A program made the translations under genes and the position numbers. From the NCBI GenBank assembly GCA_963422465.1, contig OY730170.1, forward strand, positions 310,001 to 374,000: a stretch of DNA of 64,000 bases, given 5' to 3'. Every line of letters begins with the position of its first letter. Within the stretch, counting starts at the first letter, position 1. Below, in pieces: positions 1 to 64,000 of this stretch. The stretch comes from Lichina pygmaea. Lineage: Eukaryota; Ascomycota; Lichinomycetes; Lichinales; Lichinaceae. Below the pieces are notes generated by a model. It made no database searches. It was not told the origin of the DNA and was given only the letters and a program-made list of their open reading frames with translations.

Positions 1-2572
1 TCCTGCTGTAAGATTGTTCCTTGGTGTTCATCATCTTCCATGTAGTTTTTTTGTCAGCTTAGTATGTCTGCTCTCCTATTGTCTTGTCCGGGGGTGTACA
101 AGATCTTGAACTTGTGTTGCCCTAGGAGTTCAGCCCATCTGACTTGCCGTCTGTTCAGCTTCTTGGTTGTCGTGAACGTTGTCAGATTCTTGTAGTCTGT
201 AAGTGTCACGGTTCTGGCCCAGTTGCATATCTGGCACAAGCCACACACCTTGCCGGGAAGTCCCATCTGCACTGTTTGCCTGTTTGCTCCGCCGTTGCCT
301 GATCCCCTGCCTATAAGAACTTCTCCTGCTCCCCCAGCTTCTTCTCTTCTTTTCTCTTTTCCTTCCTCGTCTTTCGCCTTGTATATCAATCCAAGTCTCA
401 AGTCTCAAGCCAAGTCAGGTCAAGGTTACCAAATCAGTTAGGCTTGAGTTCTGCTCTGCCATTGCCTTGTCACAGTAAGAATGGTGAGTTCAGAACTGCT
501 TTCCGCATACACTCTCCAGTGTTCGAGTGCGTTGACGACTGCCAGTAGCTCTTTGTCGTGGATATTATAGTTTTGTTCTGCTTGTGACATTTTGCGTGAG
601 TAGTAGGCAACTGGGTGCTATTTGCCATCTGCCTGTTGGCATAGACATGCTCCCACCACTTGGTCTGAAGTGTCTGTTTTGATTTGTGTTGGCTGGCCTG
701 TCTTGAAGTTGAGGAGAACTGGTTCCTTGGCGCAAGCATCCTTGAGCTGTTGGAATACTTTTTGTTATCTCTCTGTCCACCAGTACTCCACGTCCTTCTT
801 TGTGAGTTCTGTCAGTGATGTTGCTGTCTGTGAGTAGTTCTTGATGAACTGTCAGTTGAAGTTGGCAAATCCTAGGAAGACTTGTACTTCCTTGACTGAT
901 GTCAGTGTTGGCCATTGCTGAATCACTTTGACTTTCTCAGAGTCAATCTTGATCTCTTTGATTCCTATGATGTATCCGAGGAATTCAACTTCCAGTTTGT
1001 TGAACTTGTATTTCTTCAGGTTGAGCTTGAGCCCTGCCTTTTGTAGGCATCGTAGAATATCCTTCACATGTTTGGTATGTTCCTGTTGTGTTTTCGAGTA
1101 GACAAGAATATTGTCCAGGTAGGCAATAGCTGTTTGGTCCAGGTGTGCTCTGATAACATTGTTGATCAATGCTTAACATGTTGTTGGTGTGTTTGTGAGT
1201 CCGAATAGCATAACCAGATACTTGTAGTGTCTGTATCAGGTTCTGAAAGCTGTCTTCCATTCTTCTCCTTCTTTCATGTGTATCAGGTTGTATGCTTCTT
1301 TCAAGTCCAGCTTGGTGAAGATTGTAGCTTGGCTGATCCTGTCTCACAATTCGTTCGCATTTGGCAACGGATATCAGTTCTTGATGGTAATGTTGTTGAG
1401 TTTCCTGTAATCCACACAAAGTTGAAGACTTCTGTCTTTCTTTGGTGCAAATAGTATTGGGTATTCTGCTGGTAATTGAGATTCTTGAATGAAACTCTTT
1501 TTCAGGTTTTCCTCCAGGTACTCGTGAAGTACTTGGAGCTTTTTCTCTGATAACTGGTAAATTGGTCCAAATCCTGGCTCCGTCCCTGGTTGTAACTTGA
1601 TCTTATAATCCCAAGGTTGGTGCTTAGGCAACACTGCTGTTGTTGTCTCTTCCTGAAAGAGGTTATCATACCCAGGTCAGTACTTTTCAGAGATCTCCAG
1701 AGAGTTAACAACTTCCTCTCTCTTCATCTCTGACTGTTTGGCCACCTGGTTCTGGGGTGTGCCTGTTGAGGTGGACCTCTTCTCTTGAGAGTTGTCCTTT
1801 CTGTCAGTGAGGTTCCACTAAGAACTCTTTCCCTTATCTGTCCACGTCTTCTACGGCTGGTAACAGGTCTGAGCTGTGTTGTTAGTGCAGTTCCTAAACG
1901 TGAGTACTCCTGTCCTCCAGTTAACAACTGGGTTGTACTTCTTTAGCCAAGGCATCCCCAAATAGATATCCTGAGTGGCCAACTTGACGATATCAAGGTG
2001 GATCCTTTCAGCATGGTGTCCGGTAACTATTTCCATTGGCTGTGTCTTATGGTAGACTAGCTCTGTCTGTCCATTTACTATCATGAGCTGATAGAGCTAC
2101 TGCTTGCGTCTTCTTCCAGTGCTGAGGGTGTTGTAAAGTTGTCTTGAAATGTAGTTCCCACTGGCTCCAGAGTCAACAAGTGTGTATGTCTGTACTGGCA
2201 TGTTGGCGTGTAGTGACACAGGCAATCACAGGTGCTTTGCGTTACTAGGGGTCATGTTGTTGAGCTTCTGATATCACCCCTTGACAAGAGAGTTCAGTCT
2301 TTTCCTGATTGAAGTGTTTTTCCACTGACTGGGTAATGGGTCCAGCCATTCCTATCAGTTCTGAGGAATCTGTTCATGAATTTATCTTGCTGATGCTTGT
2401 CACATCCAGGCTTGAGGCAGTACTGCCAATTGTTGATGTAGCAGTTGTGGTTGTTGCCTTGCTGTAGGAATATGAGGTGTTTGTGCTAATCATGTGTGTG
2501 CCCGGGGAATGTAGTGTGTTGGTGTTTATCCCAGAGATAGATCTCACACACATCCTTCTTGCAATTGACCTA
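1..2572 (-). mobile_element. Element C, left segment (Ty3/gypsy, continues before the window)
   Basis: This is the pol and gag-distal part of a Ty3/gypsy LTR retrotransposon lying on the minus strand. Read on the minus strand from 2572 downwards it gives the gag tail, the aspartic protease, reverse transcriptase and the start of RNase H. Integrase and the 3' LTR lie before position 1. The element resumes at 8794 after the insertion of element A, is interrupted again by the LINE at 9583-14886, and ends with its 5' LTR at 15533-15912. It differs from the A/B family in sequence throughout, so it is a separate family. Confidence 0.85.
54..2250 (-). pseudogene. Element C pol: protease, reverse transcriptase, RNase H start (broken)
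   Basis: The protease active site is seen near 2165-2200 on the minus strand as a VDSGASGNY motif and looks intact. Reverse transcriptase follows in pieces at about 1374-1634 (VPKKD-type and LCVDYRKLNN motifs) and 852-1169, where the catalytic YxDD box reads YLDN because the second Asp is changed. RNase H/connection sequence with a TTKKLNRRQVRWAELL motif lies at 54-401. Stops and shifts separate these pieces, for example TAA where a Gln (CAA) is expected near 1170 and TGA after the FANFN motif near 860. It cannot make a full polyprotein. Confidence 0.8.
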
Positions 2573-3004
2573 TGTTAAAGGCCGGGCCGGGTTCACACAG
2601 AAACTGGTACGGTCTGTTGCTTTGTAGGGCAGATTCTAGACAGGGACTTGGTAGAGGAATAGACAGGTGGGGTAACTCTCCTGTGCTATTGTCTCAGTAC
2701 GATGGATTCATATTGTGTATTGTGTTCAGCCTGGAGAGCTAATCCCTCCGGGCCCTTTGGGGGGTCTTTATACAGATGCCCCAAGGGGGGGGGTCTCCTT
2801 GAGGGGTATCATCCTTTTGCGTGGACAAGCTCCTCGCTTAGCTCCTGCTTGTCCACCGGACAAGCTCCTCGCTTAGCTCCTGCTTGTCCACCGGACAAGC
2901 TCCTCGCTTAGCTCTTGCTTGTCCACCAGATCAGTCGGATGTTGTTCTGTATGACTAACACTCCTCCCTCACTTACCTGGGCTGTTCTGGCCTAGGCCTT
3001 AACA
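2573..3004 (-). repeat. Element A 3' LTR
   Basis: The LTR is 432 bp and has TGTTAAAGGCC/GGCCTTAACA inverted ends. It contains three tandem copies of a 35-bp unit at 2823-2857, 2858-2892 and 2893-2927. Each unit begins GGACAAGC and ends GCTTGTCCACC, so every unit can fold on itself. The other LTR of the same element has two copies. Confidence 0.95.
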
Positions 3005-3089
3005 CTATCCCCTCTCTCCAAGGGTTCTGTCCTCAGATCCTTTTCGTTCCTGCTCCTCTTTTGCCATGAACCAAAGCCAGACAACTTGA

Positions 3090-3638
3090 ACTTGTCGTCG
3101 CAGTTTTCTCTCTTGTTGTATTGGCAAAATAGGCAAGGAATCGAAAATCGCATGTGGTGCTTGTTGTCGCGACCACGCCAAGTGTGTCATGAGCTCTGCG
3201 TCATCTTTTTGTTGTCGGTGTGTTGAGAAGGGTTGTCACTGCGACCTTCATCTCTCGGAATCAGAATGGAAGAAGATGGAGCTTGAGCGCAAGCAGCTCA
3301 AGGCTCAGCTGCGGGAGACTGATGACCAATTGTCAAAGTTGCTTCCCCAGCAGATCCACCTCTGCCGGCAGCTGGGTCGTCTCTCACAGAAGGAGGCTGA
3401 TGCCATCTGTCGTGAGCTGTCAGCCATCAAGGATCAAGAGTCCCTTGATGCTCAGGAACAAGAGGCCCTCCGCGTTATCCGTGAACAGGAGGTCTGTCAG
3501 GCTGCTGCTCCGCTGTCCTTTGAGGACATCTTCTCTTCGGAGGCTTTGGCTTCTCTCAAGCTGTTGTCTCCATCAGACCTGGTCGCTGCGGGTTTGCTTG
3601 GTGGTAATCCACCAGCTTCTGGTTCATCACAGAGCTGA
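3090..3638 (+). CDS. Antisense Zn2Cys6 / coiled-coil ORF carried by element A
   Basis: This open frame runs opposite to pol, between the chromodomain end and the 3' LTR. From 3153 it encodes six Cys in the spacing CX2CX6CX8CX2CX6C, which is exactly the GAL4-type Zn(II)2Cys6 binuclear cluster. A charged stretch rich in Glu/Lys/Leu follows (from SESEWKKMELERKQLKAQ to about 3480) and looks like a coiled coil. The C-terminal third has an LSFEDIF-like segment and ends NPPASGSSQS. The nearest in-frame ATG is at 3066, but TGA at 3087 separates it from the rest; element B has the same ATG and the same TGA, so this may be an ancestral CGA codon, or a spliced leader may be used. The frame is open in both copies although pol is broken in both. 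A DNA-binding regulator role is inference. Confidence 0.6.
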   Translation, partial: TCRRSFLSCCIGKIGKESKIACGACCRDHAKCVMSSASSFCCRCVEKGCHCDLHLSESEWKKMELERKQLKAQLRETDDQLSKLLPQQIHLCRQLGRLSQKEADAICRELSAIKDQESLDAQEQEALRVIREQEVCQAAAPLSFEDIFSSEALASLKLLSPSDLVAAGLLGGNPPASGSSQS

Positions 3639-3639
3639 A

Positions 3640-6600
3640 GTTTTCGGTTGGTTCCCACAAATTCTCCTCTTCATCAAATCCTAACCACTTCACCAGGTAC
3701 TCAGTTTTCCGTCTATTTCTTTGACTATCCAGGATTCTTTCAACATTGTACTCTTCTTCGTCATCCTCAAAGTTCCATTCTGTCTTGATCTCTGCGTCAC
3801 TGGGTACTGGTTCAAGCAGCGAGACGTGGAATACTCAGTGTATCCTTACTTTTCGTGGCAGTCTCAGTCAATAGTTGACCTTCCCAGTGCACTTCTCAAT
3901 TTCGAATAGTCTGATTCGTACATGGTCCAGCTTTTTGCTTGGTCACTTTGAGCACAGGTTTTTTGTTGATAGGTAGACCTTATCCCCCCTTTCCAGGGTT
4001 GGTCTCTTCAACCTTTTGTCGTGTAATCAGCGGGCGGTGGTGTTCTGGGCACAGTTGATTGTTGTTTTCATCATCTTGTGCATAGCAGCAAGTTTGCTAA
4101 CATTGACAATGTTGCCTCCTGCTGTTGCCTGCCATTGGGGGTTTCTTCCGTAGTTCGCAAAGAACAGTGTTGTCCCTGTCACGCTGTGTTGCTGGTTGTT
4201 GTACGCAAACTGGGCTATTGGTAGCAGTTCCACCCAGTTATCCTGCTGGTGGTTGATGTAGTGTTGTAGATACTGCTCTATTGTCTGGTTAGTCCGCTCA
4301 GTTTGTCTGTCGGTTTGTGGGTGGTAGGCTGTTGACATCCTTGTATCAATGCCAAGTTGCCTTGTCCACGTGTTCCAGAATTTCGAGGTGAAGAGTTTGT
4401 CTCGATCTGAGATAATTGTCTTTGGTAGCCCTCGGTGGCTTACCAGCTCTTTGAGTAGGACACTCGCAAGTTTGTTCGCGGTTCCTGACTCTTTCCACAG
4501 GACCAGGTGGGTGTATTTGGTGAGCTTGTCAACAACCACCAAAATGCTATCGTATACCACCTTTGTTGCTGGGTCTGTTGACTTTGGCAACTTGACCACA
4601 AAATCTATCATGATAGTTTCCCATGGTGCCTCGGGTAGGTCTATTTGCTGTGCCTGCCCGTAGGGCTTATGCCTTGATGGTTTGTTCTTCGCGCACTGTT
4701 CGCAGTTGCGGATGAACTCTATCACCTTGCGCTTCATTCTGTCGAAGCGGTAGTTCCTTTGGATTTTCTCCAAGGTTTTATCTTGCCCGGGGTGTCTGTG
4801 CAAAGGCCTGTCATGGTGCCTCTGGATCACCTCCTCTTGTGCTCTTTCTGGCACAATTTCCTTTTTGTTTGCTGTCTTGTGGCCAAGGGTAAGGAGTAGA
4901 CTCTTTGTTTCTGTTGTTGCCAGTTGGGGTTGGGTATAGACCAGGGTTTGTTCTTTTGTTGCTAGGATTGGGTGTTCCTCTGTTGTTTTCTCATCCATCA
5001 GGTCTGGTCGCCTGCTGAGAGTGTCCACTCAAGCATTTTCAGTGCCCTTCTGGTAGAGGATTTGGAAGTTGTATAATGCTAACAACTCTGCCCATCAAAC
5101 TTGTCATCAGTTTAGCTTCTTTGTTGTTGTGAAGTAAGCTAAGTTCTTGTGGTCTGAGTACATGTCTACCGTGTATTTTGCCCCCTCCAAGTAAGGCCTC
5201 CATTCTTGGAATGCGTCAACGATTACTAACAACTCTTTGTTGTGAACATCGTACCTCAGTTCTGGGCCAGAGAACTTTCTCGATCAATACGTGACAGGGT
5301 GTAAGCGGTTGTCGGCGTCTGGTTGACACAAGCAGGATCCCAATGCTTGGTCCGAGGCATCAGTTTCCAGAATGATCCTCTTCTCGGGATCAAATGATGC
5401 CAAAATGGGTGTGGAGATGAATTTATTCTTCAACTCCCGGAAGGCCACTTGTTGGCTCTCCCCCCACCTGAAAGATTTGTTCTTTCTGGTTAACTCTGTC
5501 AAGGCTACTGCTGTTCTTGAGTAGTCCTTGATGAATCATCAGTAGAAGTTTGCAAATCCTAGGAAGGATTGTACTTCTTTGAGGTTTTTGGGTGTTGGCC
5601 AGTCTTGTACTGCTGCTGTCTTTGTGTCGTCCATTCGGATTCCTTCTGTTGTCAGGATCGACCCCAAATATTCCACTTCTTTTGTGTGGAAAACACTCTT
5701 ATCCAGGCGTAACCTCATTCCTGCTTTCTGGAGTGCATGTAGGATCTTCTTGACATACTGTTTATACTCCTCCAAGGTTCCATTGGTGTATACCAAGACA
5801 TCGTTGATATAAGCGGTGACAAATATATCCAGGTATTATCAGAGGACAGTGTTAATAAGTGATTGGAATGTCACCAGTGCATTCGTAAGGCTGAACAGCA
5901 TCACAGTATACTTGTAGTGCCTGTACCTTGTACGAAAGGCTGTCTTCCATTCTTCGCTGTCTTTCATCCTAACCAGGTTGAAAGCACCTTGAATGTTGAA
6001 CTTGGTAAACTATTTGGCTCCTTGGATCCGGTCTTGGATTTCTGATATCAATGGCAGCGGGTAGCAGTTTTTCACTGTAATCATATTTAGCCACTGATAA
6101 TCAACACACAGTTGAAGTTTGCCATCTTTCTTTGGCACAAACAATATCGGGTATCCAGCTGGTGATGTTGAAGGTCTTATGAACTCTTTCACTAGGTTCT
6201 TGTCCAGGTAGTCTCTCAGGGCCTCAAGCTCTTTTGCTGACAGAGCGTAGATAGGGCTGTGTGTGGGTTTTTTTCTGTCTTCCAGCGGAATCTTGTGGTC
6301 CCACTCCTGATGTTCTGGTAGTGTTGTGATCGCTGTTTCTTCGAACATCTCCTGGTATTCTTTATACTCACTTGGCAACTGCGGTGCCTGAGTCTCACCC
6401 ACGGCGTCTTGCGTGGTGCAAAGTTGTTGTGTTTGGGGTTTCATCCAGGCCACACAGGCCTGCCCGCACTGGTGGTATTTCTTCCACTATGTCAGTGAGA
6501 TTTCTTTAATCGTCACCCCTGGTTCTGACGTGACCAGTGTTCTGTCCGGAAAGACTAGTTGCCTTCTTTTCCAGTCAATCCTTGGGTTTTGTTTTTCCAA

Positions 6601-7086
6601 CCACGGAAGTCCCAATATAACTTTGTGTGGTATCTGGACCAAGTTGAATTCCTCTGTTCTGATTGTCATGCCATGGACACTCAGTCTCAGACTCTTGGTC
6701 TCCTTCATCACTTGTCCCTTGTCCTTGGAGAGTGGTGTTCTGTCCACTACCGTCAACTGGTAGGGGTCTTTCTTGCCTTGGACTGGAACCTTGTTTCTTC
6801 TGGCAAAGCTTTCTGACATGAAGTTACCAGTCGCACCAGAGTTGATCATGGCCTTAGCCAACCACCCATTGACTCTGATCTTGATGTGAAAGTGCGGGCT
6901 GCAGGCTGTTGCGTCAAGGCTCAGCTTGACTCCTTCCTCCCGGGGTGTTGTCTTGCCTGCTCTTCCAGCCCCGGTTTTGAAGAGTGCTGCTAGTTTTTTG
7001 AGCCGCCTAGGCCCTGGGCCTGGCGCTCTACTGTGTGTTGTTTGCATTGTGTGGTGGTGTATCGTTCCCCCAGGTCTTGGTTGCAA
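3640..7086 (-). pseudogene. Element A pol: protease, RT, RNase H, integrase, chromodomain (broken)
   Basis: The protease region (6487-7086) has MINSGATGNF where DSGATGNF is expected, so the catalytic Asp has become Asn. Reverse transcriptase covers about 5539-6453; its YxDD box near 5800 reads YIND. Stops include TAG where Trp is expected after IQGAK (near 6010), a TGA-TGA pair after FANFY (near 5535), and TGA at Arg sites in the RNase H/connection region. Integrase is the best preserved part (4027-5028, 333 codons open), with the HHCC zinc site, the DDE residues (IDF, SDRD, QTERTNQTIEQ) and no stop. A chromodomain with YLVKWLGF and NLWEPTENF motifs follows at about 3650-3830, and its end abuts the antisense ORF. 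The polyprotein cannot be made as one chain. Confidence 0.85.
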
Positions 7087-7379
7087 TCATCAGCAATGTC
7101 TCTGACCTGTGTGATGCTGAGGGTATTGTCAACCTATCGTGGCACTTGCATCTCCCCTATTTCTGATAGGGTTGTGTCCTGTCGTCAAAGGACAGGTTTG
7201 TCAGGGACTGGTGGTGGCTGGGCTTCCTTGTCGTCAACCTGTTCCTCCATATAGCCGGTTGTGTCAAACTCGGAGATTAGGTCGTCCTCCCAGTGGATTC
7301 CATCAACCTTCCTTCAGACCTTGTCAAGGTGGTCCAAGGTTTCTTGGAGCATGTTCTCAAGTTTTTCAGTGTGTTGTCA

Positions 7380-8361
7380 GAGGTTGTCCTCCTCTCTGAG
7401 GAGTGCCGCCTCAGGGTGATTGTGGGGCAGTGTGCCTTGGGAGGCCCTCTGGGGCTTCTCCGTCTCCCTGCCTTTCCAGGCACTCGTGGTGTTCAACTGC
7501 TTCCCTTTGCCCTTCTTGTTCTTCTTCTTGCTCCTGCAGTTCACCGCGAGGTGGCCCACTTTCTGACAGTTGTAACACTTCCGTCTCCTTCTTTCGTGGT
7601 TCTGCTGCATTGATTTCCATGGGTACCAAGCTGTAGTTATCTTTGGCAGGTGTTGGCTTTTTCTTCACCCATGGTTTTATCTGCTTGCCTCACTTCTCAA
7701 GCTCTCTCTTGAACTGTCAGTCGTCGATGCGAGCTGCAGTCTTGATCATTTTGTAGAGCTCGGTTGGTCAGTCTCCTCGCATGATGTCATCCTTGACTTG
7801 TTCCTTGAGGCCTTGGTAGAATAGTGCTGTTAGTGCACTGTCTCCCCACTGGGTCCTCACTGCTAGTTGTTGGAACTTCGCCGCGAATTCCGATGCTGAT
7901 CCAGTTTGCCGCAGTGCTTGGAGCTTTCATTCTGTATCCCTTTCCTCGTCAAGGATCCCAAACATCTTTCTCATGGCTGTCTTAAAGGTTTTCAATCTTC
8001 CCATGACCTGTCAGGTATTGTCTTCTTGCTTCTTGGGGTCTGCCTGATTGTCTAGGTAATCCCTTAAGTAGATGTTGAACCAAGCGAAGGCTGGTCCTTC
8101 CAGGTAGGAGGCTGCAAATAGCACCTTCTCCTGGTCTGTCGGGAACTGGGCTGTGTTGAACCTATAGTAGAGCTCCAGTTGTGAGAAGAACAACTCCAGT
8201 CCTCCCCTGGATCCATCGTACCTCTTCGGGGCACCTACCTTCAAGGGCTTCAGGGGTAGGTTAACAATAGGTGCCGCCTGGACAGCCTGGGCCTGAGCCG
8301 CCTGAGCAGCCTGGGCTTGGGCCACCTGAGAAGGGGTAGGGCTTCGTGGATCCACCATCAT
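7380..8361 (-). pseudogene. Element A gag (broken)
   Basis: Gag starts at an ATG at 8361, 35 bp after the 5' LTR. The first 116 codons are open, with Ala/Gln repeats and then a capsid-like part (APKRYDGSRGGLELFF, FAASYLEGPAFAWF). Several stops follow, the first at 8011. A CCHC zinc knuckle (CYNCQKVGHLAVNC) with a basic tail is seen at about 7510-7575. The part before the zinc knuckle is readable only across stops or frame changes. Confidence 0.8.
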
Positions 8362-8396
8362 ATCGAGTCAGTGTCCTGTATGTTAGAGGCTGAAAC

Positions 8397-8793
8397 TGTT
8401 AAAGGCCAGGCTGGGTTCACACAGAAACTGGTACAGTCTGTTGCTTTGTAGGGTGGATTCTAGACAGGGACTTGGTAGAGGAATAGACAGGTGGGGTAAC
8501 TCTTCTGTGCTATTGTCTCAGTACGATGGATTTGTATTGTGTATTGTGTTCAGCCTGGAGAGCTAATTCCTCCGGGCCCTTTGGGGGGTCTTTATACAGA
8601 TGCCCCAAGGGGGGGGGTCTCCTCGAGGGGTATCATCCTTTTGCGTGGACGAGCTCCTCGCTTAGCTCCTGCTCGTCCACCGGACGAGCTCCTCGCTTAG
8701 CTCTTGCTTGTCCACCGGATCGGTCGGATGTTGTTCTGTATGACTAACACTCCTCCCTCGCTTACCTGGGCTGTTCCGGCCTAGGCCTTAACA
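8397..8793 (-). repeat. Element A 5' LTR
   Basis: The LTR is 397 bp with the same inverted ends as the 3' LTR. It carries two copies of the 35-bp unit (8647-8681, 8682-8716). Differences from the 3' LTR are almost all C/T or G/A. Confidence 0.95.
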
Positions 8794-9582
8794 ACCTAAT
8801 GTTTGTGGCAGGTGGTGCGGTAGGGTAAATGTCCTCTGTACCTTTGTAGTTATTCGTGGTAGGTGTAGTAGTGCTTTGTGCAAAACCTCTACTGTAGTTT
8901 GCTGTGCCGTAGGTTTTGTGGGTCCATGCTGTAAGCATAGCTTCCTTGTAGTATTTCTTCTTTGATAGACGTGGGTTCATCTCAGTCTCCATCAGAGGTG
9001 GTTAAGGGCTCCTGTCCCTTGTCCTGACCTGTCTGTTCTGGTAGGTCCTTGCCTCCTGATGTTGCCAGTTGGTGGGCTACTTCCAATGTCTGATCGTAGT
9101 TGTCCTATTGTTCAAGAGATAGCTGAGCCTCTCCTGGTAGATCCTCTGGCTTGATGACATTCCAGTCTCCATCAAGTGTATTTAGTTGCTGTCAGTGCAC
9201 CTTGTTCTTTGAACAACAGTCTCTCACCATGTGGCCTAGCTTACCACAGGCATAGCACTTCAGTGCTTTCCCCTTCTTGTTGTTCCTTCCTTTTGTGAAC
9301 CTTCCCTTGTGGTGGACTACATCCAGTTCCATGGGTGCATAGCTATATAGGTCATGTGGCGGTGTCTTGTTAGGCAGCTTGTAGTGGTTGCTTACATGCT
9401 ATGTGGGGTGGCTGTATCCTCCGTCATGGCATTTCTCCATCGCTTGCTGGAATAGTTTGTCATCGATGTTGATTACTTGTGTGATGAGCTCGTCCAGTGT
9501 GTTGACCGCTTATCTGTCAAAGGTGATTTCATCCTTCATGTTTTCCTTGAGTCCATGTCAGTACATGACTATCAGGGCATCA
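8794..9582 (-). mobile_element. Element C, middle segment (gag)
   Basis: This is gag of element C between the element A insertion and the LINE insertion. The minus strand at about 9186-9256 encodes a CCHC zinc knuckle (CYACGKLGHMVRDC), with capsid-like sequence further right. In-frame stops are present, for example directly after the zinc-knuckle tail. Its last 12 bases (9571-9582) are the left copy of the LINE target-site duplication. Confidence 0.85.
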
Positions 9583-10078
9583 GAAAACTCTTCCCAGAAC
9601 CACGTTCTTCAAGGACCATCAATTTTGACAAACACCACAGTTTGTCATATGTTCTGGAAAACAGCCGAGTTCCTCTCTGAAACCACCCAAACCTTAAGGT
9701 GAAAACCCATCACCTTTGAGAATCACACCTGTTTGTCAAAAGTTGTGATCTTGAATCCACGATCTTCTTCAACAACCAGCAATCTACCCACAACCAGAGA
9801 GAGAGTCTCAGGATAAGAGGAATGGTTAGAGTCTGACTGACTCTGGAGCTAGCAGAGTCTTTGGCTCAAGGAAAGTCTAGATAGGGGGTCTGGTCCCTAG
9901 TCTAGGTTAATACTTCTAGCTTTGCCCAGAGCTTAGTTGGAAAAAGCTGCCCAGGAAAGTCTAGTCTTGGGGATTGGTCCCAGGACTAGATTATTACTGC
10001 TGGGAAACCAGGTGACTCTTCTTTCTGGCAGTACTCTGCAGACAGGAAACACCCAACCAGTGCCAAACAATCTCTAAC

Positions 10079-11500
10079 ATGGCTCCCAAGAAGAAAAAAC
10101 CCACCTTTTCAGAAAGTAACACCAGAGCTACACCAGCTATACTCTCCCAACCAGCTCCCAGTCTGGCTAGCACCCAGTCCAGCTCTCCTACCCCTCAACC
10201 AGCTCCCCAGAGTGACTACAAACTAGTAGACTCCTGGATCAAAACTCAACCAGTCCCAGAATCTATTCTGAAAAGCTGGGAAAATATCAAAAAGAACTCC
10301 TTCCCTACAGAAGCCCAGTCTAGCTCCACTGGCCTCACCAACAGAATCTTCCAGGAGCTGGAGAATATCAACAAGCGGCTGGACAAACAAGAAGCCAAGC
10401 CATCATATGCCCAGGCTGTCCAAAAATCTATTCCAGCACAAATCCCTCTACCTGCAAGAATTCTCAAAGAAGTTCTTGTACATCCTGGTATCCAGCCACC
10501 TGACATGGCTAATAGAACTCACATCCAGCTTTTCCAGGCTCTTCAAGACAGACTACCCAGTCCCTACAACAAGCAGGTCAGAGCAGTAAGGAAACTTCCT
10601 TCAGGGGATATCCTTATTAACACAGAAAGCCAAGAGACTAAAGTCTTCCTAGAGAAAAACCCTGCCTGGGTATCAGCTATCTTCACAAAGAAAGCAACCA
10701 TCCAGCTCAAGAGATTTCCAGTTCTGATCCATGGAGTCAGAACAGAAGATATCCAACCTGAAGACCTGGAGAAAACCCGCCAGATAATCCAGAACAGCAA
10801 CCCATCTCTGAGCAAGCAAATCACCATCCTGAGAGCCTACTGGTCTAAGAAGGCTATAGCTCAAAAGAAGCCAGTTACCTCTCTCCACCTGGATCTGGCT
10901 ACCCCTGAACAAGCCAATCTTTTGATTGAGAGTGGGCTAGTGCTGGGGCACAGGATGCATGAAGCAGAACCTTTTCTGGCAGACACAGTTATTGCACAAT
11001 GTTTCAAGTGCTTTGGCTATGGGCACCAAGCACACTTCTGCAAGAACAAAGCTGTGTGTGGTGCCTGTGGAGGCCAGCATGAAAGGAGAGCCTGCCAAGT
11101 TCCTGAACAGCTTCTCAAGCCAAAATGCTGCAACTGCAGAGGAGCTCACCCAGCCTGGGCCAGTGTCTGTCCAGTACACCAGGAAGCAGCCAAGAAGGCA
11201 AGAGAAGCATGGAACACACGCCCAGGAAAATATGAGATCCCAACAGCTACCTCTGTTCCAGCTCTACAACCCCCCCCAGTTATGTCTTTCCTTCTCTCTC
11301 AGTCTCTACCAGGGGGAAAAAACATAAAACAGCTGAGCCAAGCAGAAGCTCAGAGAGACTCAGAGGTGCACTCCCAGAAGTGCAAATTCTTTCTTCAAGA
11401 TCAGCCAACTCTGGAGGAAAGCTACCAGCTAACTTGTTCAAGATCTTTGATGCTGAGATGTCTGCATGAAAGACACAAAGCTGACACTTCTCCAGTATAA
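10079..11500 (+). CDS. LINE ORF1, zinc-knuckle nucleic-acid-binding protein
   Basis: The product is 473 aa, from the ATG at 10079. The N-terminal 60 residues are Ser/Pro/Gln-rich, and the middle resembles the RNA-binding part of Tad-type ORF1 proteins. Three Cys/His knuckles follow at about residues 305-375: CFKCFGYGHQAHFC, CGACGGQHERRAC and CNCRGAHPAWASVC. Such proteins coat the element RNA and are needed for retrotransposition. The last 35 bases overlap the start of ORF2 in another frame, so ORF2 is probably translated by reinitiation. No stop or shift is seen. Confidence 0.92.
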   Translation: MAPKKKKPTFSESNTRATPAILSQPAPSLASTQSSSPTPQPAPQSDYKLVDSWIKTQPVPESILKSWENIKKNSFPTEAQSSSTGLTNRIFQELENINKRLDKQEAKPSYAQAVQKSIPAQIPLPARILKEVLVHPGIQPPDMANRTHIQLFQALQDRLPSPYNKQVRAVRKLPSGDILINTESQETKVFLEKNPAWVSAIFTKKATIQLKRFPVLIHGVRTEDIQPEDLEKTRQIIQNSNPSLSKQITILRAYWSKKAIAQKKPVTSLHLDLATPEQANLLIESGLVLGHRMHEAEPFLADTVIAQCFKCFGYGHQAHFCKNKAVCGACGGQHERRACQVPEQLLKPKCCNCRGAHPAWASVCPVHQEAAKKAREAWNTRPGKYEIPTATSVPALQPPPVMSFLLSQSLPGGKNIKQLSQAEAQRDSEVHSQKCKFFLQDQPTLEESYQLTCSRSLMLRCLHERHKADTSPV

Positions 11501-14500
11501 TGTGCAAAAAAGCCAATCAGTCCAAGAGCTACTGCTAGCAACCTCAGCTCTTCAAGAGGTGGACATTATTGCACTTCAAGAGCCCTGGAAAAACCCTCAC
11601 CTAGAAACAAGCACTTCAACTGTTTTCTCTTCCTTTCTTCCTCTCTACTGTTCAGAGATTGGCAGAACACTTTTTCTTATTAATAAAAATCTGAAACTCT
11701 CTTCTCTTCATCCTACCTTCTGGAATAAAGACTTTGTTTCTCTTGAAATCTACTTGGAAAACTCTTCTACTTCTCTTTGGGTACATAATCTCTACTTCAC
11801 CCCATCAAGTCAAGAAAACTACACAGAGGCATCAGAAGCTCTTCTCTGTTTACTCCAAAATGCTTTACAAGAACAAGGACAACATATTCTTCTCACAGAC
11901 TCAAATCTTCACCACCCAGACTGGTCAAAGAAAAGAAGACTGTACTCTGAGACTGCAAACAAGTTTCAAGACCTAATGAAAGATTTAAATCTGGATTTAG
12001 CTATTGCACCTTTCACCCCTACCAGAGCAAGATCTCTTTCTGAAAAACCATGTTCTTCTATTGATCTGTCTTTTATTTCTTCTTCTCTTTCTAACTCTCT
12101 GATTTTCTCTAAAGTGGCTCTTCAGTTCTTTCATGGGTCTGACCACAGACCTGTACTAACCTGCCTGGACCTGGATCCTCCAAGGAAAATCTGGAAACCA
12201 GAAAGAAACTGGAGAACACTGGACTCAAACCTTGCAAGAGTAGAGTGTGAGAAGCTACACCTGCCCTTCCACTTCCAAGACAAATATGAAGTGGATGAGT
12301 ACTTGGAGTATCTTGACAACTTTCTCCAAGAAATAGCAAGCAAATCCACACAGCTCCAGAAGCAATCTGGCCACTCAGTTCCCTGGTGGAATCAAGAGAT
12401 CCAAAACAAGGTTAAAGAGGAAAGAAGAGTAAGAAGAAAAGTGCAAAAAAGGCAAGCAAGTCAAGAGGAACTTGAGCAAGCAACTAAGCTCAAGAAAAAG
12501 GCAGTCAGAGATGGAAAACAGAACACTTTCAGACACCAAATCCATGAACTGGCCAGCTCTTCAAAGTTCTGGAAGCTTGCAAAGTGGGGAAAGTCCAAAG
12601 CCAACAAGACTCCTGATCTTCCTCTGGTTCCTGACCTGGAAACACAAGAAGGAATAGCCAAAACCTTTGAGGAAAAGACTAAAGCCTTCTCACAACAGTT
12701 CTTTCCAAAAGCTCTAGTTCCAGAACCAGGCTCAGAAAGCTCCCAGACTATCTCTGAGATACAGCTCTCCCAGGAGGTAACATGTGAAGAAGTGGAGCAA
12801 ATTCTGGCCAAGAAGAAACCTTTCACAGCAGGAGGGAGAGATAAGCTGCCAAATGGATTTCTGAGAGCTCTGGGGCCTAGGTTCTGCCAAGCTCTAGCTA
12901 TTCTGACTTCAACATGCTGGAAACTGGAGTACTTCCCTGAAAGATTTAAGAGTGCAAAAACAGTCTGCTTGAGGAAACCTGGCAAGGGAACCTACAATCA
13001 AGCTAAAGCCTGGCGCCCTATAGCTCTGCTAAACACAACAGGCAAGCTGATGGAAGCTATTGCTGCAGCCAGACTAAGCAAGATAGCAGAAGAAGCTGGA
13101 CTATTGCCAGATATCCAGATGGGCTTTAGGAAAGGAAGATCCACAGAAGCAGCACTTTTCCTTCTAACCTCCCAAGTGGAAAAAGTCTGGAAGGAAGGCA
13201 TGGTTGCATCCCTACTCTCACTGGATATCTCAGGAGCCTATGACAGAGTTCTCCCCAAGATACTACAGCAAATTCTGAAAAGAAAAGGAATACCTGCCTG
13301 GCTAGCTTCCTGGATCTACTCCTTCTGTGATAAGCGCTCTACCACTCTTGTCTTTGATGATTCTGAGTCTTATTCTATTCCTATTCATTGTGGAGTTCCT
13401 CAAGATTCTCCATTATCCCCTATTCTTTTTCTATTCTACATTTCTGAATTGCATGAGACTGTGCATACTCCCTCTTCTGGTGTATCTGCCCTGGGGTTTG
13501 CAGATGATACAAATCTGCTTGCTTTTAGTCACTCCTTGAAAAGTAACCTTCTGAAGTTAAAGAACACACACCACAAATGTCTATCCTGGGCTGCAAGACA
13601 TGGAATAGTCTTCTCACCTGAGAAATATGAAATACTTCATTTTTCCAGAAGAAGATCAGACAATCTTCAGCTCAAGCTCAGACTGGGGAATGTGATTCTC
13701 AAACCAAAAGAAGAAGTGCGAGTACTTGGAGTGTACCTAGATGCAAAGCTCCACTGGCACAAACACCAGAGGATTATTCTTCAAAAAGCACAGAAAGCAC
13801 TCTCTTCTCTTTCTAGAACTTCCTATTCTACTTGGAGCTTTCCAGTTCACACATCATGTCTGGTGTACACTGCTATACTGAGATCTCTACTGAGCTATGC
13901 AGTGGGGATCTGGTTTAACCCTCTAAGAAAATCCTCCAATATCTCTTCTCTTGTTTCATTTCAAAACAGATGCCTAAGACTTATTGGGGGTGCCTTCAAA
14001 GCCACTCCTTCTTTTCTATTAGAGAGTGAGCTTTTTCTTCTACCTCTAGACCTATACTTTAAATTTCGCACTGCCTGTTTTCTTTCTTCTATTCAAAACT
14101 CCCCTCTCAAATACTTTCTTGACAGTATCTTTTCCACTATTTCCAGCTATGCCTCTCTCTTGAAGAAACCTTTAAAGGAATCCTCAACTATCTCTCCTAA
14201 GTGGAAATTCACTTGGTTAAGTCAAATAACTACTAACCAGGCTAGTTCAAAGAAAGAACTACAAAAGCTCTTTACTAAAGAGTGGGAAGACCAATGGGAA
14301 GAGAAGAAAAGAAGAAGCTATCCAGGCTGGCAGACTTTCTGTCAAAAGCCACACAAAAACAATCTGAAGCTCTACAAAGAGTTACAGAAAGCTGAGGCAA
14401 GTCTGCTACTGCAAATCAGGACTGGAAGAATTGGTCTGGCAAGTTTTCTTTTCAGAGCTGGAGCTCCTGACTTCCCTACCCCACTATGTGTGTGTGGCCA

Positions 14501-14708
14501 AGCAGAGGAAACTGCAAAACATATCACCTCTTCATGCTCTCTTTATTCAAGACAAAGACAACAAGTCTCTTTTAATCCCCAAGACTTCACCACTATTATT
14601 TCAAACCCAGAGCTACTACAGAAGTTCTTGTACTGGTTTATGTCTTTGAAAAGACTAAACCAGTTTAATCTAGCTTTCAAACTCCACTATTCCCAATCCA
14701 ATACCTAG
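11466..14708 (+). CDS. LINE ORF2, endonuclease and reverse transcriptase
   Basis: The product is 1080 aa, from the ATG at 11466. Residues 1-230 form an APE-type endonuclease, with YNVQKS, ALQEPW, LLTDSNLHHPDW, SSIDLSF and GSDHRPV motifs. Reverse transcriptase spans about 460-770, with the catalytic SLDISGAYDRV and FADDTNLLAF boxes. A Cys/His cluster (CVCGQAEETAKHITSSC) lies near the C-terminus. I see no RNase H domain, which many Tad-clade elements have. The enzyme nicks the target and primes cDNA synthesis there. All catalytic motifs look intact, so the copy could be active if it is transcribed. Confidence 0.95.
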   Translation: MKDTKLTLLQYNVQKSQSVQELLLATSALQEVDIIALQEPWKNPHLETSTSTVFSSFLPLYCSEIGRTLFLINKNLKLSSLHPTFWNKDFVSLEIYLENSSTSLWVHNLYFTPSSQENYTEASEALLCLLQNALQEQGQHILLTDSNLHHPDWSKKRRLYSETANKFQDLMKDLNLDLAIAPFTPTRARSLSEKPCSSIDLSFISSSLSNSLIFSKVALQFFHGSDHRPVLTCLDLDPPRKIWKPERNWRTLDSNLARVECEKLHLPFHFQDKYEVDEYLEYLDNFLQEIASKSTQLQKQSGHSVPWWNQEIQNKVKEERRVRRKVQKRQASQEELEQATKLKKKAVRDGKQNTFRHQIHELASSSKFWKLAKWGKSKANKTPDLPLVPDLETQEGIAKTFEEKTKAFSQQFFPKALVPEPGSESSQTISEIQLSQEVTCEEVEQILAKKKPFTAGGRDKLPNGFLRALGPRFCQALAILTSTCWKLEYFPERFKSAKTVCLRKPGKGTYNQAKAWRPIALLNTTGKLMEAIAAARLSKIAEEAGLLPDIQMGFRKGRSTEAALFLLTSQVEKVWKEGMVASLLSLDISGAYDRVLPKILQQILKRKGIPAWLASWIYSFCDKRSTTLVFDDSESYSIPIHCGVPQDSPLSPILFLFYISELHETVHTPSSGVSALGFADDTNLLAFSHSLKSNLLKLKNTHHKCLSWAARHGIVFSPEKYEILHFSRRRSDNLQLKLRLGNVILKPKEEVRVLGVYLDAKLHWHKHQRIILQKAQKALSSLSRTSYSTWSFPVHTSCLVYTAILRSLLSYAVGIWFNPLRKSSNISSLVSFQNRCLRLIGGAFKATPSFLLESELFLLPLDLYFKFRTACFLSSIQNSPLKYFLDSIFSTISSYASLLKKPLKESSTISPKWKFTWLSQITTNQASSKKELQKLFTKEWEDQWEEKKRRSYPGWQTFCQKPHKNNLKLYKELQKAEASLLLQIRTGRIGLASFLFRAGAPDFPTPLCVCGQAEETAKHITSSCSLYSRQRQQVSFNPQDFTTIISNPELLQKFLYWFMSLKRLNQFNLAFKLHYSQSNT

Positions 14709-14886
14709 ATTCTCTTCTCCTACCAGAAACTTCAAGATTCCTTTTGTTACATTCCCTAGTCACACCCTGCCTTCAGTTTTTATCCCTTCAAAGGTTTTCT
14801 GAAGGAGTTCACTATTAGCTAGAAGATCTGCATGACTGTAAAGCTACTACCAGTGTAAGAATCAAATAAAATAAAATAAAATAAAA

Positions 14887-15532
14887 ATCAGGGCATCATC
14901 ATCCCAATCAGTCAGTACTGAGTATTGTTTGAACTGCGTGGTGTACTCTGCAGCTGAGCGTTGTTGTTTGATGTGCTGGATCATTTGTATAGCCACTTTG
15001 TCTTTGTTAGATAGTCCAAGGATCCTTTTGATCTTGTCCTTGAATCACGTCCATTTTGTCATCCATTCCGACATGCCATCGTGGTCTCTGTTTCCTGAGA
15101 GATGTTTGTTGATGTAGGGCTTGATCCATCAATAAGTATTGCCTCTCATGTAAGTGGTTGCAAAGAGGGGCCACTTCTCCTTAGGCAGCTTTGTCTCTGG
15201 TTAGAATTGAAAGTAGACTTGGAGTTGCATGAGCCAGTCATTGACCTTGTTTCTTTCACTGTAGAACAGGTCTGGCTTGGCGACACTAATCTTTCCATCT
15301 GGGAATCTGGGGTTGGTTACTCCTGAGGTACTTATCCTTGAGGGTCTTCAAAGTGTTGCAGTCTGTACTGTACTGTCCTATCCGAGTATAGGATTAGGGC
15401 GAGAGGTGGAAGGCAGGTTGGTTCTTGCAGGAGAGGAGTGTCAAGGAGTGCGAAGGGGTTTGGTGGAACGTGGTGGTGGTGACACCTGATCAATAGTTTC
15501 GCACAAAAGGATTGTATTGAAGTAGATCTAGT
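14887..15532 (-). mobile_element. Element C, right segment (start of gag and leader)
   Basis: This segment continues element C after the LINE. Joined across the LINE, minus-strand gag reads on (DWDDDALIVMY, then a TGA). Gag N-terminal sequence, broken by stops, covers about 14900-15400. A short leader reaches the LTR at 15533. Confidence 0.8.
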
Positions 15533-15912
15533 TGTCTGGATCACAACATGAGTTGAAGACAATTATTCCATAAGGGAACTATCACCAGACTATATAGTGC
15601 TGGCCTGTCAAGACAATCAAGATTGTCTTGACAGTCTTGATGTCAAGACAGGTGAGATTGTCTTGACAGTCCCACCATGTTATGCACCCTGCGTCAAGAC
15701 TGGTGAGATTGTCTTGATGCTTCCTGCATCCTGCATCAAGACTGGTGAGATTGTCTCGATGCTTCATGCATGCTGTGTCAAGCTGCCTGTGTGTGTCTCG
15801 ACAGTCACGTGACCCCTTGTTGGTTGGTCACTTGACTTCCATGGTGTCCTCTTGCCTGGCCCGTGGCCTGATTGCTTATAAATAAGTGGCTCCTATCCCA
15901 GGGGTCATAACA
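15533..15912 (-). repeat. Element C 5' LTR
   Basis: On the minus strand this 380-bp LTR starts TGTTATGACC and ends CCAGACA. A TATA-like box (TTATTTATAAG) lies about 25-45 bp in from its outer edge. Inside are tandem repeats of about 42 bp built on TCAAGACTGGTGAGATTG (best copies about 15692-15775), with related CAAGAC/GTCTTG inverted pieces to their left. The next 5 bp after 15912 are CTGCC, where element B sequence resumes; the matching CTGCC should occur left of the window. Confidence 0.75.
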
Positions 15913-18387
15913 CTGCCATTGATATTGGAAATCCAAGACCAGATCCAAGGAGCTAAATAGTTTACCAAGTTCAATATTCAAGGCACTTTCAACCTGGTTA
16001 GGATGAAAGATGGTGAAGAATGGAAGACAGCCTTTTGTACAAGGTACAGGCATTACAAGTATACAGTGATGCTATTCAGCCTTATGAATGCACTGGCAAC
16101 ATTCCAATCACTTATTAACACTGTCCTCCGACAATACCTGGACATATTTGTCACCACCTACATTGACGACATCTTGGTATACACCAATGGAACCTTGGAG
16201 AAGCATAAACAGCATGTCAAGAAGATTCTACATGCACTCCAGAAAGCAGGCATGAGGTTACACCTTGATAAAAGTGTTTTCCACACAAAAGAAGTGGAAT
16301 ATTTAGGGTTGATCCTAACAACAGAAGGAATCTGAATAGACAACACAAAGACAGCAGCAGTACAAGACTGGCCAACACCCAAAAACCTCAAAGAAGTACA
16401 ATCCTTCCTAGGATTTGCAAACTTCTACTGATGATTCATCAAGGACTACTCAAGAACAGCAGTAATCTTGACAGAGTTAACCAGAAAGAACAAATCTTTC
16501 AGGTGGGAGGAGAGCCAACAAACAGTCTTCCAGGAGTTGAAGAACAAATTCATCTCCACACCTATTTTAGTATCATTTGACTCTGAGAAAAGGATCATTT
16601 TGGAGACTGATGCCTCAGACCAAGCATTGGGATCCTGCTTGTGTCAACCAGACACTGACAACCGCTTACACCCTGTCACATACTGATCAAGAAAGTTCTC
16701 TGGCCCAGAACTGAGGTACAATGTTCACAATAAAGAGCTGTTAGCAATCATTGATGTATTCCAAGAATAGAGGCCTTACTTGGAGAGGGTAAAATACACG
16801 ATAGATGTGTACTCAGACCACAAGAACTTAGCTTACTTCACAACAATGAAGAAGCTAAACTGACAACAAGTTTGATGGGCAGAGTTGTTGGCATCATACA
16901 ACTTTCAAATCCTCTACTGGAAGGGTACTGAAAATACTTGAGCAGACACACTCAGCAGGTGACCAGACCTGATGGACAAGAAAACAACAGAGGAACACCC
17001 AATCCTAGCGACAAAAGGATAAACCCTGGTCTATGCCCAACCCCAACTGGTAACAACTGAAACAAAAGGTCCACTCCTTACCCTTGGCCACAAGGTGGCA
17101 AACAAAAAGGAAATTGTGCCAGAAAGAGCACAAGAGGAGGTGATCTGGAGGCATTATGACAGGCCTTTGCACAGACACCCCGGACAAGATAAAACCTTGG
17201 AGAAGATCCAAAGGAACTACCACTTTGACAGAATGAAGCGCAAGATGATAGAGTTCATCCGCAACTGTGAACAGTGTGCAAAGAACAAACCATCAAGACA
17301 TAAGCCCTACAGGCAGGCACAGCAAATAGACCTACCTGAGGCACCATGGGAAACTATCACGATGGATTTCATAGTCAAGTTGCCAAAGTCGACAGACTTA
17401 GCAACAAAGTTGGTATACGATAGCATTTTGGTGGTTGTTGACAAGCTCACCAAATACACCCACCTGGTCCTGTGGAAAGAATCAGAAACCACGAACAAAC
17501 TTGCGAGTGTCCTACTCAAAGAGTTAGTAAGCCACTAAGGGCTACCAAAAACAATCATCTCAGATCAAGACAAACTCTTCACCTTGAAATTCTGGAATAT
17601 ATAGACAAGGTAACTAGGCATTGATACAAAGATGTCAACAGCCTACCATCCACAAACTGACAGACAAACTGAGTGGACAAACCAGACGATGGAGCAGTAT
17701 CTACAACACTACGTCAGCCACCAGCAGGATAACTGGGTGGAACTGCTACCAATAGCCCAGTTTGCGTACAACAACCGGCAACATAGTGTGACAGGGACAA
17801 CACTGTTCTTTGTGAACTATGGAAGAAACCCCTGATGGCAGGCAACAGCAGAAGGCAATATTGTTGATATTAACAAACTCGCTGCTATGCACAAGAGGAT
17901 GAAAACAACAATCAACCGTGCCCAGAACACCACTGCCCGCTGATCACACAACAAAAGGTTGAAGGGACCAACCCTGGAAAGAGGGGATAAGGTCTACCTA
18001 TCAACAAAAAACCTGCGCTTGAAGTGACTGAGCAAAAAGCTGGACCACGTACAAATCAGACCATTCGAAATTGAGAAGTGCACTGGGGAAGTCAACTATC
18101 AACTGAGACTACCACGAAAAGTAAGGATGCACCGAGTATTCCACATCTCACTGCTCGAACCAGCACCCAGTGACACAGAGATTGAGACAGAATAGAACTT
18201 TGAGGACGACAAAGAAGAGTACAATGTCAAAAGGATCCTGGATAGTCGAAGAAACAGACAGAAAACTGAGTACCTGGTGAAGTGGTTAGGGTTTGACGAA
18301 GAAGAAAATTTGTGGGAACCAACCGAGAACTTCAGCCCTGTGATGAACCAGAAGCTGGTGGATTACCACCAAGCAAACCCGCAGTGA
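15913..18387 (+). pseudogene. Element B pol: RT, RNase H, integrase, chromodomain (broken)
   Basis: Reverse transcriptase starts mid-domain at 15913 and keeps an intact YIDD box (near 16160), unlike element A. Stops appear as TAG after the IQGAK-like motif (15957), TGA-TAG near 16332, TGA-TGA after FANFY (near 16430) and TGA at Arg sites near 16680, 16860-16880 and 16940. Integrase (about 17090-17940) retains the HHCC site and catalytic motifs but has several stops. The chromodomain (about 18180-18385; YLVKWLGF, NLWEPTENF) is preceded by TAG where Trp is expected. Many stops sit at the same codons as in A. Confidence 0.85.
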
Positions 18388-18880
18388 CCAGGTCTGACAG
18401 GGACAACAGCTCGAGAGAAGCCAAAGTCTCTGAAGAGAAGACATCCTCAAAGGACAGCGGAGTGGCAGCCTGACTGGCCTCCTGTTCGCGGATAATGTGG
18501 AGGGCCTCTTGTTCCTGAGCATCGAGGGACTCTTGATCCTTGATAGCTGACAGCTCACAACAGATGGCATCAGCCTTCTTCTGGGAGAGACAACCCAGCT
18601 GCCGGCGGAGGCAGATCTGCCGGGGAAGTAACTTTAATAATTGGTCGTCAGTCTCTCGCAGCTGAGCCTTGAGCTGCTCACGCTCAAGTTCCATCTTCTT
18701 CCATTCTGATTCTGAGAGATGAAGGTCACAGTAACAACCCTTCTTGACACACTGATGACAAAAAGACGATGCGGAACTCACGACACACTTAGTGTGGTCG
18801 TGACGACAAGCACCGCATGTGATTTTCAATTCCTTGCCTATTTTACCAATACAACAAGAAAGAGAACTGCGACAACAAGT
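18332..18880 (-). CDS. Antisense Zn2Cys6 / coiled-coil ORF carried by element B
   Basis: This is the counterpart of the element A antisense frame and is about 80-85% identical by eye. The six Cys are kept in the same CX2CX6CX8CX2CX6C spacing (CGAC...KC...FCHQC...C). The charged segment (SESEWKKMELEREQLKAQ) and the C-terminal NPPASGSSQG follow. The frame is open from 18880 to the stop at 18332. An upstream in-frame ATG at 18904 is separated from it by TGA at 18881-18883, exactly as in element A. The C-terminal end overlaps the chromodomain codons of pol by about 55 bp on the other strand. Expression and function are unknown. Confidence 0.6.
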   Translation of the reverse strand, partial: TCCRSSLSCCIGKIGKELKITCGACRHDHTKCVVSSASSFCHQCVKKGCYCDLHLSESEWKKMELEREQLKAQLRETDDQLLKLLPRQICLRRQLGCLSQKKADAICCELSAIKDQESLDAQEQEALHIIREQEASQAATPLSFEDVFSSETLASLELLSLSDLVTAGLLGGNPPASGSSQG

Positions 18881-18965
18881 TCAAGTTGTCTGATCTTGGT
18901 TCATGACAAAAGAGGAGCAGGAAGAAAAAGGATCTGGGGACAGAACTCTTGGAGGGAGGGGATAG

Positions 18966-19415
18966 TGTTAAGGCCTAGGCCAGAACAGCCTAGGTAAACG
19001 AGGGAGGAGTGTTAGTCATACGGAACAACATCTGACCGGTCCGGTGGACAAGCAAGAGCTAAGCGAGGAGCTTGTCCGGTGGACGAGCAGGAGCTAAGCG
19101 AGGAGCTTGTCCGGTGGACAAGCAGGAGCTAAGCGAGGAGCTTGTCTGGTGGACGAGCAGGAGCTAAGCGAGGAGCTCGTCCACGCAAAAGAACGATACC
19201 CCTCGGAGGAGACCCCCCCCCTTGGGCATCTGCATAAAGACCCCCCAAGAGCCCGGAGGGATTAGCTCTCCAGGCTGAACACACATCGTATGAGAACAAT
19301 AGTACAGGGAGAGTTACCCACCTGTCTATTCACCTATCGAGTCCCTGTCTAGAATCTGCTCTGCGAAGCAACAGACCGTACCGGCTTCTGTGTGAACCCG
19401 GCCCGGCCTTTAACA
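18966..19415 (+). repeat. Element B 3' LTR
   Basis: The LTR is 450 bp, starts TGTTAAGGCC and ends GGCCTTTAACA. It carries four copies of the 35-bp hairpin unit (19043-19182), against three and two in the LTRs of element A. The length difference between the LTRs comes mainly from this repeat number. Confidence 0.93.
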
Positions 19416-21745
19416 AGTGCGTGGCACCACCATCATGTATTGTTGTGTGATGCAGTGCATTCTTTGTGGGGCCACCTATTTTTGGCCAGACATGTCACTG
19501 CTGGCACTCTTGAAGTTGGATTGGCTGTGTTGGTTGCAAGATGAACTTTCAATTTTCACATCATCAGGTGTCAGGATCCCCCCTGCATTAGGACTAGTGT
19601 AGGTACGTAGGTATGTAGCCATTGACGTGACCATAGAAGAGCCACATCATGTGACACTGGTGTGGCCTCTACTCTGAGGTTCCGGGCAGTCTCTGTTCAG
19701 ACCCTCATAGTCAACTTACATTGACTGATGACATACACTGATCGCCCTACCTCCTGGACTCCAGTGGTACGTCACTGTACATTCTAGATAGCTATTGACC
19801 ACACCATCACTACTTTATCCTCGGGTCTGCTGGACCCTCATATCCGGCTAGCTGCAGGCTTTGTTAGACCTTGATCCTGTTCGACACAAGAGCAAGCATT
19901 GGGGAAATGGAGAGTAATCACCTTGTACATGTCCCAGTTGGCATTGGCACCAAAAAGAAAAATACCTCGTGATCTGAAACCAACAGCTTGACAGCAAAGA
20001 TTAGGCGGAAACACAGCAGCGCTTGGCTGGCGGCCGGCAGATGGCGTAGGTACTGGCAAGACTGGCGAGGAGAAGAGTAAAGAGCAGACGGAAAGTCGTA
20101 GGATGGCGAGGGGGGAGGGAGTCAGATCTTATAGCCATAACGTGCAAGCGGGGTGGAGAGAGAAGCGAGAGGCTTTGCCCGAAGTGGCAGCGACCTAGCC
20201 GCAAGGGGCAGTTCGCAGGTACGCCTTTAACTACATATAACATCACAACAAAGGTTCATCTACACAATCAAACAGCTGACTATTGAATGTAGCTTCCAAG
20301 AGATTAGGGCTGAAAATTGGGTGAGGTGTGATAGACTTGACGTCAGTGTACCAGAGAAGTACTCAGTAGTACTGTGGAAATAACAGAAAGATGAGAGTAG
20401 AGCATATGTACATACGTACTGATGTATTGTGTTGAGGGGGGTACAGAGCTAGAGTGTGTCTCTAACAGGGCTAAGCGGGGTGTACTGATAACAACACCCT
20501 AATTAAAGTGGCACGACAAAAGTCTGCGTACGCCTCCATACAAAATCTACCTCGGGTTACTCCTGAGAATCAATACATAGCTGCGTGTTGCTACTGGTAT
20601 AACCTCTCCACTTAGTCGTATTACTTATGAAAGTAGAAGCTGCAGCTCATACTGGCGTACGCAGACTTGTGTCGTCACACTGTAGTTGTTGTTCTGAGCG
20701 CGCAGAGTGGGGGTAACGGCGGGGCAGACATCTGTCCGGCACGGAAGCACGTAGCGCCAGTTCTAGAAGGCGACACGGGCTGCCGTCGATCGACCCGACG
20801 TGTCAGGGGGCTGTTTCAGGCTCGCTAGATTCCAATGTGCTTACTTGATTGAGTAGGTTACCCTTGTGTAAGCATCACAGTGAATGGAAACAGCATACTG
20901 TACTCTTGTCCACCGTAGAGTCTACGTACAGTACGTACAGTACGGTACGGTATACTGCCGGTCGCGGCAATGCCAAGAATCTGTGTCGAGGACTTTTGGC
21001 ATCCTCAGGATTCTGTAGGCTGCGGCAAACAAAGTCATGCTTGGGGGAGAGTCTGGTGCATTCTGCGACACCCCCTCACCTTCGCTTTCTCCCCTGTGCT
21101 CTTACTGTAGGAATTCCTTCTCCTTTGCACTCGCTTGCTTCTACTGTACTTGTACGTACGTATGTACCCTCATACTACGGAAGTACACACACATATGGGT
21201 TTACTTGCGGGAAGTATTTGATCTCTCCACTTCTCCTCCTGCACAGATACACACACACACACACCCATATGCGAAGTATATACGTACATTCCGACTATCT
21301 TTCTGTTCCCTGGATCCAGGTTGGTCCCTGGGGGGTTTACAACACTGCTTCCTTCCTTCCTACGATGCTAGTAGACTGACATGAATGATAGGGCTACGGA
21401 GTGCGTATGTACTTCCGTACATGACCTATCTTATACGGAACGTACGAGTAGGGCCGGCGGCCACATCTTGTTGCCGCCCTGGACACAACTACTCTACCGT
21501 AGGCCCCCGTTCCCCCGGTCGCTAGGGGCACATGTGAAGGCCGAAACAGTACTTGCAGTGGCACGGAGCTGATTACTGTACGAGTACGGAAGTACGTTCC
21601 CTGCAGTATCGATCAGCTCGTCGGCGTGTCGGCGCGCCAATCATCGCCGATCGACGCTCCCCCGGACAGACGATAATTATCATCTCGTCTTGGCCTGGAA
21701 TGCTTGCTCGCAGGCATCAACAGCAGCAGCAGCAGCAGCAGCAGT

Positions 21746-21792
<47 letters not shown>

Positions 21793-22543
21793 CGCTAATA
21801 GCAACAGTTGACGACTGGGAAATAATCTTCCCTCTTCGCCGTCTGCTTCGCCACTTCTCCGCCCATGAAGCAGACGACGGGCCAACGTTTGACTCATCCG
21901 AGCGCGTCCTGCGTAGCGCACCTTGGCTAGCCCTTCCAGGACGACTTTCACTCCACCCTCTTCCAACGAGCCGACAGTCCTGCTCCAGTTGAGAGACCGT
22001 GCAGATCGTGGCGACTCTCGCCCGATCGCTATCCATCCATCGTTGCGAACAACGAGCATAACGACTGTACCGCCGCAACCGAACGGCTAATATCGGCTTG
22101 CTTGACCATCGCCTACGACGACGATCACGACGACGACGACGACCTGCTGGAGCTGCGACGTCGACTGTCTACAGCACGACGGGCTTCGTTTCACTTCGAT
22201 CTTAGGACACGTCGACGTGGAAACCATCGGGGAAACGCCACGATATCGCACTTTGACGTGGAGCTGGCACGGACGGACGTCGTGGGCGGCTCCCGCCGTC
22301 TGCGAGCTTCGCGGACCAGCTTGCAGCACCTGCAGCACCTGCAGCTGGCCGGCTGCATCTCATCCTGGGCCTGCCACCTGACCACATGCTGGCCGTCGTC
22401 GGGGTGCGGCGCCTCGGACCTTCGACGCATCTGCATCGTCGACGGGGAATGAGGCTCGGGTCGCTCGTCGACGGTTGATCGTCTACCCCGCAGCACCAGC
22501 GGCTCCGGCGGCTCCGGCGGCGATTCGAACACCGGTACCGTCC
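19416..22543. other. Spacer and probable 5' region of the next gene, no gene seen
   Basis: No convincing coding region is seen here. The stretch holds GTAC-rich simple sequence (about 20930-20955, 21150-21200 and 21580-21600), a CA repeat near 21245-21265, and a compound CAG/AAC microsatellite at 21721-21793. The last 500 bp are rich in CGA/CGT triplets and probably belong to the promoter and 5' leader of the gene starting at 22544. Confidence 0.6.
21721..21793. repeat. Compound microsatellite (CAG)8-(AAC)16
   Basis: Eight CAG units are followed by one T and then sixteen AAC units. Open frames across it encode only Gln, Asn, Val or Leu runs and are not genes. Confidence 0.95.
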
Positions 22544-23876
22544 ATGGACCCTGCGCTGGCGTCGGTATCTCGGGAAGACCTGTGGCGGCTGCACGCCGAG
22601 ATGAAGCACATGTCGGCCGTCCAGATGGAGCACGCCGAACGCCTACTTCGGCTCGAGCGCCGACAGGACGACGACGCCCGCATGAGGGTGGCCTGGACCA
22701 CCTCGTCGCCGTTTCCCAGCCTCCCGAGCGGCACGCCACAGCAAGGTACGTACGTTCCGTCGAGCCCGTCCGGTCGGCATGTCCATTGCCGCTTCACGTT
22801 CGGTTCCTGACGTCGTCGTTGCTGCTGCTGTCGCTGCTTGCTCCAGTCCCCATGCAGCATCCGTCCGCGGCGGATCTCCCGTCCACCGACGACGGCTACC
22901 GCCTGAACCTGCTCGGGGATCTGCAGCTCGACCAGGACGACGAACCGAAGCGTGGCGCGTCGCGCGCCAACAGCGTCCGCTTCGACGAGCGCGTCATCCA
23001 GGCCCATTGGGCGCACGGTAGCCGCTCGTCCGGCGATCTGTTCCCGCTGCGCACTGGTAGCGGCCTGGGGAACCACCATCACCACCACCATAGTCATCAC
23101 CACCAACACGCCACGATGGAGCGCTCGTCCTCCGGCCACAAGTCGGACGGCCGCCACAGCTCGGCCGGCCACTCGATCCACTCGTCTCGTTCGACCCCGT
23201 CGGCCCGGGCCAACAGCGTCGGTCTCGACGGCAGCTTCAGCCTCGGCCAGGCCGCCGCCGCCGCCGCCGCCGCCGGCTCGTTCGACGCGGCCAAGAACCA
23301 GCCGGGTCTGGCGCTGCTGGGGCCCGTGCCGTCCATCATACGATGTTGGATCGACGACAGCAGCTTCTCCAACGACACGCTCGTCTACGCCGCCATCTGC
23401 ACCGGCTCGTACGGCTCGTTCGTGGCCCTGCCCTTGGCCCGTCGTCTCGATCTCCTCGACCGCCGCCGAGGCCAGCTCGAGAACGGCGTCGACCGGCCGA
23501 AGATCGCCGTTCACTTGGCCGAGGCCTCGGTGCTGTCGTCGCCGCGGTCCGACACGGACGGCGTGCCCGCCATCACGGTCGAGTTCACGATCGTCGACCA
23601 GGACGAGCAGCCGGCCTCGGCCGGCAGGCAGGTTGAGGTCTTCCTCGGCTCCGACGCCCTGAGGGCCCACAACGCCGATGTGCTCTTCTCGCAGAACGTC
23701 ATGACGCTCATCGGGGACGGCGACAGGAAGCTCTCGGTGCCTCTGGTCCGACCCGAGGACGACAACGTCTTCAAGTGTCTCTACACGGCCTGCTCGGTGG
23801 GAGGCCAGAACCCCGAGGGGAGCGGTGCCGGTGCCGGTCCGGAATCCAGAGGCAGGGCGCAGCCGACCTCGGCCGA

Positions 23877-23908
<32 letters not shown>

Positions 23909-24816
23909 TGATGACGACAGGCCAGGATAGGATGACCGGATCACGAGAAAAGTTCGCCGACGCCTCGGTCGATGTCAAGGACGGCGATGACGGTCAGCAG
24001 GGTCAGCGATCGTCGTCGTTCGTCTTCCCCAAGGGCCTAACGGCGAACGTCAACGGGTACGTCGCGAACTCTGGAGCGTTTGCCGAGGGAGCGGGAGCCA
24101 GCCAGAACGGCAGCGTGGGTTCCTACAAGGAATCGTCTTCCGTCGGCAGGGAACCGGACGGTGCTACGCCCGGGCGCCCTCATTCGGAGTCGATGGATTC
24201 GGCCAATTCGGATGCCAGGCCCACGGCGGGCGAGGAAGGTGATCGATCCGCAAACACGTCCTCGCCGCAGCGAGCGGGCAACTCGAGCGCGATCTGGGGC
24301 CTGTGGCGACGCGAGCCCGGACAGAGATCGGACGGTCCCAGCGCGAGCACGACCACGGGCAGCGGGTACCAACGCCCTGGACGGTCGCGGGGGACGAAGG
24401 TGCTGCGGCCGTCAAAGTCGTCCATCTCGTCGTCGCGGTCTTACTCGACCGCTCAAGCGGGAGGTGCGGGAGCCAGCAACGTCGAGGGCACTGGTGGCAG
24501 CAGCGGGGGCACTCCGTCGCAACGGGCGCAGGCGACAGCCAGCGGCAACGTCATCGGAAAAGGCGATCCCCGGAGATCGACCTCGGGGGAGCTGAAGGCC
24601 GGTCACGCCGCTGCCGGCTTGGGGTCGGCGGGTGCCAACGCCGGCTCATCTCAGCTGCGGTCGAACAACCCCGTGGGCGACGCATCGGCCTTTGCCTGGC
24701 TCAACGGCAGTGCCAGTGCCGGTGGAAGCGTCAGTGTCAGCAACGGCGGTAGCACCAGCACCAGCACCAGCACCAGCACCAAGCAAGCCAGCGGCACCGG
24801 ACCAAGTACGGACTGA
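22544..24816 (+). CDS. Conserved Pezizomycotina protein, 'ubiquitin carboxyl-terminal hydrolase 19'-like
   Basis: The reading is join(22544..22745, 22847..24816), 723 aa. The ATG at 22544 starts MDPALASVSREDLWRLH. The intron of 101 bp has a GTACGT donor, a CTGAC branch and a CAG acceptor, and the frame is kept across it. Residues 1-65 look helical and charged. A His run and an Ala run follow, and the conserved core lies at about residues 220-370 (VPSIIRCWI, AAICTGSYGS, VFLGSDALRAHNADVLFSQN, LSVPLVRPED). The C-terminal half is low-complexity, with a run of ten Thr and many Ser/Gly. Databases commonly call this family USP19, but I see no Cys and His boxes of a ubiquitin protease, so that function is doubtful. 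Confidence 0.8.
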
Positions 24817-26332
24817 GCGTTTCTTGACCGTCTCCTGCCGAAGGGACAAGGGGTGGTGGCAGGACGGGTGAAATCAACGAAGAGCCATTCACCTAGATTT
24901 GATCCCAACTACTTCCTTACCGGCATCTAAGCATATCACACCGCACCTCTCTCCCGTCTCTTGTTTGCCTGTGCTCAGGAAGTAACCTGTGATGATCTCT
25001 TCTCGACCATCTCTTTTCGACATGGAGATAACTAGGGCCGGGGGGGGGTTGGGTTAATGGTAGCATGATGACCACTCAAGTCAGTCAAGTCGTTCAAATG
25101 AGTCTATCAGTCAATTGATCTTCCGACCTCCTAGTGGAACTCTTGAAATGAAACAAAAGAAACAACTCATACATCTACACTATGTATACTACGACTGAGG
25201 GTACATATATACTACCCCAAGAAACCATTACAGAACTTCAAAGTCTCAACAAAATCCAAAGCAACAGAAGAAAGAAAACTAAGAGGGGGGGGAGTGGAAT
25301 AATACCAAGTGACATACCGTGATAAGAATCTCCATTATGAGTGAGCTGCTTTCTTCAGTTCTTCTTCTTCTTCCTCTTCTTCTTTTTGATCATCTTGTTC
25401 TTCTTTGTCTTCCTCTTTTGTCTTCTTGTCCTTCCCTCTTCCAGTCATGTACAAGACATCGGCAGCCTACAGTACATGGTTGTATTAGTCACTTGGGGAC
25501 TTTGTATGATAGGAGTGCTGATATATCTTCATTTATCTATGGAGTGAGGTCACTTGAGTAGCTGAATAGAGTTGAATTCCATCTGTCATGACTAAGTGAG
25601 AGAGAAAGAGAGAGAGAGAGGGAGAGAGAGAGAGAGAGGGGGGGGGGGGGGGGGGGGGAGGGAGCGTGAATGGTTGAATGAGTGAGTGAGTGAGTTTGGT
25701 CAAGTAAAGTGGTATCCAGCCCATCGATAAGTAGATCACTGATCTCAATCCACTTACTTACTTTACAAGTGTGTACTACTCAGTACAAGTATTGTGTAGT
25801 ATGTTTTTTCTACCTTCCTTCACTGTGTCAAGTCACAGTACTTGTTTTTTTCTTCTGTTTTTGTCATGGATATATGCTGTAGTTGATGAGATGCAGGCTG
25901 TTGCTTGATTGTTCTGGTGTCACTTTGCTCAGTTGTAGACTGGTTGAGTGGCGTGATGGGACATGGAGTGGTGAGAGAAGGGGTGATAAAAGGGGAATGG
26001 GAGTGAAAGAGCTGGATAGAAGTGGTGGGAGTGAAAGATGTGAGTGGGAGTGCACATTCTGCTGACAAGTGGAACTGCTGTAGTGCTACTGCTACAGTAC
26101 TGTACTTACATCTCCTAGGTCGGTCCGACAGTATTCTAGACGGAAGAACATCTCAGACTGAATTATGTTGACCATAGTGTGCGTCAAGTCAATCATTACC
26201 AGAGCCTTGTACACAACACGACATAATGGCGTCAAATCATCTACCTCGTGGTACACAAGTCAGTAGCCCTCGCAGCGCCGGTGGTGCTTATGGCTCTACA
26301 GCTACTTGTCGTAGGACAAGGCCTAGCACACC
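24817..26332. other. Convergent spacer
   Basis: This 1.5-kb stretch lies between the 3' ends of two convergent genes. It holds TCT-rich sequence near 25355-25400, a GA repeat running into a G tract (about 25598-25658) and a short G run near 25040. No gene is seen. Confidence 0.6.
25598..25658. repeat. GA repeat followed by a long G tract
   Basis: A (GA)n stretch passes directly into a tract of about 22 G. Its length should be treated as uncertain because such tracts slip in replication and sequencing. Confidence 0.9.
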
Positions 26333-27535
26333 TCATAACCTAGGGGCGGTCCCGGTAGTCGTCACGGGGCAGAGAGCTTCGAGACTCGATCTCGTCTTCT
26401 CTTTCCACTCTTTCACGAGGGACGAGATTTGTCGGAATCTATGGGTGGAAAGGAGGGGGGTGGCATTATTAGTGAGACCCTTTATGTGGATGGGGAGTTT
26501 TCTCCTTGTCGAGGATGTGATGGGAGAGGAGGAAGAGGAGGAGGAGGAGGACAAGACTGCTTATGAATGAGGAAACGCACTCTGGAATCCTGGCGTCGCC
26601 CATGACTTCAAACAACCAGCTCTCGCTCGTCGTCACCACTGCTCCTTGGCTCCTCAGCCGCTGCAGAGCGACGGGAATCTCGTGCGGGTTACAGCTGCTC
26701 ACGCCGTCGGCGATGATGTAGACTCTGTGGCCATGGTTCAAGAGATCCAGAGCGGTCTGGGTGACGCAGACATGCGTCTCGATGCCGACGATGGCAATGT
26801 CGTGCGCATCGCCCTTGGCCGTGCCGACGGACGGCGCTGGGAAATGCTCGGCGATCTGGGGCACCCACATCGAGAAGGCGGTCTTGTCGACGTGTTCGAC
26901 CGCCTGGCTCGGCGTATCCGAAGACGATGTCGACGAGCCTTGCAGGTATGGCATGAGCTCCGAACAGGTTGGGCCCAGCTTCTCACGGTTCTGCGTGGTG
27001 GCATAGACCGGGATGTCGAGTATCTTGCCTGCGTCGAGCACCGAAGTGAGTCGTTCATCGGCGACGAGGGACCATTAGATGCGAATAGATGATATACTCG
27101 ACATGACGGGTAGAAGAGCGTCGCAGAAAGAACGTACTGGCTTTCAGCATCTTCTCCGCAGTCGACAGCCTGGACGTCGGATCATGTTAGCTCCAGCACC
27201 TTTCCAAATTCAAATCTACTTCATATACCAGTAAGGGCTACCGACAATCAAAGGGCAAAATAGCACCTACACATTTGGAAACTCCCATATCGCCGGTCGG
27301 AACTTCTCTTGTATGTCACATACGCTGTAAAATCAGTAACTGCTGTAATCAGATGGACAGGGCGCGTTTCGGCATTGCCGCTACTAGATAGGGAGGTCGT
27401 ACAAGATAACGGGGTTTCCTGGTGAAGGGCCATCTTGGTTAGCATTGTCACTGAGGTTAATTGGTTCGAGGGCAGGCTGCGATGGCTGTGATCGTGAGTG
27501 ACAGGCCAATGCTTACGGAGACGTCGTCCTGCCAT
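26333..27535 (-). CDS. Isochorismatase-family cysteine hydrolase
   Basis: The reading is complement(join(26333..26438, 26581..27028, 27138..27169, 27271..27324, 27403..27433, 27517..27535)), 229 aa. Frame is kept over all five introns and every border is GT..AG (donors GTAAGC, GTACGA, GTAGGT, GTACGT, GTGCGT). The fold follows the family: a first strand VIFVCDIQEKFRP, then PVYATTQNREKLG, and the nucleophile strand IVGIETHVCVTQT. The catalytic triad is Asp20, Lys94 and Cys133. An insert of about 14 residues (QGSSTSSSDTPSQA) precedes the Lys. Such proteins hydrolyse isochorismate, nicotinamide or other amides; the substrate here is unknown. The first four coding exons are only 19, 31, 54 and 32 nt. 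The very N-terminus (MAGRRLH) is the least certain part. Confidence 0.82.
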
Positions 27536-28737
27536 CCTGCTGGAGTTCTATGCCTCGCTGTAGTGCTTTTTGCCGGCTGGACTTGAGCTGGTCGGTGGTA
27601 GTTATTTTGAAGGTGGAAGTATCGCACGATGACGATGCAGGGCAGCTTGACTGCCAATATACGACCAATACTGTACTCCCCTACGAGGGTACGGTACGGT
27701 ACCGTACACCGGTACGTTCTAGTAGACTTGTGGAATGAGTTATCATATGTCGATAGCGATCTACGTTCCGTACTCTGTACGGGAGTACGTACGTACAGAG
27801 TTACAAAATGCAATGAAATAAGAAGATGTTGGCTCAATTCATGCCTCGACGAAAACACTGGCATCTTTTGGCCCCATCACGTCATCCCGTGACTTGCAGC
27901 CTGAGTCAGCCGGGGTCACGTGCCCGCTTGGGCGGCCCCCACCTCTTCGCTTACTCATGCAGGGGTGGTACGGCATTCTGTACGTACTCTTCGTGCACAC
28001 CGGTACGTACTCACGTACGAGCGCCCAAGCGTACATGTGGTCCACCGTACCGATCCCTATCCCCACCGGAACCGATTTTCTCACTTTTCTCCTTCCTTCT
28101 CCGCTTCGCCAAGGCAAAGGAAAGCACTCGAAACAGCTTCTGGTCAGTAAGATCCTCTCGGCCGCCTCCTCTTCTCCGCTGACCGCCCGACCAGCTTCGC
28201 TCGTCGACCATCTCCAGAACCGCACCGTCGCATCCATCTCCGCCGTCTGATCGAAGGGTGACGGCTCCCAAAACTCGCTGGCACTCGACCCCGTTCGGCG
28301 TCGCCCATCGTCCCAGCTCTCTCTGGAGGCCCGACGTCACCCACACCATCGGGACACGTCGCCCATCCATTGTATATGTATCTCACGCCTCAAGCCAACG
28401 ATTTCGGACATCAACCGCCTCTCAAGCTGCCTCCATCTCGTATACCGTGGAGAGCCCGTTGCAGGAGTAACGGCAACGACGGCTGATCCTGACGTCGACC
28501 GGCTCCGCCTCGAATCCGATACCCTGTCGTCGGCGAACAGTCATCATCTCGGTGGAGGCATGATAGCTCTTCCGAAGCGAATGTTGCATCGATCACCGTT
28601 GTGACTGCTTAGAGGTGCATCTCTGCATCCGTATGTCGGTTCTCGCGACCTTCGGCTCTCTCGAGGTCGTCGTCGCTGTCAACAAGTTCTACGCTCGCTC
28701 GCGCTGCTCCCGCCTCTAGACCCGGAGGTCCGTCATC
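27536..28737. other. Divergent promoter region, isochorismatase and eIF5
   Basis: The two flanking genes are transcribed away from each other. The spacer holds several GTAC palindromes (27685-27720, 27780-27800, 27980-28035). Pyrimidine-rich sequence near 28075-28110 and 28140-28200 probably marks the eIF5 promoter or leader. No gene is seen. Confidence 0.6.
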
Positions 28738-30251
28738 ATGGCGACCGTCAACGTTCGTCGGGTGGGTTCGCCAGTTTTGATCCAAGATCACGATGGACGA
28801 GGCTCTGACAGACGTAGGATGTCACCGATCCCTTCTATCGCTACAAGATGGAGCGTCTGGTGTCCAAGATCGAGGGAAAGGGTAACGGCATCAAGACCGT
28901 CATCGTCAATCTCAGTAGCGTCTCTCAGTCCCTCAGCCGTCCTCCTTCATGTGAGCCACCCACCTTATGTCGCACCAGGGAGCACGGCTCTGACGACCAG
29001 CGGCAGACGTCATCAAGTACTTTGGATTCGAACTGGGCGCTCAGACCAACACCAATCCCACCGACGATCGTTGGATCATCAATGGCGCCCACGAGGCCTC
29101 GAAGCTCCAGGACCATCTGGATGGATTCATCTCCCGCTTCGTTCTCTGCAAGAAGTGCAGGAACCCCGAGACCGACGTCGTCCTGAAGGACGGCCGCATC
29201 CTGCTCGACTGCAAGGCCTGTGGTCAGCGGTCCGACATCGACCTCCGCCTTAAGCTCAGCTCCTTCATCTTGAAGAACCAGCCGAAGAAGGGAAAGAAGG
29301 CGAAGGAGGACAAGGCCACCCGACGAGCGCGCAAGGAGAGGGAAGCAAAGGAGAACGGCCACGCCAACGGAAACGGTCGCGGAAGTCCTGGCGAGAGCAA
29401 CTCGGACAATGGTGACGTCGAGAACTGCGACGTCGCCCTCGACGCGGACAGCGATGACGAGCTGACTCGCCGAATCACCGCCGAGGCCAAGGTCATCGAA
29501 CGGCCCGACGAGATCAAGGACGACGAGTGGGCTGTCGACGTGTCGGAGGAGGCGGTCAAGGCTCGTGCCAAGGAGCTTCCGGACGACCTGAAGCGCTCGC
29601 TCGTCGTTGGCGACGACGACGAAGACGACGGCGACGGCGACGGCGGCGCGGCCGGCAGCTCGGCCTACGACCAACTCGGCAGCTGGATCCTCGACCAGGC
29701 CAAAGAGGTCGGTGGTGTGAGCGAGGTCAAGGACGTTGACGTCTACATCAAGGCCAAGGAACTCGGCATCGAATCGAAGCATCGCACCCTGACCGTCCTG
29801 GCTCAGACTCTGTTCGACGAGAGCATCGTCAAGCAGATTCCGAAGCGAGCTGGCATGTTGAGAAAGGTACCGCTCGGTCCCCGCCAAGGACCGCGTTGGC
29901 CCCGTTCTCGGAGCACCCCTGTACTGACTCTCGGGCACGAACACGCAGATGATCACCTCTGACCGACACCAGCGCGCTCTGCTCGGCGGCACCGAGCGCT
30001 TCGTCGGCAATGACAAGCCCAAGCTGATCGGTCAGGTGCCCGCCGTCCTGATGGCGTACTACCAGAACGAGCTCGTGTCGGAGGAAGTGGCCAAGAAATG
30101 GGGCTCCAAGGCCAGCAAGAAGTACGTTGACATTGCCACGAGCAAGAAGGTGCGCAAGGCGGCCGAGAAATTTCTGGAATGGCTAGAGAACGCGGAGAGC
30201 GATGAGGAGGAGGAGGAGGAGGAGGAGGAGGAGGAGGAAACCGCAGAGTGA
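28738..30251 (+). CDS. TIF5: Eukaryotic translation initiation factor 5 (eIF5)
   Basis: The reading is join(28738..28761, 28818..28950, 29007..29866, 29949..30251), 439 aa. Start [17 protein letters not shown] is typical of the family. The N-terminal GTPase-activating domain includes the catalytic Arg near the start and a C2C2 zinc site (CKKC..CKACG). A Lys-rich linker and an acidic stretch follow. The C-terminal W2 domain (about residues 260-425) ends in a pure Glu run. eIF5 activates GTP hydrolysis by eIF2 in the 48S complex and recycles with eIF2. Introns 1 and 2 are 56 bp each with CTGAC branch sites, and exon 1 is only 24 nt. The last exon starts exactly at an ATG codon. Confidence 0.96.
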
Positions 30252-31358
30252 TGAAGGAGAGCAACAGGTGGAATGGAGAATGAAGGGAGGTCAAATTGGT
30301 TATGGATTCCTTGTCCACGAATCACTGCTCCGTTTCTACTTTTGCTGTACGTGTGCTGTTTCTGGCTCGACCCTGTGTTTGTACAGTACCCTGTCTTCCC
30401 CCTTGGACTCCTCTCCCCTCTGGTCTGGCTGGCAGTTTCCACTCTTTTGATTCCTCCCTCTCAGGTACTCAATCCTGTCTGTATCAATAGGAGAGATTTA
30501 ACAATGCCGCTCCACTCTTCTCTCCTCTCCTCTCCTCTCCTCTCGTGGGTGACACTATCAATCCAAATCATGTACCACCCATCATACCACTGGCAAGATC
30601 ACCAGTGACATGTTTAAAACAAGGACGAGATGGTATCACTTCAATCCGTCCAGGTACCTTGGGACAAGGTGACGTAACCCAGTACGTAACGTACAGAAGC
30701 AATCAGCAGCAGGGAAGCTACTATAGATCTTCTTCCCTTCTCCTTCCGTCGTCAAGCTCACAATTACACATGTTACTTACAGCACGTTACGTTGCGTATG
30801 GTTCTTCCTTGCCCAGACATGGAATAATTATGTAGACCATCGGTAGGAGACTGGATCATGGAGACCGTAGGTCATGGATATGAAATACGGGAAGGTCCCT
30901 TGTAGTATATCTGTACTCCCGTAAGGGCACTGCACTCTATACGTACAGTACAGTACGTTACTTATAGAAAACAATGACAGGCCCTGGTCAGGTACTTGAT
31001 CAGGCTTGTGAGTATCAGCAAGTAGATTGACGGAGGAGGTGGACGGTGGGAAGTATTTGGATCGTTGCACGGTGGATTCTTCAACGTCCTTATTACTCGG
31101 TGGGAGGGGAGAAGGAAGGGGATTAATCGTACGTAAGTGGATTGGATGTAGGTATCTACTGTAGCCACCTCTCCAAAGGTATTGTTCGATATTCATCCCC
31201 TTCGTTGTTCTTTAAACCCACCACTTCCGAAAGAAACGCCTCGACCGTTTTACGCCATGCTGCATCTCATCCCCCACCCATCTTCCTCCCCCCCAAATTC
31301 ACCTTCCACTCCCCAACAACGTACACTGTGGATAATCCGCCCATGTTCGCTTCTTGTC
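30252..31358. other. Convergent spacer
   Basis: This spacer separates the 3' ends of eIF5 and TTI1. It has a CTCTC repeat (30515-30545) and GTAC-rich sequence (30685-30700, 30940-30960). No gene is seen. Confidence 0.55.
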
Positions 31359-34300
31359 TTACGCCATCGAGTTCCTTGTCGCTGTGGCCGACGACGTCTC
31401 CGTCTCCAGTCGACCGCGCGTCTGCTGCAAGTGCAGGACTAACCAGACGGCGTCCGGATTGCGCGCTGCGAGTACGTCCTGCAGGTCTTTTCTCGCGGGC
31501 AGCAGGTCGGCGAACATGTCCACGACATCGTCGAAGATGGTCTCGTTGACGTGCACGTACTCGAGCGTCGCGACGAAGAGGTCAATGAGGGCTGCGTGGA
31601 TCTGGAGTTTGGACGTTTGTAGCGGTTGCTTCGCTAGCTGCGTGGCCGACGCGGATGTGCTCGTGCTTGTGGAAGGATTCCTGCTACTGCTGCTGATTGC
31701 GGTGATGAGGCCTGCGCTTGGGCTTGCGCTACGAACGCGAACCGGTAGATCGACCTCGCTGGCTTGCTTCGTTCGGGGTCTTCTCTTGGCCTTTGGCTTC
31801 GTCGCCGCGCCGACTTCGGGATACACCTGCCAGTAAAGAGCTTTCAAGCGCGGCCATTCCGTCTCCAGCCGGCTCGACATAAAGTCGCCAGCGGCCATGC
31901 ATATGCTAGCCACGGCTTTGGCAGCAGAGACGACGACAAACGGCTCTTGATCGTACAGCCGTCTGGCCATCACCGGCCAAAGGTCGTTGACGAGCGGGAG
32001 AAAGCTGTCTTCGTTCTGCTGTAGCGCCGCGCTGGCCGTGCTCGTCAGGTCCAGAAGATCTCGTCTTAAACGAGCAGATTCGTGCGTGAGGTAATGCTGG
32101 CTGAGACGGGCGATGGACTGCAGCATGTTATAGGTCTTGGACGGAGGATCTGGTTTCTGTTCCACGGCCGGCTGCTCTTGGGATCCTTCGTCCGTCTCGT
32201 CGCTAACTTCGAGGCTATCCAGATCACCTTCGCTTTGCTCCATCGGGACGGGGGGCTTTGCTGAGAATAGATTCTCCGACGGCTCTCGTGGGAAAGATTT
32301 GTTTTCAAATCTGTCCTCCTTCTCCGCCGACTTTCTTTCAGACTGTCGTCTGACACTCTTTTCAAGAAGTTCAGCAACCTCGGCCATGACGAGAGGCCGA
32401 TAACGTGTCTTTCGATGTCGATCCTCCCGTCCAGACGTGATCATAAGCGTGTCCGCCCGCGATCCTTGCACGACGATCTCGCGCAGAACCGAAAACAGAA
32501 GCTCAACGAGACGAGGATAACCATGGAAGCTGTCCAGGGCCGCGAAGATAGAAGCCATAAGATCGTCCAGGAACGGAAGAAGCGACGGACCGGCAAGCCT
32601 CATCATCATCAAAAGGACCTGAGGAGCTTGAGGCGACAGCTCAAACGTATTGAGCTTCAGTGCAACGGTATTGACAAGGTAGTCGACATTGTCGATGATG
32701 AGACGACTGGCACTTTCGTACCCGCTGCTCTGTGCGACGATGTTCAAACATACCACAGCATGATGCCGAAGCTGCGCATTCGAAGAGCCAATAAAATGGA
32801 CAACGGGGTACAGCGCGTCAATAAGCTCAGCTCGAAAGTCAGACCTCATCTGCTGTGCTTGCAGGGCAATCGTCTCCAGTGCCAGACCTTGAAACCGCCA
32901 GTCCTCCTCATCCTCTCTCGTCAATGTACTCTCAAAAATCGAGAGCGAGTGTGAGTATAAGATGTCCAGAACATCCGTCCAGGCGAGCGCCGCGTCCGGC
33001 GGTAGCTCGAATAGACTCGTTTCTCTGGCAACAGCCCCCAAGGAATGCTTGACCATATTCAAAGCGAGCCAAAAGCTGGCTACACCACTGTTTCCTGCCA
33101 TGCTTCGTAGACTTTCGGCCAGGGTAGTCGCAATATCCACCCCTGACGACGACACGCTCAGTGTCTTCGACAGTACCTGTAGCTTTGAAAGAGTCTCTTG
33201 CTGGCTCTTTTGGATCGACAGAACCGATGAAAATGACGTGACAGGAGCCTCAGATAACCCTCGAGTAGAATCCAAGTTGTTGTCTAACTGTACCACTTCC
33301 ACCTGGGCCGGCCGACCAGAGATGGCTGCTGACACGGCGCCCCGCAGGCTCATCATCAAATGGTCGTTGAAAAAATTGGACTCTGTGCGAAGATCAGATA
33401 GGACTCGTATAGACGTGGAGATCTGGTGGATGATCCTTGATTTGGCTTTGTCGTCGTTTGACTGAACGATCCTAGGCAGGGAAGTCACCCAGGCGTGCTG
33501 GCTCGACTTGATCGACTCAATAACAAGGCTGTTCTGTATTGCCAGCCTCTCGAGCGACTGTTCATATTGGCTCTTTTCGTCTTCCTGCAGCTCCCATGAT
33601 AAACCCATTGCCGTCTCCACAGCCAGAGTGGTACACTCTGGCAGGCTCTTCTGACAGCATTCCAGGACCATCTTGCAAAGTTCCAAAAGGGCCTGCCGCA
33701 CTTCAGCTCGTCCATATTCTTGAATCTTCACAACGGTTGTCAGCGCCAGTTTGATTTGGCCGGCCGTGGCTTTGAGCCAGGACTGCGTCAAGGAGATCTT
33801 CATATCGGCGGGCTGCGTCGTGGATGCCGCTGATGTGACGTGAGGCAGGACATCATCGTCATGAAGCATTGACCGCAATGTCTTGGTGAGGCATCTGAGG
33901 CTTGCTTCAAGGACCCTCCAACCCCTCCTAGAACGGCTGTCTCGTTGCAGTGTCTTTGTTAGGGATGAGATAATTCCGGGAAATAAGCTTGCTAGAGCCT
34001 CCTTGTCGTCACTGCAATCCAAATATGAGTCCAGAGCTGCTGCAGCGGACAACTGCACAGTAGCGGAAGGGCCATCCGCAATATTGTCCAAGACCACCGT
34101 GATACACTGTCCCAAGGAAGGAAGGTTGGGGAGCGCCGTAAGCACCTGAACATTCGAGGACCCTGCGAACGATCCGAACAGGGCCGACAGACATTTGCAT
34201 GCAATAAGGCGAAGCTCCTCCGACGCCTCGATAGCTTCACTTCGACCACTGATCGTCTTTCCAGCAGCAGCGAACGTTAGGAGAATCAAAAGCTGCAAGC

Positions 34301-34671
34301 CGAGCTCTTTGGGCATCTGGCTCCTCCATCCCGCAGACAGTAGAAGGAGCAGACAGTCGAGGGCCAGCTCCAAGGCGCGTTGCGAGATGACGTTCGTCTG
34401 TCGCAAGACGTTCGAGAGAGGAAAGAAAACATAATCCGCCAACTTGGCGTCGGCAAAGCCACTGGACTGGGAGGCCAACTGGAGAGCTCGATGCAGGTTT
34501 TCGAGGCTCGGGACGACGTCTCTTTGGCCGCCCTGGCCCCTTCCCAGCGTCAAGGTGATCTGCCCCAGTTCGACGCAGTACGGCTTAAGCTATCGCAGAG
34601 TTAGATATGACCGCCTCATTCAACATGAAGCAGAGCACTACCTGTTGAAATATCTCGCTCCTACTAGCCAT
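31359..34671 (-). CDS. TTI1: TEL2-interacting protein 1 (Tti1), HEAT-repeat protein
   Basis: The reading is complement(join(31359..34589, 34642..34671)), 1086 aa. The 30-nt first exon gives MASRSEIFQQ, and a 52-bp intron leads to LKPYCVELGQITLTLG, a family-typical start. The whole protein is helical and fits HEAT/TPR-type repeats. The C-terminal region has AGDFMSSRLETEWPRLKALYWQV, a well kept Tti1 segment, and the tail DAVWLVLHLQQ. Tti1 works with Tel2 and Tti2 (TTT complex) and Hsp90 to fold and stabilise PIKK kinases such as TOR, Tel1 and Mec1. An acidic, Ser-rich insert lies at about residues 790-850. The call rests on length, repeat type and these C-terminal motifs. Confidence 0.85.
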
Positions 34672-35087
34672 GGTATGTACGTGCTCTAAGGTGTTGGGGA
34701 AAGCTAGCTACGGTGGTGATCGTTCGCTTCCTGTCTAACGTCACATTGGACACCGTAACATAGGTCGATGCCACGATAGACCGAAGCTAGTCAGTCACCG
34801 ACACGACAACCAAGTCTGACAGGCTCGATCCGACTGTTCTTGAAAGCAGGCGCTCTGACAGCGAGGGATTAAGCAGTGATGTCTCAACTATAAACACTAC
34901 AAACAATGCCCTGTCCACATGAATGTCCGAGAACAAACGCCCGGCTGTCGACATAGGCGTACGATGGCTTCCTTGAAACAAAAGAATGTGCACCAAAAGA
35001 TATCCAAGACCACCTCCGCGTGTAAAACCAATTCGAGATATCCTGTTATAGAACAGAGCATGCTCATTGCCCTGTCAAATCCGGTCG
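34672..35087. other. Spacer between AKR1 3' end and TTI1 5' end
   Basis: This 416-bp stretch must hold the terminator of the palmitoyltransferase gene and the promoter of TTI1, both on the minus strand. Open frames here are short and have no family features. Confidence 0.5.
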
Positions 35088-37548
35088 TCATACAACATCT
35101 TCACCAGGCACACTCTGGTACCCAACGTTCCCGCTGCTCGGCGCCACCGTTCCGGGATGCCTCCTTCGTGGTGGCAGCTCGTACAGCTTTGTATAGTCCA
35201 CAGCCATACGCCCTATGGTGGCCGCGCCAGTCGTTCGAGTCCCAAATATAGGAGCGCCATCACACCAAAAGTCGTTGCAGTTTGTGATCAGACCCATGGA
35301 GAACGGATTCCTTTGGCGGCGCGCAGGGCTTCCGCTAAGCCCGGCTTGTGCGGTGGCAAAGAAGGTGTCGATTCCCAGCAGTCGCTTCCACTGAGACAAA
35401 AACCCTTGGGAGCGGGGATCGTGAGGTGCGCTGCTGTCAGGTAATGCTGGATCCGGACCCAAGCCGCCAGTCGTCAGCTGAGCGCCTTCCAGCGATGTCG
35501 TACCGGCAGTCACCGCAGCGGTTAGTGCTTCGGGAATGCCATGTGGCGTGTGGTGAATGTTGCCTCGCATATTCTCGAAAGTGGTCTGGGCTCTTGCAAT
35601 CTGAACCAGTTGCACGAACATCAACATCGTCACCCAGATAAGTTGAAGGGCGGCAAAGGCGACAAGGACAATCGTATACGGATCCTTCGAGTACGTCTGG
35701 CAAAGAGACTCCGAGAGTATGTTACAGTCGGCATGCGGAGGCTGGGGAAGGGCTTCGAGATCTATGTAGCCACATCAGCAACCAGTAGCCAAAAACGAGA
35801 CGATAGACAGCTCACAGTTGATTGTGAGTCGCACAAGTGTGAGAACAGCAGACTCCAATCCTAAGAGGAAGACGAGAAAATGCCGATGGTTGTTGACACC
35901 GACACAGTTATTGATCCATGGACAGTGGCTGGACTAATCAGCACCGACCATCGCCGACTAGACGGGAAAAGTACACCTACTGATCGTGTTTGGCGACACA
36001 GCGTCCACATTTTTTGCAGTGCTTGCTGCGGAGGGGCTTCCGCACCATGCAAATGACACAGTAGTTTTCTGCGTCGAATTTCCAGAGGCCCAAGAGTTCA
36101 TCAATCGCGGTTCTTTGTTGCGACATGCCAGCTAGTTTAGGCACGAAGCCAGGATCGTGCACGAGACAGGTGTAGTAGAAGTAGTTGGCGAGCAGGTAGC
36201 AGGCACCGAAAAAGAGATTGGTGAGAAAGTCCGTCCGGAAGGTAGCTAGTTGAATCAGCAACGTTCATTTGGCGGATCGGTGTCCCCGGTCAACTTACTC
36301 GGCAGGATGGTCGTGCACCATCTGAAGCCGACCCAGAAACTGATCCCTGCAAATACTCCAGCTAAGAACGGCTGGTCATGTAAGTTCGAGATCTCGATGG
36401 ACAGGAGAGCCGACCAGTCCACTAACCGTACGATGGATGTGCTTCATATCAGCAGGTGCGAACTTGAGCAGCTGAATCGCGATCCATTGCAAGGCGTAGG
36501 CCACAAAAGCCGCTATAGGGATCGCCGCGTAGACGACCGTATGGCTAAGGATCATCATAGCACACCACACGATGAAGAATGGCCAGAGGAAGTAGAACTT
36601 GCTCAAGACGCTCCTGCTTCTGATGGAGCTTGCGCCGATATGGGAACGCGCCGTGGCGTCCTCGCGGTAGCCGCAATCCGCAAGCGCTCGTTGCCAGGCT
36701 CGCATCGAGTTCATCTCGGCCGCTACTGTCGATGGAGTCTTCCCGGTCGAGGACACAGCGAAACGATCGGAACCGTATTCCAGCAGCTTCTGGGTGCACG
36801 CGTGAGACCCCTTCACGAGGGCCCAGTGCAACGAGGTAAAGCCAACTTCGTCGGTGGCATAGACATTTGCGCCCCATCTCAGGAACAGATCGACGCAGGC
36901 GGGATAGCCTTTGTAAGCTGCCCACATCAGACAGGTATGTCCTTGAGGATCCGTCGAGTCCACAGGTATGTTCTGATGGAGCAGGAGAATTAACAAGAAC
37001 ATGTTGCCGTCAAAGGTGGCCAGATGCATGATGTTGTAGCCTTGCACATCGGTGAGTAGCGGGTCGGCGCCATGTGCTAACAACAGATTAACAACGTAGT
37101 AGTGACATCGCTGGGCGGCCCACATGGCCGGCGTTGCGATGGACTCTCCGCCCTTGGCGTTGACATTCGCGCCGAGCTCGATCAGGTATCTGCACAGCGC
37201 ATATCTGTTGTTGATGGCAGCCCACTGCGATGAGAACACCTCTCAGTGTCGCGCCTTGCAGAAGATCTCATGTCGGCTGGAGCACCTTACATGTAACGGG
37301 GTGATGCCCTCTTCGTCTACGTACTTGGGGTCGAACTTGCCCTCATCGTACAGGCTCTGGATGGTCACAATGTCCCCAAGCCTCGCTAGCTGCATCAGAT
37401 CCAATTGCGATGATGGAAGCGTCTGTTGGCCACGTATGCTGTTGAGCTCGACGTTCTCGTCCTCCATCGCTCTGGATGTAGTCTGCAAGGAACCGTGGCC
37501 GTTCGCCGTGCCGTCTAAAGGACCGGAAATGGAGGATGTCGTCGACAT
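35088..37548 (-). CDS. AKR1: Ankyrin-repeat palmitoyltransferase, Akr1 type
   Basis: The reading is complement(join(35088..35761, 35816..35928, 35981..36245, 36299..36371, 36427..37224, 37291..37548)), 726 aa; all introns are 52-66 bp and keep frame. Residues 1-60 are a polar tail. About six ankyrin repeats cover residues 65-265 ([57 protein letters not shown]). Membrane segments follow, then the Cys-rich DHHC domain at about 430-480 ([17 protein letters not shown]), with the catalytic Cys. Here the motif is a plain DHHC, whereas the yeast Akr1 has DHYC. Two further membrane segments and a polar tail finish the protein. These enzymes S-acylate casein kinases and other proteins at the Golgi or endosomes. 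Confidence 0.94.
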
Positions 37549-37854
37549 CCTGTGCCATCTAGCTCTCCGACAGCAACAAGATACAGGCCGGTAGCTGCAC
37601 AGCCTTCCCTCGAACGAGAAACGTCAGCCCTTGAAAAAATTTGGGTGAGGTGCTCCTGAAGCACGGTAGGCCGCGCGAGGCGCATTTTGGTGGCTCAGCA
37701 CGGACAAATACGGTGCCGGTACCGTACCGGTATCGGTCCGATTCTATTCCGAGAACTCACGGAACATTGTTTTGCCGCTCCCTCGCCCTATAGGGTTGCG
37801 TACAGCACCGACCAGCGTCCAACCGTGCCAATCTGCAGATGCGAATCTATAGCC
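37549..37854. promoter_or_regulatory. Short divergent promoter, AKR1 and SRP receptor beta
   Basis: Only 306 bp separate the two start codons. A palindromic GTACC/GGTAC cluster lies at about 37710-37735. Both flanking products act at membranes of the secretory pathway, but co-regulation is only a guess. Confidence 0.55.
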
Positions 37855-38809
37855 ATGGCGTCGCCGACGGCTCTCGGCCAGTGGATGACGGTTCTTCTCG
37901 GCCCTAACCTGCTGGCCATTGTTGTTGGGTCCGTATTGGCTCTGGGATTGCCGGTTCTAGTTCATTACTTTCTCTACCGTCCTCGGGCTGAGCAGGGTCT
38001 GCCTACCTTCCTCGTAGCAGGCCCAAGCGGATCCGGGAAGACGACCCTCGCCACCTATGTAAGTGTGATACTCAGCGTGTGGAACAGAGGCCGCTCTAAC
38101 AGTGTTGCAGCTTGAACAGGGCAGTTACTCCGCCACGCATACATCGCAAGTGCCGTTGACGGTTGAGGTCACGCTTCCCACCGTTGCAGTGCCAGCTTCG
38201 TCAAGATACCGCTCATCCAATGATCCGACGCTGAGTGGACCCAAACGGCTATTGCTGGTCGATACACCTGGGCATGGCAAGCTGCGGTACATCGCAATGG
38301 ACCGTCTCGCCCAGCGGCAAAGAATAAGTGGAGTGATATACGTCGTGGATGCCGCCGATCTTTCCGAGGCCGCACACGAAGACCGACGAGGAGGAGGCTT
38401 ACAAAGGAGCGCTGAATACCTGCATGACATCTTACTACTCCTGCAGAAGCAGTCACTAAACACGCAGAAGTCTCGAGGATCCAAGGCTATGCCAGTCCTA
38501 ATAGTGGCGAACAAGCTTGATTTGTTCACGGCTTTGCCAACGCCACTCGTCAGAACGCGGCTGGAGGCGGAGATCTCACGGATCCGCGAATCTCGAGCAA
38601 AGGGTCTGTTGGATTCTGGAATCGGGGTAGAGTCTGCAACTGAAGTCGGAGGCGAGAAAGACATACTGGGAGAACCGGACAGCGATACCTTTCGCTTCTC
38701 GCAGATGGCGAGTGTTGATATTCCTGTCAATATCGCCGGTGGATATGTGATCGGAGCCGACGGGCCAGATGTCCAGCAGTGGTGGCAATGGATGGCAGAT
38801 CAAATGTGA
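37855..38809 (+). CDS. SRP102: Signal recognition particle receptor subunit beta
   Basis: The reading is join(37855..38058, 38111..38809), 300 aa. A single N-terminal membrane segment (about residues 12-38) is followed by a small Ras/Arf-like GTPase domain. The G1 loop is GPSGSGKTTL, the G3 box LLVDTPGHGKLR and the G4 box ANKLDL. The 52-bp intron has a CTAAC branch and a CAG acceptor, and joins TLATY to LEQGSYSA in frame. The protein anchors the SRP receptor alpha subunit in the ER membrane and takes part in docking of ribosomes with SRP. An acidic/Ser insert sits before the last 40 residues. The end (GADGPDVQQWWQWMADQM) is typical. Confidence 0.92.
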
Positions 38810-40242
38810 TCACCAGCGTATACCTCGCAATCTTTGCGCAAATCATCTTGTTTGGCTTATACCAGGTGGGCCGCCCAAAAATGGGGCTGGTCCTTTGATC
38901 AACATCAGCAGCAAAATCATCCAATAGAGTTACGACCCATCTCGCGACCACGAAATTTGCCAGACGGAGGAATTAGTAGAATTCACCTGGTATCACAGCG
39001 CAACTTGCAGGATCAGTAAAAGGTTGAGTCCTTGAGCTGGCACTAACAATTACTTCTCCGCACTGTGAGATATGTACTGCTGTAATAGCTACTATACCTG
39101 AGCTGCATCTGTACATACCATGTACGTACTTGTTTACCCACTGAGCTGCATCTGTACATACCATGTACGTACTTGTTTACCCACTGAGCAGTAGCCATCT
39201 GCCAACCAGGAGAAGAAGTTATTGGTGTGCTTACGTCCTGCGAGAGTTGTTGACCTGAGGGGTGGGAGAGGCCAGTCCTCGCTCGCTGCCAGAGCCGAGG
39301 TCACGTGAGAGAAGAGAATTGTCATGTATATTAGACTGCTAGATCGTGACACTCAGAGAATCAAGAGTCTTACGCGCTGGGAGCCTCTTCCGTGCGACGC
39401 CGACGTCGCACGCTGACCAGTCGCCTAAGTACCATACGTAACGTACGTACGTACGTACCCATACGTACGTCACGTACCGGTACTTTGGACTTTTGGCTTT
39501 TTGCAGCCCGAGGCTTATGTGGTTTACTGGCCCTACACTAAACTTGTAGCCCTCTGCAGGGAAGTTAGTGCAAGCCATTGACTTAGGATGAACTTTGTGG
39601 TTGACGGCCCAGACTACGTACTACAGAACAGTTAGTAATCATCTCAGAAGTGACTGAGTCAAAAATGGTTCAACCTACATACGTAGAGCATCGTTACTAT
39701 ATGATGCAAGTCGTTTCCTGTGAACAAGCTTGTTGGTCATAAGTAGTGACAATCCATGAAGTTTACGGTCCGTACAGTACTCCTGAATAGCTATCGGATC
39801 AGAACTAACTGCGACCTACAGCTATTGTTTTCATATGACTTACTGGGATCAACTTGGTATTGGGGCTTCTCCAGATTTGTGTTGAACCGCTGTACTTCCG
39901 TAACTACGTACCGGTACTCGTAAGTCGATTGGTTCCGTTTTAGCGCTATACAGTACCCATACGTACCGTAGCTACTAGAGCAACAGTTTGAAAGTTCTGA
40001 CGAGAGACTGCTGTTGAAGCAGTCTTTTGAAGGGTCGATGTGGTACTTTTTATATAGTCTTTAATAGCAAGACCTCGGGCCGAGATCCACCATCTCGGCT
40101 AAAGTCGGGATGACGGCTGGTGGGGTCTCAATGCGGACTTACCCTTACTAATGCTCCTCTCTCTTTATACCCATCGACGTGCGTCGTAGAGCCGCCACAG
40201 TTGAATTTCCATATCGACAGCTTCATCTTGCGAGACCACACC
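38810..40242. other. Spacer with simple and tandem repeats
   Basis: No gene is seen in these 1.4 kb. A 43-bp unit is repeated twice head to tail (39098-39140, 39141-39183). A dense GTAC/ACGT run lies at 39434-39482. A TATA-like TTTTTATATAG at about 40046 could belong to the promoter of the next gene. Confidence 0.6.
39098..39183. repeat. 43-bp tandem duplication
   Basis: Two identical copies lie directly adjacent, each starting CTGAGCTGCATC. A third copy begins with only seven bases. Confidence 0.9.
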
Positions 40243-42101
40243 ATGTCTTCATATAGCACAGCTTCCAGACCACCGCCGGCTGCCATGGAGTCCATCCTTC
40301 AGCAGATTGGGAACACACCGCTTGTCCGGTTGAACAAGATCCCCCAGAGCCTTGGTATAGAAGCAACAGTCTATGCCAAGCTCGAATGCTTTAGCGCTGG
40401 TGGCAGCATCAAAGACCGAATTGCCTTGAGAATGGTCGAGGAGGCCGAGCTGTCGGGCAGGATCAAGCCCGGGGACACCCTGATTGAACCGACAAGTGGA
40501 AATACGTGAGATCCCCGCCGCAGGTAGAGTGCCCCTCTCGTAGACCATCTGCAGCCTGACGCTCTACGTTAGTGGCATCGGTCTCGCGCTGACAGCGGCC
40601 GTCAAAGGTATGTGTTCCTGGTGCGGCACGGCCTCATTCGCTGGTCAAAGCTTACGGGAAAGCAGGGTACAAGACCATCATCACCTTGCCTGAGAAAATG
40701 TCTCCCGAGAAGGTTGCCGTGCTTCGCGCTTTGAATGCTACAATCATCCGGACACCGACAGAGGCGGCTTATGACTCTCCCGAGTCGCATATTGGAGTGG
40801 CGAAGCGGCTCCAGAAGGAAATTCCAAACGCGCATATCCTCGACCAGTACGGCAACAGGAACAACCCGCTGGCCCATGAGTATGGCACAGCCGAGGAGAT
40901 ATGGGCGCAGGTCGATGGACGGTTGAAAGCTGTCGTGGCTGGAGCTGGGACGGGAGGAACGGTCACCGGTCTCGCCCGAGGTCTGAGGAAACACGACCCA
41001 TCCATCAAGGTTATTGCGGCAGATCCGCATGGCTCGGTCCTGGCCGCACCGGCTAGCCTCAATGTGGAGCATGCCAACGAACCGTACAAGGTGGAAGGTA
41101 TTGGGTACGATTTCACTCCAGAAGTTCTGGACCACGACGTCGTGGATAAGTGGTACAAGACGGACGACCGAGAAGCCTTCGCCTATGCAAGGAGACTCAT
41201 AGCTGAAGAAGGGCTGCTGGTTGGGGGCAGCAGCGGGAGTGCTCTGGCAGCAACCGTTCGAGCAGCAGCAGATCTCGAACTCAAGAATGGGGACTCCATC
41301 GTCGTCATTCTACCGGACAGCATCAGGAGCTACCTCAGCAAGGTACGTATGTACCGCTCATGCGATACTCAAATTCGTTTCCATCGCTTCAGACAAGGGT
41401 TAAAGTTCGCCTAGTTTGTGGACGATGACTGGCTGGCGGCGAATCATCTGCTTCCTCCGACACCGCCAAGTACAGCCCCATCCTCACCCAAGCTGAGCAC
41501 AAGGCGCGTGTCGATGGACGCGCTTCATGGCGCTACGGTCAAGTCGCTGCGGCTGAAGCCAGTCACGTCAACCCGTGCCGATTCCCCATGCTCCGAAGCG
41601 GTCGAGACGATGCGCGACAAGGGCTTCGATCAGTTGCCGGTGTTGGCTCCGAAAGGAGGTCGACTCGTTGGTCTGGTGACCCTTGGAAACATCCTCAGCT
41701 ACATCAGCCGTGGGCGGGCGACCAGCGAGACACCAGTCGCCAGCGTCATGTTCGACTTCTCGAGGATATCAGAAAACCTGACCCATCCGTTTGATCTATC
41801 CGAGATGTCGGCTAGCCTGACCCGTTCCGGTGATCCGAAGCATCGTGTGGCCAACGGCGACCCATCACTCAAGGAAGCCGACAGCGACACCGCTTCCAAA
41901 ATCGCACAGCGGTCCCATCGGCAGAAATTTGTCGAGATCACGATGAGCACACCGCTGAGCACGCTCAGCCGATTCTTGGAGTGGAACAGCGCAGCAATCG
42001 TGACAGAGAAGGACAAAGGCAGTGATCACGGCTTGAAGCCGGTGGCTGTAGTTACCAAGGTCGATCTTCTGTCGTGGCTGATGAGACACGGTCAGGCTTA
42101 G
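40243..42101 (+). CDS. CYS4: Cystathionine beta-synthase
   Basis: The reading is join(40243..40505, 40573..40607, 40666..41342, 41415..42101), 553 aa. The PLP-binding Lys is Lys57 in GGSIKDRIA. The substrate loop TSGNTGIGLA is built across introns 1 and 2, and the phosphate loop is GAGTGGTVTG. The catalytic core runs to about residue 330. Two CBS domains form the C-terminal part (MRDKGFDQLPVL, GLVTLGNILSYI; then FLEWNSAAIV), with a Ser-rich linker and an insert between them. The enzyme joins homocysteine and serine to cystathionine in transsulfuration. Exon 2 is only 35 nt. An in-frame frame extends upstream of 40243, but this ATG fits the family best. Confidence 0.95.
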
Positions 42102-42621
42102 GTGCGGGTGCAGGTTTTGGATAGAACGATGACTAATTTTCTAGCTCCCCTCGTGCTCACTCGAAGGGATCGAAGGATGATCTCGGAACAAGTGCATTGC
42201 ATCGTTCATGGTCAAGGAATACAAGAGCGTGGCCCGTCTCATTTCTGAATGCTCTTGAGAGTCGCAAGACTGCTGCATACTTCTGCGCCCTACTCGTGGT
42301 ATAAAATAAAGGGCTATAGCGTGACCAACTGTAAGGAAACGAAAAGAGTTGGAGACAGTCTGACAAGTATCGTACTAGCTTACCGCAGCTCCAGTTAACT
42401 ATCATACATGCTCACATACTATTTCACCCCATCTAATCCGCCGTGGATATGTATGAAAGACATCCATACGAGGGTGCTGGGGTTTTGTTATGATACTTGA
42501 ACTACTGGATCCTACCGTACTAGTGGTGATCAAACATCGGTGTGACGTAGACAACATTCCATTCCTAGCCAGGGCGAGGGTGCACACCTGCTTTCCGAAA
42601 GGACTCCAGCTAGTCATCCCC
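42102..42621. other. Spacer between CBS and SDR genes
   Basis: This spacer is about 520 bp and holds the terminator region of the CBS gene and the promoter of the SDR gene. An in-frame ATG at 42490 could extend the SDR by 44 residues, but I prefer 42622. Confidence 0.5.
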
Positions 42622-43758
42622 ATGGGTCCATTCTCTCACTTACCCAGCTACAATCCGCTCTCCTTACTTCGCACGAGCGGTCTTGTCACCGGCCATGGCT
42701 TCTCTCTGTCTGAGACCCCACCATTGAGCGGCAAAGTGGCCGTCATCACCGGCGGCCAAGCGGGTATCGGCAAAGAGATCGTCGCCCAACTGCTCTTGCA
42801 TGGGATCTCCAAGGCGTATATCGTCGCTCGCAGCCAGGAGAAGTATGTGGCCGCCAGGAAGGCATGGGCGCAGCGGGGCGGCATCACCGAGCGGGACGTC
42901 GACTCAAGAACAGTCTTCGTCAAGTGTAACCTCGCAGACGTTCAGGAAGTGAAGGCGGTGGCAGATGGACTCGTCGAGGAGCTGGACCGGCTTGATATAC
43001 TTTTCAATCACGCTGGTATGTGGCGACGGCGCGAATATGTATTCGAGCTAGATGTGGTGGCTGACTGCCGAGCCAACTCCTCGAAAGGCATGTCGCCAGT
43101 GGCAGAGTACTCGTTGTCCGCCCAAGGGATCGAGACAATATTTGCAACAAATCACGTCGGGCACTTTGCACTGACCCGGATCCTCCTACCGCTGCTGGAA
43201 GAGACTGCAAACGTCCATGGAAACGCGCGGATCGTGGTCACGACGTCATCCTTCCACCTTGCATGCCAAGAGATTGATTTTGCGAGCGTGACTTCGACGA
43301 CGCGGACAAAATCTCCAACCGCCGTCGACTCCTGCTACCGCTACGCTCGGAGCAAGCTGGCGAATGTGCTATTCACCAAAGAGCTGACAAGGATACTGGA
43401 CAGGAGGGGCGTTGACGATGTCTACGTCAACTGTTTCTTCCCTGGCAACATTCCGACCGAGGGAATGGACGCTTGGAAGCAACTCCTTGGTTCTCTCGCC
43501 GGCAGCCTCGTGAAGGGCGTCTTCCAGCTGGTCGGCCAATCCGAGCAGGACGCTGCGGCAACGGCGTTGTTCTTGGCGGCCAGCGAGGTGATCGCCAGGG
43601 ACAAGATCAGAGGGAGATATTTCATTCCGATTGCAATCGAGGACGAGCCCAGTGCCGTCGCAGGGGATGAAGATCTAGCCGAGAACCTGTGGGTCTGGAC
43701 CGAACGGAAAGTCGCCGAGGCTCTCGGTCAGGGGTGGGCAGTCTACGAGGAGTCATGA
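42622..43758 (+). CDS. Short-chain dehydrogenase/reductase
   Basis: The reading is join(42622..43015, 43088..43758), 354 aa. The Rossmann motif TGGQAGIG is at residues 43-50. LFNHAG replaces the usual NNAG, and the catalytic YARSK gives Tyr217 and Lys221, with the Ser in TTSSFH. It resembles fungal retinol-dehydrogenase-like SDRs that use NADP(H); the substrate is unknown. I infer an intron at 43016-43087: it has GTATGT, a CTGAC branch and an AAAG acceptor. Removing it joins LFNHAG to MSPVAEYSLSAQGIE, as expected in the family. The intron is 72 nt and has no stop, so unspliced mRNA would encode 24 extra residues. Confidence 0.88.
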   Translation: MGPFSHLPSYNPLSLLRTSGLVTGHGFSLSETPPLSGKVAVITGGQAGIGKEIVAQLLLHGISKAYIVARSQEKYVAARKAWAQRGGITERDVDSRTVFVKCNLADVQEVKAVADGLVEELDRLDILFNHAGMWRRREYVFELDVVADCRANSSKGMSPVAEYSLSAQGIETIFATNHVGHFALTRILLPLLEETANVHGNARIVVTTSSFHLACQEIDFASVTSTTRTKSPTAVDSCYRYARSKLANVLFTKELTRILDRRGVDDVYVNCFFPGNIPTEGMDAWKQLLGSLAGSLVKGVFQLVGQSEQDAAATALFLAASEVIARDKIRGRYFIPIAIEDEPSAVAGDEDLAENLWVWTERKVAEALGQGWAVYEES

Positions 43759-44724
43759 TTCACAGGGGAAGGGCGCTACGATTTTACGAACTGGGCAAGT
43801 ACCGGTAAGAGACAAGCTGTCAGTGTCGACAGAGGCTGATAGCATGGCAGAGGACTAAATCAGTTCTGGCTCATTTCTCAGGGTCTGTGTAAAGCAAGTC
43901 ACAAAGCACCCGGTACGTATCCCCGTACAAGGATACGGTGCGCCCGGACATTTCTGATCCAACTCGTGCGACTGAGAAGATCAAGTACGCACCGTACGCA
44001 ACGTGTTGACTATGGGAACTGCTCTACGTACGCGAAAGAATGGTATTAACAAGAGCCTCTCGACGACATTCTGCACATCTGGGGGTTTCTGAATTCCTAA
44101 CTCAACTCAAGCCCGTCAATCGCAACCTCGTACGGTCGGTACGGTAGTGACAGCTTGTCACGGTGTGTAGCTTCCCGAGCTATCTTGGCTGGCTTGGTCG
44201 GATCAGCGGGATCGTCGCACATCATTGTCGCGACGATATGAAAACAGCTCAATATGTAGGTCGTTACGGAACCACGGGAACATACGTATGTACATACGGA
44301 CACATGGACATCTCTGAAATCTATCCACGGAAAGTTTTCGTACGTAAGAACCAACGCTTGACATCGCAATCGGCCCCGATTGTAGATAAGACTACGCAAA
44401 CAATCATGTACAGTACGGTAATCGAGGTACGATGATGGCCGCAGGCCTCCCTCAGTCCAGCGTTTTGCTGGACCCAGCACGGGTCGTCCCCTGCAGATGA
44501 CTTCGACCCTTCATACGAGATACTGTTAACCCAGCCATGCCAAGCTATTCCCCCATCTACTCACGAGGTATTTGTCCTTTTCAGGAGAACAACTGGTGTG
44601 TAACATAGCGAGAGATAGAGGATCAGTATAACTCACCAGCCACTAGGAGCTAATACTCTTGCCCACTCTCCTTTCCGACCAACTTCAAGCAAGCGCAGAC
44701 ACACAGCTTTCATTCTCCTCACTT
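43759..44724. other. Spacer, no gene seen
   Basis: The stretch holds GTAC-rich pieces (about 43910-43930, 43985-44035, 44280-44300). Open frames are short and have no recognisable features. Confidence 0.5.
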
Positions 44725-46067
44725 TCAAAGATGATGATGGTAATAGTCCTTAGCTACCTTAATTCGCGGTGGCGTGCTTAGACTAAAGAAACACAGTTAG
44801 CATTAGAACTTTGTGCGACAGGTCAGGACTATACTTGAACAGAAGACCAGGGCTTACCTCTGCTTTTTGAGGATATTGCCAGAGCGAGCCCCTCCCCCGC
44901 CCCCGACCACCCCTGACCGCCCCACCACTCCACCACCCCTTCCAGGGGACACGTTGTCAACTTCCCAGCGGTGCTGGTACTGGTAAATACCGAACACAGG
45001 GGTGGTGAGGCTGGTCAACAGTGTTGCCTGCGGTGGCGACACCTGGGGGGGGGGGGGGGGGGGGGTTGCGAGCCTGGGCAGTGTTGTGTTGGCAGTGCCT
45101 GAACTGATCAAACTGATGGAAGCTTGGGCAGCCAGTGTCTGGGAAGGTATAGTAGTACTATTATTGACAGTAGTTGAGCTTGGGGTAAGTGGACTGTGGG
45201 AGCTTGACCTGGTGGTGTCTGAAGTGTGGCGGGAGTATTTTCAGTGGCACTGCCAGCCACCATGCCCAGGAGAGGTTTTCTCAACACTCTGAATTGAAAC
45301 ACAAGGTGATTACCTTCCCAGCTGGTTGTTATCTGTCTAAGAATACAATATCAATTAGCACATAGCTCTCCAGGAAACAAAGGCATAAGAAAAGAGGTAA
45401 AGAAAACATGAATACGACACGCCAGACCGATCGTGGCACTCACAAGCAGAACAATACCGCCACCATCGCTATAAGGATGATTAAGAGAATCATGTTAAGC
45501 TCTATCTTGAGGTGGTTGGTTTTTGGGACAAAGAACTGGGGGAAGACAAAGTGTCACGGCCACGCCCACAGGACTCGGGGGCCGGGACTTAGTCGGCCTG
45601 ACCGGCGCTTAGTCCGGCCGAGCTGGGAGCTAGCCCAGGGCAGGTGCCCATTCGGGTAGGAGCTTTTGAGCTCCCCAGCTATATAGCTAGCTCTTCTTTC
45701 TAGCTAGTCAATCAACTTATCTTCTCCCTCTTGTCTTGACGGCTAGATCGAGTTCCGCGTAGTGCCGCCTAGAGGCTTTTCCTAGGCCCGCTACCACAAA
45801 GACTTTATATATAGGAGAGGGGAGCTTGCTTACTGATTCTTCTGATACCGGGGCATGCCAGGGTTGATCTTATTTGAAATTTGGTCAAGCATCCTCGTGG
45901 CCAATCATCACAGCTGTTGTTGGTCAGCTACCTGGCCAGACTTTTATTTCCCAGTGGGTACGTACCACTATAGTCCTTGGCTTCTTCCTCCTCTGATCTT
46001 GGCTGTCTGATGCTGTTGTTATGATCGCCGGGATTGAGCCATAGGCTGGGGGTTGGCTGCCAGCCAT
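44725..46067 (-). CDS. Small type II membrane protein with Ser/Thr-rich ectodomain
   Basis: The reading is complement(join(44725..44782, 44858..45218, 45314..45336, 45444..45535, 45966..46067)), 211 aa. I do not recognise the family. The model is supported by five exons that keep one frame, with GT..AG at all borders. Residues 1-45 are polar and basic (SQDQRRKKPRTIV), followed by one strongly hydrophobic segment (about 48-65, MILLIILIAMVAVLFC). The rest is a Ser/Thr-rich stretch with NNST and ANTT glycosylation sites, a Pro run, a Gly-rich part and a short tail. This suggests a signal-anchored surface protein. A solo LTR lies inside intron 1. A 21-G tract falls in exon 4, so the frame there depends on an error-prone run. 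Confidence 0.5.
45552..45796. repeat. Solo LTR with 5-bp TSD
   Basis: The 245-bp sequence starts TGTCACGGCC and ends CGCTACCA. It is flanked by CAAAG on both sides (45547-45551 and 45797-45801). It contains a TATATAG-type box near 45680. No internal element sequence is present, so it is the product of LTR-LTR recombination. The sequence is unlike the LTRs of elements A, B and C. Confidence 0.85.
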
Positions 46068-47103
46068 GCTGTCGACACCACCCACACCGCCAAGGTGTTG
46101 TCGACAACTATCAGTTTGACAGGAGAAATCTCAACCTGTGTTTTGACAGCTACAGGTGGCACTATCCTTGGTACTACCTCGGGGCATCCTGAAACAGAAA
46201 GAACAATGCTACAATCACGACGATTGCTGGGGTTCTCTCGGAGAACACGTGTGTGGTGTGGAGGAGGAGAGGTGGGGAGGTGGGGTGGTGGTACGAGAAG
46301 CGGGGAAAATTCTACTGTTGCCGAGAGCTGCAGGTACCCGTGAACGTGCGGTTGCACTGTGCCGCTAGACGTGACGTGCGTGAAGGTGTGGCTAAGTAAG
46401 ACCCTGTGGCAGCTGATTAACTAAGCAGCTTCAAGGTGATAGTGAGGCCAGCGATGAGCGCTACCCGTGCCTTGGAGGTACTTCGTACCTCCAAGGCACG
46501 GGTACTTCCGTACAGAGGACTTGGCCAGAGAAGATGGACAAACAGCCTACCGGTACGTACGTACGTAGTACAGAGAAGACGGATACAGAATGGATTTCAT
46601 TTATGGTAATTATTTCTACCAATCAATCCACCTCTCCCGACCGCTTCGTGCCCATAGGCTGTTCACCGCCCTCATACCAATCGTCACACCAGCAAACGTC
46701 ATCCGCAACCTGGATTTCGCTCGGAAAGCCAAAAAGCATGCTTGGGTACGTTCCGTACACCAACATATCATTGCTCTGCGACGATCTTCGCATCAGCTAG
46801 TTGGAGGCCATCAGGCGTCGTGGAGGCTCCAGTTGCTTGATCGTCTACCAGCTGTTGTGTTTTTCGAGCTGTTGCCTTTTTCGAGCTGTTGCGTCGCACC
46901 CGACTTTTACGACCGAAAACCATCTGGAAAGCCGGACCACGCTGGAGCCGACTTCACCCATGATACGCCTGATACGTAGGCAGGGGAGTACACAAAATCC
47001 ACCGTTGTCGTAGAAGCCGTCCGATCGCACCGGACTGCTGGGGCTTGCGGATGAGCGTTCGGAATCCAACTCACGTCCGGGATCTACACGCAGATCACGA
47101 AGC
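46068..47103. other. Divergent spacer with perfect hairpin
   Basis: The spacer lies between the type II membrane protein gene (minus) and the exchanger gene (plus). It holds a perfect 20-bp inverted repeat (46462-46504) and GTAC repeats (46550-46570). Upstream exons of the exchanger gene cannot be excluded. Confidence 0.5.
46462..46504. repeat. Perfect 20-bp inverted repeat with 3-nt loop
   Basis: The arms are 46462-46481 and 46485-46504 and the loop is TTC. The arm begins TACCCGTGCC. It would form a strong hairpin in RNA or a cruciform in DNA. Confidence 0.95.
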
Positions 47104-48719
47104 ATGGGTGGAAGCAACCAGTACCCAGTGCCTTATTGGCGCAACACGATGGGGCCTCAGCACGACCCTGAGAACGTGGCGCCGCCACATCGGATTTACA
47201 GGAACCGATCGGTCGAGGCGGAGACTGTCGTTGGACGTTCGAGGCCCACCCCCGTTGGTCGTCGCCGACGTCGGCTACCGCGTCGGATCGAGCCCGCAGG
47301 CGAGAGCGGTCGTCGAGGCTTCCATCCGTGGCTCTTCCTGCGCATCTGTTTCCGGAGCTCGTGCTCGGCATCGCAATGGCTGAACGTGCTGTGGCCGGTG
47401 GTACCGGTTGCAATCGCTGCTGTAAGATCCAACGCTTCCTGCTGAGACGTGCTGAAGGCTGCAGGAACTGACGGACTGCGCATAGCACTTTGTGTTCGAC
47501 CACTCGGACCGCCCGCACATCAAACTCGTCACCTTCGTCTTGAACAACATCGCCATGATCCCGGCCGCCAACCTGCTCGGCTTCGCCAGCCAGGAGTTTG
47601 CGCGGAAGCTGCCCAAGGTCATTGGCATGGTGGTCGAGACGAGCCTGGGCTCCGTTACCGAGCTGGTCCTCTTCATGACCCTCCTGGCGAGCTACAACGA
47701 CGATGGCCGGAAGAATCACATCTCTGTGATTCAAGCAGCGATCCTAGGCTCCATCTTGGCCAATCTGCTTCTCTGCGTCGGCATGTGCCTTGTCGCAGGT
47801 GGGATCCACCGCAACGAGGTCGAGTACGACTCTGCCGTCAGCGAGGTCGGCTCGAATCTCCTCTTGGTGGCTGGAATGGGTGAGTAGCGCCACGTTCACC
47901 TTCGGGCTCTCTGCGATTGGCCTGAGACGTTCGGCTGACGCTCTTCCACAGGCCTTCTCGTGCCTTCGGCATTCTACTTTGCCGTCGATGCTCAAGCGGA
48001 CGAACCGTCGCTACCGGATTTCACCCTGACACTCAGCCGTGTGACCGCTGTTCTCCTCCTTGCCGCTTTCCTCATGTGAGCCGACAATTTCCCCGAGCTC
48101 GCGACAGACGCAAGGAGTTCATGTGCTGACCAGACTTCCGTTCAGCTATCTATGGTTTCAGTTACACACGCATCACAGCATCTACGACGACCTGCTTATC
48201 GCCGATGCCGAGAAGGGTACGGACCGGGATCGCAACGCTCGTGACGAGAAGTTGACGATGTGCGAGGCGCTGGTGGCAATCGTCGTCGCCGTCACCTGCG
48301 TCACCATGCTAGCCGTTTTCCTTGTGCTCGAGATTGAGACGATTGTGCACGACTATCATGTGAGCGAGGCCTTCATCGGGGTCATCGTCGTGCCGCTGGC
48401 CGAGAAGGCTGCCAGTCACATCACGTCCCTGGACGAGGCCTGGGATGGCCAGATGAACTTTGCGCTCTCGCATGTTCTTGGGTCGACCATCCAGACTGCC
48501 CTGTTCAACGCGCCTCTGGTTACCATCGTCGGCTGGGCCCTTAACAAGCCGATGGATCTAAAATTCGAGATATTCCTGACCGCCGTGCTCATTATGGCCA
48601 TCCTTGTTGTTGGGAACTTCCTGCGGGACCTCAGAAGCAACTATCTCGAAGGTGCCCTCTGCGTGATTGTATACATCATAATCGCATTCTCAACCTGGTG
48701 GCTTCCGCTCCATCCATGA
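47104..48719 (+). CDS. Ca2+/H+ exchanger (CAX/CaCA family), divergent type
   Basis: The reading is join(47104..47421, 47486..47879, 47952..48075, 48146..48719), 469 aa. An Arg-rich cytosolic N-terminus of about 75 residues is followed by about eleven membrane segments. The two alpha repeats are recognisable: ETSLGSVTELVLF in the first half and PLAEKAASHITSLDEAW with HVLGSTIQTALFNAPL in the second. They depart from the GNATEL/GNAAEH consensus of classical vacuolar exchangers and match a fungal subgroup. The acidic residues that bind the cation are kept. The introns are 64, 72 and 70 bp. The start may be 47104 or the in-frame ATG at 47149, and further upstream exons are possible. The vacuolar location is inferred from the family. 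Confidence 0.85.
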
Positions 48720-49371
48720 TGACGGCCCATATCCGTCCTTGGCGTTCACAGAAACCCAAAGGAGTCACCCGGCAGTCCCAGGAAGCCGGTCCGGCGTTGC
48801 GTCTTCAAGAAGAGTAAGCTGGACACGGACGGAGAGGAAGTGCACATACTCCAGTCGCGAAGGCTGTTGCTCGATGTTGATGCCAAGCTTGCCGAACGAT
48901 TCTCGCCGTTGTGGAACTATCTTCTCTTGAAAATGAGGTCTATATCACATCATATTGGCTTTGAAGAGCTAACTCACAAGATGAGTTCATCCGCTCGGCC
49001 AGTCGTTTCGTGCATGATCCAAGCAGGATCTGCGCATCGCACTCCGGGTCTGTTTCCGTATATCGAGCTAGATAGAGGCTTCCGCATAGCAGAGAAGCCT
49101 GCTCTTCCCATTGATGAAATTACACCCACGACCGTGGTTTACTCCTTGGAAGGCAATGCAACTAGCTACTTGTCCTATTTCTGGGTGGTCGCAGCTGCTG
49201 TTCCAATCAAACAGTCACACCACCAGCGCTGTTGTTGGTTTTTCCGACAGATCTTGTACCCAGCTGCAAGTACTCCCAGTGGTGGAGCACTACCATCCTA
49301 GCGTCTGTACCTGGACACTGAGGATGCTCCATTCAGAGCGCAATGCATCTATCGTAGCATCAGCAGATTAG
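48720..49371 (+). other. Coding-like stretch of uncertain meaning
   Basis: Two plus-strand pieces look coding but do not form a complete gene. At about 48783-48935 the frame reads KKSKLDTDGEEVHILQSRRL and continues with a helical segment ending WNYLLLKM. At 49050-49180 it reads LFPYIELDRGFRIAEKPALP, followed by ITPTTVVYSLEGNATSY. The second piece may be the 5' part of the DUF4185-like gene that follows. I could not connect them by confident splice sites. Confidence 0.3.
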
Positions 49372-51199
49372 GACACTGCATTGACTTCTCTCATCTGGCA
49401 ACCTCCTGTCTGGAATATCTGCACCTCGCAAAAACCACGAAGAAGAAGAGATGACACCACCTTTGTACACCAAAACTTGTTTAGGACCCCAGCGGAAACC
49501 GCTTCCTCCGGCACATGGCATCTCACTCAGCGGATGAATCTCTATTGGTTTCTTGTCAACACGACCTTCAGCACGCTCCAGATGGCCGCTGAACATCAAG
49601 TCGAAGACACATGGACGCCCATTGTTGTGCGCGACATCACCCGCCTCGGCCCGCAAAAGTCTACGGGTGTGCAGGATCTCTCCCGGGATGGCGGACACTC
49701 AGTGCTGCTCAACCGACGCATCGTCTGGCTGTACAACGACACCGAGTGCTTCTCGGACAACAGCAGCCAGCTGTTGTTTGTCTTGAACACGGCGGCCTAC
49801 ACGTTAGACCCTCAGGCTGATGCTGCTACTGTCTTGGACTTTGGCACTGTCGACGTGGGCGCTGACGCAGATGGGAACACGTACTGCACGCTCCTGGCGG
49901 ACAAGGTTGTCAGTGGCGGTGGCTGGATCCACTTCACTGCGGAAGAGCGGGGCTTCAACTCAGAGCATGGCGGTGATAAGCGTGTTGTCATATGTAGGTG
50001 ATTATGAGAGAGCATGCTGCTCTTATCACGAACTGACATGGGCAGCTGTTGCTCGCAGGGCCTGACATGTCTCCTACGCCGGTGGATGCGATGAGGGCGC
50101 TGGTGTACGCTCCGGTGGTGCTTGTCAATCATGACCCGCAAGATCTGGGAGCCAAGTTCAGACCGCGAGGGGTCACCACTGTCTGGGTCGTGGCCCCGGA
50201 TGAATGCCTGCTCGCAATCTGCATCAACACCTTGCTCTTTCCTGAGGATCATGTCCTGTACAGAGTGTTTGCGGTCGTCGTTGGCTCACCGAGTGCTGAC
50301 GCAGCTGCCTTCTGCGCAAAGGATGACCTTGACGTATACGTGTTCGGAGCCACAGAATCCAGTCTCTATCTCGCACGTGTCACACTTGACAACGTTGATG
50401 ACCCGGCGGCGTACAGGTATTTTCGAAAGTCAGAGCGCAGGTTTGTTGCCGAAGCTCCCCGGTTCCACAACAAAGACAAAGGGGAGATGTATCTCCTGGG
50501 TACATTCACCTTGGGCAATATCTTCTTCAGCCCTTTTTTCCGGACTTTCACCATTGTATACATGAACTGTATGGTCGACTTGACCTTCTACATCTGCTAC
50601 CTGGACCTCGAGAATCCTCTCAACGCCAACTTGACCACTTGGCTTCAGGGTGGGAAACAGAGCAGAGGGATCACCGCCGTGGACGTCGAAGCCCTGGTCA
50701 TGTACGCTTGGTCAGCGGAACAGGTAATGTACAAATCATCTCCTGGGCCGGGTGGTTTCAACTACCTTGGCACCGCGCACCCAGAGTACTTCAACTGTCA
50801 GTACTATCCCGTGTCAGGGCACTACAAGACCGCAGAGAGGAACCCGGATGCTGATGGCGGTGAGTGGTACGGCAGCGGAGAAGTGTCCAAGTCAGACACT
50901 GGTGGAGATGGCTGGCACCTGCTGTTGAGCTGGATGTCGCAGATACGCGGAGGGCTTGATACAGGCATCTACAAGATTCAACTTGCACGTGTTGAGTTTG
51001 GGGATGTCCCAAGAGACCCAGGGCCACAAGTGCTTCTTCCTCTTCAACACAGACATCCACGCCCCCTGAGGGCACCACTCCATTGCCACCCAGGCTGAGC
51101 AGTCCCGGGGAGAGCGATGCTTGTCTGGCGAGGACGTCTTCTGCTGCCTGGACGTTGCTGCTGGTGCTTTCTGGGGTGGATGCCTTTGGCTGCGGATAA
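49372..51199 (+). CDS. DUF4185-like secreted/GPI-type protein, both ends unresolved
   Basis: The core is join(49372..49993, 50059..about 51029). The 65-bp intron 49994-50058 (GTAGGT..GCAG) joins RVVI to WPDMSPTPVDAMRALVYAPV in frame. Kept motifs are KPRRRRDDTTFVHQN, WTPIVVRDITRLGPQ, SRDGGHSVLLNRRIVWLYND, EYFNCQYYPVSG and WHLLLSWMSQIRGGL. These fit a fungal family of beta-propeller-like extracellular proteins annotated DUF4185; the activity is unknown. The literal frame ends at 51098 with an unlikely tail. Another frame from 51053 to 51199 gives a Pro/Ser/Thr stretch and a hydrophobic end (AAWTLLLVLSGVDAFGCG) like a GPI signal. A small intron or a frameshift must lie between. No ATG or signal peptide was found before 49372. 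Confidence 0.55.
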
Positions 51200-52173
51200 T
51201 TACCGACAGGGAGCCTTTCCCACATCAGGCAAAGGAGACAGCCACCAAACAGGCTCACTGGATCCACATGTCGCGTGACTATTCTTCGGGGAGCTATATT
51301 TTATCGAGTTTTTTTTATTTGACCAATGAAGAGTCACAACTACATCCACATCATGGATATGTGCCTCTTTTTCCAAGAGTTTTTCTTTCAAACTCCCGAG
51401 TTTTTCTTTCGAACTCCCGCCCTGTTCTCGTGCTGTTCACCAAGAAGCAGGAAGAGCGGGTTGAACATGTGCATCGATGGCCTTTTCCTGTCTACTAACA
51501 AGCGTGACTATACAACTAGTCACTCCATTGAGACATTCACCTGGAACCTATTGATCAATGATTCTGGAAGTGGCTCCCAGACTGGAAACTTCTTTGCAGT
51601 TGGCTTCCCTGCAGGGTGGCCCCCGTGCGTCTCTGTTGCTCACTCCCAGAGCTCCTCCTGGTCCTGCCCCTTCCGGTTTCGTTGTTCTAGAACCCTTGCC
51701 CTTTGACACATACCGTACCTTGCCCTGGTAAGGATGCTGATGTGGAAACACAACTCTTTGGCCTTGTGCACCTTCACAAGACTTGTCTAACAAGTTGTCT
51801 GCTGATGAGTTGCCTTCCAAGAAGGTGCCCAGTCAATGTGACCTCTCCATCAACAGTGACGCCACCAGCCCTCTGTTTGGTGTTCAGAGGACAAGAGCAT
51901 GCCATGTGACCGCTGAACAATGGCAGGTGTTGCTGACGTAATGAATATCCAGTTCACGTGGTTTATCACAAAGATTAGTAAGCGAAATATCATCAGCCCG
52001 GAAGGTGATCTTGGTGGTTCTCATCCAGATCACGATACCTCACCAAGGTGGACTTCCCTTCAAGACATATGTGTTTTAACCCTTAGGAAGTCTAGTCTGA
52101 AAATAATTCTACCTCGAACCTCTATCCTGGGCTTTGACAACTCATGTACCTTTATTCTTTGCGGGAGTCTAGT
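51200..52173. other. Spacer, no gene seen
   Basis: This stretch includes a short imperfect repeat (about 51376-51415, GAGTTTTTCTTTC twice). Open frames lack family features. Confidence 0.5.
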
Positions 52174-52474
52174 TGTTAGGGCCTGGTCAGACGGCCTTGC
52201 CGAGAGGATCACTAATCAGCCCGGAAAGTACTCCGTACCGTACGTACGGAAGTCATACCCGACTGGGGGTACTACAGTAGCCCCCGTCGGCACGGGTGGT
52301 AGAGTGTCCTGGGCACGATACCCCTCTCCTTCCGGACTTACGTATATAAACCCTCAGGATGCCTGCGAGAGAATAGCTCTCCAGGCTGAACATCATCCCA
52401 TCTTAAACCCCTATCCTTGTCCACAACAACCCATGATACACTGTACCGGTACTCTGTGTAAGTGGCCTGTAACA
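52174..52474 (+). repeat. Solo LTR related to the A/B family, with TSD
   Basis: The 301-bp sequence starts TGTTAGGGCCTGG and ends GGCCTGTAACA. Both flanks are CTAGT (52169-52173 and 52475-52479). It shares TAGCTCTCCAGGCTGAACA and the terminal layout with the LTRs of elements A and B, and has a TATATAAACC box near 52342. It lacks the 35-bp hairpin repeats of those LTRs. It is therefore a solo LTR of a related family or subfamily. Confidence 0.88.
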
Positions 52475-52494
52475 CTAGTGGCCCAAAATGAACA

Positions 52495-52540
52495 CACACA
52501 CACTCTCTCTCTCTCTCTCTCTATCTCTCTGTGTGTGTGA
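52495..52540. repeat. CA/CT/GT microsatellite
   Basis: A run of CA dinucleotides passes into CT dinucleotides and ends in GT dinucleotides. Confidence 0.9.
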
Positions 52541-52716
52541 TCCAGAAAATTAGATCCACTTCGAAATTCCTGTCTGTACAAAGACCCAACATCGGTCCAA
52601 ACACCCGTCTTCCTCTGTAACTTGTTGACGGGGCTAATGTGTGGCTTTATACAATACAAGAACTTGAAGGGGCACTCTAAGAAATCAGCCACACGCTTCT
52701 TGATAGGTCTGCCACC

Positions 52717-53376
52717 ATGGATTCGAAGCCCACGGTCATGCTTGTCTCGCTAGTATATCTAGAACTCAACCAAGACGTCAGCGACCACCTGCTCTCTGCT
52801 CTTTGATCGAAGACCACGCTGCTCGAGGTAGGCTCGGCCGAGAAAGCAATCGACGTACTCTCTTCGACAACAAGCCTGCACGGCATCATCCTCGGGGACG
52901 GCGAACTCGGGGGAAAGAAATTCCACGCCGGCCTCCGTGCTCGAATCGTCGAATTTGCCAAGGCGGGAGGAACCGTGGTCCTCGGATGTGCTTTCAGCAG
53001 CCTCATTCGGCCGTCGGACTTTAACAAGTTCTTTGAGAAGGCGTGGAGGCTGCCCTGGCGCTTTGGCTCCTACCACCAGGCCGACTTCTTCGCACGCGCT
53101 GCTCTCGACGGCAAGCTGAATGGCAGACTGATCCCGGCTTCGTACTCGCAAAAGGCCGTCTCGGCAAAGGGTGTTAGAGAGGAGCACAAGGTGTACGTGC
53201 CGACAACAGAGTCTTGGACGCAGTCGCGCGTCTTCATGTCTGAGCCCGTCAAGGATTTGAGCAAGGTCCCCGTCACTTTTACGCAGATCGGACAGGGCCA
53301 TCTTGGCTACGTCGGCGACGTCAACTCCGAGGTCGAAAGCACCGCCGTCGTCCTGGCCATGTTCGGCTTGTCCTGA
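52717..53376 (+). pseudogene. Unknown fungal protein with one in-frame TGA
   Basis: From the ATG at 52717 (MDSKPTVMLVSLVYLELNQD) the frame runs 219 residues to the stop at 53374-53376, with a single TGA at 52804-52806 (codon 30). Both sides look like one protein: HLLSAL before, SKTTLLEVGSAEKAIDVLSS after. Later segments GGTVVLGCAFSSLIRP, WRFGSYHQADFFA, LIPASYSQKAVS and HLGYVGDVNSEVESTAVVLA resemble a fungal family with a class I glutamine amidotransferase-like fold; this is from memory and tentative. The function is unknown. A single CGA to TGA change would explain the stop. No splice sites that remove it are visible. Confidence 0.55.
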
Positions 53377-56300
53377 TGCACGGGACCTGTTCTACTGACA
53401 AGGTCTACAGCGCTTTGGCTTTGGTTGCTCGAGGGATACAGGAGGTTCACCTGAAGATCAGGCGATCGTGCGCTATCGCCGTATCTGATACGGCTCATAT
53501 GCCGTAGCTCTGCTTTGCCGTAAGTTCTGTTTTTTGGCCATTGCCCATCTCGAGCTGCCACAAGGTCTTCCATATCAAACTCATGAGAAATAAGATTTGA
53601 TTCAGCTTTCTTTGATACCGCCCATCTAAACACAAAGAGGCGTGGTTGAGCGTAGCTCATCAAACATACACGCATCGCCTGGTTATTTGGATGACACGAA
53701 CTCAAGATGATGTTTCCCACCAGGGTCTTGACAAGAACCGAGACAACTCTAGAGTTGGGAAAGAAATGTGGCTGACCTCCCAGTCAATTCTGGAGGAAGC
53801 CCCTTTCAAGATTCTCACGATCGAGGGTTGTCCAATGTTGGGAGCTTCGTGATGGTTTGGGTCTGCCGCTACCAATGTGTCTTATCCGGGCTTGTCCTGT
53901 GCTGTATGGTACGGTACTGTACTGTACTGTCATGTTCTGCTCTGCTTTGTTCTGTCCTGGCCCCGCCCCTCCCCCTTCTCTAAAAGTGGGATGCCTGCTG
54001 CCAATTGCTGTCGTTCTGGGATAGTCTTGCCACGACATCTACTACTGAAGAGGATTGGCCTGATCTCCGGTCTCTGCTCCGCGTTCTGCGCTCAACGTTT
54101 GGTGTCATCACAACACGTGATGGACCGGATGAGCGTTTTCATAGCAGACCTGAGATCCGGGGCGCATGGGCAGCAGCTCCGTGCTGGTTATCAGCTCGCA
54201 AAATGCATTGCGGACACGGTATCTCACAACAGTCTTGCTCAGTCTCCTCAGTCCCCTTTCCTCAGTCATGCATGCCTCAAGCTCGAGAGCCCACTACAGT
54301 ATCCGTGCGTTTTCTCTCAAGCTGGAAGTCACGTGCTCGATGGGTCCCTTGCCGTGCTTACTGGTACGAGTAAGCACTGTCAAGTCGTATCAGGCAGCCC
54401 TTCAGCCCTTCTGGGGGAACGTGAGTGGCAGTGCTTGGGTGCTTTCAGCCGGCCCATATCGTGGCCCTCGCGAAGCTGCGTCACGTGAGGTTCTGTCCTG
54501 CCGATCCCGGCAACGCAACCCATCCGACCACCGCCGACGAACAGTAATTACTCGTACGTTGCGGAGTTCGACCACTCTCTTCTCCAAACCTCTCGGAATG
54601 CGTCGACGGTCCACTTCCGCTCGTCTTCGGGGCTGAGACCGGGTCCGCTTCGGCACTGTTCATCGTCCGTCGGCCGCTGTCACGTGGCTTTCCACGTGAG
54701 CTCTCTACATCCATACCGTACGGTACCGTACGGTATAGGCGTCTGCCTAGCAGCAGTAATTAGTTCTAGAAATGTCATCGCCCGATTGACCCCCCTCGAC
54801 CCCATCAGCTGTTCACCGCCCCAAGGCGCAAGGCGGCCTTTGTCCGTCCATCCACCATCACGCTTTACGATACCGGTACCTGCGAAGACTTCTTGTACGT
54901 ACGTACGTACGGAGTACCGTACTTTTTAGCTTTTGAGTCAACGAATATCTATCATAAGTATCAAGTCTCTTTACACTCTTCGTCGCGGGTATCTGGTTTC
55001 AGATGTTTTGACAATGAGGCTCTGCGGTACAGTACCGTATGGTACGGCATTGTCACCCCGGCTTACGTGATGCTGCAGAAAGTGCTCCACAAGGCTCTCC
55101 CTGACAGAACTCAATCGTATCTTATCAAAGTTTCAAGAAGCCCATGGTCTCAGCAGGTCTCTACATACGCAACAGTAGTACGCTACTGTACGAGTATGTA
55201 CGTAGGTACTGTGGGCCCAAGAGCTTGTGGGCCTTGGTCCATTGGCTACGGTAGCAGGATATGGTTCGATGAATCATTTGGCGACCGCAGAGGTCGACAG
55301 CACTGATCGAGGTCACTTTGCACCTGGGCCGGCTGCTGCCTATTTCCTTGAGGGCGCCATTCAGTCCCGTGGCCGAGGTCACAGGTTATACGCTCTCTCC
55401 TCTGGTTTCGCATCACTGCCGTCACGGTTTCATCCTGGGATGAAGAAACTGTCGGATGGGAACAAGCCGAAAGCAATTTCAGTCCGTTTTCTCTGATCGT
55501 ACTCAGGTGCGAAGTACGTACGAGTGTGTTGGAGGTCGTGGGTCACCTTGGAGCGCGCGTCTGACGCGCTAGGGGCGTTTGCCACTAGCGTGCGCGCCTT
55601 GCTGTGCCCCTCAATTGGACACGCACACAAAAGAAAGACGCTAGGGACTCGACGAACCCAGCCTACTGTACCGTACTATATGTTGCGTCCTGGGTCTAGT
55701 TGCCTGTGGCGCCCTAAGCCCCAGTCTTTGTGGAGATTGACCACGCCTGTCTTCGGTCCTCGGTCCTCGGCTAGATCCTTCACCCAGCATGTGCAGCTGG
55801 CATGTGCTCGACTCCCTATCTAGATCATTCATCTATATAGTTAGCATAGCTCGCTCCAATGAAGAATCATCGTCTCTCGCACTCAGCTTCTCTTTCGCTG
55901 CAGACCTCATTCGAATACTATAGACATGGATCAACAAGGGTGAGACTACTACTAGTGAGCACAACTCCGATGGGTCTAGATCGAGTCAATAGAGATTCAT
56001 TTGACTCCTAGACCTAGCGACACGAAGAGAATCCCACAATCTTTCCAGCTAGGAAGCGAAATTACTCCCTCTTGTAGACGGTGGCTCCGCCCTGGAAAAA
56101 CCTTTCTCCGTGACTGCTTTCCGACCCCTGACACCTCGCCTGACGGCTATTTCCGCGCCACCGCCAGCTGCTGAACCTGGGGTGCCCCGCCGGTAATCGA
56201 TTAGGCTGCGGTCAACTCGGCGGAGGGGGGGGGGGGTGGGCGATCACGCTCCACTGCACCGCCGCGCACGCCCTCCTGAGCGTATTCCTTCCCCCCCCCC

Positions 56301-57153
56301 CCCCCCTCTCTCTTCCCTTTTCCCACCCTTTCGCCCCTCAAAGATGATGCTCCGTCACATCTCCCTCATGATGCCTTTCCCGATGATTCAATCGGTGCCC
56401 ATGACCGGCGTGGTCGCGCCCCATTTCCATCTGCCATGGTCATGCCATTGTTGGTTCCTGCCTGCCTTGCGAAGCTGCAACGGCGACACGTCTTCCAACA
56501 GTTCTCCATCCACCCCCCCACATCCCTCTCCTTCCCTCGCCCGCGCGACCCGTTCCCATGGCCCCCGCCTCGCTAGCATCCTCCGCGAGCGTTTTCGCCA
56601 CCGGGACCTGCGCCGGTATGCTCCCGTCCCATGGCAATCCAAGGTTACGTCAACCCATGTCAGTGGTACCCTTGTAGGGCTACGAGCTATCGCAGCCTGA
56701 TCTTGCAATGCCTACAAAAGACGCGCCGATTCTCGCCCGTTCGCTCGCGTTCGTTCTCGACCCTGCCAAGCATTATGACCTGCAGCCTCCCGTCGGAGCT
56801 CCCTGGACGGTTCGAGCCCCCGCTCCGCTTGCGTGTCTCTGCTTCACAAGGCCCGAGCACTTCGTGATAGCCATACTATGGTCGAGACGCCGCACCTGCT
56901 CGCGAACCTTCACGCCCCGTCGCCGCATCACCGAATGATCTCGTCGCTCGAGGAGGAAGCTGCCTTCCTTCGACTATATATTTGTCCGTTCAGATCGTCA
57001 AATCGGAAGGACCGCCATCGCAACCCTGACGCATTCGGCCACGCCAAAGATCGACCGAGGACGAGGACGAGACCGAGAATACGGCGTCCAAGACGCCCAA
57101 GACCTTCCTCCGTGGATCGGTCCCTGTCGATCCGGCGACAGCTCCCTCGAGCC
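53377..57153. other. Long spacer, no firm gene
   Basis: No convincing coding region is seen over 3.7 kb. The spacer has five CACGTG sites between 54114 and 54698, a perfect 24-bp GTAC palindrome (54713-54736), further GTAC runs (54895-54912, 55190-55210), and G and C tracts (about 56222-56236, 56288-56307). The last few hundred bases are in frame with the next gene and may hold its true start. Confidence 0.5.
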
Positions 57154-58110
57154 ATGTGCTACCCGACCATCGACGCCGTCGAGCTTGAGGACACGCCTCG
57201 CCGGGTCGTCGTCACTCAACCTCGTCACCCCGACATCGAGATACGGACCGTGGAACCGCGCCAGCGGTCGAGCGAGCCACCGGCCGCGAGGCCCGTTCGA
57301 CGCGGTTCTTGGGGCAACATAGGGCCTGGGCGACCCTACTTCAGCGACAGGATGAAGGTCCACTTCGACATCGCCATCGGCTCCGGGGGAAGAAAGAAGA
57401 AGAAGCAGAAGCCGGCGGCCCTGGTGATCCACGACCGACGCTGGGACAAGCCTTCACCGCCTCCGCCTCCGCCTCCGCCTCCGCCTCCGCCTCCACCTCC
57501 ACCTCCATCTCCGCCGCCTCCATCGTCACCACCGCCATTTGTGCCTTACTATACCGGCGGTAGCGGGTACGAGAGCTACCACTACTCTCCTTTCGGAGCA
57601 TACTCGCCACCCGCATACGGCTTTGCAAGCCACGGCCAGTCCTTCTCGCCATCGATTCCCGATCAGATTGTGGAGGTCGCGCCGCCCGAGTACCAGACCG
57701 ACCCTCCGCTACGGTCGCGCGTCGACGATTACGACGACCGAGACGACGGCTACGATGGCGACGAGGTTGTGCGGGTGGTCGAGCGGCGACACGGCAGACG
57801 GCGACGCGGTCGACACGCAGCCGACGGGGGCGAGTGTTCCGCACCAGCCGAACACCGAGGCGTAGCCGTGCCAGACCCTCCGCGGCAGACCATCGTCCAT
57901 CAAGATCGCGGACCGCCGCGTCGATTCCGCAACGAAGACGAAGACGACGCTGTCCGGCCAGATGCAGGCCACCGAGACCAACGAGTCCGAGTCAGGCACG
58001 ACGAGCCGTGCGACCTATTCCGACCGCGACGGAGCACCCTGATCCACCCCGACGAAGCAAGACCACGACGCCGCGAGAGGCACGTGCATTGGGAGGACGA
58101 ATCGCGATGA
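57154..58110 (+). CDS. Pro/Arg-rich low-complexity protein, unknown function
   Basis: The product is 318 aa from the ATG at 57154 (MCYPTIDAVELEDTPRR). The same frame is open further upstream, with ATGs at 56878 and 56935, so a longer N-terminus or an upstream exon is possible. A core part has SDRMKVHFDIAIGSGGRKKK and PAALVIHDRRWDK. A pure Pro run with Ser follows (57460-57535, from CCT/CCG triplets), then a Tyr/Gly/Ser part, and a C-terminal half dominated by Arg, Asp and His that ends RRRERHVHWEDESR. No enzyme motif or membrane segment is seen. It may be a disordered protein. Confidence 0.55.
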   Translation: MCYPTIDAVELEDTPRRVVVTQPRHPDIEIRTVEPRQRSSEPPAARPVRRGSWGNIGPGRPYFSDRMKVHFDIAIGSGGRKKKKQKPAALVIHDRRWDKPSPPPPPPPPPPPPPPPPPSPPPPSSPPPFVPYYTGGSGYESYHYSPFGAYSPPAYGFASHGQSFSPSIPDQIVEVAPPEYQTDPPLRSRVDDYDDRDDGYDGDEVVRVVERRHGRRRRGRHAADGGECSAPAEHRGVAVPDPPRQTIVHQDRGPPRRFRNEDEDDAVRPDAGHRDQRVRVRHDEPCDLFRPRRSTLIHPDEARPRRRERHVHWEDESR

Positions 58111-59211
58111 AACATCGCCATTCCAGTCTCTTCTTTTGCCTTCATCTGCCGACGAGGTGCATCTGCCATCCATCGTTCTTGTCCTGGCGTCCTACTCCAC
58201 CTATCATGGATCCATTCACTCACCCGTCGGATGTCTGCATCCGCATACCCCTTTGTCTCTAAACCGGTCTTCCACGGTAGCAGCGCCTCCTCGAAGAGCT
58301 CTTTGTTCCATCCTCCGCCTTGAACGCTCGATCTTTCTCCCGTTGATTCTCCTCGTTCTATCCCATCGTTCGCGACTGTTCTTCCCGTCTTCTAAAGTGG
58401 TCAAGGTGTCTTGGGGTTTCTGGGTACCACTGGTGATTACCTCGTTGGTTGCATGCAGGATAGATGTATAGAATATACCCCACTTCTCATCTCTCTATCG
58501 CTCTCCATTCTCTTCTGCTCGGTGTCAGATCATGCCTGGGGTTACTTTACGCCAGACACTGCGCCACACACCAAAGATATGCGGGTATTGTCCAGAGCTA
58601 TAAGACATCTCGGTGGGTTGACTGGCTCTCTCGATGTTCGGCTATTGCTGTCCGCGAAACTCTCCGTGGCTCCGTACCGAAGGATCTCGTGCCACGTCTG
58701 TACTGTACTGTCATCCGAGCACTCCTTGGTGGTGAAGCAGACCACCGATGTCATGCAGAGTGCATCACGTGCTTCGTCCGAAGTGGTACGAGTACTCGTA
58801 CTTGTGGTTTGAGCCAAGACATAGGGGGGGGGGGGGGGATGCACCTATCCGTCAGACCCTGACAAGCCTGATCTATGGGGAGGGGACAGCCTAATCGTAG
58901 AGCCGAGCAGAGCCTCCAACTTTTGAGGTGTTGTGGTTGAAGCCAGCACGGCAGGCAGGCACGTAGCTGTCACGCCTGCACCTCGCATGATACAACATCG
59001 TACGGCAAAGCTACGTACGTAAAAATGGTTCGCTAATTAATCGCACTGGAGCTTCCGAAAGGGACCAGCCACATCGACCGGTGCGGCCATAGCTCTTGCT
59101 GGTACGTATGTAACTGTACGGTGCTCCAAGAAACAATGACCTGGCCGGAGTGGCCCCAACGAACCACCGTCTCGTTGTTCGACGGAGCGTTAGCCAGTGG
59201 AGTCGCCGTGA

Positions 59212-59242
<31 letters not shown>

Positions 59243-59346
59243 GAGGAACGGGATATTGTTCCTTCGTGACTGTATTGCGGCGGGCTCGTAGCCGTTCTCC
59301 GCGCAGGAATCAGTCGCCGGCTGGATCCAGCAGTGCTCGGCCCGCC
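58111..59346. other. Spacer, no gene seen
   Basis: The spacer contains a G tract (about 58826-58838), GTAC pieces (59011-59020, 59100-59110) and a (CGT)n microsatellite (about 59213-59240) just before the cyclin gene. Confidence 0.55.
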
Positions 59347-60234
59347 ATGGGTTCGCCATCCTCCGCGCCGACCATCGTCCTGGGCCAGCCGTGCGCGATC
59401 GATACGCCGCCGCCGGCAGAGGTACCGTCCGAACCCGGTCCATCCGACGACGCCGGCGCAGGCCGACCGGACGGCTCGGCGCTGCAGCATCAAGCGCAGT
59501 TTGCGACACAGGCCGGCGATGTCGACATCTTCGCCATCGAACCCGAGGCCGTCGTCGGGCTCATGTGCCACAGCCTCGAGATGATCATGCGGATGACGGG
59601 CCAGACGCCGCCGGGGTCGTCGCCGGAGTCATCGACCGCCCCGAATCCGCGAGAGCAGCAGCCGTCGCCGGCGGCCGTGGCCGGGCAGTCCGGAGATGTC
59701 CCGGCGCAGACCGTCCCGACGAGCGCTCCCGACGTCGGTAGTACTTCCGAGGCGGAGGCAGCTGGAGCCGGAGGGGAGAACAAGCCGCGGCGGACGTCGA
59801 TCGACGGCGGCGCGCCGACCAGCGACCAGCAGGACCGACTCGTCTCTGGGGTGTTCAGCGGCTCGGCCGCGCCGCCATTTGGTATCGAAAAGTATTTCCT
59901 GCACGCTTACGAGCACTGCCCGGTGTCGCCGGCCGCGGTCATGGCCACCAGCTACTACATGCACCGGCTCGTCGTGGCCGAGCAGCGCGTCGTCCTGACG
60001 GGCCGGAACGTGCATCGTCTGCTTCTCGGCGCCGTCATCGTCGCGGCCAAGGCGTACGATGACAAGTACCCTCGACTCCGAATCCTGTCCCGGGCCGGCG
60101 GCGTCAGCATGTCGGAGATGCGTCGACTCTTGCTCGGCTTCTGCTACCTCCTCGACTTTGACCTGTGGGCCAGCGCCGAGACGCTCACGAGGCACGTCCG
60201 TTGGTTGCGAAAGACGGCTCGCCCGTCTGGATAG
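59347..60234 (+). CDS. PHO80-like cyclin
   Basis: The product is 295 aa from the ATG at 59347. The first 170 residues are low-complexity (Pro/Ser/Ala/Gly). The cyclin box covers about residues 175-290 (YEHCPVSPAAVMATSYYMHR, NVHRLLLGAVIVAAKAYDDK, RAGGVSMSEMRRLLLGFCYL). This is the pattern of PHO80/PCL-type cyclins, which partner with a Pho85-like kinase in phosphate and nutrient signalling. The C-terminus is short after the box. A non-ATG extension upstream to 59266 is open but not needed. Confidence 0.88.
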   Translation: MGSPSSAPTIVLGQPCAIDTPPPAEVPSEPGPSDDAGAGRPDGSALQHQAQFATQAGDVDIFAIEPEAVVGLMCHSLEMIMRMTGQTPPGSSPESSTAPNPREQQPSPAAVAGQSGDVPAQTVPTSAPDVGSTSEAEAAGAGGENKPRRTSIDGGAPTSDQQDRLVSGVFSGSAAPPFGIEKYFLHAYEHCPVSPAAVMATSYYMHRLVVAEQRVVLTGRNVHRLLLGAVIVAAKAYDDKYPRLRILSRAGGVSMSEMRRLLLGFCYLLDFDLWASAETLTRHVRWLRKTARPSG

Positions 60235-61687
60235 TCTGTCTGCGCGCTTCGTTGCCGGGCCTGTGTCGAAATCAAGTCGAGACGTCTGGAAGAGCTTCCA
60301 CAACCTTTTTTTTTTCCTTTTCTTTCTTTCTTTCTTGGCACCACAAAGCTACCGTTCCATGTCTGACGTCTTGTGGAGTCACCGGACATGTATTCGAATG
60401 AGACGTAACCCATCTTCACTCTTGGCTGAGCAGCAGCCCGCAGGTCAAGGCCAGCCTCAGACCCGGCCACGCGTCTGCACCTGGACTGTCAGAATCGACC
60501 GTTCACGCAGGTGAGGCAGACACGTCGAGACACGCGCCTAACAAGTACCGTTCGTTAATTCCACATCGTATGTCTCCCTCTCGCTGCTCCAACAACTATC
60601 CGGCTGACTCTGCAAGCACCTAGAGTGAGCCAGGGAGCGTACGCCGAACAGAAGACAATACGACGTGTTTTTTCAGGTATGACAAGTCACCACTTGACAG
60701 TAAATCACTTCATCCCTACATGGCGGTGGTGGCGGCGGTGGTTGTGATGGTCCTGAAGAACCCAAGCTACTACTTCTTCTACAACGAGGCAGGTGTCAGC
60801 AGACAAACAGGTCTTGTGGATTCATCTGTAGCTGCATGAATTTGAGAGGAACAGCAGAGTATGGCTTTGATCACTTACCACCACGTATACTGTCCCTGTC
60901 TTTGTACATATTCTATGTCGATACCTCTACTCCTACTCGTGTCTGTTCTCATACCGGTAGCCAGCCACGTGTCTGTATTCGTACCTGTTCATTTACCTGT
61001 GCAGTACGTGTATCGCTACATCTACACAGCGTCATCATGATTATCATCAGCAGGCTCCTGATAATCAAGAGACATTTGCCGAGCACAGGATGAAACAGTG
61101 AGGATATCACTAGGCAAACAGATGAGATGTTAGAAGAAGCACAGTGCTCCCGAGAGCTCTTATAGACGGTTATCTGCTATGTCGATAATATTGTTTCTGA
61201 AGGTAATATCGATAAAGGTGATATTACCATGAGCTCTGATTGGAAAAAAGAGCTCTACATTGGAAGAATCTTGATCTTCGCTGTTCCCGGATAATCTTTC
61301 AACAAGCTTGCTATTTCTGCTGACAGTCTTGTTGTTCCAGTGACTGGCTGTACTGTAAGTACTAGAGCGCGGGCCCGAGATGCATCCAGCCTCAAACATG
61401 CCGGCTGTCTTGAAACGATGTTGTGGTGTCTTCAAAAAGGGGTAATTAAGAGCTAATCACGCTAACCTCAATCTTGATGACTGTTAGTCAGCAACATCTG
61501 CCAGGCTCCACAACTACCTTCTCAGTACAGATCCTGTTCTACTACTTCCGATAGTGTCGCGTAAGACCTCGGTGGCAGCGGAAAGCCGTGCTAGATAAAT
61601 CGGTACTGACCAGTCTTGGCGACTCTACATGCCGCCTTCGACAACTGCTCGAGTTCGTCGTCGTGAAATTCAGCCACTCGTTTGTCC
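60235..61687. other. Spacer, no gene seen
   Basis: A T-rich stretch with CTTT repeats (60307-60335) follows the cyclin gene. A minus-strand frame at 61160-61435 has no family features. Confidence 0.5.
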
Positions 61688-62672
61688 ATGGCAATGCTGC
61701 TACGGCGTCTTCTACTCCTAGGCCTCGTGCCCCTTGCTCGCGTCGTTTTCGCTGACGTCGAGTTTACCCGCCCGGCAGGGGGTGCATCGGTGGCGGGGGG
61801 CAAGGCGATCCAGGTGGAATGGAAGGAAACCAAGGATCCACCGCTGATATCGGATCTCCAGTCCTACACGCTCTTTCTATGTACTGGCGGCAATGACAAT
61901 CCCGTACGTTCTTCCCGTGCGACGGCTGCATACAGCTCAAGACGGACAGTTCGACTGATGCTTCCCTGCTTAGATCCAACTGGCCACCATAGCAGACGCC
62001 TCTCTGTTCACCACGAGCAACAAAGCTTCCGCTACGATCCAGAAAACCCTCGGAGCGAGTGACCCGGACAATGCCTAGTACGGATTCAACACTGTGGAGA
62101 CTTGGAAGTCGTTAACTGACCAGAGACAACAGCTTCCTCAAGATGATCTCCGTTGGCAAGAAAGGAGGTCAAGTGGTCAACTACTCGGAGCGCTTCAGTC
62201 TCACGGGCATGACCGGGGTCTTTTCCAAGGCGGCTCTGGACGGGCTCAAGACCGTCGAGGGGACAGATGGACCGCCAACGGAGAACCAGATAGCCGGCCA
62301 GGACGACGCGAATGAAAAGGCGGTTGCTGATGGGCTGTACGAGGTTGCCTACACCCTACAAACCGGCCCGACCCGATATGCGCCCATGCAGCAGCAGCCG
62401 CCAACCAAGATCACCGCAAAGGTGGCAACGCCTCTGTTTCCCACCAGCAGCGCCAGGATCGCAACGACCTGGCTGCCACCTCCCGTCGCCGTGACGACGG
62501 TGACGGAGAGCCCGACCTACAGCGTCACGAGCAGAGAGAACGACGTACGTATCTACAACTTGAACACCTGAAAACATGCTCTCAAGTCTTTGCTGATTGA
62601 GTCCTGCAGGCATCACCCGCTCCGCATCCCAATGACGACATGGCCAAGTACCTGGCTCGTTGGAAGGACTGA
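61688..62672 (+). CDS. Cell wall beta-1,6-glucan protein, Kre9/Knh1 family
   Basis: The reading is join(61688..61903, 61974..62077, 62133..62544, 62610..62672), 264 aa. A signal peptide (MAMLLRRLLLLGLVPLARVVFA) precedes DVEFTRPAGGASVAGGKAIQ. The Ig-like Kre9/KNH domain follows, with YTLFLCTGGND, then NAYFLKMISV built across intron 2, and YSERFSLTGMTG. The C-terminal part has TKITAKVATPLFPTSSARIA and ends DDMAKYLARWKD, as in other filamentous fungi. There is no GPI-type tail, so it is probably secreted. The family is needed for beta-1,6-glucan assembly in yeast. Two donors read GTACG. Confidence 0.93.
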
Positions 62673-63108
62673 CCTCTCCTCTGACTGTGTTTCTATTCTG
62701 GGTTTACCGTTTGCTTTCTGTGTTGTTACTATAGTCAGTCCAAAGGCATGCATACCATTTCTAGCCTTGAAACTTTGTTCTCGCTGCTAAGCTGTATCGT
62801 AATATGGCGTTTTTTTCTGGAGTCGAAGACACATGAATTGGAGGACCAAATTCGTGACATCCTCAATGTCAGGACCACCAACTGCCCCGTAGAGATGGCA
62901 CTGCAGCTGGTCTGGTATTGGCTAGATGTCAATTTGGAGATGTAGCTGTTTGCCCCTGCATTCCATTTCCGAGGTCTGATGACGTAAGCAAGTGTCACTC
63001 CCCACTTCCACTTCCGGCATCGGCATTGGTATCGCGTCGTGCGTAGGTATACACACAGCTCGCCTTGGAATCTCAGTAGAAACCCAGCGTCACAGGTCAG
63101 CCTCCACG
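62673..63108. other. Spacer
   Basis: This 436-bp spacer between two plus-strand genes shows no recognisable coding feature. Confidence 0.5.
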
Positions 63109-64000
63109 ATGGCCGAAGCCGAAGCCGTTCTTGCCCGAAAGTACCCTGCCAAGGCTCACGCTCGGAGGGTCGTGGAACATATTCGAAGGAAGCGTCCGGA
63201 CGCGAACGGGGTCATCTACCTCGAAGCACAGAAAACACGGCTCTTAGAGGACAGTGACCAAGCTGAGCCCTTTCGGTATGCTCCACCCGCGACTGTGTCG
63301 ATGTATGTTGGAGACTGACCGGATCCATCTACGGGGACCAGGCAACGCCGATTCTTCTACTACTTGTCCGGATGCGAGCTGCCGGATTCATATCTCACGT
63401 ACGAGGTGCACACGGACAGGCTGACTCTCTACATCCCGCCGGTCGATCCTGAAGATGTTGTCTGGTCCGGCCTCCCGCTGTCTCCTCAGGACGCTCTGCG
63501 GAAGTACGACGTCGATCAAGTGCGGTACTCGACCGAGGTCAACAGCGCGCTTGTGAGCCTCTCGCAGCCGTCTCGCAGCGTCGTGTGGGCCATCGCCCGC
63601 CACATTTCGGACCACATCACCTTTCTGGAGTTCGACGAGAAGGATCTGAGTACACTCAAGCCGGCCGTCGAGGAATGCCGGGTCATCAAAGATGACTACG
63701 AGGTGGCCTTGATCAGGAGGGCGAACCAGATCTCCGCCGGTTCTCACGACGCCGTGCGAAAAGCGGTGGCCAGAGCTACCAACGAGAGGGAGCTCGAGGC
63801 CGTGTTCGCCCAGCAGTGTATCGCCAACGGCAGTCGAGAACAGGCGTATCATTCGATCGTCGCCTCCGGCGAGAACGCGGCCACTCTACATTACGTGAAG
63901 AACGACGAGCCGCTGGCTGACCGCTGGAACGTGCTCGTGGACGCCGGTGCGGAGTACCAGTGCTACGCGTCAGACATCACCCGGACACTTCCCATCCGCG
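63109..64000 (+). CDS. Prolidase-type Xaa-Pro aminopeptidase, 5' part only
   Basis: The reading is join(63109..63275, 63342..64000 and beyond). The 66-bp intron has GTATGC, an ACTGAC branch and a CAG acceptor. It joins [11 protein letters not shown] to [17 protein letters not shown] in frame. The N-terminal aminopeptidase-P domain ([23 protein letters not shown]) is followed by the start of the pita-bread domain: [36 protein letters not shown] and [17 protein letters not shown]. The last motif holds the first two metal-binding Asp. The gene is cut by the window end before the remaining His and Glu ligands. Its intracellular role is dipeptide turnover. Confidence 0.92.

What the first reader, a model, noticed from the sequence alone, without database searches (positions are those of the whole stretch)
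3066..3638. Retrotransposon with an antisense Zn2Cys6 coiled-coil ORF (element A copy)
Opposite to pol and just inside the 3' LTR lies a frame whose six Cys have exactly the GAL4 spacing CX2CX6CX8CX2CX6C, followed by a charged helical stretch. Its pol partner is full of stops, yet this frame is open for about 180 codons. A mobile element that carries its own regulator-like protein on the other strand could control its host, its LTR or its target choice. The repeated hairpin units of the LTR would be a natural binding site. The motif and openness are seen; function and binding site are inference.
Basis: partly seen in the sequence, partly recalled or inferred. Interest (0 to 1): 0.85.

Follow-up and report, generated by a model that had tools for sequence, protein, structure and literature searches.

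The report
Antisense zinc-cluster gene in fungal retrotransposons
Hundreds of copies of fungal LTR retrotransposons carry, on the strand opposite to their usual genes, a small gene for a zinc-cluster, coiled-coil protein that natural selection has preserved, and which probably regulates the element's own promoter.

Summary
Frame 3066-3638 (+) has CX2CX6CX8CX2CX6C followed by a long helix. It lies just inside the 3' LTR of a degraded Ty3/gypsy chromovirus. Most of it lies beyond pol: the pol stop (TAA 3475-3477) is in all 70 copies read, so the overlap is a 164-nt tail-to-tail one. TGA 3087 is a decayed CGA, and the window copy itself is dead. In 70 copies the six cysteines are kept in 66-69. 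Shared non-CpG variants give omega 0.33-0.38 (P 0.0003-0.002); singletons give 0.98. A second element family in the same genome has a comparable antisense gene (CX2CX6CX11CX2CX6C plus an 83-residue helix) in two diverged versions, B and B2. Between these dN/dS is 0.10 in this frame and 1.0-1.9 in the others, apart from the mirror frame. B and B2 are 93-98% identical in gag-pol but differ in one 3' block: chromodomain end, antisense gene and U3. An antisense TATA box sits at the same place in both. So this is a real, selected antisense gene, probably transcribed from the 3' LTR. That it is a DNA-binding regulator of its own U3 is inference. Antisense accessory ORFs here are known (Grande, RIRE2, Retand; brtn in fungal Boty). 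The zinc-cluster identity, the selection test and the gene+U3 cassette are what I could not find described.

The parts
3066..3638 (+). Antisense ORF (190 codons with start and TGA 3087; 182 open codons 3090-3635). In this copy broken at its 8th codon by TGA 3087
3153..3242 (+). Zn2Cys6-like cluster CX2CX6CX8CX2CX6C; six Cys kept in 66-69 of 70 copies
3258..3503 (+). Predicted long helices after the cluster (AlphaFold2 on family copies, helices 65-104, 108-124, 129-146; low overall confidence, pLDDT 87-90 in the first helix)
3475..3638 (.). Tail-to-tail overlap of antisense ORF and pol 3' end (pol stop TAA 3475-3477, 70/70 copies)
3475..8361 (-). Degraded gag-pol of element A: gag, CCHC, aspartic protease, RT, RNase H, integrase, chromodomain
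3640..3790 (-). Chromodomain at the pol C-terminus (PF00385, E 2.1e-14)
2573..3004 (-). 3' LTR of element A; the antisense ORF starts 62 nt inside its inner edge
8397..8793 (-). 5' LTR of element A
2568..2572 (.). Target-site duplication ACCTA (partner at 8794-8798)
   Evidence: read
8794..8798 (.). Target-site duplication ACCTA
   Evidence: read
2823..2927 (.). Three tandem 35-nt U3 units with inverted arms GGACAAGC..16..GCTTGTCC
3005..3065 (+). CT-rich stretch between LTR and ATG (contains the polypurine tract of the sense strand); no TATA box found here in family A
   Evidence: read
18335..18880 (-). Same antisense ORF, 182 open codons, in a second, 5'-truncated A copy (15913-19414, pol on +)

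Best explanation
The frame is the remains of a real protein-coding accessory gene of a chromovirus, lying antisense between pol and the 3' LTR. Shown: a Cys6 cluster with Zn2Cys6 spacing plus a long helix; purifying selection in source elements; a comparable gene in two diverged versions of a second family; an antisense TATA box in that family's LTR; linkage of gene and U3 as one block. Inferred: the 3' LTR drives an antisense mRNA, and the protein dimerises through its helix and binds DNA through the zinc cluster. Its most likely targets are the palindromic tandem units of its own U3, so that it regulates (activates or limits) sense transcription of the element, in the manner of retroviral antisense regulators.
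For: Copies: 280 candidate places for A, 150 scored, most with no stop in the frame. Selection in A, pol-free part 3090-3474: variants in 3 or more copies give N 17 (27.4 expected) to S 27 (16.6), omega 0.38, P 0.0003; in 38 copies picked by integrase DNA rather than by the ORF, omega 0.33, P 0.0019; singletons 0.98 in all 70 copies, 0.63 (n.s.) in the 38. B vs B2: dN/dS 0.10 in frame; other frames 1.23, 1.58, 1.00, 1.90, mirror frame 0.23; adjoining pol 0.16. Motif chance about 1e-5. Same site, architecture and tail-to-tail overlap (92 nt in B; 164 nt in A). Antisense TATA at the same place: TATATAAAG in 30/30 B copies, TATAAAT in 11 of 12 B2 copies (the twelfth lacks the LTR), in a U3 about 45% alike. 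B and B2: gag-pol 93-98%, antisense ORF 66-71%, U3 about 45%, LTR end (4834-5080) about 94%. AlphaFold2: single helix 55-137 in B, pLDDT mostly above 85.
Against: No transcript data. Zn_clus (PF00172) is matched only below cut-off (4 of 19 copies, best E 0.0041), and B not at all. Foldseek finds no significant fold match; GAL4 and PUT3 appear only at E 5-7. The gene-U3 link follows in part from geometry: one template switch in the chromodomain would move both. U3 palindromes are not significant singly, and B2 units hold no CGG. A and B proteins are not clearly homologous by profile (23%). Family A has no antisense TATA.
Confidence: 0.5

Rival explanations
1. Selected accessory protein with a role other than transcription: nucleic-acid chaperone, nuclear import of the pre-integration complex, integration-site or chromatin choice, working with the adjoining chromodomain.
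For: Purifying selection does not say which function. Chromodomain end and antisense gene diverge together. Plant aORF-3R proteins are nuclear, and this role has been proposed for them (PMC7264820).
Against: The gene lies next to, and diverges with, U3, the transcriptional control region; the cysteine spacing is that of fungal transcription factors rather than of CCHC knuckles.
Confidence: 0.25
2. The antisense RNA, not the protein, is what matters: it pairs with genomic RNA and limits copy number through RNAi or interference (as antisense RNAs do in some other elements). The frame is incidental.
For: Antisense core promoter in B/B2 LTRs; antisense transcripts of other elements act as RNA (PMC7264820).
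Against: Amino-acid level conservation: dN/dS 0.10 in this frame only, with saturated synonymous change. An RNA function would not protect codon position 2 (position-2 deficit P 8.7e-5). Both roles may coexist.
Confidence: 0.07
3. A host gene captured antisense and carried as a passenger.
For: The genome has about 34 Zn_clus matches over the cut-off and a separate DUF3716 family as possible donors.
Against: Two element families carry such a gene in the same site, in hundreds of copies; selection persists across saturated synonymous divergence; no host relative above threshold was found.
Confidence: 0.05
4. Chance open frame kept open by codon composition, with no function.
For: CpG decay makes few stops in this frame, so the window copy's openness alone is weak evidence.
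Against:: selection, six-cysteine retention, second family and diverged versions.
Confidence: 0.02

Closest known systems
brtn of Boty-like Ty3/gypsy elements in Botrytis cinerea (Zhao et al. 2011 Virology 417:248; not held, cited in PMC7264820, PMC8365987, PMC4227169)
   Same: Fungal gag-pol element ending in a chromodomain, with an additional antisense gene between pol and the 3' LTR (PMC4227169, PMC7264820)
   Different: I could not read its protein, so whether it has a Zn2Cys6-type cluster is unknown; no selection or LTR-linkage analysis of it was available to me
Plant antisense accessory ORFs (aORF-3R): maize Grande gene23, rice RIRE2, Silene Retand, PvRetro13
   Same: [quoted passage not shown] Grande gene23 encodes a nuclear protein and has its own promoter (PMC7264820)
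   Different: No zinc cluster reported; the review states no clear similarity to known proteins; plant hosts
HTLV-1 HBZ
   Same: Works alike in the proposed model: antisense transcript from the 3' LTR encoding a dimeric DNA-binding-type regulator of viral transcription (PMC3736048, PMC4776189)
   Different: bZIP domain, retrovirus, no sequence relation; for the present case neither transcription nor regulation is shown
Fungal Zn2Cys6 transcription factors (GAL4, PUT3; Pfam PF00172)
   Same: Cysteine spacing and a following coiled-coil-like helix
   Different: Below the Pfam cut-off, no proline before the fourth cysteine, very long helix, no further regulator domains, encoded antisense in a retrotransposon
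DUF3716 (PF12511)
   Same: Fungal Cys-rich domain; two B copies match weakly (E 0.034)
   Different: Below cut-off; the genome's own DUF3716 genes are a separate low-copy set, with no element pol seen beside those inspected apart from one weak match

Membership tests
Ty3/gypsy chromovirus (the carrier element) | gag-pol with AP, RT, integrase and C-terminal chromodomain between LTRs with target-site duplication | tested here: met
   Integrase_H2C2, rve, RVP_2; Chromo E 2.1e-14 (A) and 8.7e-18 (B); RT read; LTRs and TSD ACCTA
aORF-3R (antisense accessory ORF between pol and 3' LTR) | antisense frame between pol and the 3' LTR | tested here: met
aORF-3R (antisense accessory ORF between pol and 3' LTR) | present in most copies with conservation like the element's own proteins | tested here: met
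   dN/dS 0.10 against 0.16 for adjoining pol
Fungal Zn2Cys6 (PF00172) | CX2CX6CX5-12CX2CX6-8C | tested here: met
   A X8 loop, B and B2 X11 loop
Fungal Zn2Cys6 (PF00172) | score above Pfam gathering cut-off | tested here: not met
   best E 0.0041 in 4 of 19 A copies, 8.5 bits against 21 for L020; none for B or B2
Fungal Zn2Cys6 (PF00172) | two zinc ions bound by six cysteines; CGG-type DNA recognition | not testable with these tools
   needs purified protein
Fungal Zn2Cys6 (PF00172) | GAL4-like fold of the cluster | tested here: inconclusive
   cluster modelled at low confidence; PUT3 and GAL4 listed only at E 5-7
brtn of Boty | sequence homology to BRTN | not testable with these tools
   BRTN sequence and its paper not held
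DUF3716 (PF12511) | score above cut-off | tested here: not met
   E 0.034 in 2 of 13 B copies
HBZ-type antisense regulator | antisense transcript starting in or near the 3' LTR | tested here: inconclusive
   antisense TATA box at the same place in B and B2 LTRs, none in A; no RNA data
HBZ-type antisense regulator | bZIP domain | tested here: not met
   no bZIP match in Pfam scans

The most novel reading that the evidence does not exclude
These chromoviruses encode their own LTR-driven antisense zinc-cluster transcription factor. Regulator and cognate U3 operators form one exchangeable specificity cassette, so an element family can keep its gag-pol and swap its regulatory identity by one template switch, escaping cross-regulation by resident families.
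Probability: 0.3. Interest if true: 0.8.

Novelty: new variant of a known kind. Interest (0 to 1): 0.62.

Why it matters
The function of antisense accessory ORFs in LTR retrotransposons is an open question; the review read here says their roles are not determined and that no clear similarity to known proteins has been described (PMC7264820). Here one has a recognisable DNA-binding-type architecture, quantified purifying selection, an antisense promoter element and natural swaps of gene plus U3. That makes the regulator hypothesis directly testable with an LTR reporter and the two natural B/B2 cassettes. It would be a transposon analogue of HBZ in fungi.

Tried and rejected
Chance ORF (rejected). 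Alternative code or read-through at TGA 3087: rejected, the codon is CGA/CAA/TGT in other copies. First omega test used 3090-3554, which still overlapped pol; redone on 3090-3474 after the true pol stop was found. Domesticated copy at L133/L142 with a non-LTR upstream: pol lies right behind it, so it is a truncated or rearranged element. DUF3716 genes as the same system: one weak pol match only among the eight loci inspected (L107), not followed. Host Zn_clus genes: none coincides with an A or B copy. Structural neighbours: Foldseek and VIA-align gave only long-helix RBCC matches of KAP1 (Z 5.5, rmsd 13.4 A, 138 aligned), which I do not interpret. Profile comparison of A and B proteins: 23% and 17.8% probability, misregistered, so common origin of the two proteins rests on site and architecture only. 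18S search failed; the organism was not identified. Plasmid collection: no match. Literature: no paper in the library ties Zn2Cys6 to retrotransposon antisense ORFs, but subscription papers are mostly absent.

Full report
What is there. The window lies at G000:C2:310001-374000 of a 32.5-Mb assembly in 8 contigs. Element A occupies 2573-8793 on the minus strand: LTRs 2573-3004 and 8397-8793, target-site duplication ACCTA. It is a Ty3/gypsy chromovirus (integrase and protease matches; chromodomain E 2.1e-14; reading frames). On the plus strand, 62 nt inside the inner edge of the 3' LTR, begins the frame 3066-3638.

Check of the claim. The motif CX2CX6CX8CX2CX6C is present (Cys codons 3153, 3162, 3183, 3210, 3219, 3240). 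In less decayed copies a pattern of this class appears in 1 of 100,000 shuffles. The six cysteines are kept in 66-69 of 70 copies, while most of the window copy's other cysteines (3117, 3165, 3213, 3234, 3363, 3408) are Arg or His elsewhere. TGA 3087 is a decayed CGA. Polymorphism in the families is dominated by C-to-T type changes at CpG, then CpA. This explains why pol is full of stops while this frame mostly exchanges Arg for Cys or His: openness of the window copy is not itself evidence of selection.

Relation to pol. The apparent pol stop at 3556 is also a decayed CGA/CAA; TAA at 3475-3477 is present in 70 of 70 copies. The two genes converge with a 164-nt tail-to-tail overlap, and 3066-3474 is free of pol.

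Selection in family A. 280 candidate places were found and 150 scored; most have no stop in the frame. I read 70 copies, including 38 chosen by integrase DNA so as not to select on the frame. CpG columns were left out and each event was reassigned at random to sites of the same base change and neighbour. In 3090-3474, variants shared by 3 or more copies give omega 0.38 (P 0.0003, 70 copies) or 0.33 (P 0.0019, 38 copies). Singletons, which arose after insertion, give 0.98 in the 70 copies and 0.63 (P 0.14) in the 38. The pattern is that of a gene selected in source elements and decaying freely in dead copies. An earlier run over 3090-3554 agrees, but 3478-3554 overlaps pol.

A second family. 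Left of the window a different chromovirus, B, carries an antisense frame in the same position (L031:4410-4132), with CX2CX6CX11CX2CX6C and a predicted 83-residue helix. 490 candidate places were found. Two of 25 integrase-picked B copies turned out to carry a strongly diverged version, B2. Of 150 scored matches to the B2 protein, 26 have no stop over all 166 codons (my count). Between B and B2 in the pol-free part, dN is 0.225 and dS 2.3 (saturated), dN/dS 0.10; the other frames give 1.23, 1.58, 1.00, 1.90, and the minus frame that shares third positions 0.23; the short adjoining piece of pol gives 0.16. This is the strongest single result: the protein sequence is conserved while synonymous sites are saturated.

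The 3' cassette. Along one B2 element (L143) against a B copy (L031), gag-pol is 93-98% identical apart from one 150-nt bin containing an indel. Identity then falls to about 85% in the chromodomain end, 66-71% in the antisense gene and about 45% in U3, and returns to about 94% in the LTR end at L031:4834-5080. Antisense gene and U3 are therefore inherited as one block. One template switch in the chromodomain region would produce this; since both lie at the 3' end of the genomic RNA, physical linkage alone could explain it. It is consistent with, but does not prove, co-adaptation.

Antisense promoter. In ORF direction, B has TATATAAAG about 72 nt before the ATG in 30 of 30 copies. B2 has TATAAAT at the matching place in 11 of 12 copies read; the twelfth, L133, lacks the LTR. 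The surrounding U3 is poorly conserved. Family A has no TATA there but a CT-rich stretch. No RNA data were available.

U3 units. All three U3s carry tandem units with inverted arms: A GGACGAGC-16-GCTCGTCC, B GTGAGC-12-GCTCAC, B2 GTCTCGA-18-TCGAGAC. Against shuffles each is weak (P 0.115, 0.155, 0.035). They are candidate operators for a dimer, no more.

Families. Pfam Zn_clus is reached only below cut-off in A (best E 0.0041), and DUF3716 weakly in B (E 0.034). I therefore call the domain Zn2Cys6-like by spacing and do not file it in PF00172. A and B proteins share site, architecture and cysteine layout, but a profile comparison does not establish homology.

Known relatives. Antisense ORFs between pol and the 3' LTR are established in plants and in the fungal element Boty (PMC7264820), where the gene is called brtn. 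The brtn paper is not held, so whether BRTN has this cluster is open; if it has, novelty drops. HBZ of HTLV-1 is the best functional analogy.

Mechanism. Most likely an LTR-driven antisense mRNA encodes a dimeric zinc-cluster protein that acts on the element's own U3. Shown: gene, selection, linkage to U3, antisense TATA in B/B2. Inferred: transcription, zinc, dimer, DNA binding, target, sign of regulation. My probability is 0.5 for a DNA-binding regulator of the element, 0.25 for another accessory role in the element's life cycle, and above 0.9 for a selected protein-coding gene.

Limits. 

Noticed in passing
window 1-19414: Nested insertions: a B/B2-type element on the minus strand (5' LTR about 15354-15880, further parts 8794-9577 and 1-2570) is split by element A (2573-8793) and by a LINE-like element (ORFs 10079-11500 and 11466-14708, endonuclease and RT matches).
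   Followed up: partly
window 205-475: About 270 nt interrupts the B pol alignment (matches resume at 200 and 475); looks like an LTR-like or other small insertion.
   Followed up: no
L143 against L031: Elements B and B2 are mosaics: near-identical gag-pol and LTR end but a diverged 3' block, a natural module swap between retrotransposon families.
   Followed up: yes
L001-L141, families A and B: Copies decay mainly by C-to-T type change at CpG, then CpA, on both strands, as in CpG-directed RIP or methylation decay.
   Followed up: partly
L104, L106, L107, L108: Repeated, degraded DUF3716-type coding sequences with nearly the same N-terminus (MRRFLT..); L107 also has a gag-like frame at 2-904. 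Possibly another mobile family with a Cys-rich protein.
   Followed up: partly
L133/L142 (C1:2424768): A B2 antisense ORF, open, whose upstream LTR is replaced by unrelated sequence while pol remains; truncated or rearranged copy.
   Followed up: partly
window 2823-2927 and L031:5819-5960: The 35-nt U3 unit of A varies in copy number between LTRs (three in the window's 3' LTR, two in its 5' LTR, four in the A LTR of L031 as read in the sequence).
   Followed up: no
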